From Pelotomaculum thermopropionicum SI (GTDB lineage: Bacteria; Bacillota; Desulfotomaculia; Desulfotomaculales; Pelotomaculaceae): a DNA stretch of 64,000 nt. This document shows positions 1 to 64,000 of the stretch, in pieces. The translations under genes and the position numbers were made by a program. How positions within the stretch are numbered: the first letter of the stretch is position 1; each line of letters opens with the position of its first letter. The notes beneath the pieces are model-generated. The model saw only the letters and a list, made by a program, of their open reading frames with translations, ran no database searches and had not been told where the DNA came from. The DNA is taken from contig AP009389.1 in assembly GCA_000010565.1 (NCBI GenBank), positions 124,001 through 188,000 on the forward strand. Direction: 5' to 3'.

Positions 1-1
1 T

Positions 2-310
2 TACGGCAAATACGCTATTATCGTAGCGCGCCTTTTGCCCTTTGTCTCATTTGACGTGGTCAGCTACGCGGCAGGGCTTACCTCAATTGGCTTTTGGGAA
101 TTTTTCTGGGCCACCGGCCTGGGCCAGCTGCCGGCCACCCTGGTGTATTCATATGTTGGAGACATGCTGGTGGGCAGCGTGCGCACCTTCGTGTTCGGGC
201 TGTTAACCTTGTTCTCGCTCGGCATTGTCGCAGCCGCGGCAAGAAAATTCTACCGGGACAGGCACAACAGGCAGCCCGCCCGGGTGGCCGAATCGCCCGG
301 CGAAAAGTAA
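2..310 (+). CDS. VTT (DedA/TVP38-type) membrane protein, C-terminal part
   Basis: The frame is open from base 2, so the N-terminus lies outside the window. The visible 102 residues contain the motif RLLPFVSFDVVSYAAG, typical of the VTT/TVP38-TMEM64 family (SNARE-associated Golgi-like proteins). Two hydrophobic segments and a short basic tail (KFYRDRHNR) follow. Family members are integral membrane proteins; in bacteria several DedA relatives act in lipid-carrier recycling and membrane homeostasis, but the substrate cannot be read here. The next gene, 17 bases downstream, encodes a second protein of the same type, suggesting a tandem pair in one transcript. Confidence 0.8.
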   Translation, partial: YGKYAIIVARLLPFVSFDVVSYAAGLTSIGFWEFFWATGLGQLPATLVYSYVGDMLVGSVRTFVFGLLTLFSLGIVAAAARKFYRDRHNRQPARVAESPGEK

Positions 311-327
311 GGATGCCGTTTGGACCT

Positions 328-681
328 ATGAGCAGAAAATTCCAAAAAGAACAAAGAATTCTCGGCAATTCCTTTTGGGGAGGCCTGCCAGCTTTTTTCC
401 TGTCGGTAGCGGGGTTTGTAGCCGGCTCCCTATACGCTTATGCCGCAGGCCTGGTTTTGGGCTTGATCCCGTCGAACCTGGGCTGGTTCAGAGCGGAAAG
501 GGTGGAGAGTTTTATTTCCGGGTACGGGCACTACGCCGCCCTTTTGTTTTACGCAATTCCCTTCCCGCCTCTGGGCCTGGTAAGTTATCTGGCCGGGTTT
601 CTGGCCCTGGATATTAAAAAATTCCTGCTGGCATGTATTATTGGGCAAATTCTGGGGTATTTCTGGTGCCTGCGCCTTTAA
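328..681 (+). CDS. small VTT-like membrane protein
   Basis: A 117-residue protein with three hydrophobic segments (about residues 15-45, 65-85, 90-115) and a charged amphipathic stretch between the first two. The pattern FYAIPFPPLGLVSYLAGF resembles the conserved core of VTT/DedA proteins, but the length is about half that of a full family member, so it may be a partial paralogue of the gene just upstream. ATG at 313 is possible, but AAGG directly abuts it; ATG 328 is about 14 bases after TAAGGA, so the start is uncertain. Function is unknown beyond membrane location. Confidence 0.6.
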   Translation: MSRKFQKEQRILGNSFWGGLPAFFLSVAGFVAGSLYAYAAGLVLGLIPSNLGWFRAERVESFISGYGHYAALLFYAIPFPPLGLVSYLAGFLALDIKKFLLACIIGQILGYFWCLRL

Positions 682-805
682 AACCGGCGCAGTTCAGATA
701 TCTGCCATGAATTCTCTGGCCGGTAAGAGGGGGTGAAGTATTTAATGTTTTAAAAACCGGTTTTTGCCATAAAAAATAAATTTTACAAGCAAGGGAGTGC
801 AAAAT

Positions 806-1768
806 GTGAACAGGTTGTTAAGAATGAGCAAAAACAGGCGTATTTTTGTTTATCTGGCGGTTATCGGCGTCTTGTTGTTCCTGGTCCTTGTTGCGGCCGG
901 TTGCGGCGGCAAAACTGCAGGCACTGCGCCGCCCAAAGAAGTCAAGCCGCTGGACAAGGAGATGGAGCCGTACTATGTGGACGTCGCCTGGCTGAAGGAA
1001 AATTTGAGCAAGGTTGTGGTTTTAGATGCCAGGTCGGAAAAAGAGTATAACGAGGGGCACATACCGGGGGCCATAAATGTGACCTGGCAGTCCCTGTCGA
1101 ACATGACCCCGAAGCAAGGTGAAGTCGGCTGGGGAGTAGTTCTGCCACAGGAGGAACTGGCCAAGAAAATTGGCAGTTTTGGCATAGACGGGAGCAAGCC
1201 CGTCATCATCTATAACGATCCCAAAGGCCTGGGCGAAGAGGGCAGGGTTCTCTGGATGCTCAGAATTGCCGGTTTAAAAGACTCCAGAATGCTGAACGGC
1301 GGCTTCCCCGCCTGGAAGGCGGGCGGCGGGGAAATAAGCAAAGAAGTTCCCGCCGTCAAGCCGGTTGATTTTAAGATTACCTCGCCCGACAACTCTTTGC
1401 TGGCCACAACGGATTATATCCGGAACAACATGTCAAAAATCAAGCTGGTCGACGCCCGTTCCATCGAAGAGTACACCGGTAAAACCAATCATGGAGAAAA
1501 GGCGCTCGGCCACATTCCGGGGGCGATAAGCATACCCTACAATAATGCCTATAACAGCGACGGCACCATTAAGAGCATTGCCGAACTGAAGGAGATATTC
1601 AGCAAAGCCGGTTTGGACCCGTCCGACGATATCGTGGTCTACTGCACCGTGGGCATCCGTTCTGGTTTTTTGACGGAAATTTTGCGCATGTGCGGCTATG
1701 AGAAGGCCAAGAACTATAACGCATCGTTCAGCGAGTGGGCCGGGCTCGGACTTCCTGTAGAAAAATAA
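806..1768 (+). CDS. rhodanese-domain lipoprotein (sulfurtransferase)
   Basis: A 320-residue protein with an N-terminal hydrophobic segment ending in a lipobox (VAAGC), so it is predicted to be lipid-anchored outside the membrane. Two rhodanese domains follow (about residues 50-165 and 190-318). The first has D in the active-site loop (IIYNDPKG) and is probably structural; the second keeps the catalytic cysteine in the CTVGIR loop near residue 280. This is the usual inactive-active arrangement of thiosulfate/3-mercaptopyruvate sulfurtransferases. GTG 806 is preferred because AAGGGAG lies 8 bases upstream; GTG 797 would overlap that site. A strong terminator follows, so it seems to be transcribed alone. 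Confidence 0.88.
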   Translation: MNRLLRMSKNRRIFVYLAVIGVLLFLVLVAAGCGGKTAGTAPPKEVKPLDKEMEPYYVDVAWLKENLSKVVVLDARSEKEYNEGHIPGAINVTWQSLSNMTPKQGEVGWGVVLPQEELAKKIGSFGIDGSKPVIIYNDPKGLGEEGRVLWMLRIAGLKDSRMLNGGFPAWKAGGGEISKEVPAVKPVDFKITSPDNSLLATTDYIRNNMSKIKLVDARSIEEYTGKTNHGEKALGHIPGAISIPYNNAYNSDGTIKSIAELKEIFSKAGLDPSDDIVVYCTVGIRSGFLTEILRMCGYEKAKNYNASFSEWAGLGLPVEK

Positions 1769-1774
1769 AAATAA

Positions 1775-1817
1775 CAAGAGGCCTTAAAAAGCTATTTTAA
1801 GGCCTCTTGCTTTTTTT
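1775..1817 (+). terminator. intrinsic terminator after the rhodanese gene
   Basis: A perfect 15-bp stem (CAAGAGGCCTTAAAA with its complement, 5-base loop) runs into seven T residues. It starts 7 bases after the rhodanese stop codon. Confidence 0.92.
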
Positions 1818-1882
1818 GTCTTGCGGGGTTACATCCTCTGCGGCGCCGCCCCGGCGCGCCGGACCGGCCGGGAGGGCGCTGC

Positions 1883-2212
1883 CTAAAGCGGCACGGCGCC
1901 CTTTAAAAGACCCCGGGCGAAGGGGCTCTTTTCCAGTTCGTCCGGCGTATAGGCAAATATATCCACTCCCACGGGAAAGCCGCCCGGCAGTTAGAGCGGT
2001 ACCCTGTCGTGCGGCTTTCTGCCGTCTTCCTCAACCACGATCAGGAGGTCGACGTCGCTGTAAGGGGTATAATTCCCTTTAGCCCGCGACCCGCACAGGT
2101 AAACCGCCAGCACTTCCGGCCTCTTCTTCAGGCCGTCCGCCAGCGTTTTCAGGGCTTTCCTGACCGCGCTTTCATCTGTCGAGATGATTTTTACAGAATT
2201 CAATAATTTCAC
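1883..2212 (-). pseudogene. MNT-type nucleotidyltransferase with in-frame TAA
   Basis: On the minus strand the frame shows the MNT signature GSRAKGNYTPYSDVDLLIVV (GS...DxD). HEPN-MNT antitoxins of this kind often transfer AMP to the partner toxin. A TAA at 1991-1993 interrupts it after VEEDGRKPHDRVPL, yet the same frame continues without shift for 36 codons (LPGGFPVGVDIFAYTPDELE...) to TAG at 1883-1885, reading like the normal family C-terminus. I therefore read it as a full-length gene with one nonsense change. GTG 2212 is preferred because AAGGA lies 6 bases upstream. It overlaps the HEPN gene by 41 bases. The shortened product would keep the catalytic DxD but lose the third strand. Confidence 0.8.
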
Positions 2213-2564
2213 CTGCAATCCTTACGGCCGTTTCCGCCTCCCCGGAAGTGTAAAAATCCACCGGAGCGCCCGCCTCGAACCCGTTCGGATAGCGGGCCGG
2301 GATATAGTGCTTGTCTATAACTTTGGCCTTATCGATCAAATGGCCGGGCACGCTGATTCCGGCCGGGAGATTTGACAGCAAAATTGACACCGTGTGACCA
2401 CAGGCGTCCAGGTGAAGCTTTTGAAACAGGGCTTTAACTGCCTTTTCAGCCGCATGCTGGGCGGCAAAACAGGCCCATTCGAAATCCCCGGCCCGGTGCG
2501 AATTGACGGCGTGCCTTAAGTCTGCCTCCGCCTGCCGCATCCAGTCTTTGCTTCTTTCCGGCAT
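2172..2564 (-). CDS. HEPN-domain protein (toxin half of a HEPN/MNT pair)
   Basis: A 130-residue, mostly helical protein whose N-terminus (MRQAEADLRHA...GDFEWACFAAQHAAEKAVKAL) matches the HEPN family found beside MNT nucleotidyltransferases. HEPN members are often metal-independent RNases with an RX4-6H motif; the motif here is not clear, and DKHYIPARYPN near residue 85 is the conserved family segment instead. It precedes and overlaps the MNT gene, the standard operon order. Because the partner gene carries an internal stop codon, this toxin is either inactive, neutralised by the truncated partner, or tolerated for another reason. Confidence 0.8.
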   Translation of the reverse strand: MPERSKDWMRQAEADLRHAVNSHRAGDFEWACFAAQHAAEKAVKALFQKLHLDACGHTVSILLSNLPAGISVPGHLIDKAKVIDKHYIPARYPNGFEAGAPVDFYTSGEAETAVRIAGEIIEFCKNHLDR

Positions 2565-2718
2565 TTTTAAGCACCCACAGCTTAAATAAAATTTTTAAGG
2601 TTATTTTAATGACAAAAGCTGAATATTCTTTTATCAGTTCTACCGCTGTAAAAGAGGTGGCCTTTTTTGGTGGTTCACTGGCCAGCCTTGTACCGCCGAT
2701 GGTGGGAAAAAAGGTGGC

Positions 2719-2769
2719 TTCCCCGAAACGCTGGAAGTGGACCACTTCCCTTTCCCTTAAAAAATGCAC
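2719..2769 (-). pseudogene. cotJC internal fragment (17 codons)
   Basis: On the minus strand this encodes FLREREVVHFQRFGEA, the same segment as near the end of the cotJC part at 13150-13605. By eye about 46 of 50 bases match. Nothing cotJC-like continues on either side. It is in the same orientation as the two other cotJC 3' pieces (5045-5117 and 13150-13605). Confidence 0.8.
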
Positions 2770-2886
2770 CCGGGAATAACCCGGGAATAAGTTTCTTCCG
2801 GAGGAACCGCTAGGCTTTGCCGGATTATAACGTAAGCTCAGAGGTCATTTTTCTCCGGCTCATCTGTGGGTTTGTCAGGTTATTTT

Positions 2887-3156
2887 TTATACTGCCTGAA
2901 CCTCCGTTATTTTTAAGTCTACCCGGTAGCCCAACCGATGCAAAAAGTCTTCAATATCTTCCCAGGATATTCCGAAAGCCTTTACATCGGCCAAACCCAG
3001 GCGGCTTATGATGTCTCTCAATGTTTCGTAATCTTTATCTTCGAAGTCAGCTTCCATCATGGACATTTCGGCCCAGTTCACCAGCTCAGCCAGGGTAATG
3101 CGGTGGAATAAGTAGTCAATAAGTTTGTGTGCAATATTTTGGCGCGTTAGTTTCAT
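2887..3156 (-). CDS. small acidic protein, candidate antitoxin
   Basis: A protein of 89 residues, helical and acidic (NWAEMSMMEADFEDKDYETLRDIISRLGLADVKAFGISWEDIEDFLHRLGY). ATG 3156 is chosen because AGGAGA lies 7 bases before it. It overlaps the 3' end of the gene at 3116-3409 by 41 bases, implying translational coupling. I know this two-gene arrangement only as a recurrent pair of hypothetical proteins; a toxin-antitoxin role is inferred from size, overlap and the acidic/basic pairing, not from a recognised domain. Confidence 0.6.
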   Translation of the reverse strand: MKLTRQNIAHKLIDYLFHRITLAELVNWAEMSMMEADFEDKDYETLRDIISRLGLADVKAFGISWEDIEDFLHRLGYRVDLKITEVQAV

Positions 3157-3409
3157 TATTGTTCTCCTTTCGGGATTTCCTGTGCCCCTTATCCTTTGGG
3201 AATTTTTCATGCGTTTCAACTAAGTTACCGTTTTGGTCGTAAATTTCCTGGTAAAAACTTATGGTTTCCTCTAATCTGTTTACTTCTTTTACGTAACGTG
3301 CCCGCCAGCCATGTTTGCCCTGAACCTCATAGAAATAGCGGCGGCCGCCGTCCGGAAGCTCCGTCCATGAACGGAACTTTTTTTCGTTTTCTTTTCGTTT
3401 ACCGGTCAC
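3116..3409 (-). CDS. small basic protein paired with the candidate antitoxin
   Basis: A 97-residue basic protein starting with GTG 3409 (GGGAG 10 bases upstream). The core GRRYFYEVQGKHGWRARYVK and FYQEIYDQNGNLVETHEK are aromatic and beta-rich; the tail is Lys/Arg-rich. It is the first gene of a two-gene operon with the acidic protein at 2887-3156. Upstream lie a tandem AATTATATACA repeat (3464-3483) and the dyad GGTTGA...TCAACC (3485-3504), possible promoter and operator of a self-regulated pair. The function is not recognised. Confidence 0.6.
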   Translation of the reverse strand: MTGKRKENEKKFRSWTELPDGGRRYFYEVQGKHGWRARYVKEVNRLEETISFYQEIYDQNGNLVETHEKFPKDKGHRKSRKENNNETNAPKYCTQTY

Positions 3410-3563
3410 TGTGAGATTGCTCCCGTTTTTTTACAGTATACCTTTTGTTTAAGTTAATGTCAATTATATACAATTATATACAGTCGGTTGAAAATATATC
3501 AACCAAACGCCGTTCTTTTTGCAAATGAATTATCAATAGCAAAAAGAACAATTATACGGGGAA

Positions 3564-4165
3564 TTGCAAAGACTCTGGCACCAGGAGTGGCTAACCAGGA
3601 AAGAAAAAGCCGGAGAAGTTAATAATGCCCAAAACCTGGTCCATTTAGAAGTGATTTATAAAGGGGATAAGGAACAATTCGTTAATGTATTGCAACATGT
3701 TTTCCAGGGTACGGGAATCCGGCGCGACAGGTTGGAAAAAGTTGCCCGTTATTACCAGGATGGGATTGAGATCCTTCGGGCGCTGGACGCGCGGGAGCGT
3801 TTTCTTTCTTTCGGGTTTACTGAAAAAGAGTGGCTGAAATTTTATGAGCGAGCCAGGGAGCAGGAGAAGCTCCTTGGTCTTTACCGGGTTCCCGATACCC
3901 TGGAAATTAAATACGGAGGCCAGTCGATCAGCAGGTTGTCTTTAGGTCAGCGGGCTTCTGCCCTGTTGATCCTGCTGCTCAGTTTTGAAAATATGCCTGT
4001 TATTGTCGATCAGCCGGAGGACGACCTGGACAGCCAGACGATTTATCACGGCCTGATCAAAGAGTTGGTGAAATTGAAGAGAAAGCGCCAGATAATTTTC
4101 GCCACCCATAATCCCAACATTCCCGTTTTGGGAGATTGCGAACAGGTGGCGGTATTCAGTTATGG
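3564..4165 (+). pseudogene. C-terminal fragment of a TrlF-like PHP-ATPase
   Basis: About 200 residues carry the end of an ABC-type (SMC-like) ATPase: signature LSLGQRASALLIL, Walker B and D-loop PVIVDQPEDDLDSQTI, and switch histidine IIFATHNPNIPVLGD. This order and the DQPEDxLD motif are characteristic of TrlF-family ATPases, which normally have an N-terminal PHP domain and Walker A in a protein of roughly 900 residues. All of that is missing. After SYGDSAF (about 4165) the frame becomes meaningless, while the next frame enters a different gene tail. A possible N-terminal PHP piece of such a gene lies at 31789-31995. Confidence 0.8.
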
Positions 4166-4177
4166 GGATAGCGCCTT

Positions 4178-4945
4178 TTGCAGGAATCGGGCAATCTTTA
4201 TGCCGAGGAAATGCCGGTGGAAGAAAGCAGTATGCTGGATTTGGATCTGGATTTTTTTAAAGAGTTTTATCAGAAGCGCGCCGGTGAATCCATTGATTCC
4301 CTGGAAATCACGCTTGATGTCCTGTTAACGAATATGCGCTTGCTAAAAGATGGGAAGTGTACCCTGGCGGGGTTGCTCTTGTTTGGTAAGAACCCGGAGG
4401 AAAGAAGGCCGGCTTTCATAATCAAAGCAATTTCCTTTACGGGTAATGATCCCGCTGGTGTGTTGTACAGGGATAGCCGGGATCTAACTGGAAATATCGC
4501 CAGGTTATTTCTTTCCGGCATGGCCTTTTTGAAAAATAATTTGCGCATGGTGCAGGGAGAGCAAGGTTTTAACAGCGTCGGCTGCCTGGAAATTCCGGAG
4601 GTGGCTTTAGAAGAGGCCTTGATTAATGCCATACTCCACCGTAATTATTTTCTGGCCAGCAACATCAGGTTGTTTGTGTTTGACGACCGGGTGGAAATCA
4701 TCAGCCCGGGGAGCCTTCCCAATACGCTGAGAGTTGAAACCATCAAACACGGGATTCACGTTGAGCGCAACCCAATCATGGCTTCTCTGGTAAGGGATAT
4801 TAAGGAGATACCGTATCGCGGCGCCGGCACGGGAATCCAGCGGATTATCCGGGCCTGCAAAGAAGCAGGAATTCGCGTGGAATTCATAAATAATGAAGAA
4901 GGGGAGCAGTTCAAGGTGATTTTTTACCGGGATAAAATGGTTTGA
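4178..4945 (+). pseudogene. C-terminal part of an AlbA_2 / HATPase_c_4 regulator
   Basis: The 255 residues match the C-terminal two thirds of the COG2865-type regulator family (Schlafen AlbA_2 plus GHKL-like HATPase_c_4). Visible are the linker GKCTLAGLLLFGKNPEERRP, the N-box-like VALEEALINAILHRNY, DDRVEIISPGSLP and the G-box YRGAGTGIQRII. The N-terminal AlbA_2 domain is absent: the frame begins just where the TrlF-like tail ends. The two gene remnants therefore share one junction near 4165-4180, most simply a deletion that fused the tails of two defence-type genes. A functional product is unlikely. Confidence 0.75.
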
Positions 4946-5044
4946 AAACACTTCCGAACCAGTTCCTGTTAATAGCAGATTATTGGCACAAAGTAAGGGC
5001 CCGGAATCCTGCGGCGTTGAGTGTACCGGAACCGGGCCATTTTA

Positions 5045-5117
5045 TTAGTAAAACTTCTTCGAGTCGAGCAGCGCCTGGACGTAGTTTAAAGCTTCGCCGA
5101 AGCGCTGGAAGTGTATT
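5045..5117 (-). pseudogene. cotJC 3'-end fragment
   Basis: On the minus strand the segment reads VIHFQRFGEALNYVQALLDSKKFY followed by TAA, the last 24 residues of a CotJC protein. It aligns without gaps to 13153-13225 with about 11 differences in 73 bases by eye, in the same orientation. Upstream of residue 1 the similarity stops abruptly. A GGCCCGG...CCGGGCC dyad lies just downstream (5000-5040), perhaps the old terminator. Confidence 0.85.
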
Positions 5118-5192
5118 ACTTTGGAGGAAAATGACAATATATGTTGAATAATCACCGAAAACCTTCCAGCGATAAAATAAAGCGGGGATATT

Positions 5193-8100
5193 ATGTTTAT
5201 TGCCTCAAATTACCGGATTATAGAACAACTCCACAAAAAAAACTCGGTCGTCTACCGTGCCCGCCGTAATGCAGACGGCCGGCCCGTCATTCTCAAAATA
5301 CTGAACAGGCGATATCCGCCACCCGAGGAAGCCGCCCGCTTCAAACGGGAGTACGAAATTATCCGCGGCCTGCCCGTGGAAGGGGTTGTTGAGGCGTATG
5401 CCTTTGAAAAGGACCAGGGTTACCTTATTATGGTTCTGGAAGATTTCGGGGGTACGTCGCTGGACCTTTTACTGCCGTCCATGAAAATGGATTTGAACAC
5501 ATTCCTGTCTCTTGCCGTTAAGGTGGCCGGGACACTGGACATGATTCACCGGCAGGGGGTCGTCCACAGAGACATCAACCCGTCCCACATCGTCTGGAAC
5601 CCGGAAACCGGCCGGGTCAAAATCATCGACTTCGGCCTGGCCGCGGTTTTACCGGGCGATAGCCGGGAGGTTTACACCGCCGGCCTTCTGGAAGGAACGC
5701 TGGCCTACATGTCCCCGGAACAGACGGGCAGAATGAACCGGGCCGTGGATTACCGGACCGACCTGTATTCGCTGGGCGTGACGCTGTACGAGACGGCGAC
5801 TAACAGGCTGCCCTTTGTAGCCGGTGACGCCCTGGAAATGGTGCATTCGCACATTGCCAGGGCACCTGTACCGCCGCATGAGGTTAATCCGGAAATACCG
5901 GAAATGGTTTCCAGAATCATTTTGAAGCTAATGGCCAAAACAGCGGAAGAACGGTACCAGAGCGCCGCCGGCCTCCAGGCCGATTTGCAGAGGTGCCTGG
6001 ACCGGTACGAAGCGACGGGCAGGGTGGATGTCTTTGAAGCCGGCTGCCGGGACCTCTCCGGCAGGCTGAAAGTGCCCCAGAAGCTGTACGGCCGGGAAAA
6101 GGAAATGAAAGAACTGCTGGCCGGTCTGGACCGGGCCGGCACCGGTTTGGCGGAAATGATCCTGGTTGCGGGCCGCGCAGGTGTGGGCAAAACCGCGCTG
6201 GTTCAGGAAATGCTCAAGTGCGTGGGGCGAAAGCGCGGCTACTTCATTTCCGGCAAATTCGAGCAGTTCAGGCACAACGTCCCCTACGCCTCCCTGGTTC
6301 AGGCCCTGCAGAAACTGGTCCGGCAAATCCTGGCCGAAAGTGAAGAGCGGATTGCCTCCTGGAGGGAGAAACTGCTCAAAGCCCTGGGGCCGAACGGACA
6401 GATCATCATCGAGCTTATTCCGGAGCTGGAGCTGATCACCGGCCCGCAGCCGCCGGCCCGGGATCTGCCCCCCGGCGAGTCGCAAAACCGCTTCCGCCTC
6501 GTATTTCAGAATTTTTTACGCACATTTGCCGCCGGGGAACACCCCCTGGTCATTTTTTTCGACGACCTGCAGTGGGCCGACGCCGCTTCCCTGCAGCAGT
6601 TGAAGCACCTGGTAAGCGGTGCGGAGATGAAACACCTCCTGCTCATCGGGGCCTACCGGGATAATGAAGTGGCGGACGGCCACCCGCTGCCGCAGGTGAT
6701 TGAAGAAATTAAAAGTGCCGGGACGGCCGTCCGGCTGATCGGCCTGGGGCCCATTGATCCAGCCGCCACCGGGCGGATGCTGGCGGAGGCCCTGGGCTGC
6801 GAGGAGGCCGCCGCCCGGCCCCTGGCCGGACTGGTTTACCGGAAATCGGCGGGCAACCCTTTTTACGCCAGGCAATTCCTGCAAAAGATTTATGAAGAGG
6901 GTCTTTTGTTTTTCGACCGGCGGGAACACTGCTGGAAGTGGGACGCCGGACGCGTCCTGCAACTGGAAACCGGGGACGGCGTGATCGACCTGCTAATTGG
7001 CAGAATCCGGAAACTGCCTGAAAAGACAAGGGAGGTATTGAAGGTCTCGGCCTGCATTGGAAGGGCATTCGACCTGAAAACCCTGACCGTTGTCTGTGGA
7101 CAATCCCCCGGCCGCACGGCGGAAGACCTGTTGCCGGCCCTCCGGGCAGGCGTGGTCGTTGCCGGGGGCGGTTTTTCCCCTGCAGACGGTGCCGCCCGGG
7201 AACCGGACGAACATGCCGGGCCGGAGGGGCCTTTCGCTTTTTGCGAATTCGCGCACGACCGCGTCCAGCAGGCGGTTTATTCCCTTCTGTCCGGTGCGGA
7301 AAAGAAAGCTATCCACCGCCGGGTTGGCCTGGCGCTTCTCCGGGAAACGGAGCCGGAGCATTTGGAGAGGAAAATTTTTGAGATCGCCGACCACCTGAAC
7401 AACGGCCGGGAATTAATTGCAGGCCGGGATGAAAGCCTCAGGCTGGCCGCATACAACCTGTCGGCCGCCCGCAAGGCAAAGCTTTCGGTTGCCTTCGAGG
7501 CAGCTCTCCACTATCTGGAGGCGGGCCGGAGCTGTTTGCCCGAAGGCGCCTGGAAAGATTGTTACCGCCTGGCCTTCGACCTGCACCTGGAACTTTGCCA
7601 GTGCCTTTACCTGTGCAGAAAAGAGGAGGCCGCGGAGCAGGTGTTCCGGATGCTGCTGGACAGGGCCGGAACGCGGGCGGACCGGTCGCAGGTTTTTGCC
7701 ATGAAGGCCGTTATCTGCACGGAAACGATCCGGTATCCCGAGGCGGTCCGGTTCGGGCTGATGGGTTTGAAGGAACTGGGCTTTTTCCTCCCCGAAAGGC
7801 CGGGAAATTATTTCCTGTTGAAAGAGAGCCTGGGGGTCAGGTGGCGCCTGGCCCTGAAGAAAAATAAGGCGCTGCCCGAGCTGCCCCAGATAAAAAACCC
7901 GCGCCTGGAGAAAATCATGGATCAGATGGCCGGCCTGCTGCCGGTCACCAGCCTGACCAATCCCCGGCTGTTTACCGCCCTGATCCTGAAAATGCTCAAG
8001 ATCTCCTTGAAACACGGCAACACCAGGCACTCCACCATCGTCTACGCCTGCTACGGCCTGATCAGCGCCATCCGGGGCAACATGAGGATTGCCGGGGAAA

Positions 8101-11100
8101 TGCAGGAGGTTTCGCTGATGCTGACCGGCCGGTACGGCGACCATCCCGTCAAGAGCCCGGTTTATTACAGCGTGGCCTCCTTCCTCAGCCACTGGACGGA
8201 ACCCCTGCAAAAAACCCTGCAGCACGCGGCTGCGGCCCATCAATGCGCCCTCGAGTTCGGCAACTTTTTCTATGCTGGCGCCGACCTGGCCCGCATTACC
8301 GAAATCAGGCTCATTTTGGGCGAGCCCCTGCCCCGGGTTTACGAGGAATGCGCCTCCAGCCTGGAGTTTACCAGACGGTTCAAGCTGGAGAACCTGGCGC
8401 GGTTTTTTGCGATGGCCCGCATGTTTATAGAAGACATGCAGGAGACCTCTCCATTTTTCTTCGCCGCAGACGAAGCGGAAAGGCTGGGGGAGCAGGTGAA
8501 GGCAAACAGGAACGGCCCGATGATTATCAATTATTACCTGCTCAAAATCCAGTCCTTGTACCATCACGGCCGCTACGCCGAGGCCCTGGACGTGTTCCGG
8601 GAAATCGACAAGAACAGCGTTAGTTCGGTTTTGGCCATGGTCATCTTTACCGAATACGTCTTCTGGCACTCCCTGGTCATCACCGCCGCCTACGGACAAC
8701 TGGTGGAGGAGCAGAAGGGACGCTGCCGGAAAATTCTCCGGGAAAACCGGCGCAAACTGAAAAAATGGGCCGATTCCTGCCCCCGCAATTTCCTGCAAAA
8801 GTACTGCCTGGTTGCGGCGGAAACGGCCCGCCTGGCCGGCCGGCCGGCCGAAGCCATGGAACTGTACGACCGCGCCATTTTCTGGGCGAAGGAAAACGAG
8901 TTTGTGCGGGACGAGGCCCTGGGCAACGAACTGGCGGCCAGATTCTGGCTGGCCGCAGGAAAGGCGGACATAGCCGCGCTGTACGCGGGAAGGGCGTTAC
9001 GGGGCTATCGGTACTGGGGGGCGAAACGCAAAGTACGCCGCCTGTCGGAAGAATTCTCTCACCTGTCTGCCCATCCGGAAGCGGGGCTGATACCGGTTCT
9101 CGACAAAATGCAGGCCATTGTTTCGGCGGAATCCGCCAGGGCCGCCGCCAGCGAGCTGGACCTCGCCTCAATCATTAAGCTTTCGCAGGTGCTTTCCGGG
9201 GAGATCGTGCTGCCCGAGTTGCTGAAAAAAACAATGCGGATCATCCTGGAGAATGCCGGGGCGCAGCGGGGCTTTTTCATTGCGGAGTCCGGCGGGGAGT
9301 TGAGGATAGAAGCGGAGGCCCATGCGGGCGGCGGGGGCGCGGCCGGGAGCCTGCAGCCGTCAGGCGGGGAAGGCGCGCCGCAGGAGCAGCAGGTCTTCCT
9401 GCAATCCGTCCCTCTGGCGGGGGCAAAGCACCTGTCCGCGGCCGTAGTGCAATATGTGGCCAGAACCGGGGAATACGTGGTGCTGCACGACGCGGCGCAG
9501 GAGGGGGCGTTTGCCCGCGATGAGTACATCCAGAAAAACAGCCCGAAATCTGTCATCTGCCTGCCGGTAACCGGAAAGGGGAAGCCGGCCGGTATCCTCT
9601 ATCTGGAGAACAACCTGTCTGCGGCAACATTCACCCCGGACCGGGTGGAAGTGTTGAGGCTTTTGTCTACCCAGATTGCCATTTCCATCGAAAACGCCCG
9701 CCTTTATGCCAGCCTGGAGGAGTCGAGAAACCAGATCGCCGGGTGGAGCCAGTTCCTGGAACAGACGGTGGCCGCAAGAACGCGCGAACTGCAAGAAACC
9801 AACGAATTGCTGAAGCAGGCGAAAGAGGCTGCCGACGCGGCCAACCGCGCCAAAGGCAAGTTCCTGGCAGTAATGAGCCATGAAATCCGCACGACCTTGA
9901 ACGGCCTGATCGGCATGGCCGAACTGCTGCTGGACACCCCCTTAAACGGCGAGCAGCAGGAGTACGTGTCCGCCGTGCGGGAGTGCGCGGACTCCCTTTT
10001 GTCGGTAGTCAACGACCTCCTGGACTTTTCCAGAATTGAAGAAGGCAGGCTGGTCCTGGAAACGGTCAGCTTCAACCCGGCTTCACTGGTTGAAAAAAGC
10101 GTTGCCCTGGTGGAGCCCGGGGCCAGGCAAAAAAGCCTTCTCCTCAAGTATCATATCGCCCCGGACGTTCCAGGAACCCTGCAGGGCGACCCGATCCGCC
10201 TGCGCCAGGTGCTGCTAAACCTTTTAGGCAACGCCGTTAAGTTTACAGAAAGGGGCGAAATTTCCCTCAGTGCCTTTGTGGAAGGGAGGGAGCCGGATTC
10301 CCTAACCGTGCGCTTCGAGGTGCAGGACACGGGCATCGGCATTCCGGAGGAAGCCAGGAGCATGCTTTTCCGGCCGTTCACCCAGGCCGGCCCTTCTTCG
10401 GCCGGCAGGTACGGCGGAGCCGGCCTGGGCCTGTCCATCTGCAAGCGGCTGGTGGAACTGATGGGCGGGCGGATCGGCTTCGAGAGCGAGGAAGGCCGGG
10501 GCTCCACCTTCTGGTTTAGCGTCCCCTTTGCTGCCGGCAAGTCCATGGATGCCCCTTCCGGCGCGTCCCCCGCCCCTGTCCGGCCCCTGACGCCGAAGTG
10601 GCAGCCCGGCCCGATCCTGGTGGCCGAAGACTTCGCCATCAACCAGAAACTTATTCAGGCTCAATTAAGGAAACTGGGCCTGGCCGCCGATGTGGCAGGC
10701 AACGGGAGGGAGGCGGTGGAGGCCTTCTCCCGGAACTCTTACGCCCTGGTTTTAATGGACTGCCGGATGCCGGTGATGGACGGGTTTGAGGCGACCAGGG
10801 CAATCCGCAGCCTGGAGGCTTTGCGCGGGCGGCGCACCCCCATTATTGCCACCACGGCTGCTGCCATGCCCGGGGAACGGGAGAAGTGCCTGAGCGCCGG
10901 AATGGACGATTACCTCACCAAGCCGGTGCGGATGGAAGACCTGCAAAGAGTCCTTTCCCGCTGGCTGCCTGCTCCGGAGCTGCCGCTGGCAGGTGAATCA
11001 GGGAATCTCCCCCGGCCGGGGAAGGAGGCCTTGCAGTTACCGGGGCTGACGGCGGTAAACGGGGACAGGTTGGGCGAACTTCTGAATACCACGGGAGAAG

Positions 11101-11408
11101 ACGTGCATTTTTTGTGCAGACTGATCAGAGCTTTTCTGCGGGACATGCCTGAAAAGCTAAAGTCCCTCCGTTCGGCCCTGCGGCAGGGGGACGCTGCCAC
11201 GGCGCGCCTGCAGGCCCACGGCATGAAGTCCAGCAGCTCCATCCTGGGCGCCGCGCTATTTGCGGATTTGTGCAGGGAAGCAGAAGAGCTGGCCGCCGGC
11301 GGTGTCACCGGCGGTGCGGACAAACTGGTGGCGCGGCTCGAAGCGGAATACGAACGGGTGGTGAAAGACTTTGAAACCATTCTTGAAAGCCAGTTGCCGC
11401 TGCGTTGA
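5193..11408 (+). CDS. Ser/Thr kinase - AAA ATPase - GAF - hybrid histidine kinase - REC - HPt
   Basis: A 2071-residue signalling protein. Residues 5-270 are a protein-kinase domain with HRDINPSH (D127) and DFG; the glycine loop is poor (QLHKKNSVV). Residues 300-600 form an AAA_16 ATPase with [10 protein letters not shown] (K333) and [10 protein letters not shown] long helical, TPR-like region runs to about 1320. A GAF domain (about 1325-1500), a coiled linker, HisKA with [11 protein letters not shown] (H1563) and HATPase boxes ([20 protein letters not shown]) follow. The receiver has [13 protein letters not shown] (D1856), and the HPt domain has QAHGMKSSS (H2009). The architecture is a full internal phosphorelay. 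No membrane segment is seen, so it is probably cytoplasmic. It may signal to the convergent response regulator downstream, but this is inference. Start ATG 5193 follows GCGGGG. Confidence 0.95.
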
Positions 11409-11482
11409 ACCACCTGTGAGGGATTGCGCTGTAACCCGGTTATAACCTGGACGCTGAGTTAACAGCTCCGGCTAATATCTTT

Positions 11483-12184
11483 TCAAAAAGCGCTGAATTT
11501 GTATCCCACACCCCTAACTGTTTGTATGTAAGCGGGGTTGTTGGGGTCTTTTTCAATCTTCTTGCGCAGCCTGCTGATATGAACCATCAAAGTCCTGTTG
11601 TCGGCAAAATCCTTTGACTGCCATATCAGGTCCAGCAACTGCTCGTTTTTAAAAACCCGGTTGGGGTTTTTTGCCAAAAGCGCCAGTATTTCAAATTCTT
11701 TTGGGGCAAGAGCCACAGCAGAGCCGTCGACCAGGACGGCGTGCCCCTCCAGATCTATCTCCAGGCCGCGGTACTTCAACATCTTCGGCTCCCGGCCGGC
11801 GGCTGTCTCCTCTCCCGGCTTCAGGCGCCGCAGCCGGGCTTTGACCCTGGCCACCAGTTCGCCCGGCACGAAAGGCTTCACGATGTAGTCGTCCCCTCCG
11901 ACTCCCAGACCGAGAATAATGTCCGAACTGTCGCCCTTGGCAGAAAGGAAGATGACCGGAACCTCGTTTTTCATCCGGAGTTTCCGGCAAAACTCGATCC
12001 CGTCAAGGCCCGGCAGGAGTATGTCAAGGATAATCAGGTCCGGTTTTAAGCGCGCGATCAAATCAAAAGCGCCGTATGCGTCGGCGGTGGTAATTACCTT
12101 AAAGCCTTCCCTGACCAGGCAGTGTCGAACCAGTTCCCTGACCACTTCTTCGTCATCGACCACAAGGATCAGTTCACCGGCCAT
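11483..12184 (-). CDS. OmpR/PhoB-type response regulator
   Basis: The receiver domain (residues 4-118) has D10, D11 and phospho-acceptor D54 in LIILDILLPGLDG, T/S as SAKG, and the switch lysine in IVKPF. A winged-helix DNA-binding domain follows (about 135-232: APKEFEILALLAKNPNRVF... TVRGVGYKF). ATG 12184 is chosen because AGGGGTGAT lies upstream at normal spacing. It is convergent with the giant hybrid kinase, with 74 bases between the stops, and no histidine kinase gene lies beside it. It could be the output of that phosphorelay or of a distant kinase. Target promoters cannot be read from here. Confidence 0.93.
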   Translation of the reverse strand: MAGELILVVDDEEVVRELVRHCLVREGFKVITTADAYGAFDLIARLKPDLIILDILLPGLDGIEFCRKLRMKNEVPVIFLSAKGDSSDIILGLGVGGDDYIVKPFVPGELVARVKARLRRLKPGEETAAGREPKMLKYRGLEIDLEGHAVLVDGSAVALAPKEFEILALLAKNPNRVFKNEQLLDLIWQSKDFADNRTLMVHISRLRKKIEKDPNNPAYIQTVRGVGYKFSAF

Positions 12185-12289
12185 GCAATATATCACCCCT
12201 TTTTACATTCCTCGACAAAGCATTTTCTACCGGCGCGAAATATTCTCCTGCCTTTTCAGGCGCTTTATTTCCCAAAAAACTGTTAGAAA

Positions 12290-12338
12290 AAATTCAGGTA
12301 AATTTTATGCTTTGTTTAAACCAGGTTTACCTGAATTT
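12290..12338. promoter_or_regulatory. 13-bp perfect inverted repeat upstream of regulator gene
   Basis: AAATTCAGGTAAA (12290-12302) and its exact complement (12326-12338) flank a 23-base spacer between the divergent response-regulator and HD-GYP genes. No T-run follows, so an operator is more likely than a terminator; autoregulation by the OmpR-type regulator is possible. Confidence 0.5.
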
Positions 12339-12467
12339 CAGGAATTAGTGCTATTTTTTATATAAAACCGGCAAATGCCCGGCGGGAGCTGCGGCGCCCG
12401 GGTGAAAGGCTGGGGCGGCCGTTCCTGCCCGGCTCATGCAGATGCTGGCAGAAAAGGAAGGCAAAAC

Positions 12468-13037
12468 ATGAATCTGCTTCTTTCTGTCAAGAACATCCTT
12501 TCTGTTCATCCGCCCCTGGAGCAGCACTGCAGCGGCGTGGCCAGGCTGACCGGGAAGGTAGTGTCCTGCTTGAACCTGGCCAACCGCAATGAAATTGTTT
12601 TTGCAGCCTACATGCACGATATCGGCAAGTCTGCCTGGCCGCGGGAATTGTTTTTCAAATACCCTCTTCAACCTTACGACTGATCGCTGATTAAGGCCCA
12701 CCCGGTAGCCGGGGAAAACCTGCTCCTGGAGTTATGGCCGGACGCGCCGCAAATAATCAGGTCGATTGTGCGGGGGCATCATGAAAGGCCCGGGGGCAAA
12801 GGCTATCCGGACGGCCTGGTTAAGCCTTCCCTTGAATTGTTAATTGTGGCGGCCTGTGATACTTATGATGCTATAACCAGGGATAAAGAGTATCCAACCG
12901 GGGAGGCCCTGCCCGGGCGATTTGCCCTGGAGCAGGTGGCGCGGTTTGCACCGGTGCGCGTCGTTGATGCGCTGGCAAAAGCCGCAGAGTGCCTGCGGGA
13001 ACCTTTAAACCGCCCCCGCCCCAGGGTTTTTAGGTAG
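12468..13037 (+). pseudogene. HD-GYP domain protein with in-frame TGA
   Basis: ATG 12468 follows AAGGAAG at good spacing. The frame encodes an HD-GYP phosphodiesterase core: HCSGVARLTG, the HD pair in AAYMHDIGKSAWP, then FKYPLQPYD and a TGA at 12681-12683, after which the same frame continues SLIKAHPVAGENLL, RGHHERPGGKGYPDGL and CDTYDAITRDK to a stop at 13035-13037. Without the TGA it would be a 189-residue protein resembling c-di-GMP phosphodiesterase domains. The usual family residue at the TGA position is not cysteine or tryptophan, so selenocysteine is unlikely; a CGA-to-TGA change is the simplest explanation. Both halves keep recognisable motifs, so the event looks recent. Confidence 0.82.
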
Positions 13038-13149
13038 AATAAACAAAAGGACTGTAAACTGATCTCTGACTGGATGTTTAGATTCTAAGGCCGAAGGCCG
13101 GCGGCGGGCCGGGGCCGGGGAAATTGCCCCGGCCCCCGGAAATTTTTTA

Positions 13150-13605
13150 TCAGTAATACTTTTTCGAGTCGAGCACCGCCTGTACGTCGTTCAAAGCTTC
13201 CCCAAAGCGCTGGAAGTGAACCACTTCCCTTTCCCTTAAAAAACGCAAGGTGTCTTTGACGCCGGGGTCGTCGGTGAGCTGGATCAGGCGTTCATAGGTG
13301 GCCCTGGCCTTCTGCTCGGCGGCCAGGTCTTCATGCAGGTCGGCAACCGGATCCCCCTGGGACTGGATGTAGGCGGCGGTCCAGGGCACCCCGGCGGCGT
13401 CGGCCGGGTAGACGGCGCGGTCGTGCTCGGCAAAATAGGCGCCCAGGCCGGCCTCCCTGAGCTGCTGCGCCGGCACGCCCTTAACCAGCTTGTAGATCAT
13501 GGTGCCCACAATTTCCCAGTGGGCCAGTTCCTCCGTGCCGATATCGGTTAACAACCCCTTGATGCAGTTAACCAGTTGATATGGAACATGAGGGCTAAGG
13601 TACAT
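13150..13605 (-). pseudogene. cotJC: cotJC, C-terminal part (Mn-catalase-like spore coat protein)
   Basis: The 151-residue frame matches CotJC from KGLLTDIGTEELAHWE to DVQAVLDSKKYY. Metal-ligand regions E..H in TEELAH, E in AAEQKARATYE and H in REREVVHF are present. About 40 N-terminal residues are missing, including the segment with the first ligand (usual DGELAAALR). The first residues (YLSPHVPYQLVNCI) fit the family weakly. Upstream on the minus strand the DNA turns AT-rich at about 13605. The missing N-terminus appears at 53777-53872 next to cotJB and cotJA, about 40 kb away in the same orientation. A short protein could still be made from ATG 13605, but there is no clear ribosome site. 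Confidence 0.85.
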
Positions 13606-13625
13606 GGCCAGCTTTTAATATTACA
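13600..13625. other. left attachment-site candidate of the 40-kb element
   Basis: The border between cotJC sequence and AT-rich DNA contains ATGGCC (13604-13609), which recurs at the other border (53776-53781). The element-side half is AGCTTTTAATATT. Combined with the element-side half at the right border it makes an imperfect AT-rich dyad centred on ATGGCC. The extent is approximate. Confidence 0.55.
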
Positions 13626-13641
13626 TAATATGTGATATAAT
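13613..13641 (+). promoter_or_regulatory. extended -10 promoter for the ATPase gene
   Basis: TGATATAAT (13633-13641) is a TGN-extended consensus -10; a weak TTTTAA lies 17 bases upstream. The start codon of the ATPase gene is 37 bases downstream, after a G-rich ribosome site. Confidence 0.5.
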
Positions 13642-13677
13642 ATTACAAAAATAGTAACAATCGTTGGGGGGGCTTAA

Positions 13678-14793
13678 ATGCATTTTCCACTGGGGGGGCC
13701 GGTGCCCGCAGAAGATATCGTGGGCAGAGATGACTTTATTACATCTCTTGAAACTAGATTGGCGGAAGGTCAAAGCGTTATGCTCGCCGGACCACGGAGG
13801 ATTGGTAAAACTTCTCTTGCCTTTGAAGTATTGCGCCGGCTGAAGAAAAAGGGGTTCTATGTGGGTTATGTAGATTTTTTCCGTGCGTCCAGCAAAAGAA
13901 GCATTGCTGAATCAATTATCAATAGTTGCCTTGAAAACAGAACCGGAATTAGAAAAACATTAAACGCTGTTTGGGATCGAGCGAAGTTGCTGGCCGGTTC
14001 TGCGAAAATAGCAGTCAAGGTTGAGGATTTAGAACTTAGTATTGGTTTTCCAAAGAAGGAAATGGATGATGAAACATTTCTGGAATTCGCTTTAAATCTG
14101 CCGGAACTTCTTGCTGAGAAAGACGGCAAGCGGATGGTGATGGTTTTTGATGAGTTCCAGGACGCCGGGCAAATCGCCGGGTTAGATATATACAAGGTGA
14201 TGCGTTCCCATTTTCAGCACCAAAACAAAGTATCATACCTTTTTCTTGGCTCAAAAGAAAGTATGATGCAGTCCCTTTTTGCAGGGAAGAAGCACGCTTT
14301 TTACCGTTTCGCCACAGTACTTCCCATCCCGCAAATACCGGAAGAAGACTGGATGAGCTATATTGCCCGTAAATTTAATGAAAGGGGTATTGAGGTAACC
14401 AGTGATTATGTTTTAAGGGAAATCGTCCAATTGGCAGGGGGGCATCCACAGGATACTATGCTGATATGCACAGAGGCCTATTACACATTACTGGAAGCCA
14501 ATGAGAGGAGATTATCAAGCGAAATTGTAAGAATTGCTTATGAGCGGGCCTTAATTACCCTGACTCCGGTTTTTGACGAAATACTGGATGAGGTTGGTAA
14601 GAAGCCTTTGGTCAGGGAGGTTCTTCGCCGCCTTGCCATAGGGGAAACAGTTTACAAGGACAAAAACAACCCAAACAATATAAAAAGGGCGGTCGATCTG
14701 CTTTCAATGAGCGCGATCATTGAAAAAGAAGGCCGTGGCAAATACAGGTTTGTCGAACCCATGTTGAAAGAATATATATTAAGAAATTATTAA
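13678..14793 (+). CDS. AAA/STAND-type ATPase
   Basis: A 371-residue protein with Walker A GPRRIGKTS (about residues 38-46), Walker B VMVFDEFQDAG near 155-165, a sensor-like FLGSKESMM, and a C-terminal winged-helix region (LLSMSAIIEKEGRGKYRFVEPMLKEYI). This is the architecture of the MNS-clade P-loop ATPases (ATPase_2/DUF234-like). Many such genes sit in mobile and defence loci with unclear targets. It is the first gene inside the proposed left border of the island, and the TPR gene follows after 129 AT-rich bases. Nucleotide binding is near certain; the biological role is unknown. Confidence 0.85.
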   Translation: MHFPLGGPVPAEDIVGRDDFITSLETRLAEGQSVMLAGPRRIGKTSLAFEVLRRLKKKGFYVGYVDFFRASSKRSIAESIINSCLENRTGIRKTLNAVWDRAKLLAGSAKIAVKVEDLELSIGFPKKEMDDETFLEFALNLPELLAEKDGKRMVMVFDEFQDAGQIAGLDIYKVMRSHFQHQNKVSYLFLGSKESMMQSLFAGKKHAFYRFATVLPIPQIPEEDWMSYIARKFNERGIEVTSDYVLREIVQLAGGHPQDTMLICTEAYYTLLEANERRLSSEIVRIAYERALITLTPVFDEILDEVGKKPLVREVLRRLAIGETVYKDKNNPNNIKRAVDLLSMSAIIEKEGRGKYRFVEPMLKEYILRNY

Positions 14794-14922
14794 ATTTGAC
14801 ATTGAAGTTTTCTTTAAAACCAGCAAAAATTACAGAAAATTAAAAAAATTACAATGCGTGAACGAGACTGTTTAATTAATGTATAATTATTAGGTGATGA
14901 TAAAAACAAGAGGTGATTTATA

Positions 14923-16425
14923 ATGCCTGACCGCAATATTACAGAACACTCAAACCAGTTGCACCAGTTGCTGGTTTCGGTATCAAGGCATTTTTACGTC
15001 CAAAAGAACGGAATGCTGAAATACCAGGAAAAACCAGTCGAGGTGAATATAAAAAATTACCCCAAGAGTAAAAAAGAGCACCTGGTTTATTATATCCTGC
15101 GGGACCACTTCAGCGGCAGTTTCGTGTTTGAAGTGACCACCACCAATTTCCTTATTCCCCTGGCGGACTTTTTATACTACGGGTGGAGTAATGGAACGGA
15201 GGAGAAGTATCTTTGGGGGATGCCCGATTTTTTGTATGTACCTCGGCTAATTTCCTCCCCGGAGCTGCTTGCTGGCCTCAAAAGATTGGGTGTTGAAGTG
15301 CTGAACCCGCCCAGCGGCTTTGCTTCCGGTATACGGATCGTCAGGGATATTGAAGACCAGATTAATTTTTATGTCCTCGTCAACACCGTTGACCACCGTC
15401 CGGAAAACATTGCCAGGCACAAAGAAAAAATTTATGAATATATGCTCAACCTTAACTTCGGGGACAACAAATTTAAAAAATGGCTGGACAACCTGCCGGC
15501 CGGCCATCCGAAAAAGACACCTGAATACAAGGATTTTGTAAAATGTTTCGCGGCCGCGTCAGGACGAGCCGCCGGGATACCCGTTGTTAACCCCTCCCCC
15601 GCTGACGAGTTCACCGGTTTGAAGAAGTATGTAGAAAAAACGGTTGAAAATGAAGTTTTTTCTAGTAGTAACCGGGAATTTTCAGCCGAAAAACTCCGGC
15701 GCGCTCAAGAACTGATTTATGATGCCTGGGAGGCCGAAAGCCGGCAAAGGCGCCTTTACCTTGCCCGCCGGGCGCTGAAAATCTCGCCTTACTGCGCCGA
15801 TGCCTACGTTCTGCTGGCTGAAGAGAGCAGGGACCCGCAGGAGGTTCGGGAACTATATGAAAAGGGTGTCCAGGCCGGCAGGTTATCTCTGGGGGATTTG
15901 TTTTTTAAAAAGAATGCAGGAAAATTTTGGCTTATTCTTGAAACGAGACCTTACATGAGGGCATTGGCCGGACTGGCCGACAGCCTTTGGAAAACGGGTC
16001 AAAGACAGCAGGCCATAGGGCATTACAAGGAAATGCTGCGCTTAAATCCCAACGATAACCAGGGCATCCGCTATATCTTGGCCGCATGTCTGCTGGAAGA
16101 AGAAATGGACGATGACCTGGGCGCTTTGCTGAACCAATACGAAGGCGACATATCCTGTTTTATGCATTACAACAGGGCGCTCTGGTCTTTCCGTACCTCC
16201 GGCGGCAGCAATGAACAATCGGACGCATATCTGGCGGAGGCTTTGGAGTCAAACAGCCACGTGCCTGCTTACCTGTTGGGCAAAAAGAAGATACCTTATT
16301 GCCTGCCGGATTATTATGCTCTGGGCAGCGAGGAAGAGGCCGTGATATATGCCGAGAGGGCTAAGAAAGCCTGGCAAAAAACACCGGCGGCGCTGGTGTG
16401 GCTGGCCAGGCATCTGCCGGAATGA
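14923..16425 (+). CDS. two-domain protein: unrecognised N-terminal domain plus TPR-like repeats
   Basis: 500 residues. ATG 14923 follows AAGAGGTGA. The N-terminal half (about 1-190) has a beta-rich core (HLVYYILRDHFSGSFVFEV, YLWGMPDFLYVP, GVEVLNPPSGFASGIRIVR) that reminds me weakly of an rve/RNase-H integrase fold, though no convincing DDE triad is seen. The C-terminal half (about 250-495) contains TPR/Sel1-like helical pairs (RLYLARRALKISPYCADAYVLLAEE; LADSLWKTGQRQQAIGHYKEMLRLNPND). It sits behind an ATPase gene and ends in a terminator. Function unknown. Confidence 0.75.
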   Translation: MPDRNITEHSNQLHQLLVSVSRHFYVQKNGMLKYQEKPVEVNIKNYPKSKKEHLVYYILRDHFSGSFVFEVTTTNFLIPLADFLYYGWSNGTEEKYLWGMPDFLYVPRLISSPELLAGLKRLGVEVLNPPSGFASGIRIVRDIEDQINFYVLVNTVDHRPENIARHKEKIYEYMLNLNFGDNKFKKWLDNLPAGHPKKTPEYKDFVKCFAAASGRAAGIPVVNPSPADEFTGLKKYVEKTVENEVFSSSNREFSAEKLRRAQELIYDAWEAESRQRRLYLARRALKISPYCADAYVLLAEESRDPQEVRELYEKGVQAGRLSLGDLFFKKNAGKFWLILETRPYMRALAGLADSLWKTGQRQQAIGHYKEMLRLNPNDNQGIRYILAACLLEEEMDDDLGALLNQYEGDISCFMHYNRALWSFRTSGGSNEQSDAYLAEALESNSHVPAYLLGKKKIPYCLPDYYALGSEEEAVIYAERAKKAWQKTPAALVWLARHLPE

Positions 16426-16483
16426 GACAGGCTGAGATATGGTTTAAGGGTCATTTTACGAGCGACGGCTGAGAATTTTTGTC

Positions 16484-16520
16484 GAAACCGCCTGCCTAAA
16501 AAGAGGCGGTTTCGCTTTTT
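16484..16520 (+). terminator. terminator of the TPR gene
   Basis: A 10-bp stem (GAAACCGCCT / AGGCGGTTTC) with a 10-base loop is followed by GCTTTTT. The IS1634-type insertion duplicated its 3' half. Confidence 0.85.
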
Positions 16521-16554
16521 AGAAACTAATTCGGGAGGATTTTGACTTATTTTT
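16498..16554. repeat. left copy of 57-bp target-site duplication
   Basis: 57 bases are identical to 18449-18505 and directly flank the IS termini. The duplicated target includes the distal arm of a terminator. Confidence 0.93.
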
Positions 16555-18448
16555 CCCGAGTTTATCAGTTGGGACGCCCAAATGATACCCTAATGATATA
16601 AGAAGCCGCATAAAATCTGGCTTTCAGGAATTGAAAATGCAAAAATCTTAAAAAGTGTAGTGGCAACTATTATTACTAATTACCATATATTATCTGGACA
16701 ATATATGGTCATAGTGGTATCATTTAAGTATGTTCATCAAATTAACCAAAACTAAAAACTATCAATATGTTCAGCTAGTCCAGTCTTACCGCGAAAACGG
16801 TGTTGTTAAACACAAAGTACTCTTTAATTTGGGTCGCCTTGATGAAATTGAAAATAATCCCAGTTTCCAAAGACTCGGTAAGCGCCTGTTAGAATTATCC
16901 AAGGCCAGGGAGGTGTCCAGTTTAGCGAATTTTTCCGAGGCGCAGATCAAAAACTGGGGCTATGTGGTCTATCAAAAAATCTGGAACCAATTTGATCTAC
17001 CAAACCTCCTCCGCAAAATTAGCGCCCAACGCAAGGTGCAATTCGACCTGAATAACGCCGCTTTTCTCATGGCTGTCCAGCATCTTCTTGAACCCAGAAG
17101 CAAATTAGGAACTTACACTCATCAGCACCGTTATGCCAGTTTGCCCAATGTTTCCTTGAACCACCTCTATCGCTCTTTGGACTTGCTCTGGGAGCATAAG
17201 GAATTGCTGGAGGTGGAGATATTCAAAAAAAACCACCACCTTTTTAACATGCAGGTGGATGTGGTTTTTTACGATGTAACGACCTTTTCCTTTGCCAGTG
17301 TTGAAGCTGATTCCCTGCGTAACTTTGGCTTTAGCAAAGATGGCAAGTTCAATGAAGTTCAGGTAGTATTGGGCTTATTGATTGATTGCGAGGGGAGGCC
17401 CATCGGCTATGAGCTTTTCCCCGGCAACACCTTTGATGGTAAGACTTTGGAAAAGGCCTTGGTCAAGCTTGAAGAACGTTTTGGCTTGCGCCGGGTGATT
17501 ATCGTTGCCGACCGGGGAATCAACAGCAAGCTTAATCTAAAACGTATAGTGGATCGTGGCTATAGCTATATCTTTGCCGCCCGGATCAAGAATATGAAGA
17601 AAGAGATTACTGATGAAATCTTAAGCGAGAATGGGTACCAAGAAATAAACGATGGTGAAGAAGTTATCCGCTATAAAGTTATTGAATATCTAAACGAATT
17701 TACTGCCGAAGGTCAAAAATACCAATTACCGGAGAAATTGATCGTTACCTACTCTAGCCGCCGGGCGGAAAAAGACCGGGCCGACCGGGAGAGGCTAATT
17801 GCCAAGGCCCAAAATCTTTTGGAAAGCAAGGCGAAAATTCAAGCCAGCAACAAACGCGGCGGCAAGAAATATCTCAAAGAAATAGATTGTACTGGGACAT
17901 GGATCCTGGACGAAGAAGCCATTGCTCGGGAGGAGCAATTTGACGGTTATTACGGCATCCAGACCAGCGAGAAAGAAATGAGCGCCAGAGATATTCTGGC
18001 TGCCTACCACAACCTGTGGCGGATAGAAGAATCTTTCCGCGTAATGAAAAGCACCTTGGAAGTCCGGCCGGTTTTTCACTGGACCGAACGGCGGATTAAG
18101 GGACATTTTGTAATTTGCTTCCTTGCTTTTCTACTCGAACGCACCCTGGAATTTAAGCTCCGGCAAGCCGGAGAAAATGCTTCCCCGGAAGCTATTCGGG
18201 AAGCCTTGAATTCTCTCAACTTTGCCGAGGTCGAAATTGGCGGAAATGCGTATTTTATCAAGACACAGAGTATGGAGTTAAGCAAAAAGATTTTACGTTT
18301 GATGCGGATTGCGCCGCCGGGTAATATTACCAGCGTAGAAGAGTTTGCCACTCGCCAGCAAAACAGGCAGTAGTGGCAAAATGCGCATATTGTTTTCTAT
18401 TTTTCTAGATTTCATGCGGGTTTCAGGATTTCAACTGATAAAGTCAGG
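16555..18448. mobile_element. IS1634-family insertion sequence
   Basis: A 1894-bp element with 17-bp imperfect terminal inverted repeats: 16555-16571 against the complement of 18432-18448, two mismatches, sharing TTTATCAGTTG. It contains one intact transposase gene and is flanked by a 57-bp direct repeat. IS1634 and IS1549 are known for unusually long, variable target duplications, which this fits. Element and repeat copies look intact, so the insertion is probably recent. Confidence 0.93.
16730..18373 (+). CDS. IS1634-family transposase
   Basis: A 547-residue DDE transposase. The N-terminus FIKLTKTKNYQYVQLVQSYR and the core FYDVTTFSFAS, VVLGLLIDCEGRPIGYELFPGNTFDGKT, VIIVADRGINSK and YHNLWRIEESFRVMKS with a C-terminal YLIK-type histidine/arginine region are diagnostic of the IS1634 branch of the IS4-like group. 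D in FYDVTT, D in VADRG and E in RIEESF are the expected catalytic acids. Length is normal and there is no frameshift. Confidence 0.95.
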   Translation: MFIKLTKTKNYQYVQLVQSYRENGVVKHKVLFNLGRLDEIENNPSFQRLGKRLLELSKAREVSSLANFSEAQIKNWGYVVYQKIWNQFDLPNLLRKISAQRKVQFDLNNAAFLMAVQHLLEPRSKLGTYTHQHRYASLPNVSLNHLYRSLDLLWEHKELLEVEIFKKNHHLFNMQVDVVFYDVTTFSFASVEADSLRNFGFSKDGKFNEVQVVLGLLIDCEGRPIGYELFPGNTFDGKTLEKALVKLEERFGLRRVIIVADRGINSKLNLKRIVDRGYSYIFAARIKNMKKEITDEILSENGYQEINDGEEVIRYKVIEYLNEFTAEGQKYQLPEKLIVTYSSRRAEKDRADRERLIAKAQNLLESKAKIQASNKRGGKKYLKEIDCTGTWILDEEAIAREEQFDGYYGIQTSEKEMSARDILAAYHNLWRIEESFRVMKSTLEVRPVFHWTERRIKGHFVICFLAFLLERTLEFKLRQAGENASPEAIREALNSLNFAEVEIGGNAYFIKTQSMELSKKILRLMRIAPPGNITSVEEFATRQQNRQ

Positions 18449-18505
18449 AAAAAGAGGCGGTTTCGCTTTTTAGAAACTAATTCGGGAGGATTTTGACTTA
18501 TTTTT
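18449..18505. repeat. right copy of 57-bp target-site duplication
   Basis: Identical to 16498-16554. The sequence that continues beyond it is the original neighbour of the TPR-gene terminator. Confidence 0.93.
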
Positions 18506-18559
18506 GGCGAACTGTTCATAAATTTACAATCCGGAAAAGGAACAGGAGGGACGAAAAGC

Positions 18560-18730
18560 GTGCAATCGGTCCTGAAGACGTGCCAGCCGCGACCCGAGAT
18601 TTTAGCCGGGATGTTTAATCCCGAGGTTTTCACGGTGTCGCTCAGTCCGGTTACAGAGTATTACCGTCGCGGCCGGGGCGTTATCGACAGCATTTATACC
18701 GGTGCGGAACTTTTTCCGGGATTGTGGAGC
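18560..18730 (+). pseudogene. N-terminal fragment of a DUF499-type ATPase
   Basis: GTG 18560 lies 9 bases after GGAGG. The first 50 or so residues (VLKTCQPRPEILAGMFNPEV, FTVSLSPVTEYYRRGRGVI, DSIYTGAELF) match the start of DUF499 proteins, large ATPases found in phage-defence loci. After ELF the normal continuation (a TYPT-G-L-like segment) is missing and the frame stops at 18763. About 95 percent of the gene is absent. Confidence 0.65.
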
Positions 18731-19203
18731 AGTATTATTTGCGGGAAATTCCCGCCTGTGTGAAAGATTTTTGTTGGGTAGCAGCGGGCGTGGCGCCGCG
18801 CTTTTTAGGCCAGGCCGTGCCCATCCCAGGCGACTGCGGAGAGAGCATCGGAATAACTCAAATTCCGGATCCGGAAAAAATCCGTGAATTAATTGGTCAT
18901 CAACCGGACCTTGGTGATTTATATGTCGGGACAATTCACAGCTTTTGTTATAAGTTGCTGCAAGAATATGTACCTGGCTACCGAGGATTTGATGTGCTTG
19001 ACGAAGGAAAGCGCTACGCATTTATTAGTAGCATTCGAGGAAACCTGAATTACACCCAATTAAAGAATTGGCTGGAATCTTCAGGGGCGAAAAAACCTTA
19101 TGGAATAACTACTCAAACCTGGGTTCTCAATATGCTCATCAGATTACCAATGGTGCGGGTCAACTCTAAAGAGTATTTTGACCTTCAAAAAGCCTCAGTT
19201 TAA
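18724..19203 (+). pseudogene. internal fragment of a UvrD/Rep-type helicase
   Basis: The segment from about 18900 reads DLYVGTIHSFCYKLLQEYVP and FDVLDEGKRYAFIS, the motif Ib/Ic region of UvrD-like helicases (TxHSF). Walker A, motif II and all downstream motifs are missing. The 55 residues before it (from 18724) do not resemble a helicase N-terminus and probably come from another gene. Just downstream, in another frame (19178-19267), lies a tail LTFKKPQFNRKVTYNLELQE with its own TAA, probably the end of a third gene. The whole segment is debris left of the restriction system. Confidence 0.65.
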
Positions 19204-19281
19204 CCGCAAGGTCACTTACAACCTCGAACTGCAGGAGAAAAAGGAACTGGAGAAAATACTGGAATAAGAGAGGTTTTGCTG

Positions 19282-21144
19282 TTGAAGAAGCTGAAAATGG
19301 AAACTAAAGACCTGATTCAGGAAAACATAGAAAAGTTAGCGGAAATATTCCCGGGCGTCATTACCGAGGAAAGGGACGAAAAGGGAAACCCGATCAAAGC
19401 TGTTGACTTTGAGCTGTTAAAGCAGGAGTTGTCCGACCGGGTGGTAGAAGGGGACAGGGAGCGCTACCAGCTCACCTGGCCCGGCAAAAAGGAGGCCATG
19501 TTCCTGGCCAACATGCCCATCAACAAAACCCTGCGCCCTGTCAAAGAAGAAAGCGTGGACTGGGAGAATACCGGGAACATTTATATCGAGGGAGACAACC
19601 TGGAGGCCCTCAAGATCCTGCAGGAATCCTACCTCAACAAGATCAAGTGCATCTATATAGACCCCCCTTACAACACTGGTAAAGACTTCATTTACAAAGA
19701 TAATTTCAAGCAGAGCAGGATCGAGTACCTGGCCGAATCGGGACAGGTGGATGGCGATGGCAACCGGCTTTTCCAGAATACCGAGTCAAACGGGCGCTTC
19801 CACAGCGACTGGCTGAGCATGATGTATCCCCGGTTGAAGCTCGCCAGAAATTTGCTGCGGGAGGATGGGGTAATATTTATAAGTATTGATGATAATGAAG
19901 TTCATAATTTGAGGAAGATTTGTGATGAGGTGTTTGGGGAAAGGAACTTTGTAGCTACTATAATATGGCAAAGAGCTTTTTCACCTGTAAATTTAAAGAG
20001 AACTTTTTCTGAAAATCACGACTTTATAATATGTTATAGTAAAAATAAGGATATTATTGAGATAAAAGGGTTAAAACGGACTGATGAAGCAGAGTCGAGG
20101 TATTCTAATCCTGATAATGATCCTAGAGGCCCATGGACTTCAACAGATTTATCAGTTGGTCCAGTTGTTGCTGAAAAAGTTTATCCAATTACTACCCCAA
20201 GCGGTAAAGTAATTTACCCACCTAATGGAAGATGTTGGGTTCTTACAAAAGAACGCTTTGAAGAGTTTTTATCTGATAATAGGATATGGTTTGGGCGAGA
20301 TGGGAATAATGCACCTCGCTTAAAAAAATTTAAATCGGAAGTTAAAGAAAGAATAACCCCAATGACTTTATGGTTAAGAGACGAGGTTGGTGACTCTCAA
20401 GAGGCAACAAGAGAACTTAAAAAAATTTTTGATGAAAAGACATATATAGATTATCCAAAACCGGTAAGACTTTTAAAAAGATTATTAGAACTAACAACTG
20501 AAAACAACGACATAATCCTTGACTTCTTCTCCGGCTCCGCCACCACCGCCCATGCTGTCATGCAGCTCAACGCTGAGGACGAGGGCAACCGGAAATATAT
20601 CATGGTTCAGCTGCCCGAGCCCTGCCCTGAAGATTCCGAAGCATATAAGGCAGGCTTTAAGAACATCTCCGAAATCGGCAAGGAGCGCATCAGAAGAGCG
20701 GCCAAAAAGATAAAAGAAGAAACCGGCGCCGATATTGATTACGGCTTCCGGGTGTTCAAAGTGGACTCCTCCAACATGAAGGACGTTTATTATCGCCCGG
20801 AAGAACTCTCCCAGCAGGATTTATTTGGAATGGTATCCAACATTAAAGAAGACCGGACCGGGGAAGACCTTTTAATTCAGGTCATGCTGGAATGGGGCCT
20901 GGAACTCTCCCTGTCTATGGAAAAGAGGGATATTTTGGGCAAGGAGGTCCATTTTGTAGCTGGCAACTCCCTGGTGGCCTGCTTTGATGAAGGTGTTTCC
21001 GAGGAACTGGTCCGGGAGATTGCCAGAGAAAAGCCTTTAAGGGTGGTGTTCCGCGACAGCTCTTTTGCCGATGACGCGGCGCGGATTAACGTAGAGGAGC
21101 TGTTCAAGATGCTCTCTCCCACCACAGAGATAAGGGTTATCTAG
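19282..21144 (+). CDS. mod: type III restriction-modification system, Mod methyltransferase
   Basis: About 621 residues. The AdoMet beta-class amino-methyltransferase order is visible: IYIDPPYNTGKDF (catalytic DPPY) near residue 128, VIFISIDDNE, and IILDFFSGSATTAHAV (AdoMet site) near 415. Mod recognises the DNA and methylates adenine; with Res it forms the restriction complex. TTG 19282 is preferred (AGAGAGG 8 bases upstream); TTG 19276 and ATG 19297 are alternatives. The central segment (about 19870-20515), where the target-recognition domain lies, is much richer in A+T than both flanks, as expected if the recognition domain was exchanged. The res gene follows after 14 bases. Confidence 0.95.
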   Translation: MKKLKMETKDLIQENIEKLAEIFPGVITEERDEKGNPIKAVDFELLKQELSDRVVEGDRERYQLTWPGKKEAMFLANMPINKTLRPVKEESVDWENTGNIYIEGDNLEALKILQESYLNKIKCIYIDPPYNTGKDFIYKDNFKQSRIEYLAESGQVDGDGNRLFQNTESNGRFHSDWLSMMYPRLKLARNLLREDGVIFISIDDNEVHNLRKICDEVFGERNFVATIIWQRAFSPVNLKRTFSENHDFIICYSKNKDIIEIKGLKRTDEAESRYSNPDNDPRGPWTSTDLSVGPVVAEKVYPITTPSGKVIYPPNGRCWVLTKERFEEFLSDNRIWFGRDGNNAPRLKKFKSEVKERITPMTLWLRDEVGDSQEATRELKKIFDEKTYIDYPKPVRLLKRLLELTTENNDIILDFFSGSATTAHAVMQLNAEDEGNRKYIMVQLPEPCPEDSEAYKAGFKNISEIGKERIRRAAKKIKEETGADIDYGFRVFKVDSSNMKDVYYRPEELSQQDLFGMVSNIKEDRTGEDLLIQVMLEWGLELSLSMEKRDILGKEVHFVAGNSLVACFDEGVSEELVREIAREKPLRVVFRDSSFADDAARINVEELFKMLSPTTEIRVI

Positions 21145-21158
21145 GCAGGTGAAAGATA

Positions 21159-24100
21159 TTGAAGCTGAAGTTTAAAATACAACAGTTCCAGACCGAAGCG
21201 GTCAACGCCGTGGCGGACTGCTTTGCCGGGCAGCCAAACGGGCAGTCCCTCTTCACTTTGGACATAGGACAGCTAAACTCCGGCCCGCAATTGGGCATTT
21301 CTTACGAAGTTACCGGGTTCAGGAACAGGCCAATAGAGCTCACCCCGGAGGAAGTCTTTGAAAATATTAAAAAAGTCCAGGTTAGAGGCGGCTTGAAAAT
21401 ATCTCCCAAATTAGAGGGTAAATACAACCTGACGGTGGAGATGGAGACTGGAACGGGGAAGACCTACGTCTATATCAAGACCATGTTTGAGCTGTTCAAA
21501 AGATATGGATGGGGCAAATATATCGTGGTGGTCCCATCCATTGCCATCAGGGAAGGGGTCAAAAAGTCCTTTGAGATAACGGAAGAGCACTTCATGGAGC
21601 AGTATGGCCGCAAGGCCCGCTATTTCATTTACAATTCCCGGCAACTCCATAAAATTGACCAGTTTGCCAGCGATCCGGGGATCAACGTCATGATCATCAA
21701 TACCCAAGCCTTTAACGCCCGCGGCAAAGACGCCCGCAGGATTTACATGGAGTTGGACGAGTTTCAGTCCCGGATGCCAATAGACGTCATTGCCCAGACC
21801 AACCCCATTATGATCATCGACGAGCCCCAATCGGTAGAGGGCACCAAGACGGTAGAAGCCTTAAAGCTTTTCAAGCCTTTATTCACTGTCCGCTACTCGG
21901 CTACCCACCGGTACGAGTATAACAAGGTTTACCGGCTGGACGCCCTGGATGCCTATAATAAAAAGCTAGTCAAGAAGATCAATGTCAAGGGCATCAACGT
22001 AAAGGGGACTACGGGGACCGACGGTTACCTCTACCTGGAAGGGGTAGATATCAGCCAGAAACACTACCCCCTGGCCCGCCTGGAGTTTGAAAAAAAGACC
22101 CGCTCCGGCATAAAGCGGGAATTGAGGCGGGTTTCTGTAAACGACAACCTTTACGAGCTGTCCGGCCATCTTGAACAGTATAAAGGCTATGTTGTATCCG
22201 AAATTAACGGGGGTAAAAATACCATCGAGTTCGCCAACGGGATTTCTTTATCTGCCGGAGATGTCCTGGGGGACGTCAACGAGCTGACCCTGCGCCGGAT
22301 TCAGATCAGGGAGACCATCAAATCGCACCTGGAAAAAGAGCGGGACTTATTTTACAGAGGTATCAAGGTGCTTTCCCTGTTCTTTATCGACGAGGTGGCA
22401 AAATACAGGCAGTATGACAAAAACGGAAATAAGCTGAATGGCGAATATGCCCAGATCTTTGAAGAAGAGTACCGGATACTGGTGGAGGAATATTTAAGAA
22501 ATGCTGGCGAGAAAGACCGGTATGCTGATTATTTAAGACAGATAGATGCGGAAAAGACCCATAACGGCTACTTTGCCATTGATAAACAGGGGCGGATGAC
22601 TGATCCGAAAGTAAAAGCCAGAGAGACCGACTCCGAAGATGAGGACGCCTACAATTTAATCATGAAAGACAAGGAAAGGCTGCTCAGCTTTTCCGAGCCG
22701 ACACGCTTTATCTTTTCCCACTCAGCTTTAAAGGAAGGCTGGGATAACCCCAACGTGTTTCAGATCTGCACCTTAAAGCATAGCGACTCTACCATTAAAA
22801 AACGGCAGGAAGTGGGAAGGGGCCTAAGGTTGTGCGTAAACCAGGACGGCGAAAGGATCGACGATTCGGTGCCAGGCATCGATGTGCACCAGGTCAATGT
22901 TCTTTCTATTGTGGCCAGCGAATCTTATGATGCCTTTGCCCGGGAACTGCAAAGGGAGATCGCAGAGACCCTTTCCGATCGTCCCCGCAAAGCTGATGTT
23001 CAGTTTTTCCTGGATAATGTCCTGACTAATGAAAGGGAAGAAAAGATCCGGATTGATGAACGGCTGGCTCGAAAACTCTACCAGACTTTTGTCAAAAACA
23101 ATTATATTGACGAAGAGGACAACCTGACGGAAGACTATTACCAGGCCATTGAAAAAGGAGCAGTTGTACTTCCGGAAGAATTAAAGGAGCATAAGCATGC
23201 CGTGATAAAACTGGTCAGCACCATTTACAGCGAGAGCGCTTCCCCGCTGGTTCATAACGAACGGAACAAAAACGTTGAGTTGAAGTTGAACGACAACTTT
23301 TATAAGGAAGAATTTCAAAAACTGTGGAAGAAGATTAATGTCAAGACGGCTTATACAGTTAAATTTGACACAGAGGAGCTGGTTGATAAGTGCATAAATG
23401 CCCTGGATACTCGTTTGAGGATAGCAGATATATCTTACCAGATAAAGGACGGAGTATTAGAAGTCATCGACTCTAAAGAGCAATTGGAAAGGGGCGAAGG
23501 TTTTGTATTAAAAGAAGCGGAAACAGGCAAGGTGGATGGGAAAGTTACTTCGGGGGTGCGTTATGACCTGGCAGGCAAGCTCATGGTGGAAACGGGGCTG
23601 ACCCGGAAGACCATCGTAAAAATCTTGACTGGGATAAAACGGGAAACCTTTGATCTTTTTAAAAAGAACCCGGAGGGCTTTATTCTGAAAGTCGCCAGGA
23701 TCATTAATGAAGAAAAAGCTACCACCATTATCGAGCGGATTACGTACGATCCTCTTAAAGAAACTTATGACACTGATATTTTTACTCAAAACACCCTGAA
23801 AGGCATGCTTGGCGAGAACGCTTTGCCGGTTAGCAAACATATTTATAACTATGTGATTACAGATTCCCATACGGAAAGCAAGTTTGCCAGGGATCTGGAC
23901 GCCAGCAGGGAAGTATGTGTCTATGCCAAGCTGCCGAGGGGCTTTTTCATCCCGACTCCTGTTGGAAACTATAACCCCGACTGGGCCATTGTATTTGAAG
24001 AAAATAAGGTAAAACATGTGTATTTCATTGCCGAAACCAAGGGCAGTATGAACTCCCTGGAACTGAGAAAAATTGAAGAAGCCAAAATACACTGTGCCAA

Positions 24101-24185
24101 AAAACACTTTGAAAAAATCAGCAACAACAGCGTCAAGTACGGAGTAGTCGAGAATTATGAAAAGTTATTGGAGATGGTGAGTTAA
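21159..24185 (+). CDS. res: type III restriction-modification system, Res subunit
   Basis: A 1008-residue SF2 helicase-nuclease. Walker A METGTGKTYV near residue 94-103, motif II IIDEPQSVEG (DEPQ) near 219, motif III YSATHRYE, and motif VI QEVGRGLRL are visible. The C-terminal nuclease has PDWAIV and FIAETKGS (PD...ExK) near residues 940-960. It appears full length and intact. TTG start follows AGGTGAAAGATA. Translationally it is close-coupled to mod. Together the two genes should form an active type III system that cuts unmodified DNA at head-to-head sites. Confidence 0.95.
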   Translation: MKLKFKIQQFQTEAVNAVADCFAGQPNGQSLFTLDIGQLNSGPQLGISYEVTGFRNRPIELTPEEVFENIKKVQVRGGLKISPKLEGKYNLTVEMETGTGKTYVYIKTMFELFKRYGWGKYIVVVPSIAIREGVKKSFEITEEHFMEQYGRKARYFIYNSRQLHKIDQFASDPGINVMIINTQAFNARGKDARRIYMELDEFQSRMPIDVIAQTNPIMIIDEPQSVEGTKTVEALKLFKPLFTVRYSATHRYEYNKVYRLDALDAYNKKLVKKINVKGINVKGTTGTDGYLYLEGVDISQKHYPLARLEFEKKTRSGIKRELRRVSVNDNLYELSGHLEQYKGYVVSEINGGKNTIEFANGISLSAGDVLGDVNELTLRRIQIRETIKSHLEKERDLFYRGIKVLSLFFIDEVAKYRQYDKNGNKLNGEYAQIFEEEYRILVEEYLRNAGEKDRYADYLRQIDAEKTHNGYFAIDKQGRMTDPKVKARETDSEDEDAYNLIMKDKERLLSFSEPTRFIFSHSALKEGWDNPNVFQICTLKHSDSTIKKRQEVGRGLRLCVNQDGERIDDSVPGIDVHQVNVLSIVASESYDAFARELQREIAETLSDRPRKADVQFFLDNVLTNEREEKIRIDERLARKLYQTFVKNNYIDEEDNLTEDYYQAIEKGAVVLPEELKEHKHAVIKLVSTIYSESASPLVHNERNKNVELKLNDNFYKEEFQKLWKKINVKTAYTVKFDTEELVDKCINALDTRLRIADISYQIKDGVLEVIDSKEQLERGEGFVLKEAETGKVDGKVTSGVRYDLAGKLMVETGLTRKTIVKILTGIKRETFDLFKKNPEGFILKVARIINEEKATTIIERITYDPLKETYDTDIFTQNTLKGMLGENALPVSKHIYNYVITDSHTESKFARDLDASREVCVYAKLPRGFFIPTPVGNYNPDWAIVFEENKVKHVYFIAETKGSMNSLELRKIEEAKIHCAKKHFEKISNNSVKYGVVENYEKLLEMVS

Positions 24186-24257
24186 AATTAGTTGATCAGG
24201 ATATAATCAGGTTTAAATGTTGAGAAATGGTCAATTATGATAGCAGGTGATTAGGAT

Positions 24258-25361
24258 ATGGTGCAAAGGGTAATCGATACCGGAGTTGAAGAAGAGGATA
24301 TTACTGGTTCGGAGAGTATAAAACAACCCTACGACCCGGGCCGGATTAATGTGGTTCGTCAGGAGATGACTGTATTTCAAGTTTTGCGGAAGATAAAAAA
24401 TAAAGAAATCAACCTCGAACCTGATTTTCAAAGGAATCTGGTTTGGGATGAGACCCGCCAAAGCAGGCTTATTGAATCAATCTTAATCCGGATTCCTTTG
24501 CCCAGTTTTTATATGGACGCCATCAACGATGATGAATGGTTAATTATTGACGGGTTGCAGCGTTTATCTACTTTGGATCGGTATGTCAATGAGGAAAAAT
24601 TTGCCCTCCAGGGCCTTGAATTTCTTGAAGAACTAAAGGATAAAAAATTTAGTCAGTTGCCGCGGAGCTATCAAAGAAGGATTGAGGAAACGCCTCTTTT
24701 TCTGTACATTATCAGACCGGAGACTCCTTCCGAGGCAAAGTTTACTATTTTCAGGAGAATAAACACAGGCGGAATGGTTCTGACTGCCCAGGAGATACGT
24801 CATTGTTTGTACCGGGGTAAATCAACGGAATTACTTAAAGAACTGGCATCTTCTCCGGAATTTCGAAAGGCTACAAGCAATTCTGTTTCGCCTGCCCGGA
24901 TGGATGACCGGGAGTGCGTCATTCGTTTTTTTGCTTTTTATCTGACTCCTTATTATGAATACCAAAAGCGTGACTTTGATTATTTTCTTGGTGATACAAT
25001 GGTCAAAATTAACCAGATGCCAGATAATAAAATTACACAAATATCGAAAGCTTTTAAAGACGCAATGGCTAAGGCGGAAGCGGTTTTTGGGGAAAATGCC
25101 TTCAGAAAGCCGAAAGGAAAAGATCAACGTGCGCGTAATCCGATTAATAAAGCGTTATTTGAAGCCTGGTCAGTATGCCTGCAGAAATACCCGCTGGATG
25201 TCCTGGTGAAAAATAAGGAAAAGATTAATAAAAGATTTATTTATTACATGAATAATGATCCGGAATTTGTCAACTCTATCTCTCAAGGTACAGGAGAAGT
25301 TAAAAAAGTACATAAACGCTTCGAAATTATTGAAAAGATTATCAGGGAGGTAATCAATTGA
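24258..25361 (+). CDS. DUF262 domain protein (ParB-like nuclease fold)
   Basis: 367 residues. The N-terminal region has LEPDFQRNLVWDE and LIIDGLQRLSTLDRY, the paired motifs of the DUF262/GmrS-N family (D-G-Q-R box, here DGLQR). DUF262 proteins are frequent in restriction and phage-defence islands, either as nucleotide-dependent nucleases (GmrSD) or regulators. The C-terminal HNH domain (DUF1524) of GmrSD is absent; instead the protein ends in a helical region. It overlaps the following ATPase gene by 4 bases, so the two are probably translated together. ATG 24258 follows AGCAGGTGATTAGG. Confidence 0.85.
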   Translation: MVQRVIDTGVEEEDITGSESIKQPYDPGRINVVRQEMTVFQVLRKIKNKEINLEPDFQRNLVWDETRQSRLIESILIRIPLPSFYMDAINDDEWLIIDGLQRLSTLDRYVNEEKFALQGLEFLEELKDKKFSQLPRSYQRRIEETPLFLYIIRPETPSEAKFTIFRRINTGGMVLTAQEIRHCLYRGKSTELLKELASSPEFRKATSNSVSPARMDDRECVIRFFAFYLTPYYEYQKRDFDYFLGDTMVKINQMPDNKITQISKAFKDAMAKAEAVFGENAFRKPKGKDQRARNPINKALFEAWSVCLQKYPLDVLVKNKEKINKRFIYYMNNDPEFVNSISQGTGEVKKVHKRFEIIEKIIREVIN

Positions 25362-26449
25362 TTGCTTATATCCGGCTGCAGCGGTTTAAATGTTTTCTGG
25401 ATCAGATTGTCCAGTTTGCGCCGTTAAGTATTCTCTGCGGAACCAATAATACCGGGAAATCGACCGTTATCCAAGCCTTATTATTTTTAAGGCAATCGGC
25501 AATGACGGGTAATTTTGCGAAAGCAGACTTGCCGCTTAACGGTCCTCTGGTTCATATGGGAACCGCGAGGGATCTTTTTTGCCAATGGGCAGAAGAAGAT
25601 AACATCCAGATTTCGGTAGCTTTCTCCGATCTGCCCGATCGTATTTTAACCTGCAAATTAGCCTATCGCCGGGAAGATCATGATGCACTTTCGATGAAAT
25701 TAATGGAAAGCCCGTCCGATCTCCCTTCAAGCTCACTTTTCGCAGACAGATTTTTTTATCTTGGCGCCGAGAGAATGGGACCACAGTTGGTTTATCCGGT
25801 CAGTGAAGATTCTCTGGAAACCATGCACGTTGGATTTCGTGGGGAGTATACCGCCCATTGCCTGCATCAATTTGGAAACAAAAAGATAAAATTACCCCAA
25901 TTAAAACATTCACCGGAAGATCATTCCATCGAATTATTGTTTCAGGTAGAGGAATGGCTTAAGGATATGCTTCCGGGAGGGATAATGATCAATCCCGATC
26001 GGATTACGCAAGCCGATATCTTGCAGGTTAGCTTTCGCGACTCCGAAAGAAATACAGATTATTTGCGGCCGACAAGCATCGGCTTTGGCATTTCATATTG
26101 TCTGCCCATAATTGTGGCCGGGCTCATGGCGGAAAAGGATAATCTGCTGATCGTAGAAAATCCGGAAGCGCACTTGCATCCCCAGGCACAATCCCGGATG
26201 GGTATTTTTTTAAGCAAACTGGCGGCGGCGGGTGTCCAGGTAATCTTGGAAACACACAGCGACCATTTGTTGAATGGGGTCAGGATAGCGGTAAAAAAAG
26301 GTTACATTGATGAAAAGTACGTTTCAATTAACTTTTTTGAGCGGGATTATAATATCGTCCGTCCAGCAATAGATGCCTACGGGAGAATAGATCTATGGCC
26401 GGATGGTTTTTTTGACCAGGCAGAAAAGGACCTTGGGGAGTTGATTTAG
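25358..26449 (+). CDS. DUF3696 / AAA-type ATPase (OLD-like)
   Basis: 363 residues: RFKCFLDQ, then Walker A CGTNNTGKSTVI (about 28-39), signature region near PTSIGFGISYCLPII, Walker B LIVENPEAHLHPQAQS near 265, and switch histidine ILETHSDHLLNGVR. The C-terminal 60 residues (FFDQAEKDLGELI at the end) correspond to DUF3696. These ATPases are small SMC/ABC-like proteins without a long coiled coil and are common partners in abortive-infection-type loci. The start overlaps the DUF262 gene by 4 bases, and its stop overlaps the next start (TAGTG). Confidence 0.88.
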   Translation: MIAYIRLQRFKCFLDQIVQFAPLSILCGTNNTGKSTVIQALLFLRQSAMTGNFAKADLPLNGPLVHMGTARDLFCQWAEEDNIQISVAFSDLPDRILTCKLAYRREDHDALSMKLMESPSDLPSSSLFADRFFYLGAERMGPQLVYPVSEDSLETMHVGFRGEYTAHCLHQFGNKKIKLPQLKHSPEDHSIELLFQVEEWLKDMLPGGIMINPDRITQADILQVSFRDSERNTDYLRPTSIGFGISYCLPIIVAGLMAEKDNLLIVENPEAHLHPQAQSRMGIFLSKLAAAGVQVILETHSDHLLNGVRIAVKKGYIDEKYVSINFFERDYNIVRPAIDAYGRIDLWPDGFFDQAEKDLGELI

Positions 26450-27393
26450 TGAATATATTTTTGAACGAACTTTCTTTTTGTGGGCAGGCCTCTAATAAAT
26501 ACCAGGGCGCACAATTAATGAGTGATATGCTAAAGGTATTAAAAATTTTGCAACAAATTTCTAACAAACCAATTGCTACTTCCAGTATCCTGTGGGAAAA
26601 GAAAATTGGACCTCAATATTCTGTACGTGATTATATCTTCGATCGAAGTATTGACCAGGCGGTACGAAATTATTTCCAGATAATAACGACCAAAGGACCA
26701 TATATTGAATGTCTTTTTAGTCAGTCGCTTGATAAACATAAATGTTATCTACAAAATGAAAACATCCTGGATGTTTCCTGGACTTCTGTAGCTGCGGCAT
26801 TCTTCTTTGATGGTATTCTGGCAAGCTTAAAGGGAGCGCCACAATTTGCTTCCGAAACAATAAATGTATTCTGTTGTTTAAAAGGTGCCGAACAGCAGGA
26901 AGCCGATATAATTAATCAGTACAACCCTGATCAAGCAGAATCCTTCGTGAGAAATTTTTTGCGGCAAAACCTGAATTCATGGGAAAATTTATGGCATAGT
27001 CGTAGCGCTCTTTTTCCTGAAATTACTTTTTGTGAGGAGGTTAAAGGTCAATTGCAGAGCTCAAATTATTCCCATTCGGTACTTCAAAAAATCATCCGCC
27101 ATCTTGATTGCATGAACAAATACATGAAGGCAATCAGATCTGGTAAAATCAAGGCACCAAATTACACCCAGATGGGTATAGAAGCTTCGCAGGAATCGGA
27201 AATTACCTTAAAGCATTATGGCCATCTTCGGACCTTTAAATGTCCTGATGGTAAAAAAAGGGTATTTAGCTGGCACAGCAAAATTAAGGGAAAGGTGAAC
27301 CTCCGCATCTATTTTTACCCACCCGATAAGGAAAATGAACATTTTCTGATTGGTTATATCGGTAGACATCTTCCTATATGGACAGAGAAATAG
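26449..27393 (+). CDS. unrecognised protein, third gene of the DUF262-DUF3696 operon
   Basis: 314 residues starting with GTG at 26449, sharing one base with the upstream stop codon. No family is recognised. The first 200 residues are mostly helical. The last 80 contain FKCPDGKKRVFSWHSKI then NLRIYFYPP, and FLIGYIGRHLPI, a pattern (H, then RI-Y-F, then IG-IG-HL) reminiscent of RelE/HigB-type mRNA interferases or their structural relatives. The overlap with the ATPase gene suggests it is the effector or partner of a three-gene defence unit. This is inference; the catalytic residues are not established. Confidence 0.75.
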   Translation: MNIFLNELSFCGQASNKYQGAQLMSDMLKVLKILQQISNKPIATSSILWEKKIGPQYSVRDYIFDRSIDQAVRNYFQIITTKGPYIECLFSQSLDKHKCYLQNENILDVSWTSVAAAFFFDGILASLKGAPQFASETINVFCCLKGAEQQEADIINQYNPDQAESFVRNFLRQNLNSWENLWHSRSALFPEITFCEEVKGQLQSSNYSHSVLQKIIRHLDCMNKYMKAIRSGKIKAPNYTQMGIEASQESEITLKHYGHLRTFKCPDGKKRVFSWHSKIKGKVNLRIYFYPPDKENEHFLIGYIGRHLPIWTEK

Positions 27394-27453
27394 TATGATT
27401 TCCCTGTAAAAAAACCTCCGCCGCATTACAAGAACTTCTCATCTGGTAATACA

Positions 27454-28683
27454 TTGCTAAAAGAAGCCATATATATTGACCAGCACGGAAGCAAAAAGGT
27501 TTTTCATCTTTGCAAATTGATTTTAACGGTGGAAACGAAAATGGAAGCTGATCAAATCAGGGATTTGATAGTAAACAACCTGACACTGCAGGGCTTTCTC
27601 TTGAAAGATGGAAAAATATTGCCCCCGGAAAACCTGGGCAAGGAAAATATTCGTTCTTTACACCAGATGGCGGTTAAACATAAAATTGAAAGAGGAAAGA
27701 AGGAGCTGTGGCGTAAAGAACCGCATTTCCTGAAAAAGATTGCTTCCGGCAAAGAGGTTGTCCCGGAGCAAATTTCGCCGCGGCTCGTTGAAGTATTGCC
27801 GGATTCGGAGGAAGAGCTTCTTTTCCGTTATATCAGCCTGCATTGGAGCATCCCTGTTTCCTCGGGATACGGCCGGCGGTTGAGGTTTTTAGTGTGTGAT
27901 GAGCAAAATGATAAACTGATCGGGATTATCGGCCTCGGCGACCCGGTCTTCAGCCTGGCTGCCCGGGATCAGTGGGTTGGCTGGGATAGAGAAACCCGGC
28001 GTTATCGCCTCAAATATGTTATGGATGCCTTTGTCCTGGGGGCCGTGCCGCCGTACTCCTTTTTGTTGGGCGGCAAACTTGTGGCCATGCTTGCCGCCAG
28101 CAACGAGGTGCGCGCTGCTTTTGGCAGGAAATACAGCGGCGCAAAATCTGTGATCAGCGGGGAAGAGTTTGACGGGCGCCTGGCGATGCTTACCACTGCC
28201 TCGGCTCTGGGGCGCTCCTCGATTTACAACCGCCTTAAGTATTGCGAAAGGCATTTATATAAAAGTGTCGGCTTCACGAGGGGATCCGGGGAGTTTCATT
28301 TCTTTAACGGCCTGTACAATGCTATCTTCGCTTACGCTGCGCAGCACAGTACTCCCACGGCCAAACAGGAGTCCTGGGGAAACGGGTTTCGAAACCGGCG
28401 GGAAGTAATCAGAAAATGCCTGCAATCCCTGGGACTGTCGGCTGACTGGTTATACCACGGGGTGGCCCGGGAAATTTTCGTCGTCCCATTAGCCGAAAAT
28501 ACAAGGGAATTTTTGCGTGGCGAAGATCTGGATTTGGTTGCGTACGATCAACCGGCTGCTGCCCTGGCCAGTTATTTTCGCGAGCGGTGGCTTCTTCCAA
28601 GGGCCGGGCGGGACAGGCGTTACCGGGAATTTGACGCTTCTTCTTATTGCCTCTGGGGAAGAGGGGAATCTGATGACGAATGA
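27454..28683 (+). CDS. DruA-like protein (DUF4338)
   Basis: 409 residues from TTG 27454, or 380 from ATG 27541, which has a better ribosome site (GGTGG). The DUF4338 core is clear: SSGYGRRLRFLVCDEQ, then LIGIIGLGDPVFSLAARDQW, VGWDRETRRYRLKYVMDAFV, and GKLVAMLAASNEVRAAF. DUF4338 is the domain of DruA in Druantia phage-defence systems, whose biochemical activity is not settled. Here no druE helicase is nearby; instead the stop overlaps a NurA nuclease gene by 11 bases and a HerA ATPase gene follows. This puts DUF4338 in a different, compact three-gene context. Confidence 0.85.
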   Translation: MLKEAIYIDQHGSKKVFHLCKLILTVETKMEADQIRDLIVNNLTLQGFLLKDGKILPPENLGKENIRSLHQMAVKHKIERGKKELWRKEPHFLKKIASGKEVVPEQISPRLVEVLPDSEEELLFRYISLHWSIPVSSGYGRRLRFLVCDEQNDKLIGIIGLGDPVFSLAARDQWVGWDRETRRYRLKYVMDAFVLGAVPPYSFLLGGKLVAMLAASNEVRAAFGRKYSGAKSVISGEEFDGRLAMLTTASALGRSSIYNRLKYCERHLYKSVGFTRGSGEFHFFNGLYNAIFAYAAQHSTPTAKQESWGNGFRNRREVIRKCLQSLGLSADWLYHGVAREIFVVPLAENTREFLRGEDLDLVAYDQPAAALASYFRERWLLPRAGRDRRYREFDASSYCLWGRGESDDE

Positions 28684-29821
28684 ACAGACGCCTTTTGTGG
28701 ACCTTCCGGCAGCGCTGGTCGAGGAAGTGATGGAGCAAACGGCGGCGGTGGGTGAGCTGCTGCTGAAAACTTTTCGAAAAATGAAAAACAATCAGGATCA
28801 ATACCGTAGGCGCCTGATTGAAAAGGGAATTATTCGCCATGAATCTTCCCTGGGATATCCCCCTTTACCGACCACCTGCGGCACTGATGGTTCATATGCA
28901 GTCGAACGTCTTCTGTCGGCTGACCTCGTTGCCGCCGCCGCGGTAGCTGTAGAAGGCTTGACTCCTCCTTCTGAAAAGCGTTACTGGGAGCAGCCGCACC
29001 ACATTTCCTACGTTAAATCCGAAGTGCATCACCCGGATACGGCGACAATTTTGCGAGCGCTGATGCTTGGCAGCGAACTGCTTTTGGCTGAAAAAGCCCC
29101 CCATGATCTGGTTATGATCGACGGCACCCTGACCATGCCGGTAATCTACTTCAACCAGGCACTGAACAAAGCGCCAGAAACGCCGGAACTATCCTGCGCA
29201 AAGGACTTTTTGGATAACGCCGTTAATTACCTGAAGGCATATTTAGCTATTTTAAATAATAAACGCAGCGATCGAAATTATGTTGGTTTACCTAAATATT
29301 CGAGCCGGCGGGAAATAGGCAAGGCAATGGGCTGGCCCGTGCATCATGACGACAGGGGATTACTAACTATCTTGCTCGAAGCAGGAGAATTTACCAAACC
29401 TCTGCCCATGGAGCAACCGGATCAGCCGTGGCATTTCAATACTGCCAGACTTGCTGCCGAGATTAAGAGGGCCGTTGATGAAATAGCGGAAGAGGTTATT
29501 TACAGCTTGCAAAATTTATATGTCTTTTATTACAAGCCGCACGACTGGATACCCGCTTTGCGGTGTGAGGTGGCGCAAAATCTTGCCGTTAATAATTACC
29601 GCCTGGCTACCGTAATTCAGGGGATCAAGCATCAGTGTGCTTGCGCTGGCATGTTCGAACCATATCCCCTTTATCTGGCGGATCGCTCGGTTAAAGCGCT
29701 GGCGCGGGCGATCCCGGCTTTCCGCCAGGTGACCACCCAGCAAATTTCCGAGAAATACGAAGGGGATATCGGGGAAATATTTTTTGCCATGCATGGTTAC
29801 CGAAGCGAGTCAGGAGTGTAA
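28673..29821 (+). CDS. NurA-domain nuclease
   Basis: 382 residues from ATG 28673, which overlaps the DruA-like gene by 11 bases; the frame extends upstream but only through DruA-coding DNA. NurA motifs are TCGTDGSYAVERLLSADLVA (first metal aspartate near residue 70) and DLVMIDGTLTMP (second aspartate near 148), with a C-terminal RLATVIQGIKH and PLYLADRSVKALA segment. NurA is a 5'-3' exonuclease/endonuclease that works with the HerA hexameric ATPase in DNA-end resection. The herA-like gene follows after 5 bases, consistent with a nuclease-translocase pair. Confidence 0.85.
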   Translation: MTNEQTPFVDLPAALVEEVMEQTAAVGELLLKTFRKMKNNQDQYRRRLIEKGIIRHESSLGYPPLPTTCGTDGSYAVERLLSADLVAAAAVAVEGLTPPSEKRYWEQPHHISYVKSEVHHPDTATILRALMLGSELLLAEKAPHDLVMIDGTLTMPVIYFNQALNKAPETPELSCAKDFLDNAVNYLKAYLAILNNKRSDRNYVGLPKYSSRREIGKAMGWPVHHDDRGLLTILLEAGEFTKPLPMEQPDQPWHFNTARLAAEIKRAVDEIAEEVIYSLQNLYVFYYKPHDWIPALRCEVAQNLAVNNYRLATVIQGIKHQCACAGMFEPYPLYLADRSVKALARAIPAFRQVTTQQISEKYEGDIGEIFFAMHGYRSESGV

Positions 29822-29826
29822 CTGGC

Positions 29827-31578
29827 ATGCCGCTAAAACTGAATGAGTTAATCGATTCGACAGAAAAACTGGGAGTAGTGGGTTCTCCTTCTTCGACTTC
29901 GAAACTGGCCTTAGACATTCTGGGAGCCGCCGTTACGCGCAAGCTGGTCGGGGAGTTGGCGCTTTTCCGGTTTATCCAGGATTCGTCTCCTCATTTTGCT
30001 TTGGGCCAGATTACGGAAGTGCAACTCCGGAATGTATGGCACGAAGATCCCACAATGCGGAGCCTGATCCGGCAGCGGGGAAAAGTGGACGCCGTTAGCG
30101 AACGGCAGGATACCCATTTAGGCCAGTTAGTCGTTAGCGCCGTTTTTAAACAAGGTGGGCTTGCCGGATACGAGCCGAGCATTTTAGGGACGGTTCCGTC
30201 CACCGGGACACCTATTCACATTGTAACTGATGAGATTTTAGAAGAAATTCTCAGCCCCTATAAAGAACAAATTTTTTACCTGGGGCACGTTTACGGCTCC
30301 CAACCCAAATTGCCGCTTTGGTTCAAGCACTTCGACCGCGGCCCCGACGGCGCCGGGGAAGCTTACCATTTGGGTATATTCGGAAAGACCGGTTCGGGTA
30401 AATCCGTATTGGCGAAAATGATTCTCCTGGCTTACTGCCGTTACCCTCGGATGGCCCTGCTGGTAATTGATCCGCAGGGGGAATTTTCAAAAGATATGCG
30501 GCCGGGGGGCGCCGGCGGCGAATTTCCTTTGCCGGTCGGCGACCTCGCCAGAAAGCTGGGCAAACGCTGTTTCGTGATAACGGTAAAGAGTTTAATTTTA
30601 GACCGGTGGGAACTTTTTGAGCAGATCCTTTACGAATCTTTATTTTTTGAACGCCTCACCATTCCCAAGGGGGAAAACCGGGAACTGGCCTGTAGTGTTC
30701 TAGCCGAGAAGCTTCAGAAGGCAAAGGTTAAGCTGGCCGATCTTTACACCCGGCAATCGTTTGCCAAAGCCTGGGATTTTTTAAAAGACGACAAGGTGCA
30801 AAAAAATTTTTACCGTAGTGAAACGCCGCGGGCACGGTTTAACAATACCATTGAAGAATCTGATGCGGATGAGTTTTACCGGGAATACTGGCTGCCGGTA
30901 GCAGAACTATTTAGAGAGGACAGGGAAAAGGCGAGAAGCGTTGAGAAAGCCTTAAGCTGGCTGCTCAAGGCGGACGAAGAAAACCGGCCGATTCTGGTAG
31001 TTAATCTTTCTAAAGAACAAACCAGCGGCATATTCTGGAACGATAAAATCCAGTCCCTGGTCATCAAGCGCGTCCTCGATGGGCTGACCCAGACGGCGGA
31101 ACATTTTTACCAGGAGGGGCAAAGTTTAAACACTCTGGTGGTGATTGATGAAGCCCACCGCCTTGCCCCGCGCGAGATTCCGAAAGAAGACGACGCCGCC
31201 CGGGCAGTGCGGAATGTGCTGGTGGACGCTGCCCGCACCACCCGGAAATACGGCCTGGGCTGGCTTTTTATCAGTCAAACCCTGTCCAGCCTGCATAGTG
31301 AGATTCTGCAGCAATTGCGGATATTTTTCTTCGGTTTCGGCCTTGGCCTTGGTCAGGAATTCCAGTCGCTGAGGCAATTGGTAGGTTCGTCCGGGACGGC
31401 CCTGGATCTTTACCAGTTGTTTCGCGACCCGCACTCCGCCTTCGATGTTGCCAGCCGGCAATATTCGTTTATGACTATTGGGCCCGTGAGCCCGCTGTCG
31501 TTTTCCGGCAGTCCTTTGTTTTTCAACGCTTTTAATACAGTCAGCGCTTTTTTGAAAGCGAATGCTTTAGAAACTTAA
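29827..31578 (+). CDS. HerA/FtsK-like DNA translocase ATPase (DUF87)
   Basis: 583 residues. An N-terminal beta-barrel-like domain (about 1-150) is followed by Walker A GIFGKTGSGKSVL near 183-195, LLVIDPQGEF, a helical insertion with FYREYWLPVAELFRED, Walker B TLVVIDEAHRLAP near 436-448, and TTRKYGLGWLFISQTL. This is the HerA family: hexameric ATPases that pump DNA and stimulate NurA. In bacteria HerA homologues also pair with Sir2 or DUF4297 effectors in phage defence. Its operon with DUF4338 and NurA suggests one complex. ATG 29827 follows AGGAGTG at close spacing. Confidence 0.9.
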   Translation: MPLKLNELIDSTEKLGVVGSPSSTSKLALDILGAAVTRKLVGELALFRFIQDSSPHFALGQITEVQLRNVWHEDPTMRSLIRQRGKVDAVSERQDTHLGQLVVSAVFKQGGLAGYEPSILGTVPSTGTPIHIVTDEILEEILSPYKEQIFYLGHVYGSQPKLPLWFKHFDRGPDGAGEAYHLGIFGKTGSGKSVLAKMILLAYCRYPRMALLVIDPQGEFSKDMRPGGAGGEFPLPVGDLARKLGKRCFVITVKSLILDRWELFEQILYESLFFERLTIPKGENRELACSVLAEKLQKAKVKLADLYTRQSFAKAWDFLKDDKVQKNFYRSETPRARFNNTIEESDADEFYREYWLPVAELFREDREKARSVEKALSWLLKADEENRPILVVNLSKEQTSGIFWNDKIQSLVIKRVLDGLTQTAEHFYQEGQSLNTLVVIDEAHRLAPREIPKEDDAARAVRNVLVDAARTTRKYGLGWLFISQTLSSLHSEILQQLRIFFFGFGLGLGQEFQSLRQLVGSSGTALDLYQLFRDPHSAFDVASRQYSFMTIGPVSPLSFSGSPLFFNAFNTVSAFLKANALET

Positions 31579-31788
31579 AATTAAAGGCTGCGTAACATTT
31601 AAGTCAATACATAGGATAATTAGTTATGGTAGCAAGGCTTTTTTAGAAAAAGATGGCTTGACAGGGTTTGTTTGTTTTTTTTTAACTGGGTGAGCACATG
31701 GCCTGTACGGCGGATCTTAGCCATGGTAAAGGCGTAGTCCGAGCCGGAGAACTCTCGTTAGAACTTGACGTGTTTTACCAGTAATTTC

Positions 31789-31995
31789 CCCGGCGGGGCC
31801 AGGTGCGTAATAGTAGATTTGCGCTTGCACACCCCGGTCGACCAGGGATTCAAATATTATTTTCCTAAAAATAGAGAAGCTTTTGTCCACGCTTATATTC
31901 AACAATTAAAAGAACGGTCTATACGCATTGAGGCCATAAACAACCATAACAAATTTGACCGGGAAGAGTTTGAGAAGTTGTCCGAAGGGGGGTAA
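31789..31995 (+). pseudogene. N-terminal PHP-domain fragment of a TrlF-like protein
   Basis: About 65 residues: VDLRLHTPVDQGFKYYF, then FVHAYIQQLKERSIRIEAIN and NHNKF. The LHTP and N/DHN signatures match the start of the PHP domain of TrlF-like ATPases (usual ITDHN, here INNHN). A TAA ends it at 31995, leaving the rest of the domain and the ATPase missing. The matching type of C-terminal tail lies at 3564-4165, but nothing shows that both came from one gene. Confidence 0.6.
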
Positions 31996-32067
31996 AAAAA
32001 GAGATTCTGACGTTCATAGGTAGTGTTAAACAAACACTTCTTGAACGGTTTTAAGTGTATGTGTCCG

Positions 32068-33543
32068 CTATAAGTTGAAGTCCACCTCGACCCTGTTGTT
32101 GCTGTACACTTTAACCGCCTTTACCGTGTTGACGACTATCTCCCGGCGCTCTTCGGCGGTAGCGTTTTCCCAGATGCGGGGGAAGTCCTGTAAAATTCCC
32201 ATCATTTCCTCAACGCTCGTCTGCCGCTCCTTTCCTTCCTTAAGCCGGGATTCCATTTCAGCAATTTGCCCCCGAAGGTAGGCCTTTCTCTGGTGCAAGC
32301 CTTTCACCCTTTCCGTCAACTGGTCCCCCTCCAGGGCCCCCTTCTCGAAGGCATCATACCATCTTTCCAGTTTTTTTTCTGTGGCGGCCAGGTCCTTGCG
32401 GGCCTGTGCCAATTCTCTCAGGAAAGCCCTGTTATCGGCGGCCGCCAGAGCCTCCTCTAAAGCCCGGCGGAGCAGGCGCCGGTCGTAGCTGTAGCAAAAC
32501 AGCTCCCGGAGCACCTGTTCCTCTACGGCGCCGCCGTGTTTATAGCCGCAGCGGCAGGTTGGATTTCTCACCATATGGCCGCCGGCCCGGTCCTGGCTGT
32601 AGCAAACGTAGTAGCGGGTGACTTTTTTGGGGTTGGTATTGGGGTGGTTCTGCCACACGTTTTTCACCCGCATCCTGGCGCCGCACTCGCCGCACCAGAT
32701 GATTCCGGAAAGCAGGCCGGTGTGCACCGCCGCTGCCGCCCGGACGGCCCCCCTGCTTTTGATTAGCTTTTGCACCTCCTGCCACTTTTCCGGACTGACG
32801 ATGGGGTCGTGCCTGCCTGGATAGAGGTTTTCCCTGTGCCTGATCAGGCCGGCGTAAACCGGGTTGGTCAGAATTTTTCGCACGAATGCCTTGTTCCACT
32901 TCTCATTTGTAGGGCCGGGTACGCCCGTGTGCTCCAGTTCTTCAGCAATATGCCGGTAGTTGGGTGCCCCTGACAGGTACCGGTCGTAAATCCACCTTAC
33001 CGTCCCGGCCTGGACCTCGTCTACCTCCAGGCGCTTTGTTTCAAAGTTGTGGCGGTAGCCGTAGGGCGCCGGCCCGCCCATAAACCGCCCCTGTTTTGCG
33101 CTTTCCTTTTTGGCCATGCGCACCCGCTCCACAATGGTTTCCCGCTCCAGCTGGGCGAAAACGGCCATCATGCCCAGGGCGGCCTTGCCGAAGGGGGTGG
33201 TGGTGTCGAAGCTTTCCGTGACCGACTTAAACCCCACGCCGCCGGGCTCGAAGACGTCCTCCAGGAGGAAGAGCACGTCTTTCTGGCGCCGCGAGAGGCG
33301 GTCGAGTTTCAGCACCAGCACGGTGTCGAATTTTTTTGCGCCGGTGTCGCCGATCAGCCGCCGCATGGCCGGCCGGTCGAGGTCCTTGCCGCTGTAGCCG
33401 TCGTCTATATAGAAACCGTATATATTCCAGCCCTGCGACCGGCAGAAGGCCAGCAGGCGGGATTTTTGGGCCGGTATGGAAATGCCCTGCTCGGCCTGTT
33501 CGTCGGTGGAAACGCGGATGTAGCAGGCCACGGTGTTGGACAT
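32068..33543 (-). CDS. large serine recombinase
   Basis: 491 residues from ATG 33543 (GAGGTGG upstream). The resolvase domain begins YIRVSTDEQAEQG with catalytic serine near residue 12 and includes LDRLSRRQKDVLFLLE and AVFAQLERETIVERVR. A Recombinase domain (GYRHNFETKRLEV... NKAFVRKILTNPVYAGLIRH) and a zinc-ribbon (CGECGARM ... CRCGYKH) follow, then a C-terminal coiled coil (about 390-460). Such enzymes integrate and excise mobile elements. It lies inside the island, not at its border, so it may belong to an older nested element. It looks intact. Confidence 0.93.
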   Translation of the reverse strand: MSNTVACYIRVSTDEQAEQGISIPAQKSRLLAFCRSQGWNIYGFYIDDGYSGKDLDRPAMRRLIGDTGAKKFDTVLVLKLDRLSRRQKDVLFLLEDVFEPGGVGFKSVTESFDTTTPFGKAALGMMAVFAQLERETIVERVRMAKKESAKQGRFMGGPAPYGYRHNFETKRLEVDEVQAGTVRWIYDRYLSGAPNYRHIAEELEHTGVPGPTNEKWNKAFVRKILTNPVYAGLIRHRENLYPGRHDPIVSPEKWQEVQKLIKSRGAVRAAAAVHTGLLSGIIWCGECGARMRVKNVWQNHPNTNPKKVTRYYVCYSQDRAGGHMVRNPTCRCGYKHGGAVEEQVLRELFCYSYDRRLLRRALEEALAAADNRAFLRELAQARKDLAATEKKLERWYDAFEKGALEGDQLTERVKGLHQRKAYLRGQIAEMESRLKEGKERQTSVEEMMGILQDFPRIWENATAEERREIVVNTVKAVKVYSNNRVEVDFNL

Positions 33544-33651
33544 GAGTGCCACCTCGAAAATGATTGCCCGGTTTGGCCGGGCAAGTTATGGGCTTTTATC
33601 CAAAAAAACAGGGTAATGATAGCTGTGGTTTTGTGCGTGCCGGAAAAAAAG

Positions 33652-33960
33652 TCAGGCTGCTAATAACAAAAGGAAATATAATACAGTGGCTGCGTGAGGC
33701 ATAAGGAGCAGAGTGGCTATGTTTAACCTTCCACGGCGAACAAAAATCATCGCGGCGAGGTGAAGCGGCGGAATGGCATATCCGGCCAGCTTGAAAATAA
33801 AGACTGGCAGAGCTGTAAGATACCAGGCAAAGCCTGCTGATAGTACAGCTCCGGCAGCGCAGAGTTCTGGGCGGCGTCCATAAATGCCGAGTGAAGAAAC
33901 CAGCAATGAACCTAGTATGCACGGCCACCCAAAGAAAATTTGCACTAAAAATGTAAGCAC
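33652..33960 (-). CDS. small membrane protein
   Basis: 102 residues with four hydrophobic segments (about 1-22, 28-48, 52-72, 80-102). GTG 33960 is preferred since AAGGAGA lies 7-8 bases upstream; ATG 33987 has no site. No family is recognised. The gene is divergent from the helicase remnant at 34016 and convergent with nothing obvious. It could be a phage or plasmid accessory membrane protein. Confidence 0.55.
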   Translation of the reverse strand: MLTFLVQIFFGWPCILGSLLVSSLGIYGRRPELCAAGAVLSAGFAWYLTALPVFIFKLAGYAIPPLHLAAMIFVRRGRLNIATLLLMPHAATVLYFLLLLAA

Positions 33961-34015
33961 TTTAAAGTCTCCTTGTGTAACGTGCATTCAAAGAAAAGAA
34001 AACATCTTGAAAGAT

Positions 34016-34505
34016 ATGGAACAGTGCCAGATTAAAATTAATTCTTTTACTGAAGATGATAAAAAAGTTTTAGAGTTTGGCGGCCGGATCAGAAAGCTGG
34101 TTAAGGAGCATGAGCTATACCAGGCAGTTAAGGAAAAAGTTCAGGAGCTTGAAAAGAAGTTTGACAGCCTTACCGGCCGGCTTGAGTCTCTGGCTGAGAA
34201 AATATGGCCTGAAGGCTGGAAACGTCTGCCTTTATCCTACGCCCGGCCATCCTTTAGGCAGTCCTGCAATAATCCTTTTCGACGATGTTCCCGGCGGGGC
34301 CGGGCACGTCCGCCGGTTGGCCAGGAAAGGCACTTTCAAGGAAGTATTGAGAGCTTCGCTAAACCGCCTGCAGCGCTGCGAGTGCGGCGGCGCGGAAGGA
34401 AACGCCAGTTGTTATGGCTGCCTGCGCCATTACCGTAACCAGTTCTGCCACGATGAGTTGAACAGGGGGCTGGCCATTAAATTCCTGTCAGAAATACTGG
34501 CTTAA
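34016..34505 (+). pseudogene. DUF1998-type helicase C-terminus, frameshifted
   Basis: The first 65 residues (frame of 34016) form a coiled coil ending AEKIWPEGWKRLPL. The sequence then switches near 34210 to another frame reading PAIILFDDVPGGAGHVRR, CECGGAEGNASCYGCLRHY and RNQFCHDELNRG. This is the zinc-binding DUF1998 end of DEAD/DEAH helicases such as the MrfA/YprA type and DrmA-like defence helicases. The ATPase domain is missing, and two unlike pieces are joined. Confidence 0.65.
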
Positions 34506-34521
34506 TAGCCTTTCCTGCAAT

Positions 34522-34626
34522 TTAATTCTTTTTCTTTTCAGCCTCCAGAATGCGCTTGGCTATCTTGATCATTATCCTGATTGCCTTCATTACCTTAATT
34601 TGTTCCGGGGTAAGCTCCTCTTTCAT
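34522..34626 (-). CDS. possible 34-residue amphipathic peptide
   Basis: ATG 34626 opens a short frame, MKEELTPEQIKVMKAIRIMI followed by a Lys-rich helix, ending at TAA. The composition is coding-like, but no good ribosome site precedes it and no family is recognised. It may be chance. Confidence 0.3.
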   Translation of the reverse strand: MKEELTPEQIKVMKAIRIMIKIAKRILEAEKKKN

Positions 34627-34687
34627 GTTACATTTTATGAAAGGGACCGCCCGGTGGTTAATGCCGGTCACGCGTTTGCTTTAAGCA

Positions 34688-35140
34688 TCATCGTAAGGCT
34701 AAAGGCAAAACATTTCTGTCCAAAAGATAAAAGTGGCTATCGAAAGAAAAAACATCCCGGGTTTCCCGGTCAGTCTCAAGATAAGCAAAACTGACGGCGT
34801 CGGTATAGGAAAGATCCTGATCGCTGTATTTTTTAAGGATTTCGAATGCCTTCTCTTCCAGCAGGGAGTCAGAATAGACAATAATAAGAAAACCACCTTT
34901 TTCAGCATACCGGATGTTTTCCAGAAAACGGCAGGCTGTATGATGGTTTTCGTGATATCGAAGATAAGTGTATGTTTCCGATAAAACAAGGTTAGTTGTT
35001 ATCTGAATTGCCTTCCGGTTGACTATTTCGCCAAAAAACGACCTGGCGACATGGTGAAGGCTATCCTTTTTTGATACAAGTCCGATAAAACCGCCGGAAT
35101 CAATAAATATCCGGTTACCTGCCATACACGTATTTGTCAT
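34688..35140 (-). CDS. PIN-domain ribonuclease (VapC-like toxin)
   Basis: 150 residues from ATG 35140 (GGAG 9 bases upstream). PIN-domain acids are visible: IFIDSGGFIGL (D14), NLVLSETYTYLR (E), DLSYTDAVSF (D) and VFSFDSHFYLL (D). PIN toxins cut RNA using Mg2+. The preceding gene overlaps by 26 bases and encodes a small acidic helical protein, the expected antitoxin position. The RNA target cannot be inferred. Confidence 0.85.
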   Translation of the reverse strand: MTNTCMAGNRIFIDSGGFIGLVSKKDSLHHVARSFFGEIVNRKAIQITTNLVLSETYTYLRYHENHHTACRFLENIRYAEKGGFLIIVYSDSLLEEKAFEILKKYSDQDLSYTDAVSFAYLETDRETRDVFSFDSHFYLLDRNVLPLALR

Positions 35141-35327
35141 GGTTTTTCGCTCCATCTTCAGGACAATTTTCAGCTATTCCGATGATATTAAGCAGCGGGT
35201 TATGATTTTTTTTCATTTTTTCATTTTTTATCCGGTTTGCTTCTTCAATAAGCTGATTAAGCTGCTCCAGGGTTAAACCCGGCAGGTCTTTGATAATTTC
35301 CTGAAAGTTGCCTTGCGGCCCTGGCAT
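35115..35327 (-). CDS. antitoxin candidate upstream of the PIN toxin
   Basis: 70 residues from ATG 35327, with AGAGGTG 7 bases upstream; GTG 35336 lies inside that site. It is helical (LPGLTLEQLNQLIEEANRIK) with a polar C-terminal tail that could bind the toxin. No DNA-binding domain is obvious. The overlap with the toxin gene and antitoxin-first order are typical of VapBC-like operons. Confidence 0.65.
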   Translation of the reverse strand: MPGPQGNFQEIIKDLPGLTLEQLNQLIEEANRIKNEKMKKNHNPLLNIIGIAENCPEDGAKNHDKYVYGR

Positions 35328-35579
35328 GTGGATCACCTCTTCTCATCCCTTTTAGAAGTTGTAAAAATTATATCATGTATAATTCAGGCAGCCAATTAAT
35401 TTTGAGACTAAAACATCCTGCGAGGTGCCTGAAAACAAATGCCTGTCTTCCCAATTGAGCATATCAACCGGTTAACAGTCCTTTGGCCTTGTTTGTCGGC
35501 ATGGTGTACCGCTGGGTCAGGTACCTCACTGCCGCCGAAAGCTCGCTGTCCGGCCCGCCGTACTTTTGATTTTTCAGTA

Positions 35580-35611
35580 GAACCTCCCCGGAAAAACTGG
35601 GGAGGTTCTCT
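35580..35611. terminator. hairpin upstream of the initiator-like gene
   Basis: A perfect 10-bp stem (GAACCTCCCC / GGGGAGGTTC) with a 9-base loop, followed by only a weak T-run. It may be a terminator or attenuator. The rest of 35328-35640 shows an AT-rich promoter-like start region (35360-35390) and no recognisable gene. Confidence 0.5.
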
Positions 35612-35640
35612 GTATTACAGAATAAGGCTGGGGGTAAAAA

Positions 35641-36648
35641 ATGTCAACCATTTTCGGTAGGCCCACAGGGCTATTTTTTAGTTATGACGCTATATTTGAA
35701 CGTCACGATTTAACGACTCTACAAAAACTGGTTTATATATATTTTTGCCGGCGGGCAAATAATAACGGTCAGTCAACGCCGTCCTACGATGACATTGCGA
35801 AAGACTGTGGCTGTCACCGAAGCAGTGCTATCGAGGCTGTTAATACTTTAGGAAAAATGGGCCTAGTGGTAAAGCATAGGCGAAAGAGGCACAATGGTTC
35901 CGATACGTCTAACATGTATGTTGTTTTCCCGCCTGGTAGTCCATTCGACGGAAATAGGGAAGTAATCAATGATAACGGTAAAGCCATACCCAAAAAACCC
36001 AGTAGTTTCGAGGGGTCGTCTCAGACGACCCCAGGTAGGGTCGTCCAGGACGACCCCCGTGGGGTCGTTTCAGGCGACCCCCAGAAGGAATATAGATCTG
36101 TTGTTGTTGTTGATCAACAACCGGGCGGCGAAAAAATTTCAGACGGTGAAACCGAGAGCAGCTCTGTCGAGGACAGCGCTGCTTTTGCTTTGCCGGCCAG
36201 CGGTGAACAGGAGAGCTGCAGCCGGGCCGACCAGGCGGGCCCGGCAGAAAAGTCTACGTGGGAGAAGATTCGTGAAGACGTCCGGGCGGTAGCCGGTGTT
36301 GACATATCTGTGAGCTTCGCAAAGGAGATCGAGAAGAATTATCCACCAGAGAAGGTTTCAGTTGTCCTTGAGGAGCTTGACCGGCAGCTCGCCCAGGGCG
36401 TCGAGATCCGGGGGGTGGGAGCCTGGCTGCGGTATGCACTGGAAAATGATATACAGCCCGATCAGCCAGTCACCAGGCCAAAAACTAAAACAATTCGGTT
36501 AAAGGACGACAACAACAGGACCCCCAGAGCCAGGCCCGAAGTCAGGCCTGAGCCGGGAATAAGTTACCGCAGGACGCCGGAACAAGAACAAAAAAGAAAA
36601 GAATTCATAAAAAGTTTATATGTTGGTTACAAGCCCGGAGGAAATTAA
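35641..36648 (+). CDS. HTH_36-type replication-initiator-like protein
   Basis: 335 residues. The N-terminal 100 residues (FGRPTGLFFSYDAIFERHDL, then TPSYDDIAKDCGCHRSSAIE and AVNTLGKMGLVVKHRRKRH) form the winged helix HTH_36 found in plasmid and phage replication initiators. A low-complexity linker encoded by three palindromes (see separate entry) follows, then a C-terminal region (SFAKEIEKNYPPEKVSVVLE, GAWLRYALENDI) and a basic tail with RTPEQEQKRKEF. It begins the plasmid/phage-like half of the island. Initiator function is inferred from the domain only. Confidence 0.75.
   Translation: MSTIFGRPTGLFFSYDAIFERHDLTTLQKLVYIYFCRRANNNGQSTPSYDDIAKDCGCHRSSAIEAVNTLGKMGLVVKHRRKRHNGSDTSNMYVVFPPGSPFDGNREVINDNGKAIPKKPSSFEGSSQTTPGRVVQDDPRGVVSGDPQKEYRSVVVVDQQPGGEKISDGETESSSVEDSAAFALPASGEQESCSRADQAGPAEKSTWEKIREDVRAVAGVDISVSFAKEIEKNYPPEKVSVVLEELDRQLAQGVEIRGVGAWLRYALENDIQPDQPVTRPKTKTIRLKDDNNRTPRARPEVRPEPGISYRRTPEQEQKRKEFIKSLYVGYKPGGN
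36012..36081. repeat. three palindromes inside the initiator-like gene
   Basis: GGGGTCGTC-TCA-GACGACCCC (36012-36032), GGGTCGTC-CAG-GACGACCC (36038-36056) and GGGGTCG...CGACCCC (36061-36081). Centres are about 25 bases apart. They lie in the linker-coding part of the gene. Confidence 0.9.
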
Positions 36649-36765
36649 AACTGAAAATGGCCGGTATTACAGGAGGCTTTTCGGGCCAAGGGAGGGTGAT
36701 GCGCTTATCGGCAAAAAGTTGCGGGAAAAAGAGTCGGGTGAACTGGCTGAGGTTGTCGGGTACGA

Positions 36766-37013
36766 GGATGGAAAAATTGACAGTCAACCACCCCCGCTTG
36801 TAGAAGCGGGGGCTTGTCCTGGCGGGGACAGGGGCAACTGGCTGACTAGGCGGCAACCTTACAGTTGCAGAAGTCCGAGGGGCTACCTAATCACTTCCGG
36901 GTGTTTCGCCAGCCCGGACTATGTGAGGCAGAACCGCTAAATGCCACGTACGACCAAGACCGTATTAAGCCCCGTGGACAGCGCCGAGGCGACAATCACT
37001 CCGAAAGGAGGCC
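36766..37013 (+). ncRNA. predicted omega RNA of IsrB with guide
   Basis: About 230 bases between the element's left end and isrB contain no gene but several stems, starting with the GTAG-loop hairpin. IscB/IsrB nucleases use an RNA encoded just upstream of their gene, with the guide at its 5' end taken from flanking host DNA. The guide here should be roughly 36766-36785, ending ...TTGACAGTC. The first base after the element's right end begins GTGA, matching the NTGA motif I recall for a characterised IsrB. Secondary structure was judged by eye only. Confidence 0.65.
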
Positions 37014-38113
37014 GTGTATCGGCAAATGATTACCAGAGTTCCTGTGGTGGGCGTGGACGGAAAACCCCTCATGCCCACCACGCCAAGAAGAGCCCGCCTG
37101 TTAATACGGGACGGCCTGGCCAAACGCCGGAGAAACAAGCTGGGGCTTTTTTACGTCCAGATGCTCCGGCCAGTCGGAACCGAAACCCAACCCATGGCCC
37201 TGGCCGTGGACCCCGGCGCGAAGTACGACGGCATATCAATAGCTTCACACAAACAAATCGAACTAAAGGCGATGGTGTTCCTGCCTGTTGGCGTGCCGGA
37301 GAAGATGGAAACCCGGAGGAATCTGCGCCGGGCCAGGAGATTCAGGAACACTCCCCGCAGGCCAGCCCGTTTCGACAATCGGAGGAGGAAAGGTTACTGG
37401 TTAGCTCCCACGCAGCGTTCCAAAGTGGAATGCCGGCTGAAAGTCGTCCGGGAACTCTGCAAAGTATTCCCCGTCTGGCTCATCGTCACCGAAGACGTGC
37501 GGTTCAACCACGCCAGGAGTCGCAACGGTAAATACTTCTCCACCGTAGAGATCGGCAAGGCCCTCACTTACTTTGAGTACAAAAAGCTGGCCGAACTCAA
37601 GCTCGTGAAGGTATCCGATACCGACGCCTGGCGTGAGAGGTTCGGGTTGGTAAAGTATACGGAACGCAAGTGGGAACAAACACCCGAGACCCACGCCAAT
37701 GACGCCGTGGCGATGTTGATGGGTATAACCGGCTGCGAAAAAGCCGTCACGCCTTTCTATGTCTGGCGAAAACTCCAGTACGCCCGCCGTAGCCTGCACC
37801 GGCAGCATTTCCAGAAAGGCAGCAAAAGGCCCCTGTTCGGTGGCGCCAGCAACGGCACTTTTTTCCGCAAGGGCGACTGGGTGGAGGCAGAAAAAGCCGG
37901 AGTAAAATATCGCGGTTGGGTCTGTGGACTGCCGACGGAAACCACGAAACTGGTGGGTGTTGCGGATGCAGACGGCAAGCGGATAGGCCAGTTCAGCCCG
38001 AAGAAAGTCAGGCTGCTGGCCAGGTCAACAGGTTTTTCCTGGATAACAGCGGCATGACGATGGTCACTGCACGGCATTCCTCCCGCCGCCTGTAGAGGCG
38101 GGGGAATCCTGCC
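36786..38113 (+). mobile_element. IS200/IS605-like element carrying isrB
   Basis: A 1328-bp element with no transposase gene, so it is probably mobilised by a TnpA in trans. The left end has the hairpin CCCCCGCTT-GTAG-AAGCGGGGG (36791-36812). The right end has CCGCCT-GTAG-AGGCGG (38086-38101) with an outer stem GGC.ATTCC / GGAAT..GCC. Both hairpins share the GTAG loop. Removing exactly 36786-38113 restores the host frame, which fixes the borders to within a base or two. Confidence 0.82.
37026..38057 (+). CDS. isrB: IsrB, RNA-guided OMEGA nickase (RuvC only)
   Basis: 343 residues. The N-terminal PLMP/RRXRR domain reads GKPLMPTTPRRARLLIRDG. RuvC-I is ALAVDPGAKYDGISI, the arginine-rich bridge helix is RRNLRRARRFRNTPRRPARF, RuvC-II is LIVTEDVRFNHAR, and RuvC-III is HANDAVAML. 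No HNH domain lies between RuvC-II and RuvC-III, and the length of about 345 residues fits IsrB rather than IscB (about 490). IsrB nicks the non-target strand of DNA matched by its omega RNA guide. All three RuvC acids are present. ATG 37026 fits the protein start; GTG 37014 lies 2 bases after AAAGGAGG. Confidence 0.88.
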   Translation: MITRVPVVGVDGKPLMPTTPRRARLLIRDGLAKRRRNKLGLFYVQMLRPVGTETQPMALAVDPGAKYDGISIASHKQIELKAMVFLPVGVPEKMETRRNLRRARRFRNTPRRPARFDNRRRKGYWLAPTQRSKVECRLKVVRELCKVFPVWLIVTEDVRFNHARSRNGKYFSTVEIGKALTYFEYKKLAELKLVKVSDTDAWRERFGLVKYTERKWEQTPETHANDAVAMLMGITGCEKAVTPFYVWRKLQYARRSLHRQHFQKGSKRPLFGGASNGTFFRKGDWVEAEKAGVKYRGWVCGLPTETTKLVGVADADGKRIGQFSPKKVRLLARSTGFSWITAA

Positions 38114-38189
38114 GTGAGTTTGTTGAATTTGAAAACGGTGACTTGGAGGTGCTTGATAAGGATGATTTTGAGGGGTTTTATGAAGAGGT

Positions 38190-38417
38190 TTAATGGCGGC
38201 GGGGATCGTCGGAACGTCCCACCAGGTAGTCAAGGGATACGTCGAAAAAGTCGGCCAGGGCTATTAGCTTTTCAACAGATGGAAGGTTTTCTCCATTTGC
38301 AAATTGGCTCACGGCCGGACGGCTTACATTAATGGCGTTAGCTACCGCCTGTTTGGATAGTTTATTTTTGGTAATAAGGAAGCTTAACCTTTTCGCGAAA
38401 ATTTTTTTTGAAAACAT
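38190..38417 (-). CDS. XRE-family repressor (CI-like)
   Basis: 75 residues with a helix-turn-helix (KQAVANAINVSRPAVSQFAN) and ENLPSVEKLIALADFFDVSL, then DYLVGRSDD. It is the typical small phage/plasmid repressor without a protease domain. ATG 38417 follows GGGAG 5 bases upstream. It is divergent from a second HTH gene, with two operator palindromes between. The 3' end overlaps the terminal codon of the split gene. Confidence 0.88.
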   Translation of the reverse strand: MFSKKIFAKRLSFLITKNKLSKQAVANAINVSRPAVSQFANGENLPSVEKLIALADFFDVSLDYLVGRSDDPRRH

Positions 38418-38428
38418 GGTTTCTCCCA

Positions 38429-38481
38429 TTGATAGTAAGTCATGCTTACGATATAATCAAAAAATAGTAAGTGACACTTAC
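38429..38481 (+). promoter_or_regulatory. sigma-A promoter with two operator palindromes
   Basis: TTGATA (38429-38434), 17-base spacer, TATAAT (38452-38457), pointing at the gene at 38498. GTAAG-TCATG-CTTAC (38435-38449) fills the spacer and GTAAG-TGACA-CTTAC (38467-38481) covers the start region. Centres are 32 bases apart, about three helical turns. This is the layout of a CI/Cro-like switch. Confidence 0.82.
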
Positions 38482-38497
38482 GGAAAGGTGGTATCAA

Positions 38498-38725
38498 ATG
38501 AAACGTCATGTATTGTTATCTGAAATACAGCGCAAGCAGCTGACATATACCGAAGTGGGTAAAGCGGTAGGTGTGTCAAGGCAAATGATCAGCTATATTC
38601 TTAATTGTCGTTGTAAACCGTCAATTGACGTTGCTTTTAAACTTGAAAAATTCTTTGGCATCCCAGCCAGTGAACTGCTGGCTGAATCGGAGGCCAACGA
38701 TTGCGTCCGGAATAATCCCTATTAA
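38498..38725 (+). CDS. XRE-family regulator (Cro-like)
   Basis: 75 residues. HTH segment LTYTEVGKAVGVSRQMISYI, then KPSIDVAFKLEKFFGIPASE. ATG 38498 follows GGAAAGGTGG 7 bases upstream. It is transcribed from the promoter that carries both GTAAG-N5-CTTAC operators and faces the repressor gene, so mutual repression is likely. The product probably commits the element to its active program, by analogy with phage switches. Confidence 0.85.
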   Translation: MKRHVLLSEIQRKQLTYTEVGKAVGVSRQMISYILNCRCKPSIDVAFKLEKFFGIPASELLAESEANDCVRNNPY

Positions 38726-38806
38726 AAAATTCTAACACAATTACACCAAAAAGTAACGGTTCGGCAGGCTCAGAAAAAAGCGGAACGGAAGGGTGTGGAG
38801 CTTTTT

Positions 38807-39256
38807 ATGTCCTCTAATCAAGCTGCAACAAAAAAACGCGGCCGGCCGAAAAAAAATATTGACCTGGTCAGAGTGCTTGAACTGGAGAGAGCAGGTAAAA
38901 CAGACCAGGAAATAGCCGGCGAGTTGGGTGTGTCTGTGCGGACGTTCAGGAGTTTTCGCAAAAAGCATGGCATAGCGCCGGCGGCCGGTTGGGGCGGGGC
39001 CAGGCGGGGAGCCGGCAGGAAAGAATTTTCCGGTGGTTCACATGACGAAAGTGACGCATACATGGAACGGCAGCAGGCCATAGACGCCAGGGTGAATTCG
39101 ATTGATGCGGGCTTACGGGCAGGGAGGTTTAACCTGACCTTCGACCAGTGGCTTAAATGGGCAGGAAGTGTTTTCAAGTACAGCAAAGAGCGGGGGGTAT
39201 ATACCAGCGAAGAGGGTCTAGGAATACCTGCGGTAATAAGATTTTATATTGGCTGA
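38807..39256 (+). CDS. DNA-binding protein with AT-hook-like and HTH segments
   Basis: 149 residues. KKRGRPKKN near residue 10 resembles an AT-hook. A resolvase/Hin-like HTH follows (RAGKTDQEIAGELGVSVRTF, RSFRKKHGI), then GWGGARRGAGRK, a sequence seen in small phage terminase-like and mobile-element proteins. The C-terminal half is unrecognised. ATG 38807 follows GGAG. It starts a run of small genes (38807-40045) of phage or plasmid style. Confidence 0.6.
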   Translation: MSSNQAATKKRGRPKKNIDLVRVLELERAGKTDQEIAGELGVSVRTFRSFRKKHGIAPAAGWGGARRGAGRKEFSGGSHDESDAYMERQQAIDARVNSIDAGLRAGRFNLTFDQWLKWAGSVFKYSKERGVYTSEEGLGIPAVIRFYIG

Positions 39257-39297
39257 GGGCCGGCCAACTTACCAGGTGGAGCAGCCCTCAAGCGGTA

Positions 39298-39362
39298 CCC
39301 AGGGCGCGGAGGCCTCCGGTAGTGAGATTATATCATATCGGCCGCCTCCGGTGCTACCTGGG
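39298..39362. other. long hairpin in an intergenic region
   Basis: CCCAGG (39298-39303) with CCTGGG (39357-39362), and inside it GGAGG (39308-39312) with CCTCC (39345-39349), around an AT-rich loop. It lies just before the gene at 39400 and might act as an attenuator or processing site. Confidence 0.45.
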
Positions 39363-39399
39363 AGTTAAATCCTGTAAAAATTTTAAGGAGGCGGGTACG

Positions 39400-39666
39400 G
39401 TGGTTAAGAGTGCTGTCCGGATTGATGCGGCTCTGTTAGCGGGGCATTGCGCCGGCGTGGAGCAATATACCGGCGTTGACAAGTGCTTGGTTGATTTTGC
39501 TTTAAGGTTTATGGACAGGCCTGCGGAGAGGCGGAGAGGCTTCCTGGCGCTGGCGGAGAAAGAGTTCGGCGGCTTTCCGGATGAGATCAGGTTTGCGGCC
39601 ATTGGGTTTATCCGGGATCTCTGCGATGCGGCGGACAAAAGGGAGGGTGAATGGCGTGGCGCTTAA
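39400..39666 (+). CDS. small hypothetical protein
   Basis: 88 residues from GTG 39400, 9 bases after AAGGAG. Helical (IDAALLAGHCAGVEQYTGVD, FALRFMDRPAERRRGFLALA). No family is recognised. The next gene starts inside its last codons, so the two are probably coupled. The base composition is like its neighbours. Confidence 0.65.
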   Translation: MVKSAVRIDAALLAGHCAGVEQYTGVDKCLVDFALRFMDRPAERRRGFLALAEKEFGGFPDEIRFAAIGFIRDLCDAADKREGEWRGA

Positions 39667-40045
39667 TATGGCTTTCGAAGAAAAGATCCGGGAACTGGGG
39701 AGGGCGGTCCACCCGGAGGTGGTGAAAGCGCTGCCGAAAGAGTTGTGTGTTGATCCAGTGGATGTTCTGGGTGAAGCACGGACCTGGTGCGCTCCGGTGA
39801 ATGATCCGGATTATGGGGCGGAATACCTGGCGCTGGTGGAGAAGCTTGAAATGCTGGAAGAGCGGGTCCTGGGCCTTTTGCCCGCGGGAGATAAGAAAAT
39901 ACTGGATGAGCTGGAGAATGTCTTGTTTGAAATACAGGGATTAGCTTTAAAGATAGCTTTCCGGCACGGGCTCCGGGATGGGTTCAGGCTGGCCAGTTTC
40001 GTCATGGGGGCCGGTAAGGAAGGGGGTATTGATTCGCGGGCTTGA
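39656..40045 (+). CDS. small hypothetical helical protein
   Basis: About 129 residues from GTG 39656 (GGGAGG upstream) or 125 from ATG 39668. Helical, acidic, no recognised domain (KIRELGRAVHPEVVKALPKE, LVEKLEMLEERVLGLLPAGD). It overlaps the previous gene by 11 bases. The palindrome array begins 55 bases after its stop. Confidence 0.6.
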   Translation: MALNMAFEEKIRELGRAVHPEVVKALPKELCVDPVDVLGEARTWCAPVNDPDYGAEYLALVEKLEMLEERVLGLLPAGDKKILDELENVLFEIQGLALKIAFRHGLRDGFRLASFVMGAGKEGGIDSRA

Positions 40046-40100
40046 GGAGGTTGCAATGCCCGTCGGCTTTTTTCACTTTATGAACTGATCGTCGGGTGAG

Positions 40101-40338
40101 ATATGCAGGTGTAAATCTTTTGACACTTGCATATTTCACCATATATTCCGGTGTAAAGTTTTTGACAGTGTTGCGTTTCCACAACGGTGAGAAATTTTTC
40201 TCACTGTTGCGTTTCCCGCAACGGTGTAAGGTTTTTGACAGTGTTGCGGCTTTGCTCACCTGTCAATTTTTTGACACTTGGGCAATGTGTCAAATTTTTT
40301 ACACTTTACCAAATGTAAAGGTGTCAAAATTTTTACAC
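40101..40338. repeat. array of seven 18-bp palindromic units
   Basis: Units start at about 40109, 40151, 40187, 40224, 40259, 40287 and 40321. Typical units are GTGTAAAGTTTTTGACAG and GTGTCAAATTTTTTACAC. The first four read one way and the last two the opposite way; the fifth is symmetric (TGTCAATTTTTTGACA). Unit 3 is changed in both arms together (GTGAGAAA/TTTCTCAC), keeping the symmetry. Units 2-4 are separated by GTTGCGTTTCC(C)(G)CAAC mini-hairpins. Unit 1 is nested in ATATGCA...TGCATAT. There is no gene in 40046-40493. Iterons, a partition site or an operator array are possible. Confidence 0.9.
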
Positions 40339-40493
40339 TGTCATATTCCAAATGGGGGTGGCGCTTGGCGGACAGCGGAAAATTTTTCTTGTAGAGCGGT
40401 GCGGAAATGGTAGAATAATGTTGGGAATACCGGGCTGAGGACGGGCCTCACCTGCCGGGGATGGAAACATCCATGAAAGGGGGTGAGGCGGAA

Positions 40494-40583
40494 ATGATTC
40501 AAACAGCGGACGCAATCCAAATCGTGATAGCGATCATCCTTTTTCTCACCCTCATCGTCCACATGACTGACCGGCGCAAGTAG
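40494..40583 (+). CDS. holin-like small toxin (type I toxin-antitoxin type)
   Basis: 29 residues: a polar start MIQTADAIQ, one membrane helix (IVIAIILFLTLIVHM) and a basic tail TDRRK. The size, order and tail match the putative holin-like toxins (Hol_Tox, TxpA/BsrG-like) of Firmicutes. GGGGGTGAGG lies at perfect spacing before ATG 40494; ATG 40473 is in frame too. Such toxins are usually silenced by an overlapping antisense RNA; strong stems follow the gene, but no antisense promoter was identified with certainty. Confidence 0.65.
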   Translation: MIQTADAIQIVIAIILFLTLIVHMTDRRK

Positions 40584-40587
40584 CCGA

Positions 40588-40622
40588 GAACCCTTGAAAC
40601 CGCTGCAACGGTTCCAAGGGTC
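40588..40622. terminator. hairpin after the small toxin gene
   Basis: ACCCTTG.AACCG / CGGTT.CAAGGGT stem with a short loop, followed by a second stem GAGGCGGT/ACCGCC (near 40650). There is no long T-run. In comparable toxin genes this region also holds the antisense RNA. From here to 40881 I see only a possible ribosome site (AAGGAGGT) for the next gene. Confidence 0.5.
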
Positions 40623-40881
40623 CCAGTGAAAGCCCCGACAGTGTGAGGCGGTACCGCCGTCCCTCAGTCAGTATTCCCACATATCGAAGGGGGGATAACT
40701 TTAGCTTAATAATATATCCGGTTTGCGGAATTGTCAAGTTAAGGGGACATGCCCATGGCAAATAATTCCCTCTCAGGCGCACATATTTGGCTTCTGCGGG
40801 GAGAAAATGGCCCGGGCAATAAAAAATATTTCCCAGATAACAAGAGGGGCTTAAAACGGATTTTAGAAGGAGGTATTTCAC

Positions 40882-41817
40882 GTGAGAAGCAAATTCAAGC
40901 GGCTGGTGGCGCTGGTGGCCCTGCTTGCTGTTGTTGCAGTGGGTGGCGGGGCGTATGCCGCCGACCAGAAGGTTGACGTGTACGAAAACCAGAAGCTGGT
41001 CAAGTCCGTGGTATTCAAGATCGGGGTGCCCTATTACGTCGTTGACGGCCAAACCCCCGGCGTGAAAATGGATGTTGCCCCGTTCGTGCAGAATGACCGG
41101 ACTTTCGTCCCGGTGCGCTTCCTGGGCAACGCCCTGGGGGTGGACAACAGCAACATCGCCTGGGACGACGCCACCCAGACCGCAACGCTGAAAGGCGTTA
41201 AGGCAACTCTGAGCATGGCCATCGGCAAGGCTCAGGTAGTGAGCAACGGTGCAGCGAAGGCTATCGACGTTGCCCCCATGCTGGTTGACCCGGGCAGGAC
41301 CATGTTGCCGGCTAGGTTCGTGGCAGAGGGACTGGGGTACCAGGTTGACTGGGACGAGGCGACCCAGACTGTGATATGCTGGCCGGCGGGCGAGCCGAGG
41401 CCGGACGTGAGCGCGGCGGTGGAATACCTGGTTAGCCAGGCGGTGCAGCCGGTGCAGCAGCAGCCGGCGGGCGAAACCTTCACCACGAGGGCCGGGTACC
41501 AGATCCCGAAGGAGACGAAATTGAAACTTCCTCAATATCTTGATGAACTTGGGCCGGGGGCTCCGCATAATTGCGAGTTGCTTTTCGGCATCGACCTGAC
41601 CAAAGGCGACCTGGAGAGCCAGTGGGCCGACGCCGCGTATATCCTGGGCCAGAAGCTCGACAGCCAGACAGTTGACGAAGTGATGGCCTATGTCAAGCAG
41701 AAGACGGGCTTTAAACAAGAATTAAATTACAAGACGTGGGAATCGAACGAAAAGAAAATCGGCGTTATTTCTAATTGGGGTTCCCGCGGGGTACAGATCA
41801 CCGTGTGGTACAAATAA
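40882..41817 (+). CDS. secreted protein with copper-amine-oxidase-N-like (stalk) domains
   Basis: 311 residues. GTG start 8 bases after AAGGAGG. A signal peptide (basic start, LVALVALLAVVAVGGG, cleavage after AYA) precedes two repeats of the stalk/CuAO_N1 motif: DRTFVPVRFLGNALGVDNSN with IAWDDATQTATL, and RTMLPARFVAEGLGYQVDWD with EATQTVI. The C-terminal third is unrecognised. In Firmicutes these domains are structural parts of extracellular proteins; no amine oxidase activity is implied. It heads a run of three secreted proteins inside the mobile island. Confidence 0.85.
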   Translation: MRSKFKRLVALVALLAVVAVGGGAYAADQKVDVYENQKLVKSVVFKIGVPYYVVDGQTPGVKMDVAPFVQNDRTFVPVRFLGNALGVDNSNIAWDDATQTATLKGVKATLSMAIGKAQVVSNGAAKAIDVAPMLVDPGRTMLPARFVAEGLGYQVDWDEATQTVICWPAGEPRPDVSAAVEYLVSQAVQPVQQQPAGETFTTRAGYQIPKETKLKLPQYLDELGPGAPHNCELLFGIDLTKGDLESQWADAAYILGQKLDSQTVDEVMAYVKQKTGFKQELNYKTWESNEKKIGVISNWGSRGVQITVWYK

Positions 41818-41837
41818 CAACGGGAGGTAAATGAAAA

Positions 41838-43682
41838 ATGCTCAAAAGATTGTTCGCAGTGGCGGCAGTCTTTTTTCTTTTGATTGCCGCGCTGCCGGCC
41901 TTCGCCGGCCAGCTTTTCGACGCGCAGACGGCCATTAATGACGCCCTGGATAACTCAGATTACTACCTTGACGTTAGTAAAAACGGCCACCCAATCAACT
42001 ACGTCTCCATCCCGATCCTGTCAAATTACCTGAAGGGCGGCGGTTATTACGGCTGCCTGGTTTACGGGGATCCCCACGGGGATTACAAGGACGGCCAGTA
42101 CCGGTACCTGGGCTATACTCTCGATGGGGAGGACTACACCAACGTGGCCTTCCCGCCCGACGCGTCGCACACCGGGTACTTCGAAGACCAGCAGTGGATT
42201 ATTTGGCCATGGGCAGATAGTGACGTTACCGCAAACTACACCATCGAATTCAACAACAACCTCGACGGCACCAACCGCTACGCCCAGAACATCCGCCAGG
42301 GCATCCTGGTGTACTACACCGACCCGAACAACGCCAACAACTACCAGGTCAAGGGCATCGCCCCAGAAACCCTGGACTTCTGGGACAATATCCACCAGTA
42401 CATTCACGTATTGGCCCCGCCCACAAAGTGGGCCTGGGGCATAGGGCGTATGTTTCGCTACGGCAGCGGCGGCCAAATCAACTACATCACCGTACCGCTC
42501 ATGCCCGACGCATTGATCGAGCCGCCTGCAGAGGACAACCTCAAAGCCGTATCCCTCGACCTGGGAATACCGCCGGGCCAGCTGGCCGAGCCCGGTACGC
42601 AATACAGGGCCAGGGCGGAGTTCCAGAACGAATCCGCCCGCGCCTTAACGGAAGTGCCCGTGGCCGTCCTGCACGGTGACTACCAGGCCACTCTCCACGA
42701 CGAAAAAGGCCAGCCCCTACCCAAGAAGATGGTTGGAGGCAAAGAAGTCCAGGTGGCCGACTTCGGCCCAGGAGAAAGCAGGACGTTCTGGTGCGACTGG
42801 CACCCCTTCAACCAGGCCAGAGACGGCCTCACTGCGATAATCAACCGGGACGAGATAGGCAAAGTGCACCTTGAAACGACATACGAAGACAACATTATCA
42901 CCAAAGAAACCGTGGTGGACTTCAAAGACCTGAGCGTGCAGATCCTCGAATACGCAAAAGAAGCCTACGCCGGCAACCCCGTGACCGTGAAGGCTAAAGT
43001 GATTAACAGCACCGGCAGGATGGTGGTTACGAAACTGGTCTGGAAAGTCAACGGCAGCGTGGTGAAAGAAGTACCCAACTTCGACATAATTTCCGAGTAC
43101 GATGACGCCGTGACCTTCGACATGCCCGGTGCAGCCGCGGAAGTAACCGTCGAAGTCAACCCCGACCGCAACGCCCCGCCCAACGAAGCCAGCTGGGACA
43201 ACAACGCGGACAGTTGCTCAGTAAAACTGCTCAGAGAAAAATTGCCGGACGAAGACAGCCGTCTCAAAGTCAGTATAGACGCCCCGTCTTTCGTCAATTA
43301 CAAAGAAAACTTCACGTTCAGAGTCACCGTGAGCGCTTACGTCCCGCCACCGCCGCCCCTGTCAGACTTCGAGCCTCCGACAGTGAGCGTTACCACAACC
43401 ACGTCAGGCGGCAAGTTAACATGGCTTTACAACTACGTGGATGGCTCAATGGAGAACTATAGCTTTGAAGAACAATTTAATGACAGTTTTACGGCATACG
43501 GTGGCAGGTGGACCACCGAAACGTACACTTACACACAGAGAGGCTGCGGCATAAAAGGCCAGGAGCACGACATTATCATCGAGGCCACGGCAAAGATGGA
43601 AGGAAGGACCGCCAGGGACGTTAAAAAGGTCAGGGTAGCGGCAATGCCGATATTGCCGGTTGGACAACAGCTCACTCAGTAA
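41838..43682 (+). CDS. large secreted protein with CARDB/Ig-like repeats
   Basis: 614 residues with a signal peptide (LFAVAAVFFLLIAALPAFA). The first 240 residues are unrecognised and rich in Tyr and Asn (NNLDGTNRYAQ, DPNNANNYQV). From about 250 two CARDB-like adhesive modules follow (RARAEFQNESARALTEVPVA; VTVKAKVINSTGRMVVTKLV, then WKVNGSVVKEV). No membrane anchor or sorting signal is visible. It is 20 bases behind the stalk-domain gene, with GGGAGG upstream, so it is co-transcribed. Probably part of a surface assembly specific to the element. Confidence 0.75.
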   Translation: MLKRLFAVAAVFFLLIAALPAFAGQLFDAQTAINDALDNSDYYLDVSKNGHPINYVSIPILSNYLKGGGYYGCLVYGDPHGDYKDGQYRYLGYTLDGEDYTNVAFPPDASHTGYFEDQQWIIWPWADSDVTANYTIEFNNNLDGTNRYAQNIRQGILVYYTDPNNANNYQVKGIAPETLDFWDNIHQYIHVLAPPTKWAWGIGRMFRYGSGGQINYITVPLMPDALIEPPAEDNLKAVSLDLGIPPGQLAEPGTQYRARAEFQNESARALTEVPVAVLHGDYQATLHDEKGQPLPKKMVGGKEVQVADFGPGESRTFWCDWHPFNQARDGLTAIINRDEIGKVHLETTYEDNIITKETVVDFKDLSVQILEYAKEAYAGNPVTVKAKVINSTGRMVVTKLVWKVNGSVVKEVPNFDIISEYDDAVTFDMPGAAAEVTVEVNPDRNAPPNEASWDNNADSCSVKLLREKLPDEDSRLKVSIDAPSFVNYKENFTFRVTVSAYVPPPPPLSDFEPPTVSVTTTTSGGKLTWLYNYVDGSMENYSFEEQFNDSFTAYGGRWTTETYTYTQRGCGIKGQEHDIIIEATAKMEGRTARDVKKVRVAAMPILPVGQQLTQ

Positions 43683-43730
43683 TGACCAAAAATATTATTA
43701 TAACTCAAAAACTACAGGAGGGGTATTTGA

Positions 43731-44174
43731 ATGAAAAAAATAATAGCAGCCTTACTCGTTCTCGCCTTTGGTGCATTGTCGCCGTTTTCCGCTTACGCCG
43801 GCGAAGTTCAAGGAGACTATGACTATATTGTGAAAGTGCTATTTGACGACAGCGGCCCAAAAGGCGAAACATATTTCTTACCGCTCCGGGCCACGTGCGA
43901 AAAATACGGCTATAAGGTTGAATGGGACGGCATCAACCAAATGGCTGTTGTGACAAAGGGCACTGCGGAAAAGCTCACCGACGGTAACGGAAATAACATT
44001 GAAGCGGTTATTTTTAGACCGGGGGCCAGCGTCGTAGAAATGGTTGACGAAAGCAAAGCAAAAATAGATGAAGTGCCGGCCGGCCGGGAAGCAATATTGT
44101 CGGAAAGAAACGGCAGGATGTATATCAACGAAATGTTTCTTAAATATTTTGGTTTGAAAGCAGTTGTGAAGTAG
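43731..44174 (+). CDS. secreted stalk-domain protein (small)
   Basis: 147 residues, signal peptide IIAALLVLAFGALSPFSAYA, then a single stalk-like repeat (FLPLRATCEKYGYKVEWDGI, then NQMAVVTKG) and MYINEMFLKYFGL, the closing part of such domains. AGGAGGGG lies before ATG 43731. It is the third gene of the secreted-protein operon, which ends in the palindrome at 44186. Confidence 0.8.
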   Translation: MKKIIAALLVLAFGALSPFSAYAGEVQGDYDYIVKVLFDDSGPKGETYFLPLRATCEKYGYKVEWDGINQMAVVTKGTAEKLTDGNGNNIEAVIFRPGASVVEMVDESKAKIDEVPAGREAILSERNGRMYINEMFLKYFGLKAVVK

Positions 44175-44185
44175 GTGCCCGGAAG

Positions 44186-44213
44186 GTACCCCGCCCGGAT
44201 CCGGGCGGGGTAC
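44186..44213. terminator. 28-bp perfect palindrome
   Basis: GTACCCCGCCCGGA/TCCGGGCGGGGTAC is fully self-complementary. It follows the secreted-protein operon. There is no long T-run, so it may be a transcription stop in both directions or a protein-binding site. Confidence 0.6.
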
Positions 44214-44286
44214 TTGTAGTAAGAACATCTTTTGGGGAGTGGGCAAGAGCCAGTCCAGGGGATATAATGGTTTCGAGGTGGTCACA

Positions 44287-44505
44287 ATGGTAAACTCGAA
44301 GGAAATTGTAAAAGCCTTAATTGACCGGCTGAACGACGTACAAGTGGAGGCTTTGAGAGTAATAATTGAATCAATGATCTGGCCGGAAGTGAAGGTAACA
44401 CCGGAAGAAGCAGAGGCAATAGCCCAGGGCGAGGCTGAGGTAGAGGCCGGCCTGGGAGTAAAGGCCGAGGACGTTTGGAGGGAACTGGGGCTGTCGGACG
44501 ACTGA
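44287..44505 (+). CDS. small acidic protein, antitoxin-like
   Basis: 72 residues from ATG 44287 (GAGGTGG upstream). Helical N-terminus (KALIDRLNDVQVEALRVIIE) and acidic C-terminus with EDVWRELGL. It resembles small antitoxin components, but the following gene is not a recognised toxin. Function is unknown. Confidence 0.6.
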   Translation: MVNSKEIVKALIDRLNDVQVEALRVIIESMIWPEVKVTPEEAEAIAQGEAEVEAGLGVKAEDVWRELGLSDD

Positions 44506-44533
44506 TACAAAGACAACCTGGTAGGAGAGGCTC

Positions 44534-45085
44534 ATGTTGGAAAAATATGTTCTTCCAAAGCGAGTTTACATAAGTCATCATGCAACTGAAATGTATTTAA
44601 GTCGCGTCCTTGGAAAGCCATCAACCACAAGGAATTTTCAGGCAGCTCGACTTTTTTTAAGTCATATGTTAAGTAATCGCGTATGTCGTATTATAGGGTC
44701 ACGTAGGGATGAGGCGGCTTTTCGTCTTAAATTAGCTTTTCGAGGTATTATTTTCGTTTATGAGCCGGAGCGTAATGAGGTATATACGATTTATCCGGAT
44801 AAAAAAAGCAAGGAACGATTTGAAATGTGTGTACGAATACCTGCCGACTTTTCAGTATCAGAGCAGGTAAAGAGAATTTTAGGGAAGGGAACTTGGGATA
44901 AACTTTTTCGATATGAGTGGCCGGTTGTAACGGCAAAAGCGAAACCTAACCGCCCAACGTCTATATTACGTGTAAAGGCGGGTAACTGGCTTGTTGACCT
45001 GGATATGGTTGAAAGAAAAATTTCGGATGCTTCACAATTTGGAGGTCCTCCTAAGGATCATGAGTTAGAGAACGATTTTGATTAA
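44534..45085 (+). CDS. unrecognised protein after the antitoxin-like gene
   Basis: 183 residues, 28 bases downstream of the small acidic gene. ATG 44534 follows GTAGGAGAGG. Parts such as RVYISHHATEMYLSRVLG and FRLKLAFRGIIFVYEPERNE, then VYTIYP, have the H...R...V-TIYP look of RelE/ParE-like toxins, embedded in a larger basic protein. The two genes may form a toxin-antitoxin-like pair. The DNA is more A+T-rich than its left neighbours. Confidence 0.55.
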   Translation: MLEKYVLPKRVYISHHATEMYLSRVLGKPSTTRNFQAARLFLSHMLSNRVCRIIGSRRDEAAFRLKLAFRGIIFVYEPERNEVYTIYPDKKSKERFEMCVRIPADFSVSEQVKRILGKGTWDKLFRYEWPVVTAKAKPNRPTSILRVKAGNWLVDLDMVERKISDASQFGGPPKDHELENDFD

Positions 45086-45156
45086 TATAATCGCATGGGG
45101 GATTACTTGACAATCCAAAAAAACTGTGTTAGCTTGAAATTATGAATTACAATAAA

Positions 45157-45700
45157 TGGGTAAAGTCGAACTGTCCGAGACAGCCATCGGCTTTCCCAGG
45201 GAGGCGGGTCACCACGTAAAACCAGGTTTTACGTGGCCTTCCGGCGGAAAGACGGCAAACCAGGTTTGCCGTAAGCCGCCGCATCGCCTGGATGTGGAGA
45301 ACTGTAAAAGACCAGGTCTTTTGCAGCAATTCAAGAATCCAGGCGGGACCACAGTACCGGCATGTGACCTCGGCCGGGTGCTGAAGGAAATCTTCCTTTC
45401 GGAAAGAAAGGGAGTACGCCCCCAGCGTTTTAAAGGCACTGGGGTGGCAGCGTAAAGGGTTTATGAGGCCCGACCGCTGCGCTGCCGGGAGAAAGGAAGG
45501 CCTCCAACCACCGCGCAGGGCATTTGGGGTTTTCGCCGCCGCGGTGCTGAGAGCAAGGAGAAACCCAACCACCGGAGCAGGTGTGCAGCCCGCACCACCG
45601 GTGCTGATGGGGCGCCAGCGCAGGGCGGAAGGTACCGGGGTTGATCCCGGAAGCGCTTCGGTACCGGATATAACGACCGGGAGGATAACGAAGGAAGATT
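45157..45700 (+). ncRNA. candidate large structured RNA (about 540 nt)
   Basis: No convincing gene in 45086-45841. Three consecutive hairpins share the apical sequence CCAGG: CCACGTAAAA-CCAGG-TTTTACGTGG (45212-45236), ACGGCAAA-CCAGG-TTTGCCGT (45252-45272, closed by GGCGG/CCGCC) and CTGTAAAAGA-CCAGG-TCTTTTGCAG (45302-45326). Further stems include CTTTCGGAAAG and GGTACCG...CGGTACC near the end. The unpaired CCTGG at 45291-45295 could pair with the CCAGG loops. Size and richness recall ornate phage RNAs (ROOL/GOLLD class), but identity is not shown. Strand is assumed from the flanking genes. Confidence 0.55.
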
Positions 45701-45841
45701 AAAGAATTTTGAAAGCAATTATGACGTTGGAAGCATAGCACTCGTCTGATGAGTGCTTTTTGTGCTTGTCGAGGCCCTCCGGGCAAAAGTCCGGAGGGTA
45801 CCCTCCGGACGCAAATTTCTAAGGAAAGGAGCGTGCGGAGG

Positions 45842-46192
45842 TTGTACGACGGGAAAGAGCGATGGAAAGCAGAAATGCGGTGGATACGCCGCGCACAAGA
45901 GAAGATAGCATTTTCCAGGCATTTTTTGCGAAGGCTAAAAGCAAGGCGGATCAAGATGGGCGATATCGAGTCGGTTGTGAAAGCCGGAGAAATAATCCAG
46001 GGCCATGCGCCGGGAGCTTATGAGAGGAACCAGGACCCGGTAAGAGTAATTATTGGACCAGGTGCGGACGGGAGAACATTGCATCTTGTGGTAGCCTTAA
46101 AAAAGAAGTCGATAAAACTGGTAACAGCCTATTATCCCGACCCAGAAATATGGGAAGAAGACCTGAGGACCTTAAAGCGCAGGAAGAGGTAA
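45842..46192 (+). CDS. DUF4258 family protein (toxin-like)
   Basis: About 116 residues from TTG 45842 (AAGGAG upstream; ATG 45875 is an alternative). The core FSRHFLRRLKARRIKMGDIE, SVVKAGEIIQGH, DPVRVIIGPG, LHLVVALKKKSIKLVTAYYP is the DUF4258 pattern (HA-R...R-I---D---V...G.I), related to RelE/ParE-like toxin folds. The next gene encodes a YgiT-type zinc-finger antitoxin-like protein, a frequent pairing. Confidence 0.75.
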   Translation: MYDGKERWKAEMRWIRRAQEKIAFSRHFLRRLKARRIKMGDIESVVKAGEIIQGHAPGAYERNQDPVRVIIGPGADGRTLHLVVALKKKSIKLVTAYYPDPEIWEEDLRTLKRRKR

Positions 46193-46213
46193 AAATAAAA
46201 AGGGAGGAATCCC

Positions 46214-46459
46214 ATGGAACGCTACTTCGAGTGCGTCGAATGCGGATACGAAAAAGCGGAATTAAATTTAAACGAACACCTTGAGCAGAAGGAAGGAAAG
46301 CAGATATGCATTACCGGGGTACCGCGTTATCTGTGCCCCAGGTGTGGAGAGACAACACATCTTCTGAAAGTAGAGCTGGAAGTCGAAAGGATAATTGACA
46401 GGTGTCTGAAAAATGGGAGTGGTACTGTTTGTACCGTAAGCTTCAAGGAAAATAACTAA
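46214..46459 (+). CDS. YgiT/MqsA-like zinc-finger protein (antitoxin-like)
   Basis: 81 residues. CVECGYEKAEL at the start and VPRYLCPRCGETTHL in the middle form the paired zinc-binding cysteines of YgiT-type domains. The C-terminal DNA-binding HTH of full MqsA is absent, as in many short YgiT proteins that accompany DUF4258 toxins. AGGGAGG lies before ATG 46214; spacing to the DUF4258 gene is 21 bases, so one operon. Confidence 0.78.
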   Translation: MERYFECVECGYEKAELNLNEHLEQKEGKQICITGVPRYLCPRCGETTHLLKVELEVERIIDRCLKNGSGTVCTVSFKENN

Positions 46460-46520
46460 GACAGCGGCAGTTTGAATGATAAAGCCATAGTCTAAAAGGA
46501 AAGAAAGAAAAAGAATTAAG

Positions 46521-46572
46521 AAAGCACCGAAAGGACTCTTGAAATCGTCAGGAGAGTACCGAGGTGCTTTTT
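46521..46572 (+). terminator. stem-loop with T-run after the DUF4258/YgiT pair
   Basis: AAGCACC ... GGTGCTT outer stem with an inner GGACTCT/GGAGAGT(A)CC-like stem, followed by TTTTTA. Confidence 0.55.
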
Positions 46573-46621
46573 ACGTTTTCGAGGAAAGTTTAATAAAAAA
46601 ATCAAGGAGGAAAGAAAAATG

Positions 46622-46765
46622 ATGAACAAGGTAATCCTGATCGGGAGGCTCACGCGAGATCCAGAACTCAGGTACACGCCGAAAGGCACGCCGGTGGGAA
46701 AATTCATGCTGGCAGTGTACGAGGCGATCAAAAAAGGGCAGATCCATGGGGAAGTGGTGGCTTAG
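46622..46765 (+). pseudogene. ssb: ssb 5' fragment
   Basis: ATG 46622 follows AAGGAGG at good spacing. [20 protein letters not shown] and the next residues ([11 protein letters not shown]) are the start of single-strand DNA-binding protein. The OB fold then breaks off after about 34 residues; a foreign tail [13 protein letters not shown] leads to TAG. The rest of ssb is replaced by the structured region that follows. Confidence 0.8.
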
Positions 46766-46769
46766 TGGT

Positions 46770-47700
46770 CAGTCAGTTTGAGCAGGCGCCCGATGGGCGG
46801 CCTGCTTCCGGGCCGCCCGGGCACCCCGCCGGCTAACCAATAGCCGCGGAGCTAAAAACGAACGAAAGCCTTATACCAAACAACCGCCGTGGCCAAGGCG
46901 TTAAAAGTGGCCACGATCTACCTTCTTCCGGGTAGTTCGGCACCCTTAAACTTCTCTTCTAAATGACCGTTACCCCCCGGCTGCATTAGCAGCCGCGCGC
47001 GTGGTTGGTCAACGTTGATGACCCGTTGCTGGAGGGTGTCCCGGCACGGCGAGAGCGCATTTTACCGTATTCATTCGCAAATACGGGACCGGATGTGTTG
47101 CCCAAAAAGGCAATTTTACCCCGAAACGGCTGAAGGCAATTCCCGCCAGAGGCCAAATCGGGCCAAAATTGTTTACCCGCTAAAGCTCGCCGGGGCGCCG
47201 CGTACGAGGTAAGTATACGGGGACCGGGCGGGTAGAATGCCGCAGGTGCAGTACCCGGATCACGGGGTAATAGTGAGACGCTAAAATGTAGCGGGCTTGG
47301 AGGGACCGGGAAGGAAGGACAAATACATATCCTGCTGAGCTAACGGTGGGAAAAACGCCGACAGGCGCACACTTCGCGCAGCGGCCGGGGCAACGGAGCC
47401 GAGCGCCGGCGAAGGGAGCCTGGTAAGGCGAACCGTAGCTGGAAGGGCGCGGCCCCGCGAGAACGCGGCGCGCACCGCCAGCGGCGGCAATGCGGAGCTC
47501 TCTGGAGCGGAGCCGCCCCGTAAGGGGCGCCGGAGGCTTTAGCCGACGTTTATTCGTGAAGCGTAGCGGAGCGAATAAACGTCGGCCTTCAGGCCGACGC
47601 AACAGAGCGAAAAGCTCTGCATTGCTATTGCCTTTTTCAGGCCCGGCAGGGCTGAAATAAAAAAGATCGGAGGGAAATCAAAGATATTGCAATGCCCGGG
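46770..47700 (+). ncRNA. candidate giant structured RNA (about 930 nt)
   Basis: No gene is credible in 46766-47745. Many stems are visible: GCAGGC-GCCC...GGGC-G-GCCTGC (near 46787), CGGCTGC-ATTA-GCAGCCG (near 46979), CCGTATT...AATACGG, CGCCCC-GTAA-GGGGCG (GNRA-type loop), CCGCG-AGAA-CGCGG, and a perfect 14-bp stem CCGACGTTTATTCG...CGAATAAACGTCGG (47540-47584). Its 3' arm can alternatively pair with the next CCGACG through CGTCGGCC-TTCA-GGCCGACG. A GAGC-GAAA-GCTC hairpin follows. It ends about 45 bases before the tyrosine recombinase gene. Size and position resemble GOLLD-like RNAs, but this is not established. Confidence 0.55.
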
Positions 47701-47745
47701 CTCAGTGGCTTTATTTCTGAGAAAGGGGGGTAAAAATTTTAAAAT

Positions 47746-48933
47746 ATGGGGCGAGGCAGCAGGTCAAAAACAATTTACATGCAAGTTAAAACCCTGGTGA
47801 ATCGGGCGCGGAGGTATGGGATGTCAAAAAAGGATGATCCGTTGGAGATCCGGAATGTATCCATATACCATGCCAACACGTATGAGAAAGTAAGGACTGT
47901 GGGCATGTCATTTGCAAAGTGGTTATCAGAAAAAAGAAATACACCTGTTTTCAGGATGGTAACGGTGAGTGCAGAAGATATAAACAATTATGTTGAAAAG
48001 CGTCTCGACCAATACAAAAGAGGAGAAATCACTGCAGCAACGCTCCAGACGGATATATCTTGTCTTAAAAAAATAGAAAATTTGGTTAATCACTACTATG
48101 GTAAAGTGGATTGGGACATTCCAACGGAAAGAAGTGCGCGTCGTGAGAAATGGGGGTTGCCGAAACGGGAGCGCGACAAGACTACAGTCCAGAGGGGGCC
48201 GGCCTATACGAAAAAACAGGCTGACAGGATTGTAATGGAAGTAGAGAAGCGATATGGGCGGCTGGCCGCGGACGCGCTGCGGTTCTGCCGTGCAACGGGC
48301 TGCAGGCTGGAATCCCTCGTGGACATGAAAGAAAAAGGTGTACGTATTGAGCGCATTAATATCGAAGCGGGAACTGTATCGCTTTTAGAAAAGGGCGGCA
48401 AGTGGAGGACGGTAAAATATGATCAGCGGTATGACAATTTTATGCGCGAATTGAAATCCAGGGCGGAATCTTCAGGTAGAAAGGGGCCACTTTTCGCATG
48501 TTTTGGGACTGGAGAAATGTCCGGAGATCCGGATTACAGCCAGTTAACTAACGATCAGTTAAGGACAATAAAAAAAAGTGCGGCGCGCCGGCTCGAAGCC
48601 ATGGTCAAAGAAATCGCCGCAGAAAACGGTTTTCACGGGCGGGGGATCCACGGGTTCAGGAAAGAATTTGCCGTCAGGAGGCACTCCGAATATATACAGG
48701 AAATAAAGGAACTGGTAAGGGCTGGGGACTGGAAAGGTCTGAGTGAAAGGTTTAAAGTAAGTGAACAGAAAGCCAGGGACATGGTGGCCAGCTGGATAAA
48801 GGCCGGGGAAGACAAAAAAGAGCGCCGGCGCGTGTCCAGGGCCATGGACAATGCAGCTAGGCTCAGGCTGAGCAAGGACCTGGGGCACAACCGGCTGGAC
48901 GTGACTTTTGCATACGTACCCAGGAAAAAATAA
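47746..48933 (+). CDS. tyrosine recombinase (divergent phage-integrase family)
   Basis: 395 residues. A core-binding N-terminal domain (TYEKVRTVGMSFAKWLSEKR and so on) is followed by a catalytic domain: FCRATGCRLESLVDM (first Arg), GTVSLLEKGGKWRTVKY (Lys), FHGRGIHGFRKEFAVRRH (HxxR), and LGHNRLDVTFAYVPRKK (H and the nucleophile Tyr at the end). An extra helical insertion of about 70 residues sits between HxxR and LGH. The active-site set R-K-H-R-H-Y appears complete. It follows the large structured region and precedes an excisionase-like gene. Confidence 0.82.
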   Translation: MGRGSRSKTIYMQVKTLVNRARRYGMSKKDDPLEIRNVSIYHANTYEKVRTVGMSFAKWLSEKRNTPVFRMVTVSAEDINNYVEKRLDQYKRGEITAATLQTDISCLKKIENLVNHYYGKVDWDIPTERSARREKWGLPKRERDKTTVQRGPAYTKKQADRIVMEVEKRYGRLAADALRFCRATGCRLESLVDMKEKGVRIERINIEAGTVSLLEKGGKWRTVKYDQRYDNFMRELKSRAESSGRKGPLFACFGTGEMSGDPDYSQLTNDQLRTIKKSAARRLEAMVKEIAAENGFHGRGIHGFRKEFAVRRHSEYIQEIKELVRAGDWKGLSERFKVSEQKARDMVASWIKAGEDKKERRRVSRAMDNAARLRLSKDLGHNRLDVTFAYVPRKK

Positions 48934-48955
48934 TTATTTCGGTGTGATGCAATAG

Positions 48956-49075
48956 GTGAATGACGACCTGGCCGGATCCGGTACCTTCATCAACCGCAGC
49001 CCGGAGGTGGACAGTTTCACGGTGATAGGTCAACCAATAAATATAAGAGTTAACATGCTTGACCAGGACGGCTAG
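48956..49075 (+). pseudogene. short surface-protein-like fragment
   Basis: 39 codons (VNDDLAGSGTFINRSPEVDS, then FTVIGQPINIRVNMLDQDG) and a stop. The composition is like secreted Ig-like repeat proteins such as the one at 63.1 kb. Between 49076 and 49368 I see no gene, only an A+T-rich stretch with a CCCC...GGGG hairpin near 49115-49135. Confidence 0.35.
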
Positions 49076-49368
49076 GCCCCGGCTGTGCATTGGAGCAAGT
49101 AGCAGGTAAAGGTAAACCCCTGCGGAAGCTGCGCGGGGGATATTTTACATATTAACAGAAAAGACCTACGGTAATATGTCAAGACCCTAAGGCCAAAAAT
49201 TTCAAGTAATTTTTCTAAGAAAGGGCAACAAAAACCCACCCTGTTTCCATTATAGCATGGAAACAAGTAACAATAATGGGAATTGGATTAAAATGCGTTA
49301 AGCTGAATCACTCCTTTTACCGTTCAAAGTAAGATCCTAAAATATATGATACGAGGAGGAAAACTAAA

Positions 49369-49626
49369 GTGAGAGATATTAAGGAATTTTTAAGTGTTTC
49401 ACAGGTTGCAATAAAATTAAATGTGTCAAAAGTAACTGTTTATAAAATGATAAAAGACGGTGTTCTTCCTGCCTATCGTATAAGTGGGCAAAAAATGCTT
49501 CGTATAAAGTATTTAGATATTATAAACTTACTTGAAAACACTCAAGTTAAGAATAATCCAAAATATCTCCCCATGATAAAAACATGTCGTAATGATAACC
49601 ACCAACAAGTGAACGACAACAAATAG
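49369..49626 (+). CDS. excisionase-like MerR/HTH_17 DNA-binding protein
   Basis: 85 residues from GTG 49369 (AGGAGG 9 bases upstream). EFLSVSQVAIKLNVSKVTVY, KMIKDGVLPAYRI and KMLRIKYLDIINLLE are the HTH_17/excisionase signature. Excisionases bend att DNA and direct a tyrosine recombinase toward excision; the integrase at 47746 is a plausible partner. Its 3' end overlaps the convergent XRE gene by 80 bases. A+T-rich compared with neighbours. Confidence 0.82.
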   Translation: MRDIKEFLSVSQVAIKLNVSKVTVYKMIKDGVLPAYRISGQKMLRIKYLDIINLLENTQVKNNPKYLPMIKTCRNDNHQQVNDNK

Positions 49627-50515
49627 ATACCTTTCCGAAACGAGTATCAAGTACAAATATATCCCGGAAAGGAGGTGTGTTACGCCAATCTAAAACACAA
49701 TATACCTCTGGTTCTAATAATATATTTATTGAATTATCGTTTATTCTACCGCGTATATCCTCAACGGTTTTGTTATAGTAATCCCAAGCTTTTTGTTCAT
49801 GGTCACTAGTGTCTTTTATAAAAAATGAAAAACTTATTTTTTCAAGCAATAGATAAAATAATAAAGACACAAACCTATCTTCATAAAAAGCCCTACCAAT
49901 AAAATCATTATTGCCTTCTTTGGATTCAAGATATCCAATAATGCTTTTGTCTTCTTTTGGGGTAAAAATAATGTCATCATATTTGTATATGTTTTTGCGT
50001 CTCTTTGTTCTTTTTTTACCCCATTGACTATTAAAGGTTTCTTTGAGAAAAAAAGAAGTAAAAATATTATTAATACTTCCCACTGCAACAATATTCTTAT
50101 CTTTTGAATCGGTGTAAAACATTAACAAATCTCTCAAAATGTAAAATAAGCCACCGTAACTTGCCCCATAATTGCCTATAGTTTGAACTAAACTGAATTC
50201 TAAAAAGGATAATATGGAGTGGTAAAAACAATCTTGAAATAGATTGGTTTCAATCGACTTACTGTCTAATAGCTTTTTTATATATTTCTTTAATAGAGGA
50301 GTTTTAATATTCTTTAAATTATCTAAAAAAAATTCTTCAAATGCGATACCAAGAGGATTATTTTTTACCTGCATAAATGGGTTGGAACAAGTTTTAAATT
50401 CTTCAAAATTATATAAAAAAGCTGCGGATACACCTATTTTTTCGGCGGCTTCACGCAAGGTTAATCCAGATTCTTCTCTGACCAACTTTAAACATAAGCC
50501 AATAGGAATCACCAA
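49547..50515 (-). CDS. XRE-domain protein with unknown C-terminal domain
   Basis: 322 residues starting TTG 50515 or GTG 50512, after AAGGGTGG. Residues 5-35 are an XRE helix-turn-helix (GLTLREAAEKIGVSAAFLYN). The remaining 270 residues are unrecognised, aromatic and Lys-rich. The strongly A+T-rich DNA suggests a recent foreign origin. A perfect operator-like dyad overlaps the divergent promoter at 50557-50596, so it is probably a repressor of that promoter. Confidence 0.72.
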   Translation of the reverse strand: MVIPIGLCLKLVREESGLTLREAAEKIGVSAAFLYNFEEFKTCSNPFMQVKNNPLGIAFEEFFLDNLKNIKTPLLKKYIKKLLDSKSIETNLFQDCFYHSILSFLEFSLVQTIGNYGASYGGLFYILRDLLMFYTDSKDKNIVAVGSINNIFTSFFLKETFNSQWGKKRTKRRKNIYKYDDIIFTPKEDKSIIGYLESKEGNNDFIGRAFYEDRFVSLLFYLLLEKISFSFFIKDTSDHEQKAWDYYNKTVEDIRGRINDNSINILLEPEVYCVLDWRNTPPFRDIFVLDTRFGKVSICCRSLVGGYHYDMFLSWGDILDYS

Positions 50516-50556
50516 AAAATTCCACCCTTAAATATTTTTTGTTTTGTAAAAATGTA

Positions 50557-50596
50557 TTGACTTTTAGGTGTTTTTGTTTTTATAATGAAAAACAAA
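50557..50596 (+). promoter_or_regulatory. sigma-A promoter with overlapping operator
   Basis: TTGACT (50557-50562), 18-base spacer, TATAAT (50581-50586). The inverted repeat TTTGTTTTT-ATAATG-AAAAACAAA (50573-50596) covers the -10 box. It faces away from the XRE-domain gene. Confidence 0.75.
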
Positions 50597-50663
50597 GGTT
50601 AAGAGCTTTTCCCGCCCCGGGCGACTGGGCGCTGGGCCTTAAAAAATAAAAAGGGGGTTTTTT

Positions 50664-50978
50664 GTGCTTTTTCCACCTCTGACTACGGTTGTTTTCGCCG
50701 CGGACGGCAGCGGCTTCCTTAAAGCGCGTCTTCGGCCGGGCACGGCAGCTCGGGATATAAAGCGAAAAAAAGCAAGAAAAATCTCAGACAACTTGGTTCA
50801 GTATCATAATTTTTGGAAAAAAGAACCAATATATTTGAGGAAGGATGAAATCGTCTTAATTGAGACGGTTTCTCGGTACACTGAGCCGAATCTCTTTCTC
50901 GCTAGTGAAGTGTATATCGAGAAAATTTTCCGGAGAAATGAGTATGTCTGCCGTCTTTTTCTGCCCCATCTTTCTTGA
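50664..50978 (+). CDS. possible small protein of mixed composition
   Basis: 104 codons from GTG 50664, which follows AAGGGGG at good spacing and the promoter at 50557. The first 35 codons are G+C-rich (FAADGSGFLKARLRPGTAA), the rest A+T-rich (EPIYLRKDEIVLIETVSRY). The switch suggests a junction of two sequences; no family is recognised. It may not be a real gene. Confidence 0.35.
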   Translation: MLFPPLTTVVFAADGSGFLKARLRPGTAARDIKRKKARKISDNLVQYHNFWKKEPIYLRKDEIVLIETVSRYTEPNLFLASEVYIEKIFRRNEYVCRLFLPHLS

Positions 50979-51026
50979 TTATACCACATCTGATATAATT
51001 ATAACCACAAAGAAGGAGTGTTGCCT

Positions 51027-51893
51027 TTGGCCGAATACGACCTGATCATTAAGGCCCTGGCGGAGCGGTACATGGACAAGATAGCCGCCTTCATCCGGGG
51101 CGTGGAAGTATCCGTGGAACAAATCGAAGACAAAGACAAAGAGGCCGTGGCCGTGCAGCGTACCTCCGACGCCCTGGTCAAGGTGCGCGAAGACGGTTAC
51201 GAATACCTGATGCTGGTGGAGTTCCAGGCCAGGCCGGACCGGAAGATGGCCAGGCGGCTTCTAGAGTACACGGCCATGCACCACCGCCGGTATGAGAAGC
51301 CGGTTTACCCGGTGGTGATCAACCTGACCGGCAGCGGCCGGCGGGATGAACGGTACATAGTCGAGTGCCTTGACCTGACCGTGATCGATTTCAGCTACCG
51401 GCAGATCAACCTGGAGGACATCGCCGGCCGGGATCTGCTTTACCGGGGGCCGGTGGGCCTTTTGCCCCTGGCTCCACTGATGCGGCAGGAGGAAACTCCG
51501 GAGGCGGTGCTGGAGAAGTGCGCAAGTCGGTTTGAGTCTGAAGTACAAGGAGAAGAAGAAAGGGCCACTCTTTACCTTGCCCTGGGTGTTTTGGCGGCGT
51601 TAAAGATCCAGAAGGGTTTAGTTCAAAAAATACTGGAGGTGAGCAAGATGGAAAACTCCCCGTTTTTTGACGGCATCCGGGAAGAATGGGAAGCCAGGGG
51701 ACGCGGTGAAGGGATAGTCGAGTCCATCCTGGAAGCCCTCGAAGAGAACACCGGGCAGCGGCCGGCCGGGTTAAAAGAAAGCCTATCCGCCGTAAAAGAC
51801 GGTGAACTTTTAAAGAAAATCCTTCGTCGGGCGGTAAAGGCCAGGACCTTGGAAGATTTTGAACTGGCGCTGAAAGAACTAATGCCGAACTAA
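51027..51893 (+). CDS. Rpn/PD-(D/E)XK nuclease-like protein with DUF4351
   Basis: 288 residues from TTG 51027 (AAGGAG 8 bases upstream). The first half has DALVKVREDGYEYLMLVEFQ with RPDRKMARRLLEY, the PD-(D/E)XK region of Rpn/YhgA-like transposase-associated nucleases (D...E-Q). The C-terminal 55 residues (LLKKILRRAVKARTLEDFEL, ALKELMPN) match DUF4351. Proteins of this type are often multicopy, promote RecA-independent recombination in enteric relatives, and some protect against phages. An intrinsic terminator follows. Confidence 0.85.
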   Translation: MAEYDLIIKALAERYMDKIAAFIRGVEVSVEQIEDKDKEAVAVQRTSDALVKVREDGYEYLMLVEFQARPDRKMARRLLEYTAMHHRRYEKPVYPVVINLTGSGRRDERYIVECLDLTVIDFSYRQINLEDIAGRDLLYRGPVGLLPLAPLMRQEETPEAVLEKCASRFESEVQGEEERATLYLALGVLAALKIQKGLVQKILEVSKMENSPFFDGIREEWEARGRGEGIVESILEALEENTGQRPAGLKESLSAVKDGELLKKILRRAVKARTLEDFELALKELMPN

Positions 51894-51904
51894 ATATGGT
51901 TCAT

Positions 51905-51942
51905 AACCCTCGGGATGGAAAAGCCCCGGGGTTTTTCTTTTT
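51905..51942 (+). terminator. terminator after the Rpn-like gene
   Basis: AACCC.CGGG / CCCGGGGTT stem followed by TTTTTCTTTTT. Confidence 0.8.
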
Positions 51943-52011
51943 CAACTTTTCTTTTTTCCCGGGTTCCGCACACATCAATTGGTTAATAAGATATTAAGAG
52001 GTGATTTTAAC

Positions 52012-52146
52012 GTGGGCAATCTGCGTTTGTCCTCGGATAAAGTTCCGGATGAGGTGTACCGGAGGCTGATCCGGCTGCTGGTGAAAAAGACCGCGGGAGA
52101 AAAGCCTGTTTTAAGGGCCGGAAAGAAGAAAAAAGCGGCTCAATAA
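52012..52146 (+). CDS. 44-residue basic protein before the serine recombinase
   Basis: GTG 52012 lies 8 bases after AAGAGGTG. MGNLRLSSDKVPDEVYRRLI and a Lys-rich tail end at TAA, 21 bases before the recombinase gene. The small, basic protein directly upstream of the recombinase could be a recombination directionality factor, as SprB is for SprA, but sequence similarity is not claimed. Confidence 0.6.
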   Translation: MGNLRLSSDKVPDEVYRRLIRLLVKKTAGEKPVLRAGKKKKAAQ

Positions 52147-52167
52147 CTATATTGGGAGTTGTAACCA

Positions 52168-53763
52168 ATGGACGAGGAGTATATGCCTGCCCACATACAG
52201 GGCAGGAAGCTTGATGTTTTGGACGACCCATCTAAAACTATTGATCAGAAAGGTATTGATGTAGGCGGGTACATAAGAATATCTACAAAAAAAGATAGTC
52301 AAAAGACCAGCATAGAAAATCAGGAAAAGCTTCTTAAGCAGTGGGCGGATGTTAACGGTTATAACCTATACCGTTGCTACACTGACGTTAAAACAGGGAA
52401 GTACATGTATTTGAGAAATGAAGTCCAGCAAATGCTTGAGGACTTAAAAGAAGGGAAAATCAGGGGAGTAGTAAGTAAGGAAATTGCCCGGACAAGCAGG
52501 GACATAATGGATGTTCTGGATTTAAAAAGAAAGATAGTTTCACTTGGAGGGTTTTTTAAAGCAATTAAGGAAAATTATGATAGCAGAACGGATGACGACG
52601 AGTTTCTGCTGGTGCTCTATGGAGCACTTGCTCAAAAGGAGCAAAAAACGACAGCAAGCAGGGTCAAGGTTACCCAACTAATAAAGGCAAAAGAGGGTAA
52701 AACAAATGTTCCCCTCCCTGCTTTTGGATACATGTTAAGTGAAGATAGACAGCGCTTAGTTAGAAATCCAGAAACATACCCGCACTATCGTTTTATGGTT
52801 GAGAGATTTATAAATGGCTGGGGACAGCTGAAGATAGCTAAATATTTGAATAAAAACGGCATACTCAGCAGGCGCGGTTGTAAATGGAGCACCTCAGCCA
52901 TTAAGACGATTCTTACAAATCCCGTTTACTTGGGGGTTACTATTTACAATACTACCACTTTAATTAGGGACCATGAGGGAAAGCAAAAGCGGGTCATGAG
53001 GCCCCGCGACGAATGGATTATTAGGTATAATACACACGAGCCATTAATCACCGAGGAAGAGTTTAAAAAAATACAGGCAATTCTCCAAGAGCGCAGTGAA
53101 AAAGACTGTAAAGAGTGGACCTGTGAAAGGAAGTATTTGGGTTCAACCTTACTTAGGTGTGCAGTTTGCGGAGGAAAGATTTACGGCTCACGCTTTATGT
53201 CAAAGAAGAAAGGAGCCGGTTATTTTTACAGATATATATGCCGGGGTGTCAACGGTAACTGCAACTCTCCTGCAAAATACTGGGATATGGAAAAGGTCGA
53301 TTGGAATATAAGAGAATTATTCCGGACTTTGTTCGGAGATAAAGAAAAATTGTTTGATTACATCCAGAAGGAGCCAGGTATATTAAACGAGGACACGTCC
53401 GAATTCTTGAAAGAAAGAGACGCTTTAATAAACAAAGTAGTCCACATTGACCGGGCTATGAAAAAGCAGCAATCAGCCTTTGAAAATGATGCCATTACAA
53501 TGGATGAATATAAGACACGTTTAGCTGAACTGAGAGCGGAAAAAAATGAGGCTTTAGCAAGGATTGGTAAACTGGACGCAAAGCTCTTGCGACATGACTC
53601 TGTAATGGACAGGCTAAAAAAAGTGCTCAATCGGGTTTCCGATAAAATTGAACGGATTCACGAATTACCTACCGAGGAGGTGGCTGAATATCTGGATGCA
53701 GTTTTCGAAAGCCTCTATTTAGGTGAAGATGGAACCATAGTTGATGTTGAGTTTAAAGACTGA
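52168..53763 (+). CDS. large serine recombinase at the island's right border
   Basis: 531 residues, ATG after GGGAG at 9 bases. A 33-residue N-terminal extension precedes the resolvase domain (GGYIRISTKKDS, catalytic serine S39; SKEIARTSRDIMDVLDLKRK; YGALAQKEQKTTASRVK). The Recombinase domain (LKIAKYLNKNGILSRRG, AIKTILTNPVYLGVTIYN), a zinc ribbon (LRCAVCGGKIYG ... CRGVNGNCNS) and a coiled coil (about 400-460) follow. The stop lies 12 bases from the border with the cotJC N-terminal fragment, the usual integrase-next-to-att arrangement. Intact; predicted to integrate and excise the element at cotJC. Confidence 0.93.
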   Translation: MDEEYMPAHIQGRKLDVLDDPSKTIDQKGIDVGGYIRISTKKDSQKTSIENQEKLLKQWADVNGYNLYRCYTDVKTGKYMYLRNEVQQMLEDLKEGKIRGVVSKEIARTSRDIMDVLDLKRKIVSLGGFFKAIKENYDSRTDDDEFLLVLYGALAQKEQKTTASRVKVTQLIKAKEGKTNVPLPAFGYMLSEDRQRLVRNPETYPHYRFMVERFINGWGQLKIAKYLNKNGILSRRGCKWSTSAIKTILTNPVYLGVTIYNTTTLIRDHEGKQKRVMRPRDEWIIRYNTHEPLITEEEFKKIQAILQERSEKDCKEWTCERKYLGSTLLRCAVCGGKIYGSRFMSKKKGAGYFYRYICRGVNGNCNSPAKYWDMEKVDWNIRELFRTLFGDKEKLFDYIQKEPGILNEDTSEFLKERDALINKVVHIDRAMKKQQSAFENDAITMDEYKTRLAELRAEKNEALARIGKLDAKLLRHDSVMDRLKKVLNRVSDKIERIHELPTEEVAEYLDAVFESLYLGEDGTIVDVEFKD

Positions 53764-53872
53764 AAAATAAAAAGTATGGCCCGCCGTACTGGGCCAGCAG
53801 GTACTTCGCCATGCCGATGTCGGTTTTAAAAACCCGGACGGGATATTCCAGTTTTTTCTCATATATCCACAT
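53753..53872 (-). pseudogene. cotJC: cotJC, N-terminal 32 codons
   Basis: ATG 53872 reads MWIYEKKLEYPVRVFK, then TDIGMAKYLLAQYGGP, the invariant start of CotJC. After GGP, where DGELAAALR is expected, the frame runs into element DNA (YFLFFSL) and stops at 53753-53755. It follows cotJB and cotJA in the normal cotJABC order, so this is the native locus. The C-terminal part is at 13150-13605. About 6-9 codons, including the first metal-ligand glutamate, are not found at either border. Confidence 0.9.
53760..53790. other. right attachment-site candidate of the 40-kb element
   Basis: ATGGCC at 53776-53781 is shared with the left border (13604-13609). Element-side sequence AAAATAAAAAGT joined to the left border's AGCTTTTAATATT forms an AT-rich imperfect dyad around ATGGCC. 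Confidence 0.55.
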
Positions 53873-53887
53873 ATTTTTAATCCCCTC

Positions 53888-54148
53888 TTAAACGTATTCG
53901 ATTTCCCACGGCCACGGCTCCTGAATCCACAGCCATTGACGGTGGGATGCAGCGCCGGGCCAGGTGGCCGTTAGGGGGCCGCACATCTCTTCATACCGCT
54001 TCCTGGCTGCCAGCAATTTCTCGCTGACGGCCTGGTAATCCCTGAGCGCGGTCTGGTCCTGCGGGTGGGTGTCCAAAAACAGGTTCAGTTCTACTGCCGC
54101 AAACTCCAGTTCCTGGATTTCCTTCAACATGGCCAGCCTTTCGTCCAT
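53888..54148 (-). CDS. cotJB: spore coat protein CotJB
   Basis: 86 residues: LAMLKEIQELEFAAVELNLF, LDTHPQDQTALRDY and the C-terminal WPWEIEY are typical of CotJB. ATG 54148 is preferred (GGAGGTGG 8 bases upstream) over 54166. CotJB is needed with CotJA and CotJC for assembly of the inner coat in Bacillus; transcription there depends on sigma-E. The third gene is interrupted here. Confidence 0.92.
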   Translation of the reverse strand: MDERLAMLKEIQELEFAAVELNLFLDTHPQDQTALRDYQAVSEKLLAARKRYEEMCGPLTATWPGAASHRQWLWIQEPWPWEIEYV

Positions 54149-54169
54149 ATTAATATCCACCTCCATTGG

Positions 54170-54430
54170 TTAAAAGGGATAGGGGCTGTATAAATCCGGA
54201 AAAAGCGTGCCCTTCTCCAGCGCCTCGGCCGGGCTGAAAGTCGGGCCGTATTTTTGCCAGATGACGTAGGCCCGGGCAAGGCGGGCAGGGGGGTAGAATC
54301 CTTCTGCATGCACTCCTGGGGCTATGGCTTCTGTTTTTATTTCCTCAGCAGTTGACTGTTCTTTTTTGTCGTTTTCCCTGACTGCTGCTGCCGGCCTGGC
54401 AAAAAAAGGATGCTGACTTTTCCTGAACAT
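54170..54430 (-). CDS. cotJA: spore coat-associated protein CotJA
   Basis: 86 residues. The conserved CotJA part is the C-terminal half: LARAYVIWQKYGPTFSPAEA with LEKGTLFPDLYSPY. The N-terminal 45 residues are low-complexity. AGGAGG lies 7 bases before ATG 54430. It is the first gene of the cotJ operon. No sigma-E promoter was assigned with confidence in the 155-base gap to spoIIR. Confidence 0.92.
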   Translation of the reverse strand: MFRKSQHPFFARPAAAVRENDKKEQSTAEEIKTEAIAPGVHAEGFYPPARLARAYVIWQKYGPTFSPAEALEKGTLFPDLYSPYPF

Positions 54431-54540
54431 GAAATATCCTCCTTTGTTTCCATAAATATTTCCCCTTTAGCTTATGGTTTATTTAAAGGAAATGTGACTG
54501 GCCAAAAGGCCGGAGTTATCAGGGGCAGGGCAAACAAAAA

Positions 54541-54572
54541 ATGGAGGCTCCGGGTTTAGCCTCCGAATTTTT
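54541..54572. terminator. bidirectional terminator between spoIIR and cotJA
   Basis: GGAGGCT (54543-54549) and AGCCTCC (54558-54564) with an 8-base loop; T-runs on both strands. It serves spoIIR on the minus strand. Confidence 0.8.
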
Positions 54573-54585
54573 GTTATTATGCAGG

Positions 54586-55182
54586 TTATAACCTTTTGAG
54601 CAGGTCGAGTATTTTAAACCGCAGCTCCACCGTATTGCAGTCTTCTCCGGAGGCGGGGTCCTTCCCCGCTGCTGCGGGGCTTTGCGTTGCTACCTCCCGA
54701 GACATGTCTGCAAAGCAGAGGGGAGGGAAGAGAACGCACCACCAGTTCGACCCTCCGCCGGAGCCGATGACCACCCGCACCGCCTCATAGTCGCCCGCCG
54801 GAAGCACAAACGGCCCGTAGTGTTTTGTGGGAAAGGAGAAACTGGCCAGTTCGACGCTAACCGGGTAGTTTTTCCCTTCAGCCTTTATTTCCCGCAAGGC
54901 AATCTCTTTAATGCGGTCCAGGTTGGCCCGGGCAACCAGCCTGGCCGAACCGATGTTTTCTGCCGCCGCAAATTCAGGGGCCACGCTGCGGACTATTTCA
55001 TCCCTGACTTTTCTTTTCAGCTCCTGGTCGGCTGCGCTGTCGCTGTTGGCCACAACGTGCAGCCGGATCAGGTTGGCGGGGGAATATACCGTTTCGGGGG
55101 CGCTGTCCCGGAAGCCGTTAGCCAGCAGGAGTGCCGCCGGCAGCAGTGCGCCCAGCAATAATAAAGCTGCGCTTCGTTTCAA
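54586..55182 (-). CDS. spoIIR: stage II sporulation protein R
   Basis: 198 residues from TTG 55182, chosen because GGAGGT lies 7 bases upstream. A signal/anchor segment (SAALLLLGALLPAALLLANG) precedes the conserved SpoIIR core: PANLIRLHVVANSDSAADQE, LKRKVRDEIV, YPVSVELASFSFPTKHYGPF, LPAGDYEAVRVVIGSGGGSN and WWCVLFPPLCFAD. SpoIIR is secreted from the forespore and triggers SpoIIGA to process pro-sigma-E in the mother cell. Its promoter, normally sigma-F dependent, is not clear. A 313-base gap (55183-55495) follows upstream, with an AATACGTATT palindrome and G+C-rich stems but no gene. Confidence 0.93.
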   Translation of the reverse strand: MKRSAALLLLGALLPAALLLANGFRDSAPETVYSPANLIRLHVVANSDSAADQELKRKVRDEIVRSVAPEFAAAENIGSARLVARANLDRIKEIALREIKAEGKNYPVSVELASFSFPTKHYGPFVLPAGDYEAVRVVIGSGGGSNWWCVLFPPLCFADMSREVATQSPAAAGKDPASGEDCNTVELRFKILDLLKRL

Positions 55183-55495
55183 GGGGGTACCTCCATTAAA
55201 AATATTAACTGGTTGTATTATTACCCGTAGAAGAGATTTATAAGCTCTGCAGGAAAATTTTTTCCCGGGGAGCAACCCGGCACCCTCCAAATAATTTTTG
55301 CTAATACGTATTAAGTAACTAGAAACACTAGCTCGATACCAGGGGGGTGGGCTTTACTGATTTTTGTAGAAAAAGGCTTTTTCAGGGCTGGCCGGGCGCA
55401 GCCCGGGCGGACGCCGGTTGAGAAATGGCGTGACCCGGACGGAATTAGAGCCGCCCGGAGGTGAGTTTACCGACTTTCATTTGGGGGTGTGACGG

Positions 55496-56875
55496 TTGTT
55501 TAGAAAAGGTTTTATTGCTTTGCTGTTGACGGTAGTTCTGGTTCTTGGAACGGCGGCGGCATCTCAGGCCGCTCCGGGCAAGAAGGCAAACTGGAAATTT
55601 AAGTTCCATGGGGCCCGGAAAGCTGTTCAACTGACTGATATTCAGTCACACTGGGCGGCGCAGCCGATTCAGACATTGTTTTCTTACGGCATTATTACGG
55701 GGTATTCCGACCTCACCTTCAGGCCAAATATTCCCGTAACCAAATACGAGGCCATCATGATGATCGCGCGGGCGAGCGGCTTTGACGGTACCTCTGAGGC
55801 AGATCTTGCCTGGGACGGCGTTCCGGAATGGATGGCCGCCTGCCTCGACTTTGCGGTAAGCGAAGGCATTCTGACGGAAGAGGAAGCAGAATACTTAAAC
55901 GGATGGGCGCCCGCCAAAAGGTACGAGGTGGCTGTATGGGCGGCGCGAGCAATGGGACTGGAGCCGGACGGCCGGTTTTCGTTCCAGGACCTGGGCGAGA
56001 TTCCCTCCTTTGCAAGGCCTTACGTGGGGGGAATGTTCAAATGCGGTTACATGATCGGTTATCCAGGCAACTTCTTCCAGCCCAACAAACCGGTAACCAG
56101 GGCGGAAATGGCGGTGGTTATTTACAGGATTATGATGGAGGACACCATCGATGGTGAAGACCGGGATGACCAGGGCGGCAGCGACACCGGCGGGGAACCT
56201 GCAGTCAAGAGCCTGGAGCCGGCAGACGGCAGCGGCGGTGTGGATGTGGAAACCGCTGAACTGACGGTGCGGTTCAATGTGGCGGTGGAAGCCGTGGAGG
56301 ACCTGGAAAGCGTCAGGGAAGGAATAACGGTCAGGAATTTAACCGACGGCGAGGTTGTGGAAGTAGATGACGTATCCATTGCAGGCGATACCCTTACCAT
56401 TGAACTGGGCGAACCTCTAGAAAACGGCAAAACCTACCGGGTTACCATCGACGGCGGCCTGATCGAAGCAGAGGAGTCCGGTGCGAACTTTGGCGGGATC
56501 GGCAGCGGCCGCTGGGAATTCAGCACCGGCGGTGACTTTAAAATTGTCGGCCTGAACCCGGCAGACGGCGCGGATGACGTTGACGGGGAGGACACAGCGG
56601 TGCTTAAAGCGGAGTTCAGCGGCGATATCCGGGTAATCCCCGGCAAGACCCTGCTGGACGCGGTGAAGGTTTACAACCTGAGTGACGATGAAGACGTAGA
56701 CGTCGATATGGTGGAGATTGACGGGGACACCCTCGTCATTACCCTGGAAGACCCTCTGGAGAGCGGGGATACATTTGAAGTAACCATAGAGGGCGGTTAT
56801 CTTGAGGAGGAAGACACGGGCAGGAATTTCGAGGGGCTTGAAGGCGGCGAATGGAGGTTTACCACTGCCGGCTAG
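55496..56875 (+). CDS. SLH-domain surface protein with two Ig-like repeats
   Basis: 459 residues from TTG 55496 (GGGGGTG upstream). Signal peptide GFIALLLTVVLVLGTAAASQ (cleavage after QAA), then SLH repeats from residue 40: DIQSHWAAQPIQTLFSYGII, TGYSDLTFRPNIPVTKYEAI; a second with FAVSEGILTEEE; a third with GGMFKCGYMIGYPGNFF and QPNKPVTRAEMAVVIYR. Two Big_5-like Ig repeats (about 235-345 and 350-455: VKSLEPADGSGGVDVETAEL; KIVGLNPADGADDVDGEDTA) end the protein. SLH domains bind pyruvylated cell-wall polymer, so it is an S-layer or wall-attached protein. Confidence 0.9.
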   Translation: MFRKGFIALLLTVVLVLGTAAASQAAPGKKANWKFKFHGARKAVQLTDIQSHWAAQPIQTLFSYGIITGYSDLTFRPNIPVTKYEAIMMIARASGFDGTSEADLAWDGVPEWMAACLDFAVSEGILTEEEAEYLNGWAPAKRYEVAVWAARAMGLEPDGRFSFQDLGEIPSFARPYVGGMFKCGYMIGYPGNFFQPNKPVTRAEMAVVIYRIMMEDTIDGEDRDDQGGSDTGGEPAVKSLEPADGSGGVDVETAELTVRFNVAVEAVEDLESVREGITVRNLTDGEVVEVDDVSIAGDTLTIELGEPLENGKTYRVTIDGGLIEAEESGANFGGIGSGRWEFSTGGDFKIVGLNPADGADDVDGEDTAVLKAEFSGDIRVIPGKTLLDAVKVYNLSDDEDVDVDMVEIDGDTLVITLEDPLESGDTFEVTIEGGYLEEEDTGRNFEGLEGGEWRFTTAG

Positions 56876-56897
56876 TACACAGCCGGCCAACCGTAAA

Positions 56898-56926
56898 AAT
56901 CCGGGAGATTGCTCCTGGATTTTTTT
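56898..56926 (+). terminator. terminator of the SLH protein gene
   Basis: AATCC.GGAG / CTCC.GGATT stem with a 4-base loop, then TTTTT. Confidence 0.85.
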
Positions 56927-57052
56927 CATAAAAATTTTTCCCAAAGCAGGAATTTCATTTCCCTTGTAGAAATTCTGTATTTACTTTGTACACATTTTGT
57001 GGACAAAGATGTGAATAGAGGTTTGTGAATAAAAGCATTAGAGGCGGCTGCC

Positions 57053-57289
57053 ATGAAAATTGAAATCAGGGGTGTTGAGCGGCTCAGTTTCCGCGAGCGG
57101 CAGGTTGTGGCACTGAAGGAAATGGGCTACTCGACCGACCGCATTGCAAAACAGCTCGGCCTTAGCCCGAGTACCGTCTCGACCCTGTACAATCGGGCCA
57201 GGACCAAAGGGTACGAAGTGGTCATCGTTATTCCGGGTCATAACCTGGCCCTTTTCGGCCCTGACGAAGAGGAGGAAGGCAAAGAGTGA
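57053..57289 (+). CDS. small sigma-region-4-like HTH protein
   Basis: 78 residues. LSFRERQVVALKEMGYSTDR and IAKQLGLSPSTVSTLYNRAR form a sigma-70 region 4 / LuxR-type helix-turn-helix. It overlaps divIC by 4 bases (ATGA-type junction), so it is part of the division operon. It may regulate that operon, but this is not known. Confidence 0.75.
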   Translation: MKIEIRGVERLSFRERQVVALKEMGYSTDRIAKQLGLSPSTVSTLYNRARTKGYEVVIVIPGHNLALFGPDEEEEGKE

Positions 57290-57705
57290 CCAGACCGTTG
57301 AGAAAAGAGCAGGAAATTGTTTTTCTCCCCGTGGAAAGGGAGGTGCCTGAAAGGCGCACCGCCCGCCGGAGGTCCTTTAATTTTTCCAGGAGCAGGCTTC
57401 CCGCCTTGGTGGCGCTTTTGCTTTTAGGCTACCTGGCCATTACGTTCAGCAGCCAGTTCAGCAGGCTTTCCGTCCTGCAAAAAAATGTCGACAGCATTCA
57501 ACAGGAAGTGCAGGAACTCAAGCAAAAAAACGCCGCCCTGCGCGAAGAGCTGCAAATGGTTCAAAGCGATGCGTATATTGAAAAAACCGCACGGGAAAAA
57601 CTGGGCCTGGTTAAGCCCGGGGAAACCAGGGTGGTGCCGGTTCCGCCGGGCACCCAGTTAAAGGAACTCGAAACGCCCTCCAAAAGTAATATTGTTGGCG
57701 ATTGA
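57286..57705 (+). CDS. divIC: septum formation initiator DivIC/FtsB
   Basis: 139 residues from GTG 57286. A basic N-terminus, one membrane segment (PALVALLLLGYLAITFSS), and a coiled coil (VLQKNVDSIQQEVQELKQKN) followed by AYIEKTAREKLGLVKPGE, the conserved DivIC end. DivIC, with FtsL and DivIB, bridges the divisome at the septum. The neighbouring S1-domain, ppx and spoIIE genes are in the order found in related sporulating anaerobes. Confidence 0.92.
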   Translation: MTRPLRKEQEIVFLPVEREVPERRTARRRSFNFSRSRLPALVALLLLGYLAITFSSQFSRLSVLQKNVDSIQQEVQELKQKNAALREELQMVQSDAYIEKTAREKLGLVKPGETRVVPVPPGTQLKELETPSKSNIVGD

Positions 57706-57814
57706 AACCGCTTGAGGGCAGATGTTTCTTGACACTTCTCACCTGTTTAGCATATAATTACACTAGGTTTTTGTTGCTTGTTTTTTGTTGTTTTAAGGAG
57801 GAATTTTTTAAGTT

Positions 57815-58195
57815 ATGCCGATTGAGGTGGGGAGCGTCCTGGAGGGCGTTGTCACCGGGATAACTAATTTCGGTGCTTTTATTGAGCTGCCCGGGGGCGA
57901 GACCGGGCTGGTGCATATTTCGGAAATAGCCGAGGTTTACGTAAAAGATGTGCACGATTTTTTAAAAACTAACGACAAGGTTACGGTTAAAGTAATTTCA
58001 ATAGATCCGAAGGGGAAAATAGGCCTTTCCATTAAGCAGGTCAACCCTTCCCGTTCTCAAAAGAAAAGGTTCCAGGTTTCTTTTGAGGAGAAGCTGGCCA
58101 GGTTTCTTAAGGAGAGCGAAGAGCGCCAGCAGTTTCTAAAAAGGAATACTGATTCTAAAAGGGGCGGACGCGGCTCGGGAAGGAAAATGGAATAA
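57815..58195 (+). CDS. S1 RNA-binding domain protein (YabR-like)
   Basis: 126 residues. A single S1 domain at 1-72 (VGSVLEGVVTGITNFGAFIE, TGLVHISEIAEVYVKDVHDF) and a basic Ser/Lys-rich tail. AAGGAGG lies before ATG 57815. YabR-type proteins associate with ribosomes or RNA polymerase; the exact role is unsettled. It lies between divIC and the Ppx/GppA gene as in relatives. Confidence 0.92.
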   Translation: MPIEVGSVLEGVVTGITNFGAFIELPGGETGLVHISEIAEVYVKDVHDFLKTNDKVTVKVISIDPKGKIGLSIKQVNPSRSQKKRFQVSFEEKLARFLKESEERQQFLKRNTDSKRGGRGSGRKME

Positions 58196-58284
58196 AAATA
58201 ACGAATCAGGCAATTCCGAAAGGGGAATTGCTTTTGTGTTTTTACAGGCTTATTTGAATGAACCGCCGGCAGGAGGAGATGCTG

Positions 58285-59166
58285 TTGAAACGCGTGGCGG
58301 CCATTGATATCGGGACGAATTCGGTCAGGCTTCTGGTTGCCGAAAGGGACGGCGACAGGTTAAAGGCTGTAGAAGCCGGGCTGGCCACCACCCGCCTGGG
58401 AGAGGGGATTGGCTCGGGAATGCTGCTGCCGCAGGCTATGGAAAGGACTGTAGACGCCGTTGAGGGGTTTTGCCGTACTGCCATGCATCTCCAGGCCGGG
58501 CGGATTACGGTCGCGGCTACCAGCGCCGTGCGGGACGCGCTCAACCGGGACGAATTTGTGCAGATGGTCCGGCAGAGGACCGGGCTAAAGGTGCGGATAT
58601 TAAGCGGTGAAGAAGAGGCCGCCCTTACCTACCGGGGAGTCCTGGCAGGGCTGCCGGTTGAGCCGCGCGCCACGGCGGTGGTGGATGTGGGCGGCGGTAG
58701 CACCGAATTGATCTGGCCCCGGGAAGGGGGCCTGCGCCTGGTCAGCGTGAACGTCGGGGCCGTGCGGATGACCGAAGCCGGCATGGACGTCCGGAAAGCG
58801 GCGGCGCTTTTAAAGCCGTTCCTGGAAGAGATAAAAGGCATGCCGGTTAAATGCCTGGTTGGGGTGGGCGGCACCGTTACCACTCTGGCCGCCGTGGACC
58901 AGGAGCTGGCCGTTTACGACCCTGTCCGGGTTCACGGCTACTGCCTGACTGCCCCGAAGATAGAAAAGATACTGGCTAAGCTTGAGGAAATGACCGTTGA
59001 GGAGCGCAGAAGGGTACCCGGCCTGCAGCCGGAAAGGGCCGACATTATTGTTGCCGGGGTGGCCATTGTGAAAGCGGTAATGGAGGGAACCGGCGCCGGC
59101 CGGATGCTCGTCAGCGAATACGACATTCTCTACGGACTGGTGCTGGAAGAAGTCGAAATAAAATAA
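58285..59166 (+). CDS. Ppx/GppA family phosphatase
   Basis: About 293 residues from TTG 58285 (AGGAGG 8 bases upstream; ATG 58279 and 58258 are alternatives). AAIDIGTNSVRLLVAE, TSAVRDALNR, LSGEEEAALTYRGV, AVVDVGGGSTELIW and LVGVGGTVTTLAAVDQ are the ASKHA phosphatase motifs. The length fits the single-module enzymes (about 300) without the C-terminal HD-like part. Family members hydrolyse polyphosphate or pppGpp; which one applies is not clear. Confidence 0.92.
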   Translation: MKRVAAIDIGTNSVRLLVAERDGDRLKAVEAGLATTRLGEGIGSGMLLPQAMERTVDAVEGFCRTAMHLQAGRITVAATSAVRDALNRDEFVQMVRQRTGLKVRILSGEEEAALTYRGVLAGLPVEPRATAVVDVGGGSTELIWPREGGLRLVSVNVGAVRMTEAGMDVRKAAALLKPFLEEIKGMPVKCLVGVGGTVTTLAAVDQELAVYDPVRVHGYCLTAPKIEKILAKLEEMTVEERRRVPGLQPERADIIVAGVAIVKAVMEGTGAGRMLVSEYDILYGLVLEEVEIK

Positions 59167-59196
59167 GTAAAAATTTACCAATCACGACATTAAAAA

Positions 59197-59245
59197 CCAC
59201 CCCCTTGTACTATAATGATATTATTGGGAAAAGTACAAGGGGTGG
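59197..59245 (+). promoter_or_regulatory. inverted repeat masking the spoIIE ribosome site
   Basis: CCACCCCCTTGTACT (59197-59211) is complementary to AGTACAAGGGGTGG (59232-59245), one base bulged. The 3' arm includes AAGGGGTGG, the ribosome site 5 bases before TTG 59251. TATAAT at 59211-59216 lies in the loop and may be the promoter -10. If transcription starts upstream, the hairpin would block translation. Confidence 0.7.
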
Positions 59246-59250
59246 ACTCA

Positions 59251-61731
59251 TTGTTTGAAAATATCGAGATTTATCCCTATAAAAGGTCCAGAAACGGGAA
59301 AAAAGCGCAGGGGGCTGCAGCCGGGGCGAAAGGCGCCGGGAAGCCGCCGGCCCTTTTCCGGGCAAAGGCCGTTCAGGCCGTTACGCCGGAAGTGCTGGCG
59401 GCCTGCTTCGCCGGCTTTTTTCTGGGGAGGGCGGTTTTGCTGGGGGAACTGCTGCCCTTCGGAACCTCTTTTGCCGTTGCCGCCCTAAGGGTCTTTGGGC
59501 GCTCCGGCCTGGCCGCAATCCCCGCCGTCGTCCTTGGCCTTATCACCGTAAGCGGCGGCGCCTCTCTGGCGGGTTCAATTGCAACCGTAATCTGCGCCTC
59601 GCTGCTGACCGGGGCGGTGCCCAGGGATGCCAAAAGGCCGTGGCTGGCCCTGGCGGCGCTTGTGCTTGCCGTTACAATAGTTGTTAAAGCCTCGTTTACC
59701 GCCTTTACCGCCCCTTCCGCTTACAATTATTTCACCGTACTGTTTGAAGCCGTTTTTGCCGCTTTGCTCACACCGGCCATGATTTACGGAATTTCCGCCC
59801 TTAAAAAGAGGGGCATCGTCTCCCCTTTCAGCGGGGAAGAGGTTTTTTGCATTTTGCTTGTTTTTGGCGGCTTGGTTGCAGGAACAGGCGATCTCAAATA
59901 CTGGGTGATCAGCGTAAAGGGGGTTTTAAGCCGGCTTACCATTATGCTGGCGGCATTTGTGGGAGGGACCGGGATTGGTGCGGCGGCCGGCGCAGTGGTC
60001 GGGATTATTCCCGGCCTGGTTTATACCGCAGCCCCGGCCGCGGCTGGAGCTTATTCCTTTGCCGGGCTGCTGGCCGGCGCCTGCAGGGGGTTCGGCAAGG
60101 CCGGGGTTGCCACCGGCTTTATCCTGGGCAACATTATTTTGTCGGTATATATAGCCGCCCAGGAAGATATTATAGCCGTTCTGACCGAAACGGCTGTTGC
60201 CTCGCTTCTCTTTTTGCTGTTTCCCAGCCTTGTAATTGAAAACCTTAAGGTTTCCGTCGGGCTTGCGGGCGAGGAAGTGAAAGAACGGCAGGGAGATAAG
60301 CCGGATTACAGGGATATTTTAGAGGACCGGGTTAAAAGCTGGGCAAGGGTGTTCGGCGAACTGTCGCGGGCTTTTGAGCAGGCGTCCTCTACTGCCGGGC
60401 AGAGCAGGGAAGAGCAGTGCCTGCAGAGGATGCTAAACCAGATAGGGGAGAAGGTTTGCTGCGACTGCGCCTTTTACCGCACCTGCTGGGACAGGGAATT
60501 TTACAAGACCTACCAGGGGCTGATCGACCTTCTGGCCCTGCTGGAGATTTACGGAAAAGTTACTCCCGACAACCTTTCCGACGATATAAAAAGGCGCTGC
60601 TCCCGCACCAAGGAGCTTGCCATAACGGTAAGCTGCCTGTACGAATCTTACAACTTAAACCGCTACTGGTCCCGCCGCCTGGTGGAAAGCAGGGAAATCG
60701 TTTCGGAACAGTTGAAGGGAATTTCTGAGGTAATAGCCGGCCTGCCTGGAGATCTGGAATTTGAAGCGGCGGCTGGAGAAATGGGGCCTGCCTTGCGCAA
60801 GAAGCTGAAAGATGTGGGAGCGCAGATAGAGAGCCTTTCTGTATACCGCCGCAGGGACGGGGGGGTTGAGGTTGCCCTTGCGCATCTTCCCTGCGGCGGC
60901 CGGATGGAGTGCAGGAACGTCATCCTGCCCCTCCTTTCGTCGATGCTGGAACATCCGCTTTATGCGGCCACCACGGCCTGCACCGTGAGAGAGGAGGACA
61001 GCTCCTGCCACCTGATTTTTTATCCCCGCCTGTCTTACCGGCTTGTTTTGGGAGCGGCGGGCACGGGAAAAAGCGGCAGTTTTGTTTCCGGGGACAGCTA
61101 CGCCTTCTTTCATTTAAAGGGGGGGAGGTTTGGCCTGGCTCTGAGCGACGGAATGGGGACCGGTCCGCAGGCGGCCCTGGAGAGCGGCACCACGGTCTCC
61201 CTTTTGCGCCGGCTGCTGGAATCCGGTTTTGGGCAGGACGTGGCGATAAAAACGGTAAACTCCGTTCTCATCCTGCGCTCGCCGGGAGAAAGCTTTGCAA
61301 CGGTTGATTTAACGGTTGTCGATTTGAACACCGGCCAGGCCGACTTGGTTAAAATCGGTGCCGCGCCCACGTTTATAATCAGGGGCGGGAAGGCGGCCCA
61401 GGTCAGGGCCGGCTCGCTGCCGGCGGGCATAATCGAGGACATTGAGGTGGTCTCCCTGCGGCGGGCCCTGGAACCCGGGGACGTGCTGGTAATGGTTACC
61501 GACGGCATCCTGGACGCCTATCATGGTCCGGGAGACCGGGAGGAGTGGCTGGCCGAAGTGCTGCTGCAAATAGGGAACGTGCCTCCCCAGGAAATGGCGG
61601 AACTGATATTAAAGCTGGCCCAGACCGCGGCCGGGGGCCCGTCCAGGGTGCCCGACGACATGACCGTGGTGGTGGCCAGGCTGGAAATACAAAAGGATAT
61701 GAAGAAAAATAAGACCGGGCCGGTTGTTTAA
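59251..61731 (+). CDS. spoIIE: stage II sporulation protein E (PP2C phosphatase)
   Basis: About 826 residues from TTG 59251; ATG 59215 is in frame but lies before the hairpin and lacks a site. About ten membrane segments (residues 50-330) are followed by a regulatory coiled region with Cys-rich CCDCAFYRTCWDREF, and a C-terminal PP2C domain: FGLALSDGMGTGPQAALESG, ETAV-like ATVDLTVVDLNTGQADLVKIG, and DVLVMVTDGILDAYHG carry the metal-binding aspartates. SpoIIE dephosphorylates SpoIIAA to activate sigma-F in the forespore and helps polar septation. Confidence 0.95.
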   Translation: MFENIEIYPYKRSRNGKKAQGAAAGAKGAGKPPALFRAKAVQAVTPEVLAACFAGFFLGRAVLLGELLPFGTSFAVAALRVFGRSGLAAIPAVVLGLITVSGGASLAGSIATVICASLLTGAVPRDAKRPWLALAALVLAVTIVVKASFTAFTAPSAYNYFTVLFEAVFAALLTPAMIYGISALKKRGIVSPFSGEEVFCILLVFGGLVAGTGDLKYWVISVKGVLSRLTIMLAAFVGGTGIGAAAGAVVGIIPGLVYTAAPAAAGAYSFAGLLAGACRGFGKAGVATGFILGNIILSVYIAAQEDIIAVLTETAVASLLFLLFPSLVIENLKVSVGLAGEEVKERQGDKPDYRDILEDRVKSWARVFGELSRAFEQASSTAGQSREEQCLQRMLNQIGEKVCCDCAFYRTCWDREFYKTYQGLIDLLALLEIYGKVTPDNLSDDIKRRCSRTKELAITVSCLYESYNLNRYWSRRLVESREIVSEQLKGISEVIAGLPGDLEFEAAAGEMGPALRKKLKDVGAQIESLSVYRRRDGGVEVALAHLPCGGRMECRNVILPLLSSMLEHPLYAATTACTVREEDSSCHLIFYPRLSYRLVLGAAGTGKSGSFVSGDSYAFFHLKGGRFGLALSDGMGTGPQAALESGTTVSLLRRLLESGFGQDVAIKTVNSVLILRSPGESFATVDLTVVDLNTGQADLVKIGAAPTFIIRGGKAAQVRAGSLPAGIIEDIEVVSLRRALEPGDVLVMVTDGILDAYHGPGDREEWLAEVLLQIGNVPPQEMAELILKLAQTAAGGPSRVPDDMTVVVARLEIQKDMKKNKTGPVV

Positions 61732-61776
61732 AACGGTTGCCGGTGTTTTAAACAATTAAAACAATTGGTGTTTATA

Positions 61777-61806
61777 TTGACAAAAAGTTTAAGCTGGTGA
61801 TAAATT
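61777..61806 (+). promoter_or_regulatory. possible promoter of the riboswitch leader
   Basis: TTGACA (61777-61782), 18-base spacer, TG-extended TAAATT (61801-61806). No gene lies between 61732 and 62214; this region holds this promoter, an AT-rich leader and the riboswitch. Confidence 0.45.
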
Positions 61807-62035
61807 AAAGGACAAGGAATTGCTTTTTTTTGGCTTAAATTAAAGATATCCCGTTCAAAAGCCATTTTTGAAGCAAAATATTGTAAAATTTTGAAACACG
61901 GTTCCAAAATGTAACATCGTTACTTTATTTTCAGGCGTCACCTGTTCAAAAGCGATACTGCCGGAAGACGCGCCATAGTGGCAAGAATATTGCTAAAGTT
62001 AATTCACGGGTTAATCTAAAAACCGGTTAAGTTAA

Positions 62036-62198
62036 AAATCTCCGAGCCGGTGAGCCTTAGCCGAAGAGGTATGGCTGCCTGGCCGTTAGGGTGCAGCGGG
62101 AAACTGTTGCGCCTCCCACTCAGGAAAGGAGAACATATGCTTTAAGATTATGTAAAGCTTCTTCCTTTTGCTTGTGGGAGGAAGCTTTAATATTTTTG
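62036..62198 (+). ncRNA. Moco (molybdenum/tungsten cofactor) riboswitch with terminator
   Basis: The conserved Moco-motif blocks appear in order: CTCCGAGCC, CCGAAGAGGTATGGCTGCC, GGGTGCAGCGGGAAACTGTT and GCGCCTCCCAC (about 62040-62119). An expression platform follows: AAAGCTTCTTCC (62154-62165) pairs with GGAGGAAGCTTT (62177-62188) and leads into ATATTTTTG, a terminator. GTGGGAGG (62174-62181) is complementary to the aptamer's CCTCCCAC (62112-62119), an alternative antiterminator pair. Moco motifs commonly control molybdenum enzymes or cofactor synthesis; here the next gene is an Fe-S/membrane oxidoreductase. Confidence 0.8.
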
Positions 62199-62214
62199 CG
62201 AGGGGAATTGCCCG

Positions 62215-63141
62215 GTGGCTGCTTGTATATTTTTCTTCCTTATGATCGTTTCGGCCGGTTTTTTTCTTTGCGAGGTTTTCAAACGCTGCCGTTATGTAAA
62301 ATTGGGCAGAGCGGAAAACCGTTTTGACCGTCCTTTCGAGAGATGGAGATACTTTTTTACTCATGCATTGGGCCAGAGGAAGGTATTCGATTACCCCGTT
62401 TTTGGAGTATTTCACCTGTTTATAATGTGGGGCTTTCTGGTTTTGCTCGCTGGTATGCCCAACATGATTGCGGAAGGCCTTTATCGCGCCCGCATTCCCC
62501 ATGTGGGGGACAACCCTGCCTACCTCCTGCTGAAAGATCTGTTCATAGCTTTCGTAATAACCGGCATTGCCGGCAGTCTGGTGCGGCGGACCGTCAGAAA
62601 GCCGGATTGGCTGAAAAACACCCCGGCGGCTTTTGTTATCCTCCTGTTAATCCTGGTCGTTGTAACGACTGAGGTTCTTTTTCACGGCTCCCAATTCGCC
62701 CTGGGAGAAGGTGCGGATTTTGCCGGAGCCGCCCCATTAGCTTACGCCAGTTCCAGGTTGTTTGCCGGCATGAGTGAGGGTGCTCTTCTCACAGCCAGGG
62801 CCCTTTTCTGGTGGATTCATTTCCTGGCCGTATTTTCATTATTTTTCATCATCCCCCGTTCCAAGCACCTGCATATGGTGTTTGCCCCCTTCAACATTTA
62901 CTGGCGTTCGCTGGAGCCGAAAGGCTCTTTGAAAAAAATCCGGCTTGAAGGTGAAAACGCGAAAATTTATGGCGCCGGTAAGCTGGAGGATTTTACCTGG
63001 AAGCAGCTTTTTGAAGCCTACGCCTGTGTGAAATGCGGCCGCTGTGACGGAGCCTGCCCCGCCCACCAGAGCGGCGAACCGGTAAAACCAAAAAGGTTCA
63101 ACGGCCGCCTGCGCAAGCATAACAGTAGACAATTCGAATAA
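62215..63141 (+). CDS. membrane Fe-S oxidoreductase (HdrC/NarI-like), truncated
   Basis: GTG 62215 lies 9 bases after GAGGGG. Five or so membrane segments with histidines (FGVFHLFIMWGFLVL, WWIHFLAVFSLFF, SKHLHMVFAPFNIY) resemble the NarI/DsrM-like b-type heme subunit fused to a [4Fe-4S] domain, CVKCGRCDGACPAHQSGEP. The family normally continues with a second Cys cluster and a CCG domain. Here the protein changes after EPVKPK (about 63085) into a chance tail KRFNGRLRKHNSRQFE. The electron donor/acceptor is probably a quinone and a soluble reductase; control by the Moco riboswitch suggests a link to a molybdo- or tungsto-enzyme. Confidence 0.8.
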   Translation: MAACIFFFLMIVSAGFFLCEVFKRCRYVKLGRAENRFDRPFERWRYFFTHALGQRKVFDYPVFGVFHLFIMWGFLVLLAGMPNMIAEGLYRARIPHVGDNPAYLLLKDLFIAFVITGIAGSLVRRTVRKPDWLKNTPAAFVILLLILVVVTTEVLFHGSQFALGEGADFAGAAPLAYASSRLFAGMSEGALLTARALFWWIHFLAVFSLFFIIPRSKHLHMVFAPFNIYWRSLEPKGSLKKIRLEGENAKIYGAGKLEDFTWKQLFEAYACVKCGRCDGACPAHQSGEPVKPKRFNGRLRKHNSRQFE

Positions 63142-64000
63142 AAACCTGGCAATAACAGCCAGCACGCCGGACAGTGTTACAGTAATCGTTCCAAACGGTA
63201 TTAACGATGCAAGTATCAGCGTTATAAATTTACTTGGTGCTGATGGTTCAGGTAATGTGACTTCCAGAGCCCTGCCCGCCCTGAACGTCACCGCCGGTGC
63301 TACCATAAACAGCGCCCCGGTGCAGATAACCGTCACCGTTCCGGCAGGCACCACGGTCAGCGCTCCGGCCGGCTGGGACGGTACCATCAACATGCCCACG
63401 GTGCAGACGGCCACCCAGGAGCTGGCCGGTGCCGTGGCTTCGTCAGGCACCGTCAGCGCGGTCATTGAAATAGGCTACGGAGACGTGCCGCTGACCTTCA
63501 GCCAGCCGGTGCGCATTCTAATTCCCGGCCAGGCCGGCAAAGGTGTGGGCTATTACCGGGACGGCATCTTCACCAAAATCAACCCGATCAGCGGCGACAG
63601 CGCGGCCGCCCTGGGCGCAAACAGCGACGGCTACGTGAGCGTCGGCAGCGACCTGGTGGTCTGGACCAAGCACTTCACCCAATTCGTCACTTACACTCCA
63701 ACTGGAAGCGGTGGCACTGGTGGCGGCGGTGGTTCATCCGGCGGCGACATCCAGGCACCCACCTGGCCGAACAAAACTTTTAAAACAGCCACGAAGGCAG
63801 GGCAGACGGTAATCCTCGAATGGTATTCAGCCACGGATAACGTGGGTGTCACCAAATACAGGATTTACCACGGCACCGAACAAATCGGTGAAGTGGATGG
63901 AAACACCACCAAATTCACGTACACCGCGCCAAGTGGTTCGGGCACAGGTTCATTGCCCTATTCCGTCCAGGCCGGGGACGCGGCGGGGAACTGGAGCACC
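63086..64000 (+). CDS. surface protein, N-terminus missing, runs off the window
   Basis: An open frame from 63086 to the end of the window with no start or signal peptide: ITVDNSNKNLAITASTPDSV, TVIVPNGINDASISV, APVQITVTVPAGTTVSAPAG, VRILIPGQAGKGVGYYRDGI, then a glycine/serine linker (GSGGTGGGGGSSGG) and a fibronectin-III-like module (VILEWYSATDNVGVTKYRIY). It is a typical secreted adhesive protein of these bacteria. Its first part overlaps the last 19 codons of the Fe-S gene in another frame. The abrupt fusion suggests recombination or a misjoin. Confidence 0.8.

Follow-up and report, generated by a model that had tools for sequence, protein, structure and literature searches.

The left part of the 64-kb stretch of Pelotomaculum thermopropionicum SI DNA analysed here (the window) raises the question of why pieces of the 3′ end of cotJC, a spore-coat gene according to the available portions of PMC11222575 and PMC12122855, recur there in one orientation. 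The initial annotation had taken the DNA between the pieces, including a large kinase gene, for elements that had inserted serially, each with its own copy of the gene end, and had proposed cotJC as a long-term insertion hotspot.

Repeated pieces at the left of the window

A mechanical repeat search identified direct repeats between 2717-2768 and 13196-13247 (52 nt, 92%) and between 5040-5121 and 13145-13226 (82 nt, 85%), and blastn of the left 16 kb against spliced cotJC gave E-values of 1e-19 (5047-5121) and 6e-17 (2717-2768), which place the left pieces beyond chance. The directly repeated cotJC pieces in one orientation are thus real, and the left ones are displaced relics of the gene (Table 1). 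The copy from 13150 matches both of them, as had been described, but it is only the 3′ exon and not the whole gene. The blocks between the pieces, at 2.8-5.0 and 5.1-13.1 kb, found no support as repeat-bounded elements, since no integrase of their own was found among the ORFs scanned and the site-2 arms described below occur only at the two junctions of element E1. All insertions that can be demonstrated are located beyond 13.15 kb, rightward of the region that the initial annotation had dealt with.

Among 25 relatives, none has a close ortholog of the kinase, the best full-length match being 32%, and 24 loci fetched from 18 genomes gave only weak domain matches to it. A kinase block conserved at this place next to a cotJC free of repeats, which had been named as the contrary case, was not seen in these relatives and loci. 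The left flank of the window has no counterpart in the fetched loci, and so none of them could show a precise absence of the block.

The spore-coat gene in three exons

By tblastn, cotJC is present as three collinear exons, all on the minus strand. Exon 1 ends with the site-1 core AGTACGGCGGGCC (53778-53790), which is found again at the 5′ end of exon 2 (35552-35564), and the 3′ end of exon 2 is the site-2 core TGTTAACCG (35469-35477), with which exon 3 starts (13545-13553). Site 1 corresponds to codons 30-32 and site 2 to codon 55, and joining the exons at the two cores gives an open CotJC frame of 190 aa, with the Mn_catalase domain (Pfam PF05067) in exon 3. A 151-aa CotJC query matched the genome three times, at exon 3 and the two left relics; full-length CotJC gave five matches, with the three exons among the matches listed, and the protein-query search found no intact cotJC copy in the whole genome. 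The assembly of this strain is one contig with both sites occupied and no excised form, and no tRNA that could serve as insertion target lies within the window.

Table 1. Features of the cotJC locus, numbered from the first nucleotide of the window.
Feature	Coordinates	Strand	Remarks
Displaced internal relic of cotJC exon 3	2717..2768	-	52 nt, 92%
Displaced relic of cotJC 3′ end	5047..5121	-	75 nt including gene end and stop, 85%
cotJC exon 3	13150..13553	-	residues 55-190, to stop codon
Element E1	13554..35468		21.9 kb; site 2; holds R1, candidate RDF1 and defence cargo
E1 cargo between R1 and exon 3	13678..31578	+
R1, large serine recombinase	32068..33552	-	Resolvase, Recombinase and Zn ribbon; relatives' orthologs at site 2
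Candidate recombination directionality factor of E1 (RDF1)	34522..34626	-	34 aa, MKEELTPEQIKVMKAIRIMIKIAKRILEAEKKKN
Mother-cell-type promoter-like site AC-N17-CATAAAAT	34632..34658	-	directly upstream of candidate RDF1
cotJC exon 2	35469..35564	-
Element E2	35565..53777		18.2 kb; site 1; holds R2 and candidate RDF2; arms GAAAAATCAAAAGTA / TACTTTTTATTTTTC
Candidate recombination directionality factor of E2 (RDF2)	51979..52146	+	55 aa, directly upstream of R2
R2, large serine recombinase	52168..53763	+	Resolvase and Recombinase; relatives' orthologs at site 1
cotJC exon 1	53778..53872	-	residues 1-32, MWIYEKKLEYPVRVFKTDIGMAKYLLAQYGGP
cotJB-like ORF	53888..54148	-	immediately upstream of exon 1; identified by reading the sequence, named from position
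ORF, presumably cotJA-like	54170..54430	-	homologs upstream of cotJC in relatives
Promoter-like site AC-N17-CATAAGCT	54469..54495	-	upstream of cotJA

Purifying selection acts on the spliced gene. Compared with the intact cotJC of the relative G019, it has a dN/dS of 0.071/1.15 (exon 1, 0.070/0.957; exon 3, 0.077/1.09; dS saturated in exon 2), which is similar to the 0.062/1.32 obtained between two intact genes, those of G005 and G019.

Two recombinases at two sites

The DNA between the exons consists of two elements, each with a full-length large serine recombinase that has the domains of its family; R1 and R2 are about 23% identical. The E1 att arms, CATATCAAC and GTTGATATG, have one plus-strand occurrence each in the window, at 35460 and 13575. 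R1 lies 18.5 kb away from exon 3, with cargo in between that comprises an ATPase_2 gene, a TPR protein, type III restriction-modification, NsnABC-like genes, NurA-HerA and a transposase that we take to be IS1634-like. Most of the length of R1 can be matched to large serine integrases from phages of streptococci and enterococci, phiFC1 among them, with at most 41% identity among the matches listed. At E≤1e-90 it was found in 13/113 genomes of the order, and 12 of these 13 carry it at a site-2 split. The thirteenth, G018, has an unsplit cotJC, and there R1 adjoins an intact attP2 on a contig that also bears phage head and tail genes; circularity of this contig (C201) was sought and no terminal overlap was found. 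The attP2 reconstructed from the half-sites is 48 bp long in six of eight genomes, matching that of G018. A loose attP2 pattern hit at least 120 stretches in viral contigs and was discarded as too unspecific. Three genomes (G011, G013 and G014) have site-2 junctions and no R1 at the same cut-off.

At site 1, the R2 stop codon is 14 bp from the exon-1 junction. R2 was found at E≤1e-90 in 12 of the 113 genomes, with more than 50% identity in 11; nine of these 11 belong to the site-1 splits that were joined, both junction halves are present in G068, G036 shows only a contig edge, and the twelfth genome, G096 (39% identity), has an intact cotJC. One further genome (G039) is split at site 1, yet has no R2 at this cut-off. 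R2 alone gave no confirmed locus in the contig search, which succeeded with alignment A1 as the query, and among the named genomes R2 adjoins a cotJC broken at site 1 at 25 of 27 loci. R2-type elements inside cotJC were also found in Ruminiclostridium, Pseudobacteroides and Heliobacterium. Neither attP1 nor R2 was found in viral contigs, and R2 was absent at 1e-60 from 50,697 phage records. Among 10 ORFs from the large site-1 elements of G047 and G056, none matched a head or tail family at 1e-10, and these elements are thus not evidently prophages.

The same sites in related genomes

At least one split in cotJC was counted by hand in 25/113 genomes of the order, which bears out the proposal of a long-term insertion hotspot for site-specific elements. 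The same two sites are split in relatives, with conserved att junctions at both, and joining at the cores gave a full CotJC of 190 or 200 aa in each of the 19 split genomes that were joined. Within the order there are two such sites, rarely three; in G049, three elements divide the gene into four pieces, one of them an exon of 25 nt. The assembly of G002 forks and contains both occupied and empty states of cotJC. That of G014 forks at site 2 into an intact gene and attR2 with 141 nt in common; a pattern search found no attL2 there, and the fork could therefore come from two strains. Displaced exon-3 relics were also found in G003, G005 and G011. In G011, the first exon 3 is followed about 1 kb downstream by a second one, which has an attL2-like arm. 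The cotJC of G005 is intact, and its relic lies about 13.5 kb farther downstream, close to a homolog (75%) of the ATPase adjacent to exon 3 in the present genome; no recombinase was recognised by eye among the ORFs listed between gene and relic.

Candidate switches for excision

Each element holds a small conserved ORF, next to an att site or the recombinase, that may encode its recombination directionality factor. RDF1 is present in 13/14 genomes (not found in G053), and CATANNNT stands 5 nt ahead of its ATG in 11/12 genomes, versus 1/352 control ORF starts. Sites of the AC-N16-17-CATANNNT class are found upstream of cotJA in 7/7 genomes inspected; we take this consensus, to which we assign the cotJA upstream site, to be that of a mother-cell class. 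Near the RDF2 start, CATANNNT was not seen as a rule. A simple scan for sigE-like promoters at the recombinases gave one in 21 upstream regions, versus 0.66 expected by shuffle, and this candidate was rejected.

Discussion

The att half-sites, the cognate recombinases and the exact rejoining establish, at the level of sequence, integration into cotJC by two recombinases; R1 and R2, distant from each other, each integrated one element into the coding sequence, and each did so at a separate attB. On the analysis as a whole, cotJC is very likely a split sporulation gene, with E1 and E2 as intervening elements of the skin kind that the mother cell would excise; during sporulation, both are probably removed. 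The elements would stay in place in growing cells and in the spore genome, and in the mother cell each would be excised by its recombinase with a small directionality factor, restoring the single 190-aa frame and thus CotJC for the spore. RDF1 is the likely switch of E1; the site in front of it belongs to the class found at cotJA. The left 3′ pieces are decayed exon-3 relics, which may stem from earlier rounds of element traffic. Points that count against this reading are the lack of an excised form in the assembly of this strain, the recombinases and RDF2 without a sporulation-type promoter in the scans, the distance of R1 from exon 3, the absence of RDF1 from G053, the possible strain mixture in G014, the B. 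subtilis mutants discussed below, and the genomes with a split or junctions but no cognate recombinase at the cut-off.

Excision in the mother cell we infer from the likeness to skin, SPbeta/spsM and gin. As with skin, which interrupts the coding part of sigK in B. subtilis and C. difficile, each element sits within a sporulation gene and has its own serine recombinase and a small RDF (a candidate here), and excision restores the frame (predicted here). In C. difficile, the excerpts of PMC5025042 describe an RDF gene, CD1234, under sigE and SpoIIID control, which confines excision to the mother cell. Unlike skin, the present case concerns cotJC, combines two different recombinase systems within a single gene, to which relatives add a third site, and is known from sequence. 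Other intervening elements of spore-formers include SPbeta in spsM, gin in gerE, vfbin in spoVFB, an element in spoVR, yin in yabG and the kamA prophages (PMC5595907, PMC6957869, PMC10747680); as described in the accessible parts of these sources, each gene has one split and one element, whereas cotJC here has two, and even gin, with its three recombinases, splits gerE at one site. The phi027 prophage of C. difficile is described in the available text of PMC11222575 and PMC12122855 as integrated adjacent to a CotJC-family gene, whereas here the elements split cotJC with a restorable frame. Literature searches found no publication on a split cotJC.

Could cotJC simply offer a convenient attB, in which the elements stay without programmed excision and the split gene is dead or dispensable? 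The large defence cargo of E1 and the occurrence of decayed relics would fit this, as would R1, R2 and RDF2, which have no sporulation-type site in the scans, and the B. subtilis mutants without CotJC, whose lack of an apparent defect (PMC12122855, in the portion available) weakens the selective need for the gene. However, a dead cotJC would drift like the relics, and yet the exons have stayed intact, with purifying selection acting on them; the in-frame rejoining throughout, the fixed distance between CATANNNT and candidate RDF1, and recombinases of full length with their family domains also argue against it, and we regard it as improbable. Use of CotJC in pieces, with exon 3 giving a short functional protein from an ATG at 13605, is hardly credible: the frame 13150-13605 is open, but the added N-terminal residues are att-arm sequence that varies among genomes, often lacking the ATG, and the conservation seen in exons 1 and 2 would not be expected.

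For the relics, serial elements at 5.1-13.1 and 2.8-5.0 kb, each with its own cotJC 3′ end and with the pieces at 5.05 and 2.72 kb as their traces, are a possible but doubtful origin. The relics are real and in line, and the kinase without close ortholog, the second exon 3 of G011 with its attL2-like arm and the G005 relic near the ATPase homolog are consistent with such an origin; the blocks without recombinase or site-2 arms, the failure to find one precisely absent from the fetched loci, where the left flank is unconserved, and the G005 ORFs speak against it. Such an origin bears on the relics and could hold alongside mother-cell excision of E1 and E2.

If cotJC is indeed rebuilt by excision, it joins the short list of sporulation genes restored in this way, and we found no published description of such a gene shared by two or three independent recombinases. 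Since several groups of Clostridia have the site-1 element, it is probably old and common, and gene-calling programs may have listed the cotJC of split genomes as truncated or absent. The paired recombinases, att sites and candidate directionality factors form orthologous sets for studying how excision is coupled to the mother cell, and the phage contig of G018 connects an element that is probably domesticated with a probably live phage that has this site too. We think it rather likely that the elements act as DNA-level introns, two here (40 kb, with a defence island) and three in G049, each cut out by its own recombinase in the mother cell before the spore-coat catalase forms, with selection on the gene keeping the cutting and the RDF promoter tying it to sporulation. 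Such introns, if this holds, would be a small bacterial counterpart of the programmed genome editing of ciliates.

Three pieces of cotJC

The window covers bases 124001-188000 of a single-contig genome of 3,025,375 bases (G000), and no intact copy of cotJC was found in the whole of that genome. When the window was searched by tblastn with N-terminal stretches of CotJC as query, residues 1-32 and residues 28-59 were matched at separate places, and the open frame holding the 3' part of the gene lacks the first 54 residues; cotJC is thus in three pieces spread across 40 kb. Exon 1 is preceded by cotJA and a cotJB-like frame. The dN/dS of the spliced gene resembles the value of intact genes, with dS saturated in exon 2. 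Our literature search, which covered open-licence PMC papers, turned up no description of a split cotJC and no survey.

Coordinates of the features discussed (window positions unless a locus is named)
Feature	Position	Remark
CotJC residues 1-32	53872-53777	exon 1, minus strand
CotJC residues 28-59	35565-35470	exon 2, minus strand
CotJC 3' frame	13150-13605	exon 3, minus strand; starts after residue 54
Displaced cotJC piece	2717-2768	blastn against cotJC, E 6e-17
Displaced cotJC piece	5047-5121	blastn against cotJC, E 1e-19
HD-GYP-like gene, neighbour of the kinase	12470-13037	an in-frame TGA near 12681 apparently disrupts it (read by eye)
Defence cargo of E1	19276-31578	type III restriction-modification, NsnABC-like genes, NurA-HerA pair
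RRXRR protein, 347 aa	37014-38057	no HNH match in Pfam; presumably resembles an IsrB/IscB relative
ORF in E2	47746-48933	weak PHROG integrase match, E 1e-6; possibly a second recombinase, tyrosine-type
Gene upstream of R2	51018-51893	weak YhgA-like match; 69% homolog also upstream of R2 in G016
25-nt exon of G049	L073 about 11560-11590; L074 about 10040	between two elements
Third recombinase of G049	L074 8480-9934	at the third site
ATPase homolog and decayed cotJC piece (G005)	L095 16738-18972	about 13 kb downstream of intact cotJC
Viral-collection contig, 5 kb	L293 4966-5055	IMGVR_UViG_3300005393_000292; R1 (67%), site-2 arm, cotJC exon 2, site-1 arm

Split genes across the order

Among 113 genomes of the order, 89 gave a match to full CotJC, and by hand count the gene is split at least once in at least 25 (G000, G001, G002, G003, G008, G011, G013, G014, G016, G036, G039, G047, G049, G053, G056, G067, G068, G073, G074, G076, G082, G084, G093, G097 and G108), a count that leaves out G010 and G092, where cotJC lies in two adjacent pieces without an element between them. 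Joining the exons at their cores restored an uninterrupted CotJC frame of 190 or 200 aa in all 19 genomes with junctions in hand, the joining having left out G002, G011, G013, G014, G036 and G068, whose split was visible partly or at the edge of a contig. G011 also carries an intact, more distant cotJC copy. Both site 1 (codons 30-32) and site 2 (codon 55) are split in G000, G049 and G073; a third split site near residue 64 is found in G008 and G049, and the gene of G049 is in four pieces, including a 25-nt exon.

Junctions and recombinases

The core common to exons 1 and 2 is AGTACGGCGGGCC and that common to exons 2 and 3 is TGTTAACCG. Across the split genomes the typical site-1 junction is GGCGGGCC-GGACTTATGATTTTAT at exon 1 and ATAAAATCATAAGTCC-GGCGGGCC at exon 2, and CATATCAACTGGTNAAC and GTNACCAGTTGATATG are found at site-2 junctions; we take the arms at both sites to resemble the inverted-repeat attP arms of serine integrases. 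The window has a single copy of each of CATATCAAC and GTTGATATG, at the two ends of E1, the element at site 2. Rebuilt from its halves, attP2 measures 48 bp in six of eight genomes and 50 bp in the other two, and the intact attP2 of G018 is 48 bp.

R1 of E1 and R2 of E2, the element at site 1, are serine recombinases by Pfam and share about 23% identity. In the fetched loci, relatives of R1 (51-73% identity) are located at site-2 splits and those of R2 (53-65%) at site-1 splits. The distance from the recombinase stop codon to a junction is at most 50 bp in 6 of the 12 loci with R1 and in 9 of the 10 with R2; in the others it is 101 bp to 1.3 kb, and 18.5 kb for R1 in G000. Both element orientations are found, R2 adjoining exon 1 in six loci and exon 2 in four.

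Both the occupied and the empty state are found among the relatives. The last 141 nt of the exon-2 contig of G014 are also the start of two contigs, one leading to intact cotJC and the other to attR2; in G002, exon 2 runs into attB on one contig, and attL2 with exon 3 lies on another. In G018, cotJC is unsplit as far as an N run near its end, and elsewhere in the assembly a 64.5-kb contig (C201; L300-L303) carries R1 beside intact attP2 and a small ORF, together with contractile-tail phage genes (portal, protease, major head, sheath, tape-measure and baseplate). All three assemblies may contain mixed strains.

Candidate directionality factors

A 34-aa ORF of E1, candidate recombination directionality factor RDF1, is present in 13 of the 14 genomes searched. 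It lies across attP2 from R1 in G018 and on chromosomes usually at the junction opposite R1 (G003, G014, whose assembly is without R1, G049, G067, G073, G074, G076, G082 and G084); the G000 copy stands some 0.8 kb away from that junction, and the G093 copy is beside R1. In 11 of 12 cases, the exception being the G018 phage contig, the ATG of RDF1 follows the end of CATANNNT at a distance of 5 nt, as does 1 of 352 control ORF starts. AC-N15-18-CATA stands upstream in 10 of 12 (1.7 expected from shuffling, with none of 2000 shuffles reaching ten), the ten including G018, where the site stands farther off, and the rows being related by descent. The same class of site, by its consensus a putative sigK- or sigE-type promoter, precedes cotJA in 7/7 genomes. 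Each of the nine R2 loci read within the order has a different small ORF, candidate RDF2, directly upstream of R2, and no site of this class was found at it there.

Beyond the order

An alignment of nine R2 proteins, used as query against 84,980 named genomes, yielded 27 R2 loci, several from genomes already in the 113-genome set. In 25 of these, cotJC is broken at site 1 beside R2, as seen by tblastn in 24 and from the att pattern in L329; no broken cotJC was seen beside R2 at L305 and L328. The hosts include Pelotomaculum terephthalicicum, Pseudobacteroides cellulosolvens, Ruminiclostridium papyrosolvens, R. cellobioparum, R. hungatei, R. sufflavum, Heliobacterium mobile, H. chlorum and Heliorestis acidaminivorans; in H. 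mobile and H. chlorum the arm letters differ and the inverted repeat is retained. Judged from its sequence, the viral-collection contig L293 represents both sites occupied in another organism.

Relics left of the gene

The initial annotation had read three directly repeated cotJC 3' pieces as marks of serial insertion. The two leftmost are real repeats by blastn; the third does match cotJC but is an exon only, the first 54 residues of CotJC being absent from it. For the kinase of the 5.1-13.1 kb block, no close ortholog was found among 25 relatives, the best full-length match being 32%. Displaced exon-3 pieces are present in G003, G005 and G011 too. The G011 relic retains an attL2-like arm, and the one in G005 is close to a homolog of the ATPase found next to exon 3 in the window; together these indicate that old element ends with an old exon 3 can stay behind.

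What the first reader, a model, noticed from the sequence alone, without database searches (positions are those of the whole stretch)
36766..38117. Intact IsrB element with precise borders, guide and adjacent NTGA motif
Removing 36786-38113 rejoins an 81-codon gene in frame (codon CGT formed across the junction). The first four bases after the element are GTGA, which fits the NTGA target-adjacent motif I recall for a characterised IsrB. So the guide (about 36766-36785) would target the healed empty site. The host-gene promoter could drive omega RNA expression. All RuvC motifs are present, HNH is absent, and no tnpA is present.
Basis: partly seen in the sequence, partly recalled or inferred. 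Interest (0 to 1): 0.85.

Follow-up and report, generated by a model that had tools for sequence, protein, structure and literature searches.

The report
DtIsrB-like RNA-guided nickase insertion element
A small mobile DNA element carrying an RNA-guided DNA-nicking enzyme sits inside a short bacterial gene and carries a guide RNA aimed at the gene as it would look without the element; it is a close relative of a well-studied system, and comparison with its relatives moves both of its proposed borders.

Summary
The element is real: an isrB gene 82% identical to Desulfovirgula thermocuniculi IsrB (PDB 8DMB), preceded by an omega RNA whose fold is supported by covariation, with both terminal hairpins, inserted in a short gene. 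It has no HNH domain and no tnpA, and is single-copy in the genome. All 12 right ends collected, from 10 genomes, carry TTGA 10-12 bases past the conserved GGAATCCTG. In the window that is 38123-38126, so the GTGA at 38114-38117 lies inside the element. The idea that the guide targets the healed empty site survives with corrected parts. This is a new member of a known kind. Side results: omega-RNA-only mini-elements, and a tnpB element with the same ends in opposite orientation.

The parts
36620..36782 (+). 5' part of the interrupted host gene (54 codons plus 1 base)
   Evidence: Homologous to an uninterrupted 131-aa ORF in L027 of genome G068; joined to 38123-38193 it gives a 77-aa protein that aligns without gaps
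36763..36782 (+). predicted guide segment CGAGGATGGAAAAATTGACA (20 nt of left flank)
   Evidence: In DtIsrB the 20-nt guide is followed by scaffold residue 21; 11 of 11 residues named in PMC9581776 fit L020 only if residue 21 is the G of GTCAACC
36783..38122 (+). whole IsrB element, corrected borders, 1340 bp
   Evidence: Left end GTCAAC and right end followed by TTGA in independent insertions and in same-genome copy pairs
36783..37023 (+). omega RNA scaffold (equivalent to DtIsrB residues 21-282)
   Evidence: 8-sequence alignment; 71 pairs, 98.4% of cells paired, 15 pairs with two-sided changes, covariation 0.246 against 0.112 shuffled, 0/500
36791..36812 (+). SL1, also the left-end transposon hairpin
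   Evidence: Consensus fold helix 2, with compensatory changes
36821..36824 (+). GGCG, SL2 loop side of the adaptor pseudoknot
   Evidence: Equivalent to DtIsrB residues 81-84, invariant in 8 sequences
36935..36938 (+). CGCT, SL5 side of the adaptor pseudoknot
   Evidence: Equivalent to DtIsrB residues 194-197, invariant in 8 sequences
37014..38057 (+). isrB CDS (GTG 37014 or, as in DtIsrB numbering, ATG 37026)
   Evidence: E=3e-190 to PDB 8DMB; 82% identity; R323 and Q326 TAM-reading residues conserved (as R319 and Q322); NG86 dN 0.135, dS 1.16
38074..38111 (+). right-end hairpin GCATTCCTCCC...GGGGGAATCCTG
   Evidence: Same pattern at 11 places in 9 of 113 genomes of the class, control pattern 0
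38114..38117 (.).
   Evidence: At this offset only the window has NTGA, 1 of 12 right ends
38123..38126 (+). TTGA, predicted TAM and insertion target motif
   Evidence: TTGA 10-12 bases after GGAATCCTG in 12 of 12 right ends; estimate 1.5e-22 under independent sites
38123..38193 (+). 3' part of the interrupted host gene
   Evidence: Homologous to L027

Best explanation
This is a non-autonomous IS200/IS605-type element encoding a DtIsrB-type nickase and its omega RNA, at 36783-38122. It was inserted beside a TTGA, without target duplication, into a small gene. Shown: the ends, the motif, the conserved RNA and the conserved enzyme. Inferred: a Y1 transposase acting in trans excises it; excision joins the guide-matching flank (36763-36782) to TTGA, which recreates the target plus TAM; IsrB with its omega RNA then nicks the non-target strand of that empty site about 8-11 nt upstream of TTGA (roughly 36772-36775), and repair from the sister copy restores the element. 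The occupied donor is spared because there the guide sequence is followed by GTCA, not by a TAM.
For: 82% identity to DtIsrB with the RuvC and TAM-reading residues kept. TTGA at 12 of 12 right ends, equal to the DtIsrB TAM at 60 C (PMC9581776). Left ends and copy-pair borders agree, in the G067, G056, G070 and G073 pairs. RNA residue register and covariation. An uninterrupted homologue fits the corrected borders without a gap. A tnpB element in G019 shares both ends and the TTGA, and the ISDra2 TnpB TAM equals the TnpA target site (PMC8612924).
Against: No TnpA gene with these ends was found in the own genome or in the TnpA loci fetched from 12 relatives. Copy number is one, so recent activity here is not shown. 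Window residue H261 replaces N265 of DtIsrB, whose alanine mutant nicks less, although two lineages of relatives also have H. A retention role for a nickase, as opposed to a double-strand cutter, is not demonstrated in anything read here.
Confidence: 0.8

Rival explanations
1. One reading: element 36786-38113, guide 36766-36785, TAM GTGA.
For: It rejoins the gene in frame, and GTGA fits the NTGA preference first reported for DtIsrB.
Against: GTC is invariant and part of the scaffold stem; GTGA is not conserved while TTGA is; the healed protein needs a 4-residue gap against the homologue; the RNA register at +3 matches 2 of 11 named residues against 11 of 11.
Confidence: 0.03
2. An immobile relic: the element has lost its transposase partner and persists as a domesticated RNA-guided nickase serving the host or the prophage-like region, for example in regulation or defence.
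For: Single copy, no TnpA with matching ends found, strong purifying selection on the protein.
Against: Both transposon ends and the target motif are intact, and relatives sit at many unrelated sites, which indicates mobility in the family.
Confidence: 0.15
3. TTGA belongs to the element end rather than to the target.
For: It is present at every right end, so sequence conservation alone cannot separate the two.
Against: Removing 36783-38126 shifts the host frame; TTGA is the measured TAM of DtIsrB; IS200/IS605 elements insert next to a fixed target motif without duplication (PMC8612924).
Confidence: 0.07

Closest known systems
DtIsrB of Desulfovirgula thermocuniculi and its omega RNA (PDB 8DMB; PMC9581776; locus L020)
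   Same: Protein 82% identical; RuvC and TAM residues; omega RNA order of helices and adaptor pseudoknot sequences; left and right ends; TTGA motif
   Different: Shorter region between SL1 and SL2 in the RNA; different SL1 sequence; H instead of N at phosphate-lock position 265; different insertion site
IscB / HEARO elements
   Same: Guide from the 5' flank, PLMP and RuvC domains
   Different: No HNH domain; no Rfam HEARO match at the gathering cut-off
IS200/IS605 tnpB elements (example in G019, L041)
   Same: The same kind of two ends and the same TTGA next to the right end
   Different: tnpB lies on the opposite strand relative to the ends and appears degraded in that copy
Standalone omega RNAs reported for IscB (cited in PMC9581776)
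   Same: RNA without a linked effector gene
   Different: In G067 and G049 they are about 320-420 bp mini-elements with both ends of the IsrB element

Membership tests
IsrB (OMEGA nickase) | About 350-aa protein with PLMP, split RuvC and TI domain, no HNH | tested here: met
   343-347 aa, E=3e-190 to DtIsrB over residues 5-344; Pfam RRXRR only
IsrB (OMEGA nickase) | RuvC catalytic residues and TAM-reading R323 and Q326 | tested here: met
   D62, E156, H223, D226, R319 and Q322 present
IsrB (OMEGA nickase) | Roughly 260-nt omega RNA upstream, with SL2-SL5 adaptor pseudoknot | tested here: met
   241 nt, covarying fold, GGCG and CGCT invariant
IsrB (OMEGA nickase) | TTGA/NTGA next to the guide-matching flank once the element is removed | tested here: met
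   TTGA at 38123-38126 with corrected borders
IsrB (OMEGA nickase) | RNA-guided nicking of the non-target strand | not testable with these tools
   Needs a biochemical assay
IS200/IS605 transposon | Subterminal hairpins and fixed target motif without duplication | tested here: met
   Left and right hairpins; TTGA; copy pairs diverge at the ends
IS200/IS605 transposon | Own Y1 transposase TnpA | tested here: not met
   No Y1 match in the window; five elsewhere in the genome, none with these ends; hence called non-autonomous
IscB | HNH domain inserted in RuvC | tested here: not met
   No HNH family in Pfam; collinear with DtIsrB throughout

The most novel reading that the evidence does not exclude
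IsrB elements, omega-RNA-only mini-elements and tnpB elements in this class share one set of transposon ends and one target motif. A single transposase in trans could then mobilise all of them, and nickase-bearing copies could maintain RNA-only copies at their sites by guided nicking.
Probability: 0.3. Interest if true: 0.5.

Novelty: new member of a known kind. Interest (0 to 1): 0.3.

Why it matters
The corrected anatomy gives a native, testable guide-target-TAM set for a thermophilic IsrB very close to the structurally solved one. The survey shows that the in vitro TAM (TTGA) equals the natural insertion motif at a dozen sites. It also shows how in-frame rejoining plus a short TAM match can mislead border calls.

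Tried and rejected
(1) Rfam at gathering threshold: no omega RNA hit in the window, only a Moco riboswitch. (2) An exact 23-base match to the healed junction in a viral contig (L117) looked like an empty site; its flanks share nothing with the host gene, so it is chance. (3) Eight viral contigs matching the right-end pattern (L108-L115) are near-identical sequence without the hairpin or isrB and were discarded. (4) Search for host-gene homologues in phages, plasmids and viral contigs: none. (5) Search for a partner TnpA with the same ends among the TnpA loci fetched: none; not every TnpA of those genomes was fetched. (6) Left-flank TTGAC in the window looked like a second target motif, but it recurs in only one other left flank (G004).

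Full report
What was checked. The window is G000:C1:124001-188000 of a 3,025,375-base single-contig genome. The size matches Pelotomaculum thermopropionicum SI, from memory only. The ORF 37014-38057 matches the IsrB chain of PDB 8DMB at E=3e-190 and is 82% identical to DtIsrB over 343 aligned residues. Only Pfam RRXRR is found in it. Numbered from the ATG at 37026, D62, E156, H223 and D226 of RuvC and R319 and Q322 (DtIsrB R323 and Q326, the TAM readers) are present. N265 of DtIsrB is H here, as it is in two other lineages of relatives. NG86 dN is 0.135 and dS 1.16 against DtIsrB, so the protein has been under purifying selection. The element occurs once in the genome. Five Y1 transposases lie elsewhere in the genome, none in the window and none with these ends.

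Borders from relatives. Right ends share GCATTCCTC...hairpin...GGAATCCTG. Twelve places in 10 genomes could be collected. In all twelve, TTGA follows 10, 11 or 12 bases after GGAATCCTG. A rough estimate that treats the sites as independent gives 1.5e-22. Copies within one genome diverge at the same points: the G067 mini-elements share GTCAACC...GATC plus TTGA and then differ; the G073 pair, a more distant clade, shares everything up to TTTG plus TTGA on one side and GTCATGAACC on the other; the left ends of the G070 pair (99.9% identical copies) and of the G056 pair begin at GTCAAC. The IsrB of G014, only about 35% identical, also begins with GTCAA and is followed by TTGA.

Borders from the RNA. 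PMC9581776 names residues of the DtIsrB omega RNA (G81, C107, A108, A152, U154, U179, U183, A192, U197, G245, A246). Laid on the D. thermocuniculi locus L020, all 11 fit in one register only; every other shift within six bases fits at most 4. In that register residue 21, the first scaffold base after the 20-nt guide, is the G of GTCAACC. In the window that is 36783. The consensus fold pairs this GTC with GAC near the nexus, so it is scaffold, not guide. The fold has 98.4% of cells paired, 15 pairs with two-sided changes, and beats shuffled and slid controls. The structure was derived from the same alignment, so that comparison leans in its favour.

Borders from an uninterrupted gene. One class member, G068, has a homologue of the host gene without insertion (L027). 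Removing 36783-38122 gives a 77-aa protein that aligns without gaps (score 154). The best score of all border pairs is 155, at pairs one and two bases away, so this line alone fixes the junction only to within about two bases. No closer homologue was found in phages, plasmids or viral contigs.

How it probably works. For TnpB of ISDra2, the TAM equals the TnpA target, excision creates a donor joint that places TAM and guide match side by side, and cutting is proposed to restore the element from the sister copy (PMC8612924). The corrected anatomy here is the mirror image of that arrangement: the target motif TTGA is on the right flank and the guide comes from the left. A tnpB element in G019 carries the same kind of ends in the opposite gene orientation next to TTGA, as expected if both kinds use one type of transposase. 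[quoted passage not shown] That a nick is enough for copy-back is inference. The occupied site has GTCA after the guide match and should be spared.

Mini-elements. G067 (Desulfofundulus thermobenzoicus, L023) has two, and G049 one, short elements that keep the omega RNA and both ends but lack an intact isrB. The main isrB copy of G067 has an in-frame TGA and no recognisable right end. Standalone omega RNAs are known for IscB according to PMC9581776.

Verdict. The healed-site targeting idea is retained with corrected coordinates.

Noticed in passing
L023:4861-5180 and L067:1500-1916 (genome G067); L049:1505-1824 on the - strand (genome G049): Mini-elements of about 320-420 bp with the IsrB omega RNA and both transposon ends but no intact isrB, next to TTGA.
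   Followed up: partly
L041:211-1549 (genome G019): A degraded tnpB element with the same kind of two ends and TTGA, tnpB on the opposite strand.
   Followed up: partly
L012/L040 (genome G014): An IsrB only about 35% identical to the window's has a right-end hairpin identical to the window's over 38 bases, suggesting exchange of ends.
   Followed up: no
window 25358-31578: Cluster of NsnB-like, NsnC-like, DruA (DUF4338), NurA and HerA genes, a candidate anti-phage defence cluster.
   Followed up: no
window 32068-33552 (-), 52168-53763 (+): Two large serine recombinases flank a region with phage-like replication, repressor-like and terminase-like genes; the host gene lies in it.
   Followed up: no
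window 62028-62147 (+): Molybdenum cofactor riboswitch, 74.9 bits.
   Followed up: no
L117:1115-1137: Chance exact 23-base match to the healed junction in an unrelated AT-rich viral contig.
   Followed up: yes

Follow-up and report, generated by a model that had tools for sequence, protein, structure and literature searches.

A large structured, RNA-like element upstream of a tyrosine recombinase gene in integrative conjugative elements of the Desulfotomaculales

Judged by its arrangement, the mobilisation module of SGI1 is the closest functional precedent for the locus that we describe here. That module combines a tyrosine-recombinase relaxase, MpsA, with its partner MpsB, an oriT and a transfer-essential RNA, sgm-sRNA, which is encoded between mpsA and oriT, has a primary transcript of ~650-700 nt with a core of ~280 bp, and has been described as unique (PMC9299015, PMC6414798). 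TcpM, MpsA and MobK all act on an oriT, which lies close to the gene in the case of MpsA and MobK; the known oriTs of tyrosine-recombinase-like relaxases are 125-186 bp long (PMC6414798, PMC8152469), and MpsA, TcpM and MobK have been described as lacking a core-binding domain (PMC8152469). Large, ornate RNAs, namely GOLLD, ROOL and OLE, form a second point of comparison (PMC12286853).

Our analysis concerns a window of 64,000 nt from Pelotomaculum thermopropionicum SI (contig AP009389.1, positions 124,001 to 188,000), within which all window coordinates are given. A noncoding stretch of ~0.7-0.9 kb lies between an ssb remnant and a tyrosine recombinase gene (Table 1). The initial annotation had described this region as strongly structured, which is confirmed both by folding against shuffles and by conservation in relatives: the plus strand of 46766-47745 folds at -429.7 kcal/mol, as against -384.8 +/- 6.1 kcal/mol for dinucleotide shuffles (z -7.3; none of 20 shuffles was as good), and the minus strand has a weaker fold excess (z -5.3). 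The first 170 bases (46766-46935) are without an aligned relative. The element is present as a single copy in the 3,025,375-base, single-contig genome, ruling out a multi-copy repeat, and promoter scans of the region gave nothing above chance. The residues R187, K216/K219, H302, R305, H381 and Y390 of the recombinase are invariant in 12 homologues; the protein has a profile match to Xer-like recombinases and none above cut-off to Pfam Phage_integrase (PF00589), and an AlphaFold model built from three sequences (mean pLDDT 52) was too poor to use.

Table 1. Features of the noncoding region and its flanking genes, in window coordinates.
Feature	Position	Strand	Remarks
ssb 5' remnant, 48 codons	46619-46765	+	in-frame fusion of ~36 ssb codons to a short unrelated tail; relic of the leading genes of the element; intact ssb further upstream in L058 and L061
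5' variable hairpins, specific to this genome	46776-46935	+	strong in the fold; no alignable relative
Conserved structured RNA-like core, type A	46936-47690	+	81-82% identity to G055; consensus fold; plus-strand G-U excess
Match to covariance model built from 11 type B RNAs only	46941-47071	+	E 0.23 alone; placed on the homologous stretch and strand, and likewise for L012 and L013
CAACGTTGATGACCC, most conserved single-stranded motif common to types A and B	47010-47024	+	type B form AACGNYGATGACC
~103-base insertion capping one helix (CCCGCT..AGCGGG)	47187-47289	+	absent from L012 and L013
P9, long hairpin GCCGACGTTTATTCG..CGAATAAACGTCGGC	47542-47586	+	conserved in all relatives
Alternative hairpin CGTCGGCC-TTCA-GGCCGACG	47580-47599	+	competes with base of P9; counterparts in L012 and L013
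P10 region, GCATTGCTATTGCCTT..	47617-47694	+	k-mer TTGCTATTGCCTT common with type B P10; P10 covariation in type B
Inner hairpin with GGCA loop, inside P10 region	47638-47654	+	
Tyrosine recombinase, 395 aa	47746-48933	+	full catalytic set; may be an integrase or a relaxase-like Mob protein

A search with the recombinase identified two close relatives, in Desulfofundulus thermobenzoicus (locus L012) and Desulfotomaculum copahuensis (L013), whose recombinases are 67-71% identical to the window protein. Together with the window these make up type A: the three RNA-like regions share ~650 nt when aligned, and a DNA search found the same core in G055. The type A consensus fold (window 46921-47672 plus the two close relatives) reaches -464 kcal/mol, compared with -375 +/- 9.6 kcal/mol for column shuffles. 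Besides these two other genera, 11 more genomes of the same order carry a diverged form, type B. Recombinases of the type B loci, from ten other genomes of the order, share 43-46% identity with the window protein across the alignment, and nearly all of them have a structured region upstream on the same strand, with the hairpin GTTTATT..AATAAAC. A pattern search of 113 genomes of the order supplied the last of these ten, G047, whose recombinase is frameshifted and separated from the element by genes, and also an orphan copy in G075, where no recombinase was found. Types A and B have AACGTCGATGACC, CGAGAGCGCAT and TTGCTATTGCCTT in common, in the same order, and we therefore treat them as one family. 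Based solely on the 11 type B sequences, a covariance model refinds all of these and also weakly matches the homologous position, on the homologous strand, of all three type A loci (E values of 0.9 for L012 and 0.044 for L013); weak matches in G013, G062 and G077, and a second one in G092, looked like chance on inspection. The same model detected no further copies in a sample of 398 genomes of the phylum searched with strict filters, a search that also missed the type A copy of the window, and collections of phage, plasmid and viral sequences contained no DNA relative. Our searches used one genome per species and covered one order well; within that scope, the carriers are many related soil and subsurface bacteria. 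These elements make up a previously uncatalogued family, large, structured and RNA-like, which counts at least 14 members and has a clear neighbourhood; this would hold even if the family had no function in transfer.

The recombinase is a near-obligate part of that neighbourhood. The initial annotation had pointed out that the region directly precedes an integrase-type gene, and an intact recombinase gene does begin directly after it on the same strand; indeed, every intact relative of the recombinase that we examined has the element upstream on the same strand. The element is present in each of the 13 recombinase-carrying genomes and in 14 of the 113 overall, once on its own (hypergeometric P ~4e-16, a value that assumes independence and is weakened by the shared descent of the element). 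The co-occurrence may come only from both riding in one element. Elsewhere, the recombinase was found just in G123, with low similarity and without such a hairpin. The distance between element and recombinase ranges from a few tens of bases to several kb, and genes are inserted between the two in L012 and L060. The insertion in L012 (1063-2260) is an ORF in which an RNase HII-like part is joined to a C-terminal portion resembling DUF3854/toprim. Related genes that we take to belong to the Rpn-like (PD-(D/E)XK transposase-like) family lie near the element at 51018-51893 in the window and at L060:13991-14317, inserted after the element in G047. In L053, L054, L058 and L062, several copies of the palindrome TGTCCGGACA are arrayed within ~300 bases between element and recombinase; these look like repeated protein-binding sites.

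Genes further upstream and downstream place the family on integrative conjugative elements. In the relatives, the backbone consists of actin-like ParM, topoisomerase III (TopB), an S1 protein, SSB, ArdC, DUF3854 and RadC, followed by the RNA-like element and the recombinase, although not all of these genes are present in every element. The most complete copies have the order primase-like DUF3854 gene, RNA-like element, recombinase, VirD4; the VirD4 coupling protein that follows the recombinase in L012 and L013 is of the CD1115 family. The window holds a decayed copy that keeps the RNA-like element and the recombinase and has lost most other genes; upstream of the noncoding region it has toxin-antitoxin-like genes and the ssb stub. 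The initial annotation had suggested that the RNA replaced the body of ssb, for which a deletion is the simpler reading: a small gene ends just before the element in L013, and the tail of the ssb stub resembles the end of that small gene (IFAMEEGKLVAVQ; the similarity is short), so that a single in-frame deletion would account for the break in ssb. Thus, going by these sequences, the ssb body was probably removed by a deletion during decay. A 3' fragment of a tRNA-Pro gene directly follows the recombinase stop codon in L056 (8995-9053). It is likely to be an attachment site, as would fit an ordinary integrase, and was the one tRNA fragment that a search for attachment sites returned. Some elements have a large serine recombinase nearby (window 52168-53763; L057; L065), which could be the integrase of those elements.

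By analogy with SGI1, we tentatively propose that the element is a noncoding RNA, transcribed in the direction of the recombinase, that serves the tyrosine recombinase of Desulfotomaculales integrative conjugative elements. We put the probability of this reading at roughly 0.45, after weighing the tRNA-Pro fragment and the nearby large serine recombinases against an MpsA-like scheme. The RNA would belong to the recombination or mobilisation module of the element family, and the recombinase, as an integrase or as a relaxase of the tyrosine-recombinase type, would act at or near the RNA locus during excision or transfer. The RNA would serve it in the way that MpsA/MpsB is served by sgm-sRNA, probably with a part in the assembly or control of the recombinase complex, and an oriT may lie inside the RNA region.

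Conserved helices with compensatory changes are found in both types. The type B consensus fold scores -164, compared with -92 +/- 5.5 for shuffled alignments. In type B, the long-range helix P0, P3, P4 and a four-pair pseudoknot, evaluated as fixed helices, reach 97% pairing and include seven pairs in which both sides have changed; pairing falls to 24-47% when partners are slid by one to three columns. P9 and P10 add eleven pairs with two-sided change in type B, and P1 varies in sequence with its pairing kept. Comparative evidence makes the pseudoknot probable in type B RNAs; its support comes from two pair alternatives that split the type B sequences five to six, and hence possibly from one evolutionary event each. 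The same alignments indicate which strand folds. On the plus strand, type A has 61 G-U and 3 A-C cells, and deviations from Watson-Crick pairing in type B P0, P9 and P10 include 15 G-U and one A-C, the latter traced to a misplaced helix in L070; helix lengths for this count were fixed or chosen by Watson-Crick pairing only, and 24 further deviations of other kinds come mostly from misplaced helices. Since the non-Watson-Crick pairs are G-U and not A-C, it is the recombinase-sense strand that folds. An Frpo-like single-stranded-DNA promoter requires the template strand to be folded, and was rejected on these grounds.

The G-U asymmetry marks the strand only, and fits RNA and single-stranded DNA alike. 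The same pattern would therefore arise if the element acted as DNA, that is, as an oriT or recombination site whose sense strand folds when single-stranded and is the substrate of the recombinase acting as a relaxase. Such a site would be in the expected place, given that tyrosine-recombinase-like relaxases have their oriT near or directly upstream of the gene (PMC8152469, PMC6414798), and VirD4 follows the recombinase in the best copies. Hairpin loops in type B are often GGYA, with C(GGCA)G 11 times, C(GGTA)G nine times and T(GGTA)A eight times (examples are in L053:10838-11291 and L061:9298-9785), alongside some C(GNA)G. GNRA is the loop class usual in RNA, and C(GGYA)G and C(GNA)G loops are favoured in DNA; the GGYA loops could reflect either a loop-binding protein or single-stranded DNA. 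Nonetheless, we consider a DNA site rather unlikely, as the 650-900 nt conserved here far exceed the length of the known oriTs, and the long-range helices, probable pseudoknot and conserved unpaired motif resemble the fold of an RNA.

A serving RNA must also be weighed against a cis-regulatory 5' leader of the recombinase or transfer operon, with alternative pairings of the P8a/P9/P8b region as its switch. The initial annotation had reported mutually exclusive pairings, and these are present, at coordinates that differ by 1-3 from those given: a 15-bp stem joins 47542-47556 to 47572-47586, and 47580-47587 can form an alternative 8-bp stem (loop TTCA) with 47592-47599. The type B counterpart has the form CGACC-loop-GGTCG-TTTATTT..AAATAAA-CGACC-loop-GGTCG, such that a long hairpin competes with short flanking ones, and in L069 all three strands have changed together (GACAC/GTGTC/GACAC). 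The central hairpin is kept in all relatives and the alternative flanking hairpins less regularly; because the left short hairpin, P8a, is just 72% paired in the alignment, we regard the central hairpin as firm and switching as a suggestion. P9 was also considered as a loxP-like recombination site and rejected, its loop of ~9 to 24 nt being unlike a fixed overlap. In favour of a leader, P8a plus GTTTATTT resembles a weak terminator, and in the window, in L013 and at several type B loci the element directly precedes the recombinase start codon, on the same strand. The variable distance, inserted genes, low pairing of P8a, orphan copy in G075 and a size well beyond that of usual leaders all argue against it, and we judge a leader unlikely.

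The initial annotation had also raised the possibility of a giant phage RNA. The association of a noncoding element with a mobile element and its recombinase stands; a phage setting is not supported, as no relative was found in phage records or viral contigs and the neighbours are a conjugative backbone. A search of Rfam, including the GOLLD and ROOL models, gave no relevant match for the window region at the gathering threshold or at E values up to 10, and none for its relatives. GOLLD, ROOL, OLE, HEARO and group I and II introns were rejected for want of a covariance-model match, and the region is thus not a recognised group II intron remnant, GOLLD or ROOL. Elsewhere, Rfam identified a molybdenum/tungsten cofactor riboswitch in the window (62028-62147, plus strand, 74.9 bits) and a TwoAYGGAY RNA motif at L128:9092-9156 (46.4 bits). 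GOLLD and ROOL sit on mobile elements. Like them and OLE, the element is a large, strongly folded bacterial noncoding sequence; it differs in its link to a recombinase, its other neighbourhood and its lack of Rfam similarity and phage relatives. A free-standing RNA of the GOLLD/ROOL type, forming a large RNA-only particle, would suit the size, ornateness and mobile-element link, yet is very unlikely given these differences and a recombinase neighbourhood that is near-obligate. Lastly, chance hairpins in GC-rich intergenic DNA, or decayed coding sequence, are hardly credible despite the high GC content and many spurious ORFs on both strands of the region, being refuted by the compensatory changes, the conservation over 14 genomes and the alignment gaps among type A relatives, which keep no reading frame.

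A set of sister elements, type C, has another structured noncoding region in the same slot. DUF3854 is encoded in 33 of the 113 genomes, and seven elements without a window-type recombinase have 0.7-1.9 kb without convincing genes after DUF3854. Six of these regions align, with a consensus fold of -263 compared with -179 +/- 8; plus- and minus-strand folds are equal, such that the strand is not distinguishable. Where examined, the noncoding region is followed by an ORF with only a core-binding domain (confirmed by Pfam in L133, as Phage_int_SAM only, and in a longer form in L128) and then by a tyrosine recombinase of 320-335 aa; no such separate protein is found beside the window recombinase. 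VirD4 follows the type C recombinase in L126, L129, L130 and L134. The type C recombinase matches PF00589 and is a profile homologue of the window family (hhalign E 5.6e-7). Four genomes that carry type C elements (G094, G096, G099 and G100) have no relaxase of PF03432 or PF02486, the two families searched. The gene order, the coupling protein (near the recombinase in L013, L126 and L134) and the absence of these two families fit an MpsA-type scheme. L133 and a Sutcliffiella plasmid have ACAACTACATA in common with type A, a sequence likeness suggestive of homology between the type C region and types A and B.

Type C-like recombinases occur on small Bacillales plasmids too, among them plasmids of Brevibacillus, Sutcliffiella and Paenibacillus, where 1-1.5 kb of noncoding DNA with strong hairpins precedes the recombinase, and a Salmonella plasmid record has the same layout at lower similarity. 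Five plasmids typed as 'non-mobilizable' (L136, L137, L138, L139 and L140) carry a type C-like tyrosine recombinase after 1-1.5 kb of noncoding DNA; three (L136, L137 and L139) have long hairpins with GTCTCT or GTCTAT in the stem, where type C has GTCTCAG/CTGAGAC. These plasmid loci are possible unrecognised mobilisation modules. A broader conjecture, which we hold to be improbable, is that a large, fast-diverging RNA is a standard part of widespread conjugative and plasmid systems with a tyrosine-recombinase relaxase, and that this RNA, rather than protein accessory factors, helps to build or guide the transfer complex. If so, sgm-sRNA of SGI1 would be one outlying case of a general principle of RNA-assisted mobilisation.

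Among described systems, the integrase modules of Tn916-like elements in Firmicutes are similar in that the tyrosine recombinase may lie at the element end, as the tRNA-Pro fragment of L056 suggests; we know of no such structured RNA upstream of those integrases. TcpM of pCW3 and MobK of pIGRK, which we set beside the element by description, also have a noncoding region with inverted repeats before the recombinase gene, in a conjugative setting; their oriTs are far shorter and no RNA has been reported there (PMC8152469). Unlike MpsA, TcpM and MobK, the recombinases here have a core-binding domain or an equivalent region. The likeness to SGI1 is one of arrangement and not of sequence: in both, a noncoding RNA region, putative in our case, lies beside a lambda-type tyrosine recombinase in a context of DNA transfer, and the sister elements add a partner with only a core-binding domain, like MpsB. 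SGI1 is a gammaproteobacterial mobilisable island, whereas the element described here belongs to the Desulfotomaculales, spans 650-900 nt and is conserved by structure. With a large structured RNA next to a tyrosine recombinase in conjugative elements of a second, independent lineage, supported this time by a comparative structure model, the idea of RNA-assisted DNA transfer or recombination would become testable.
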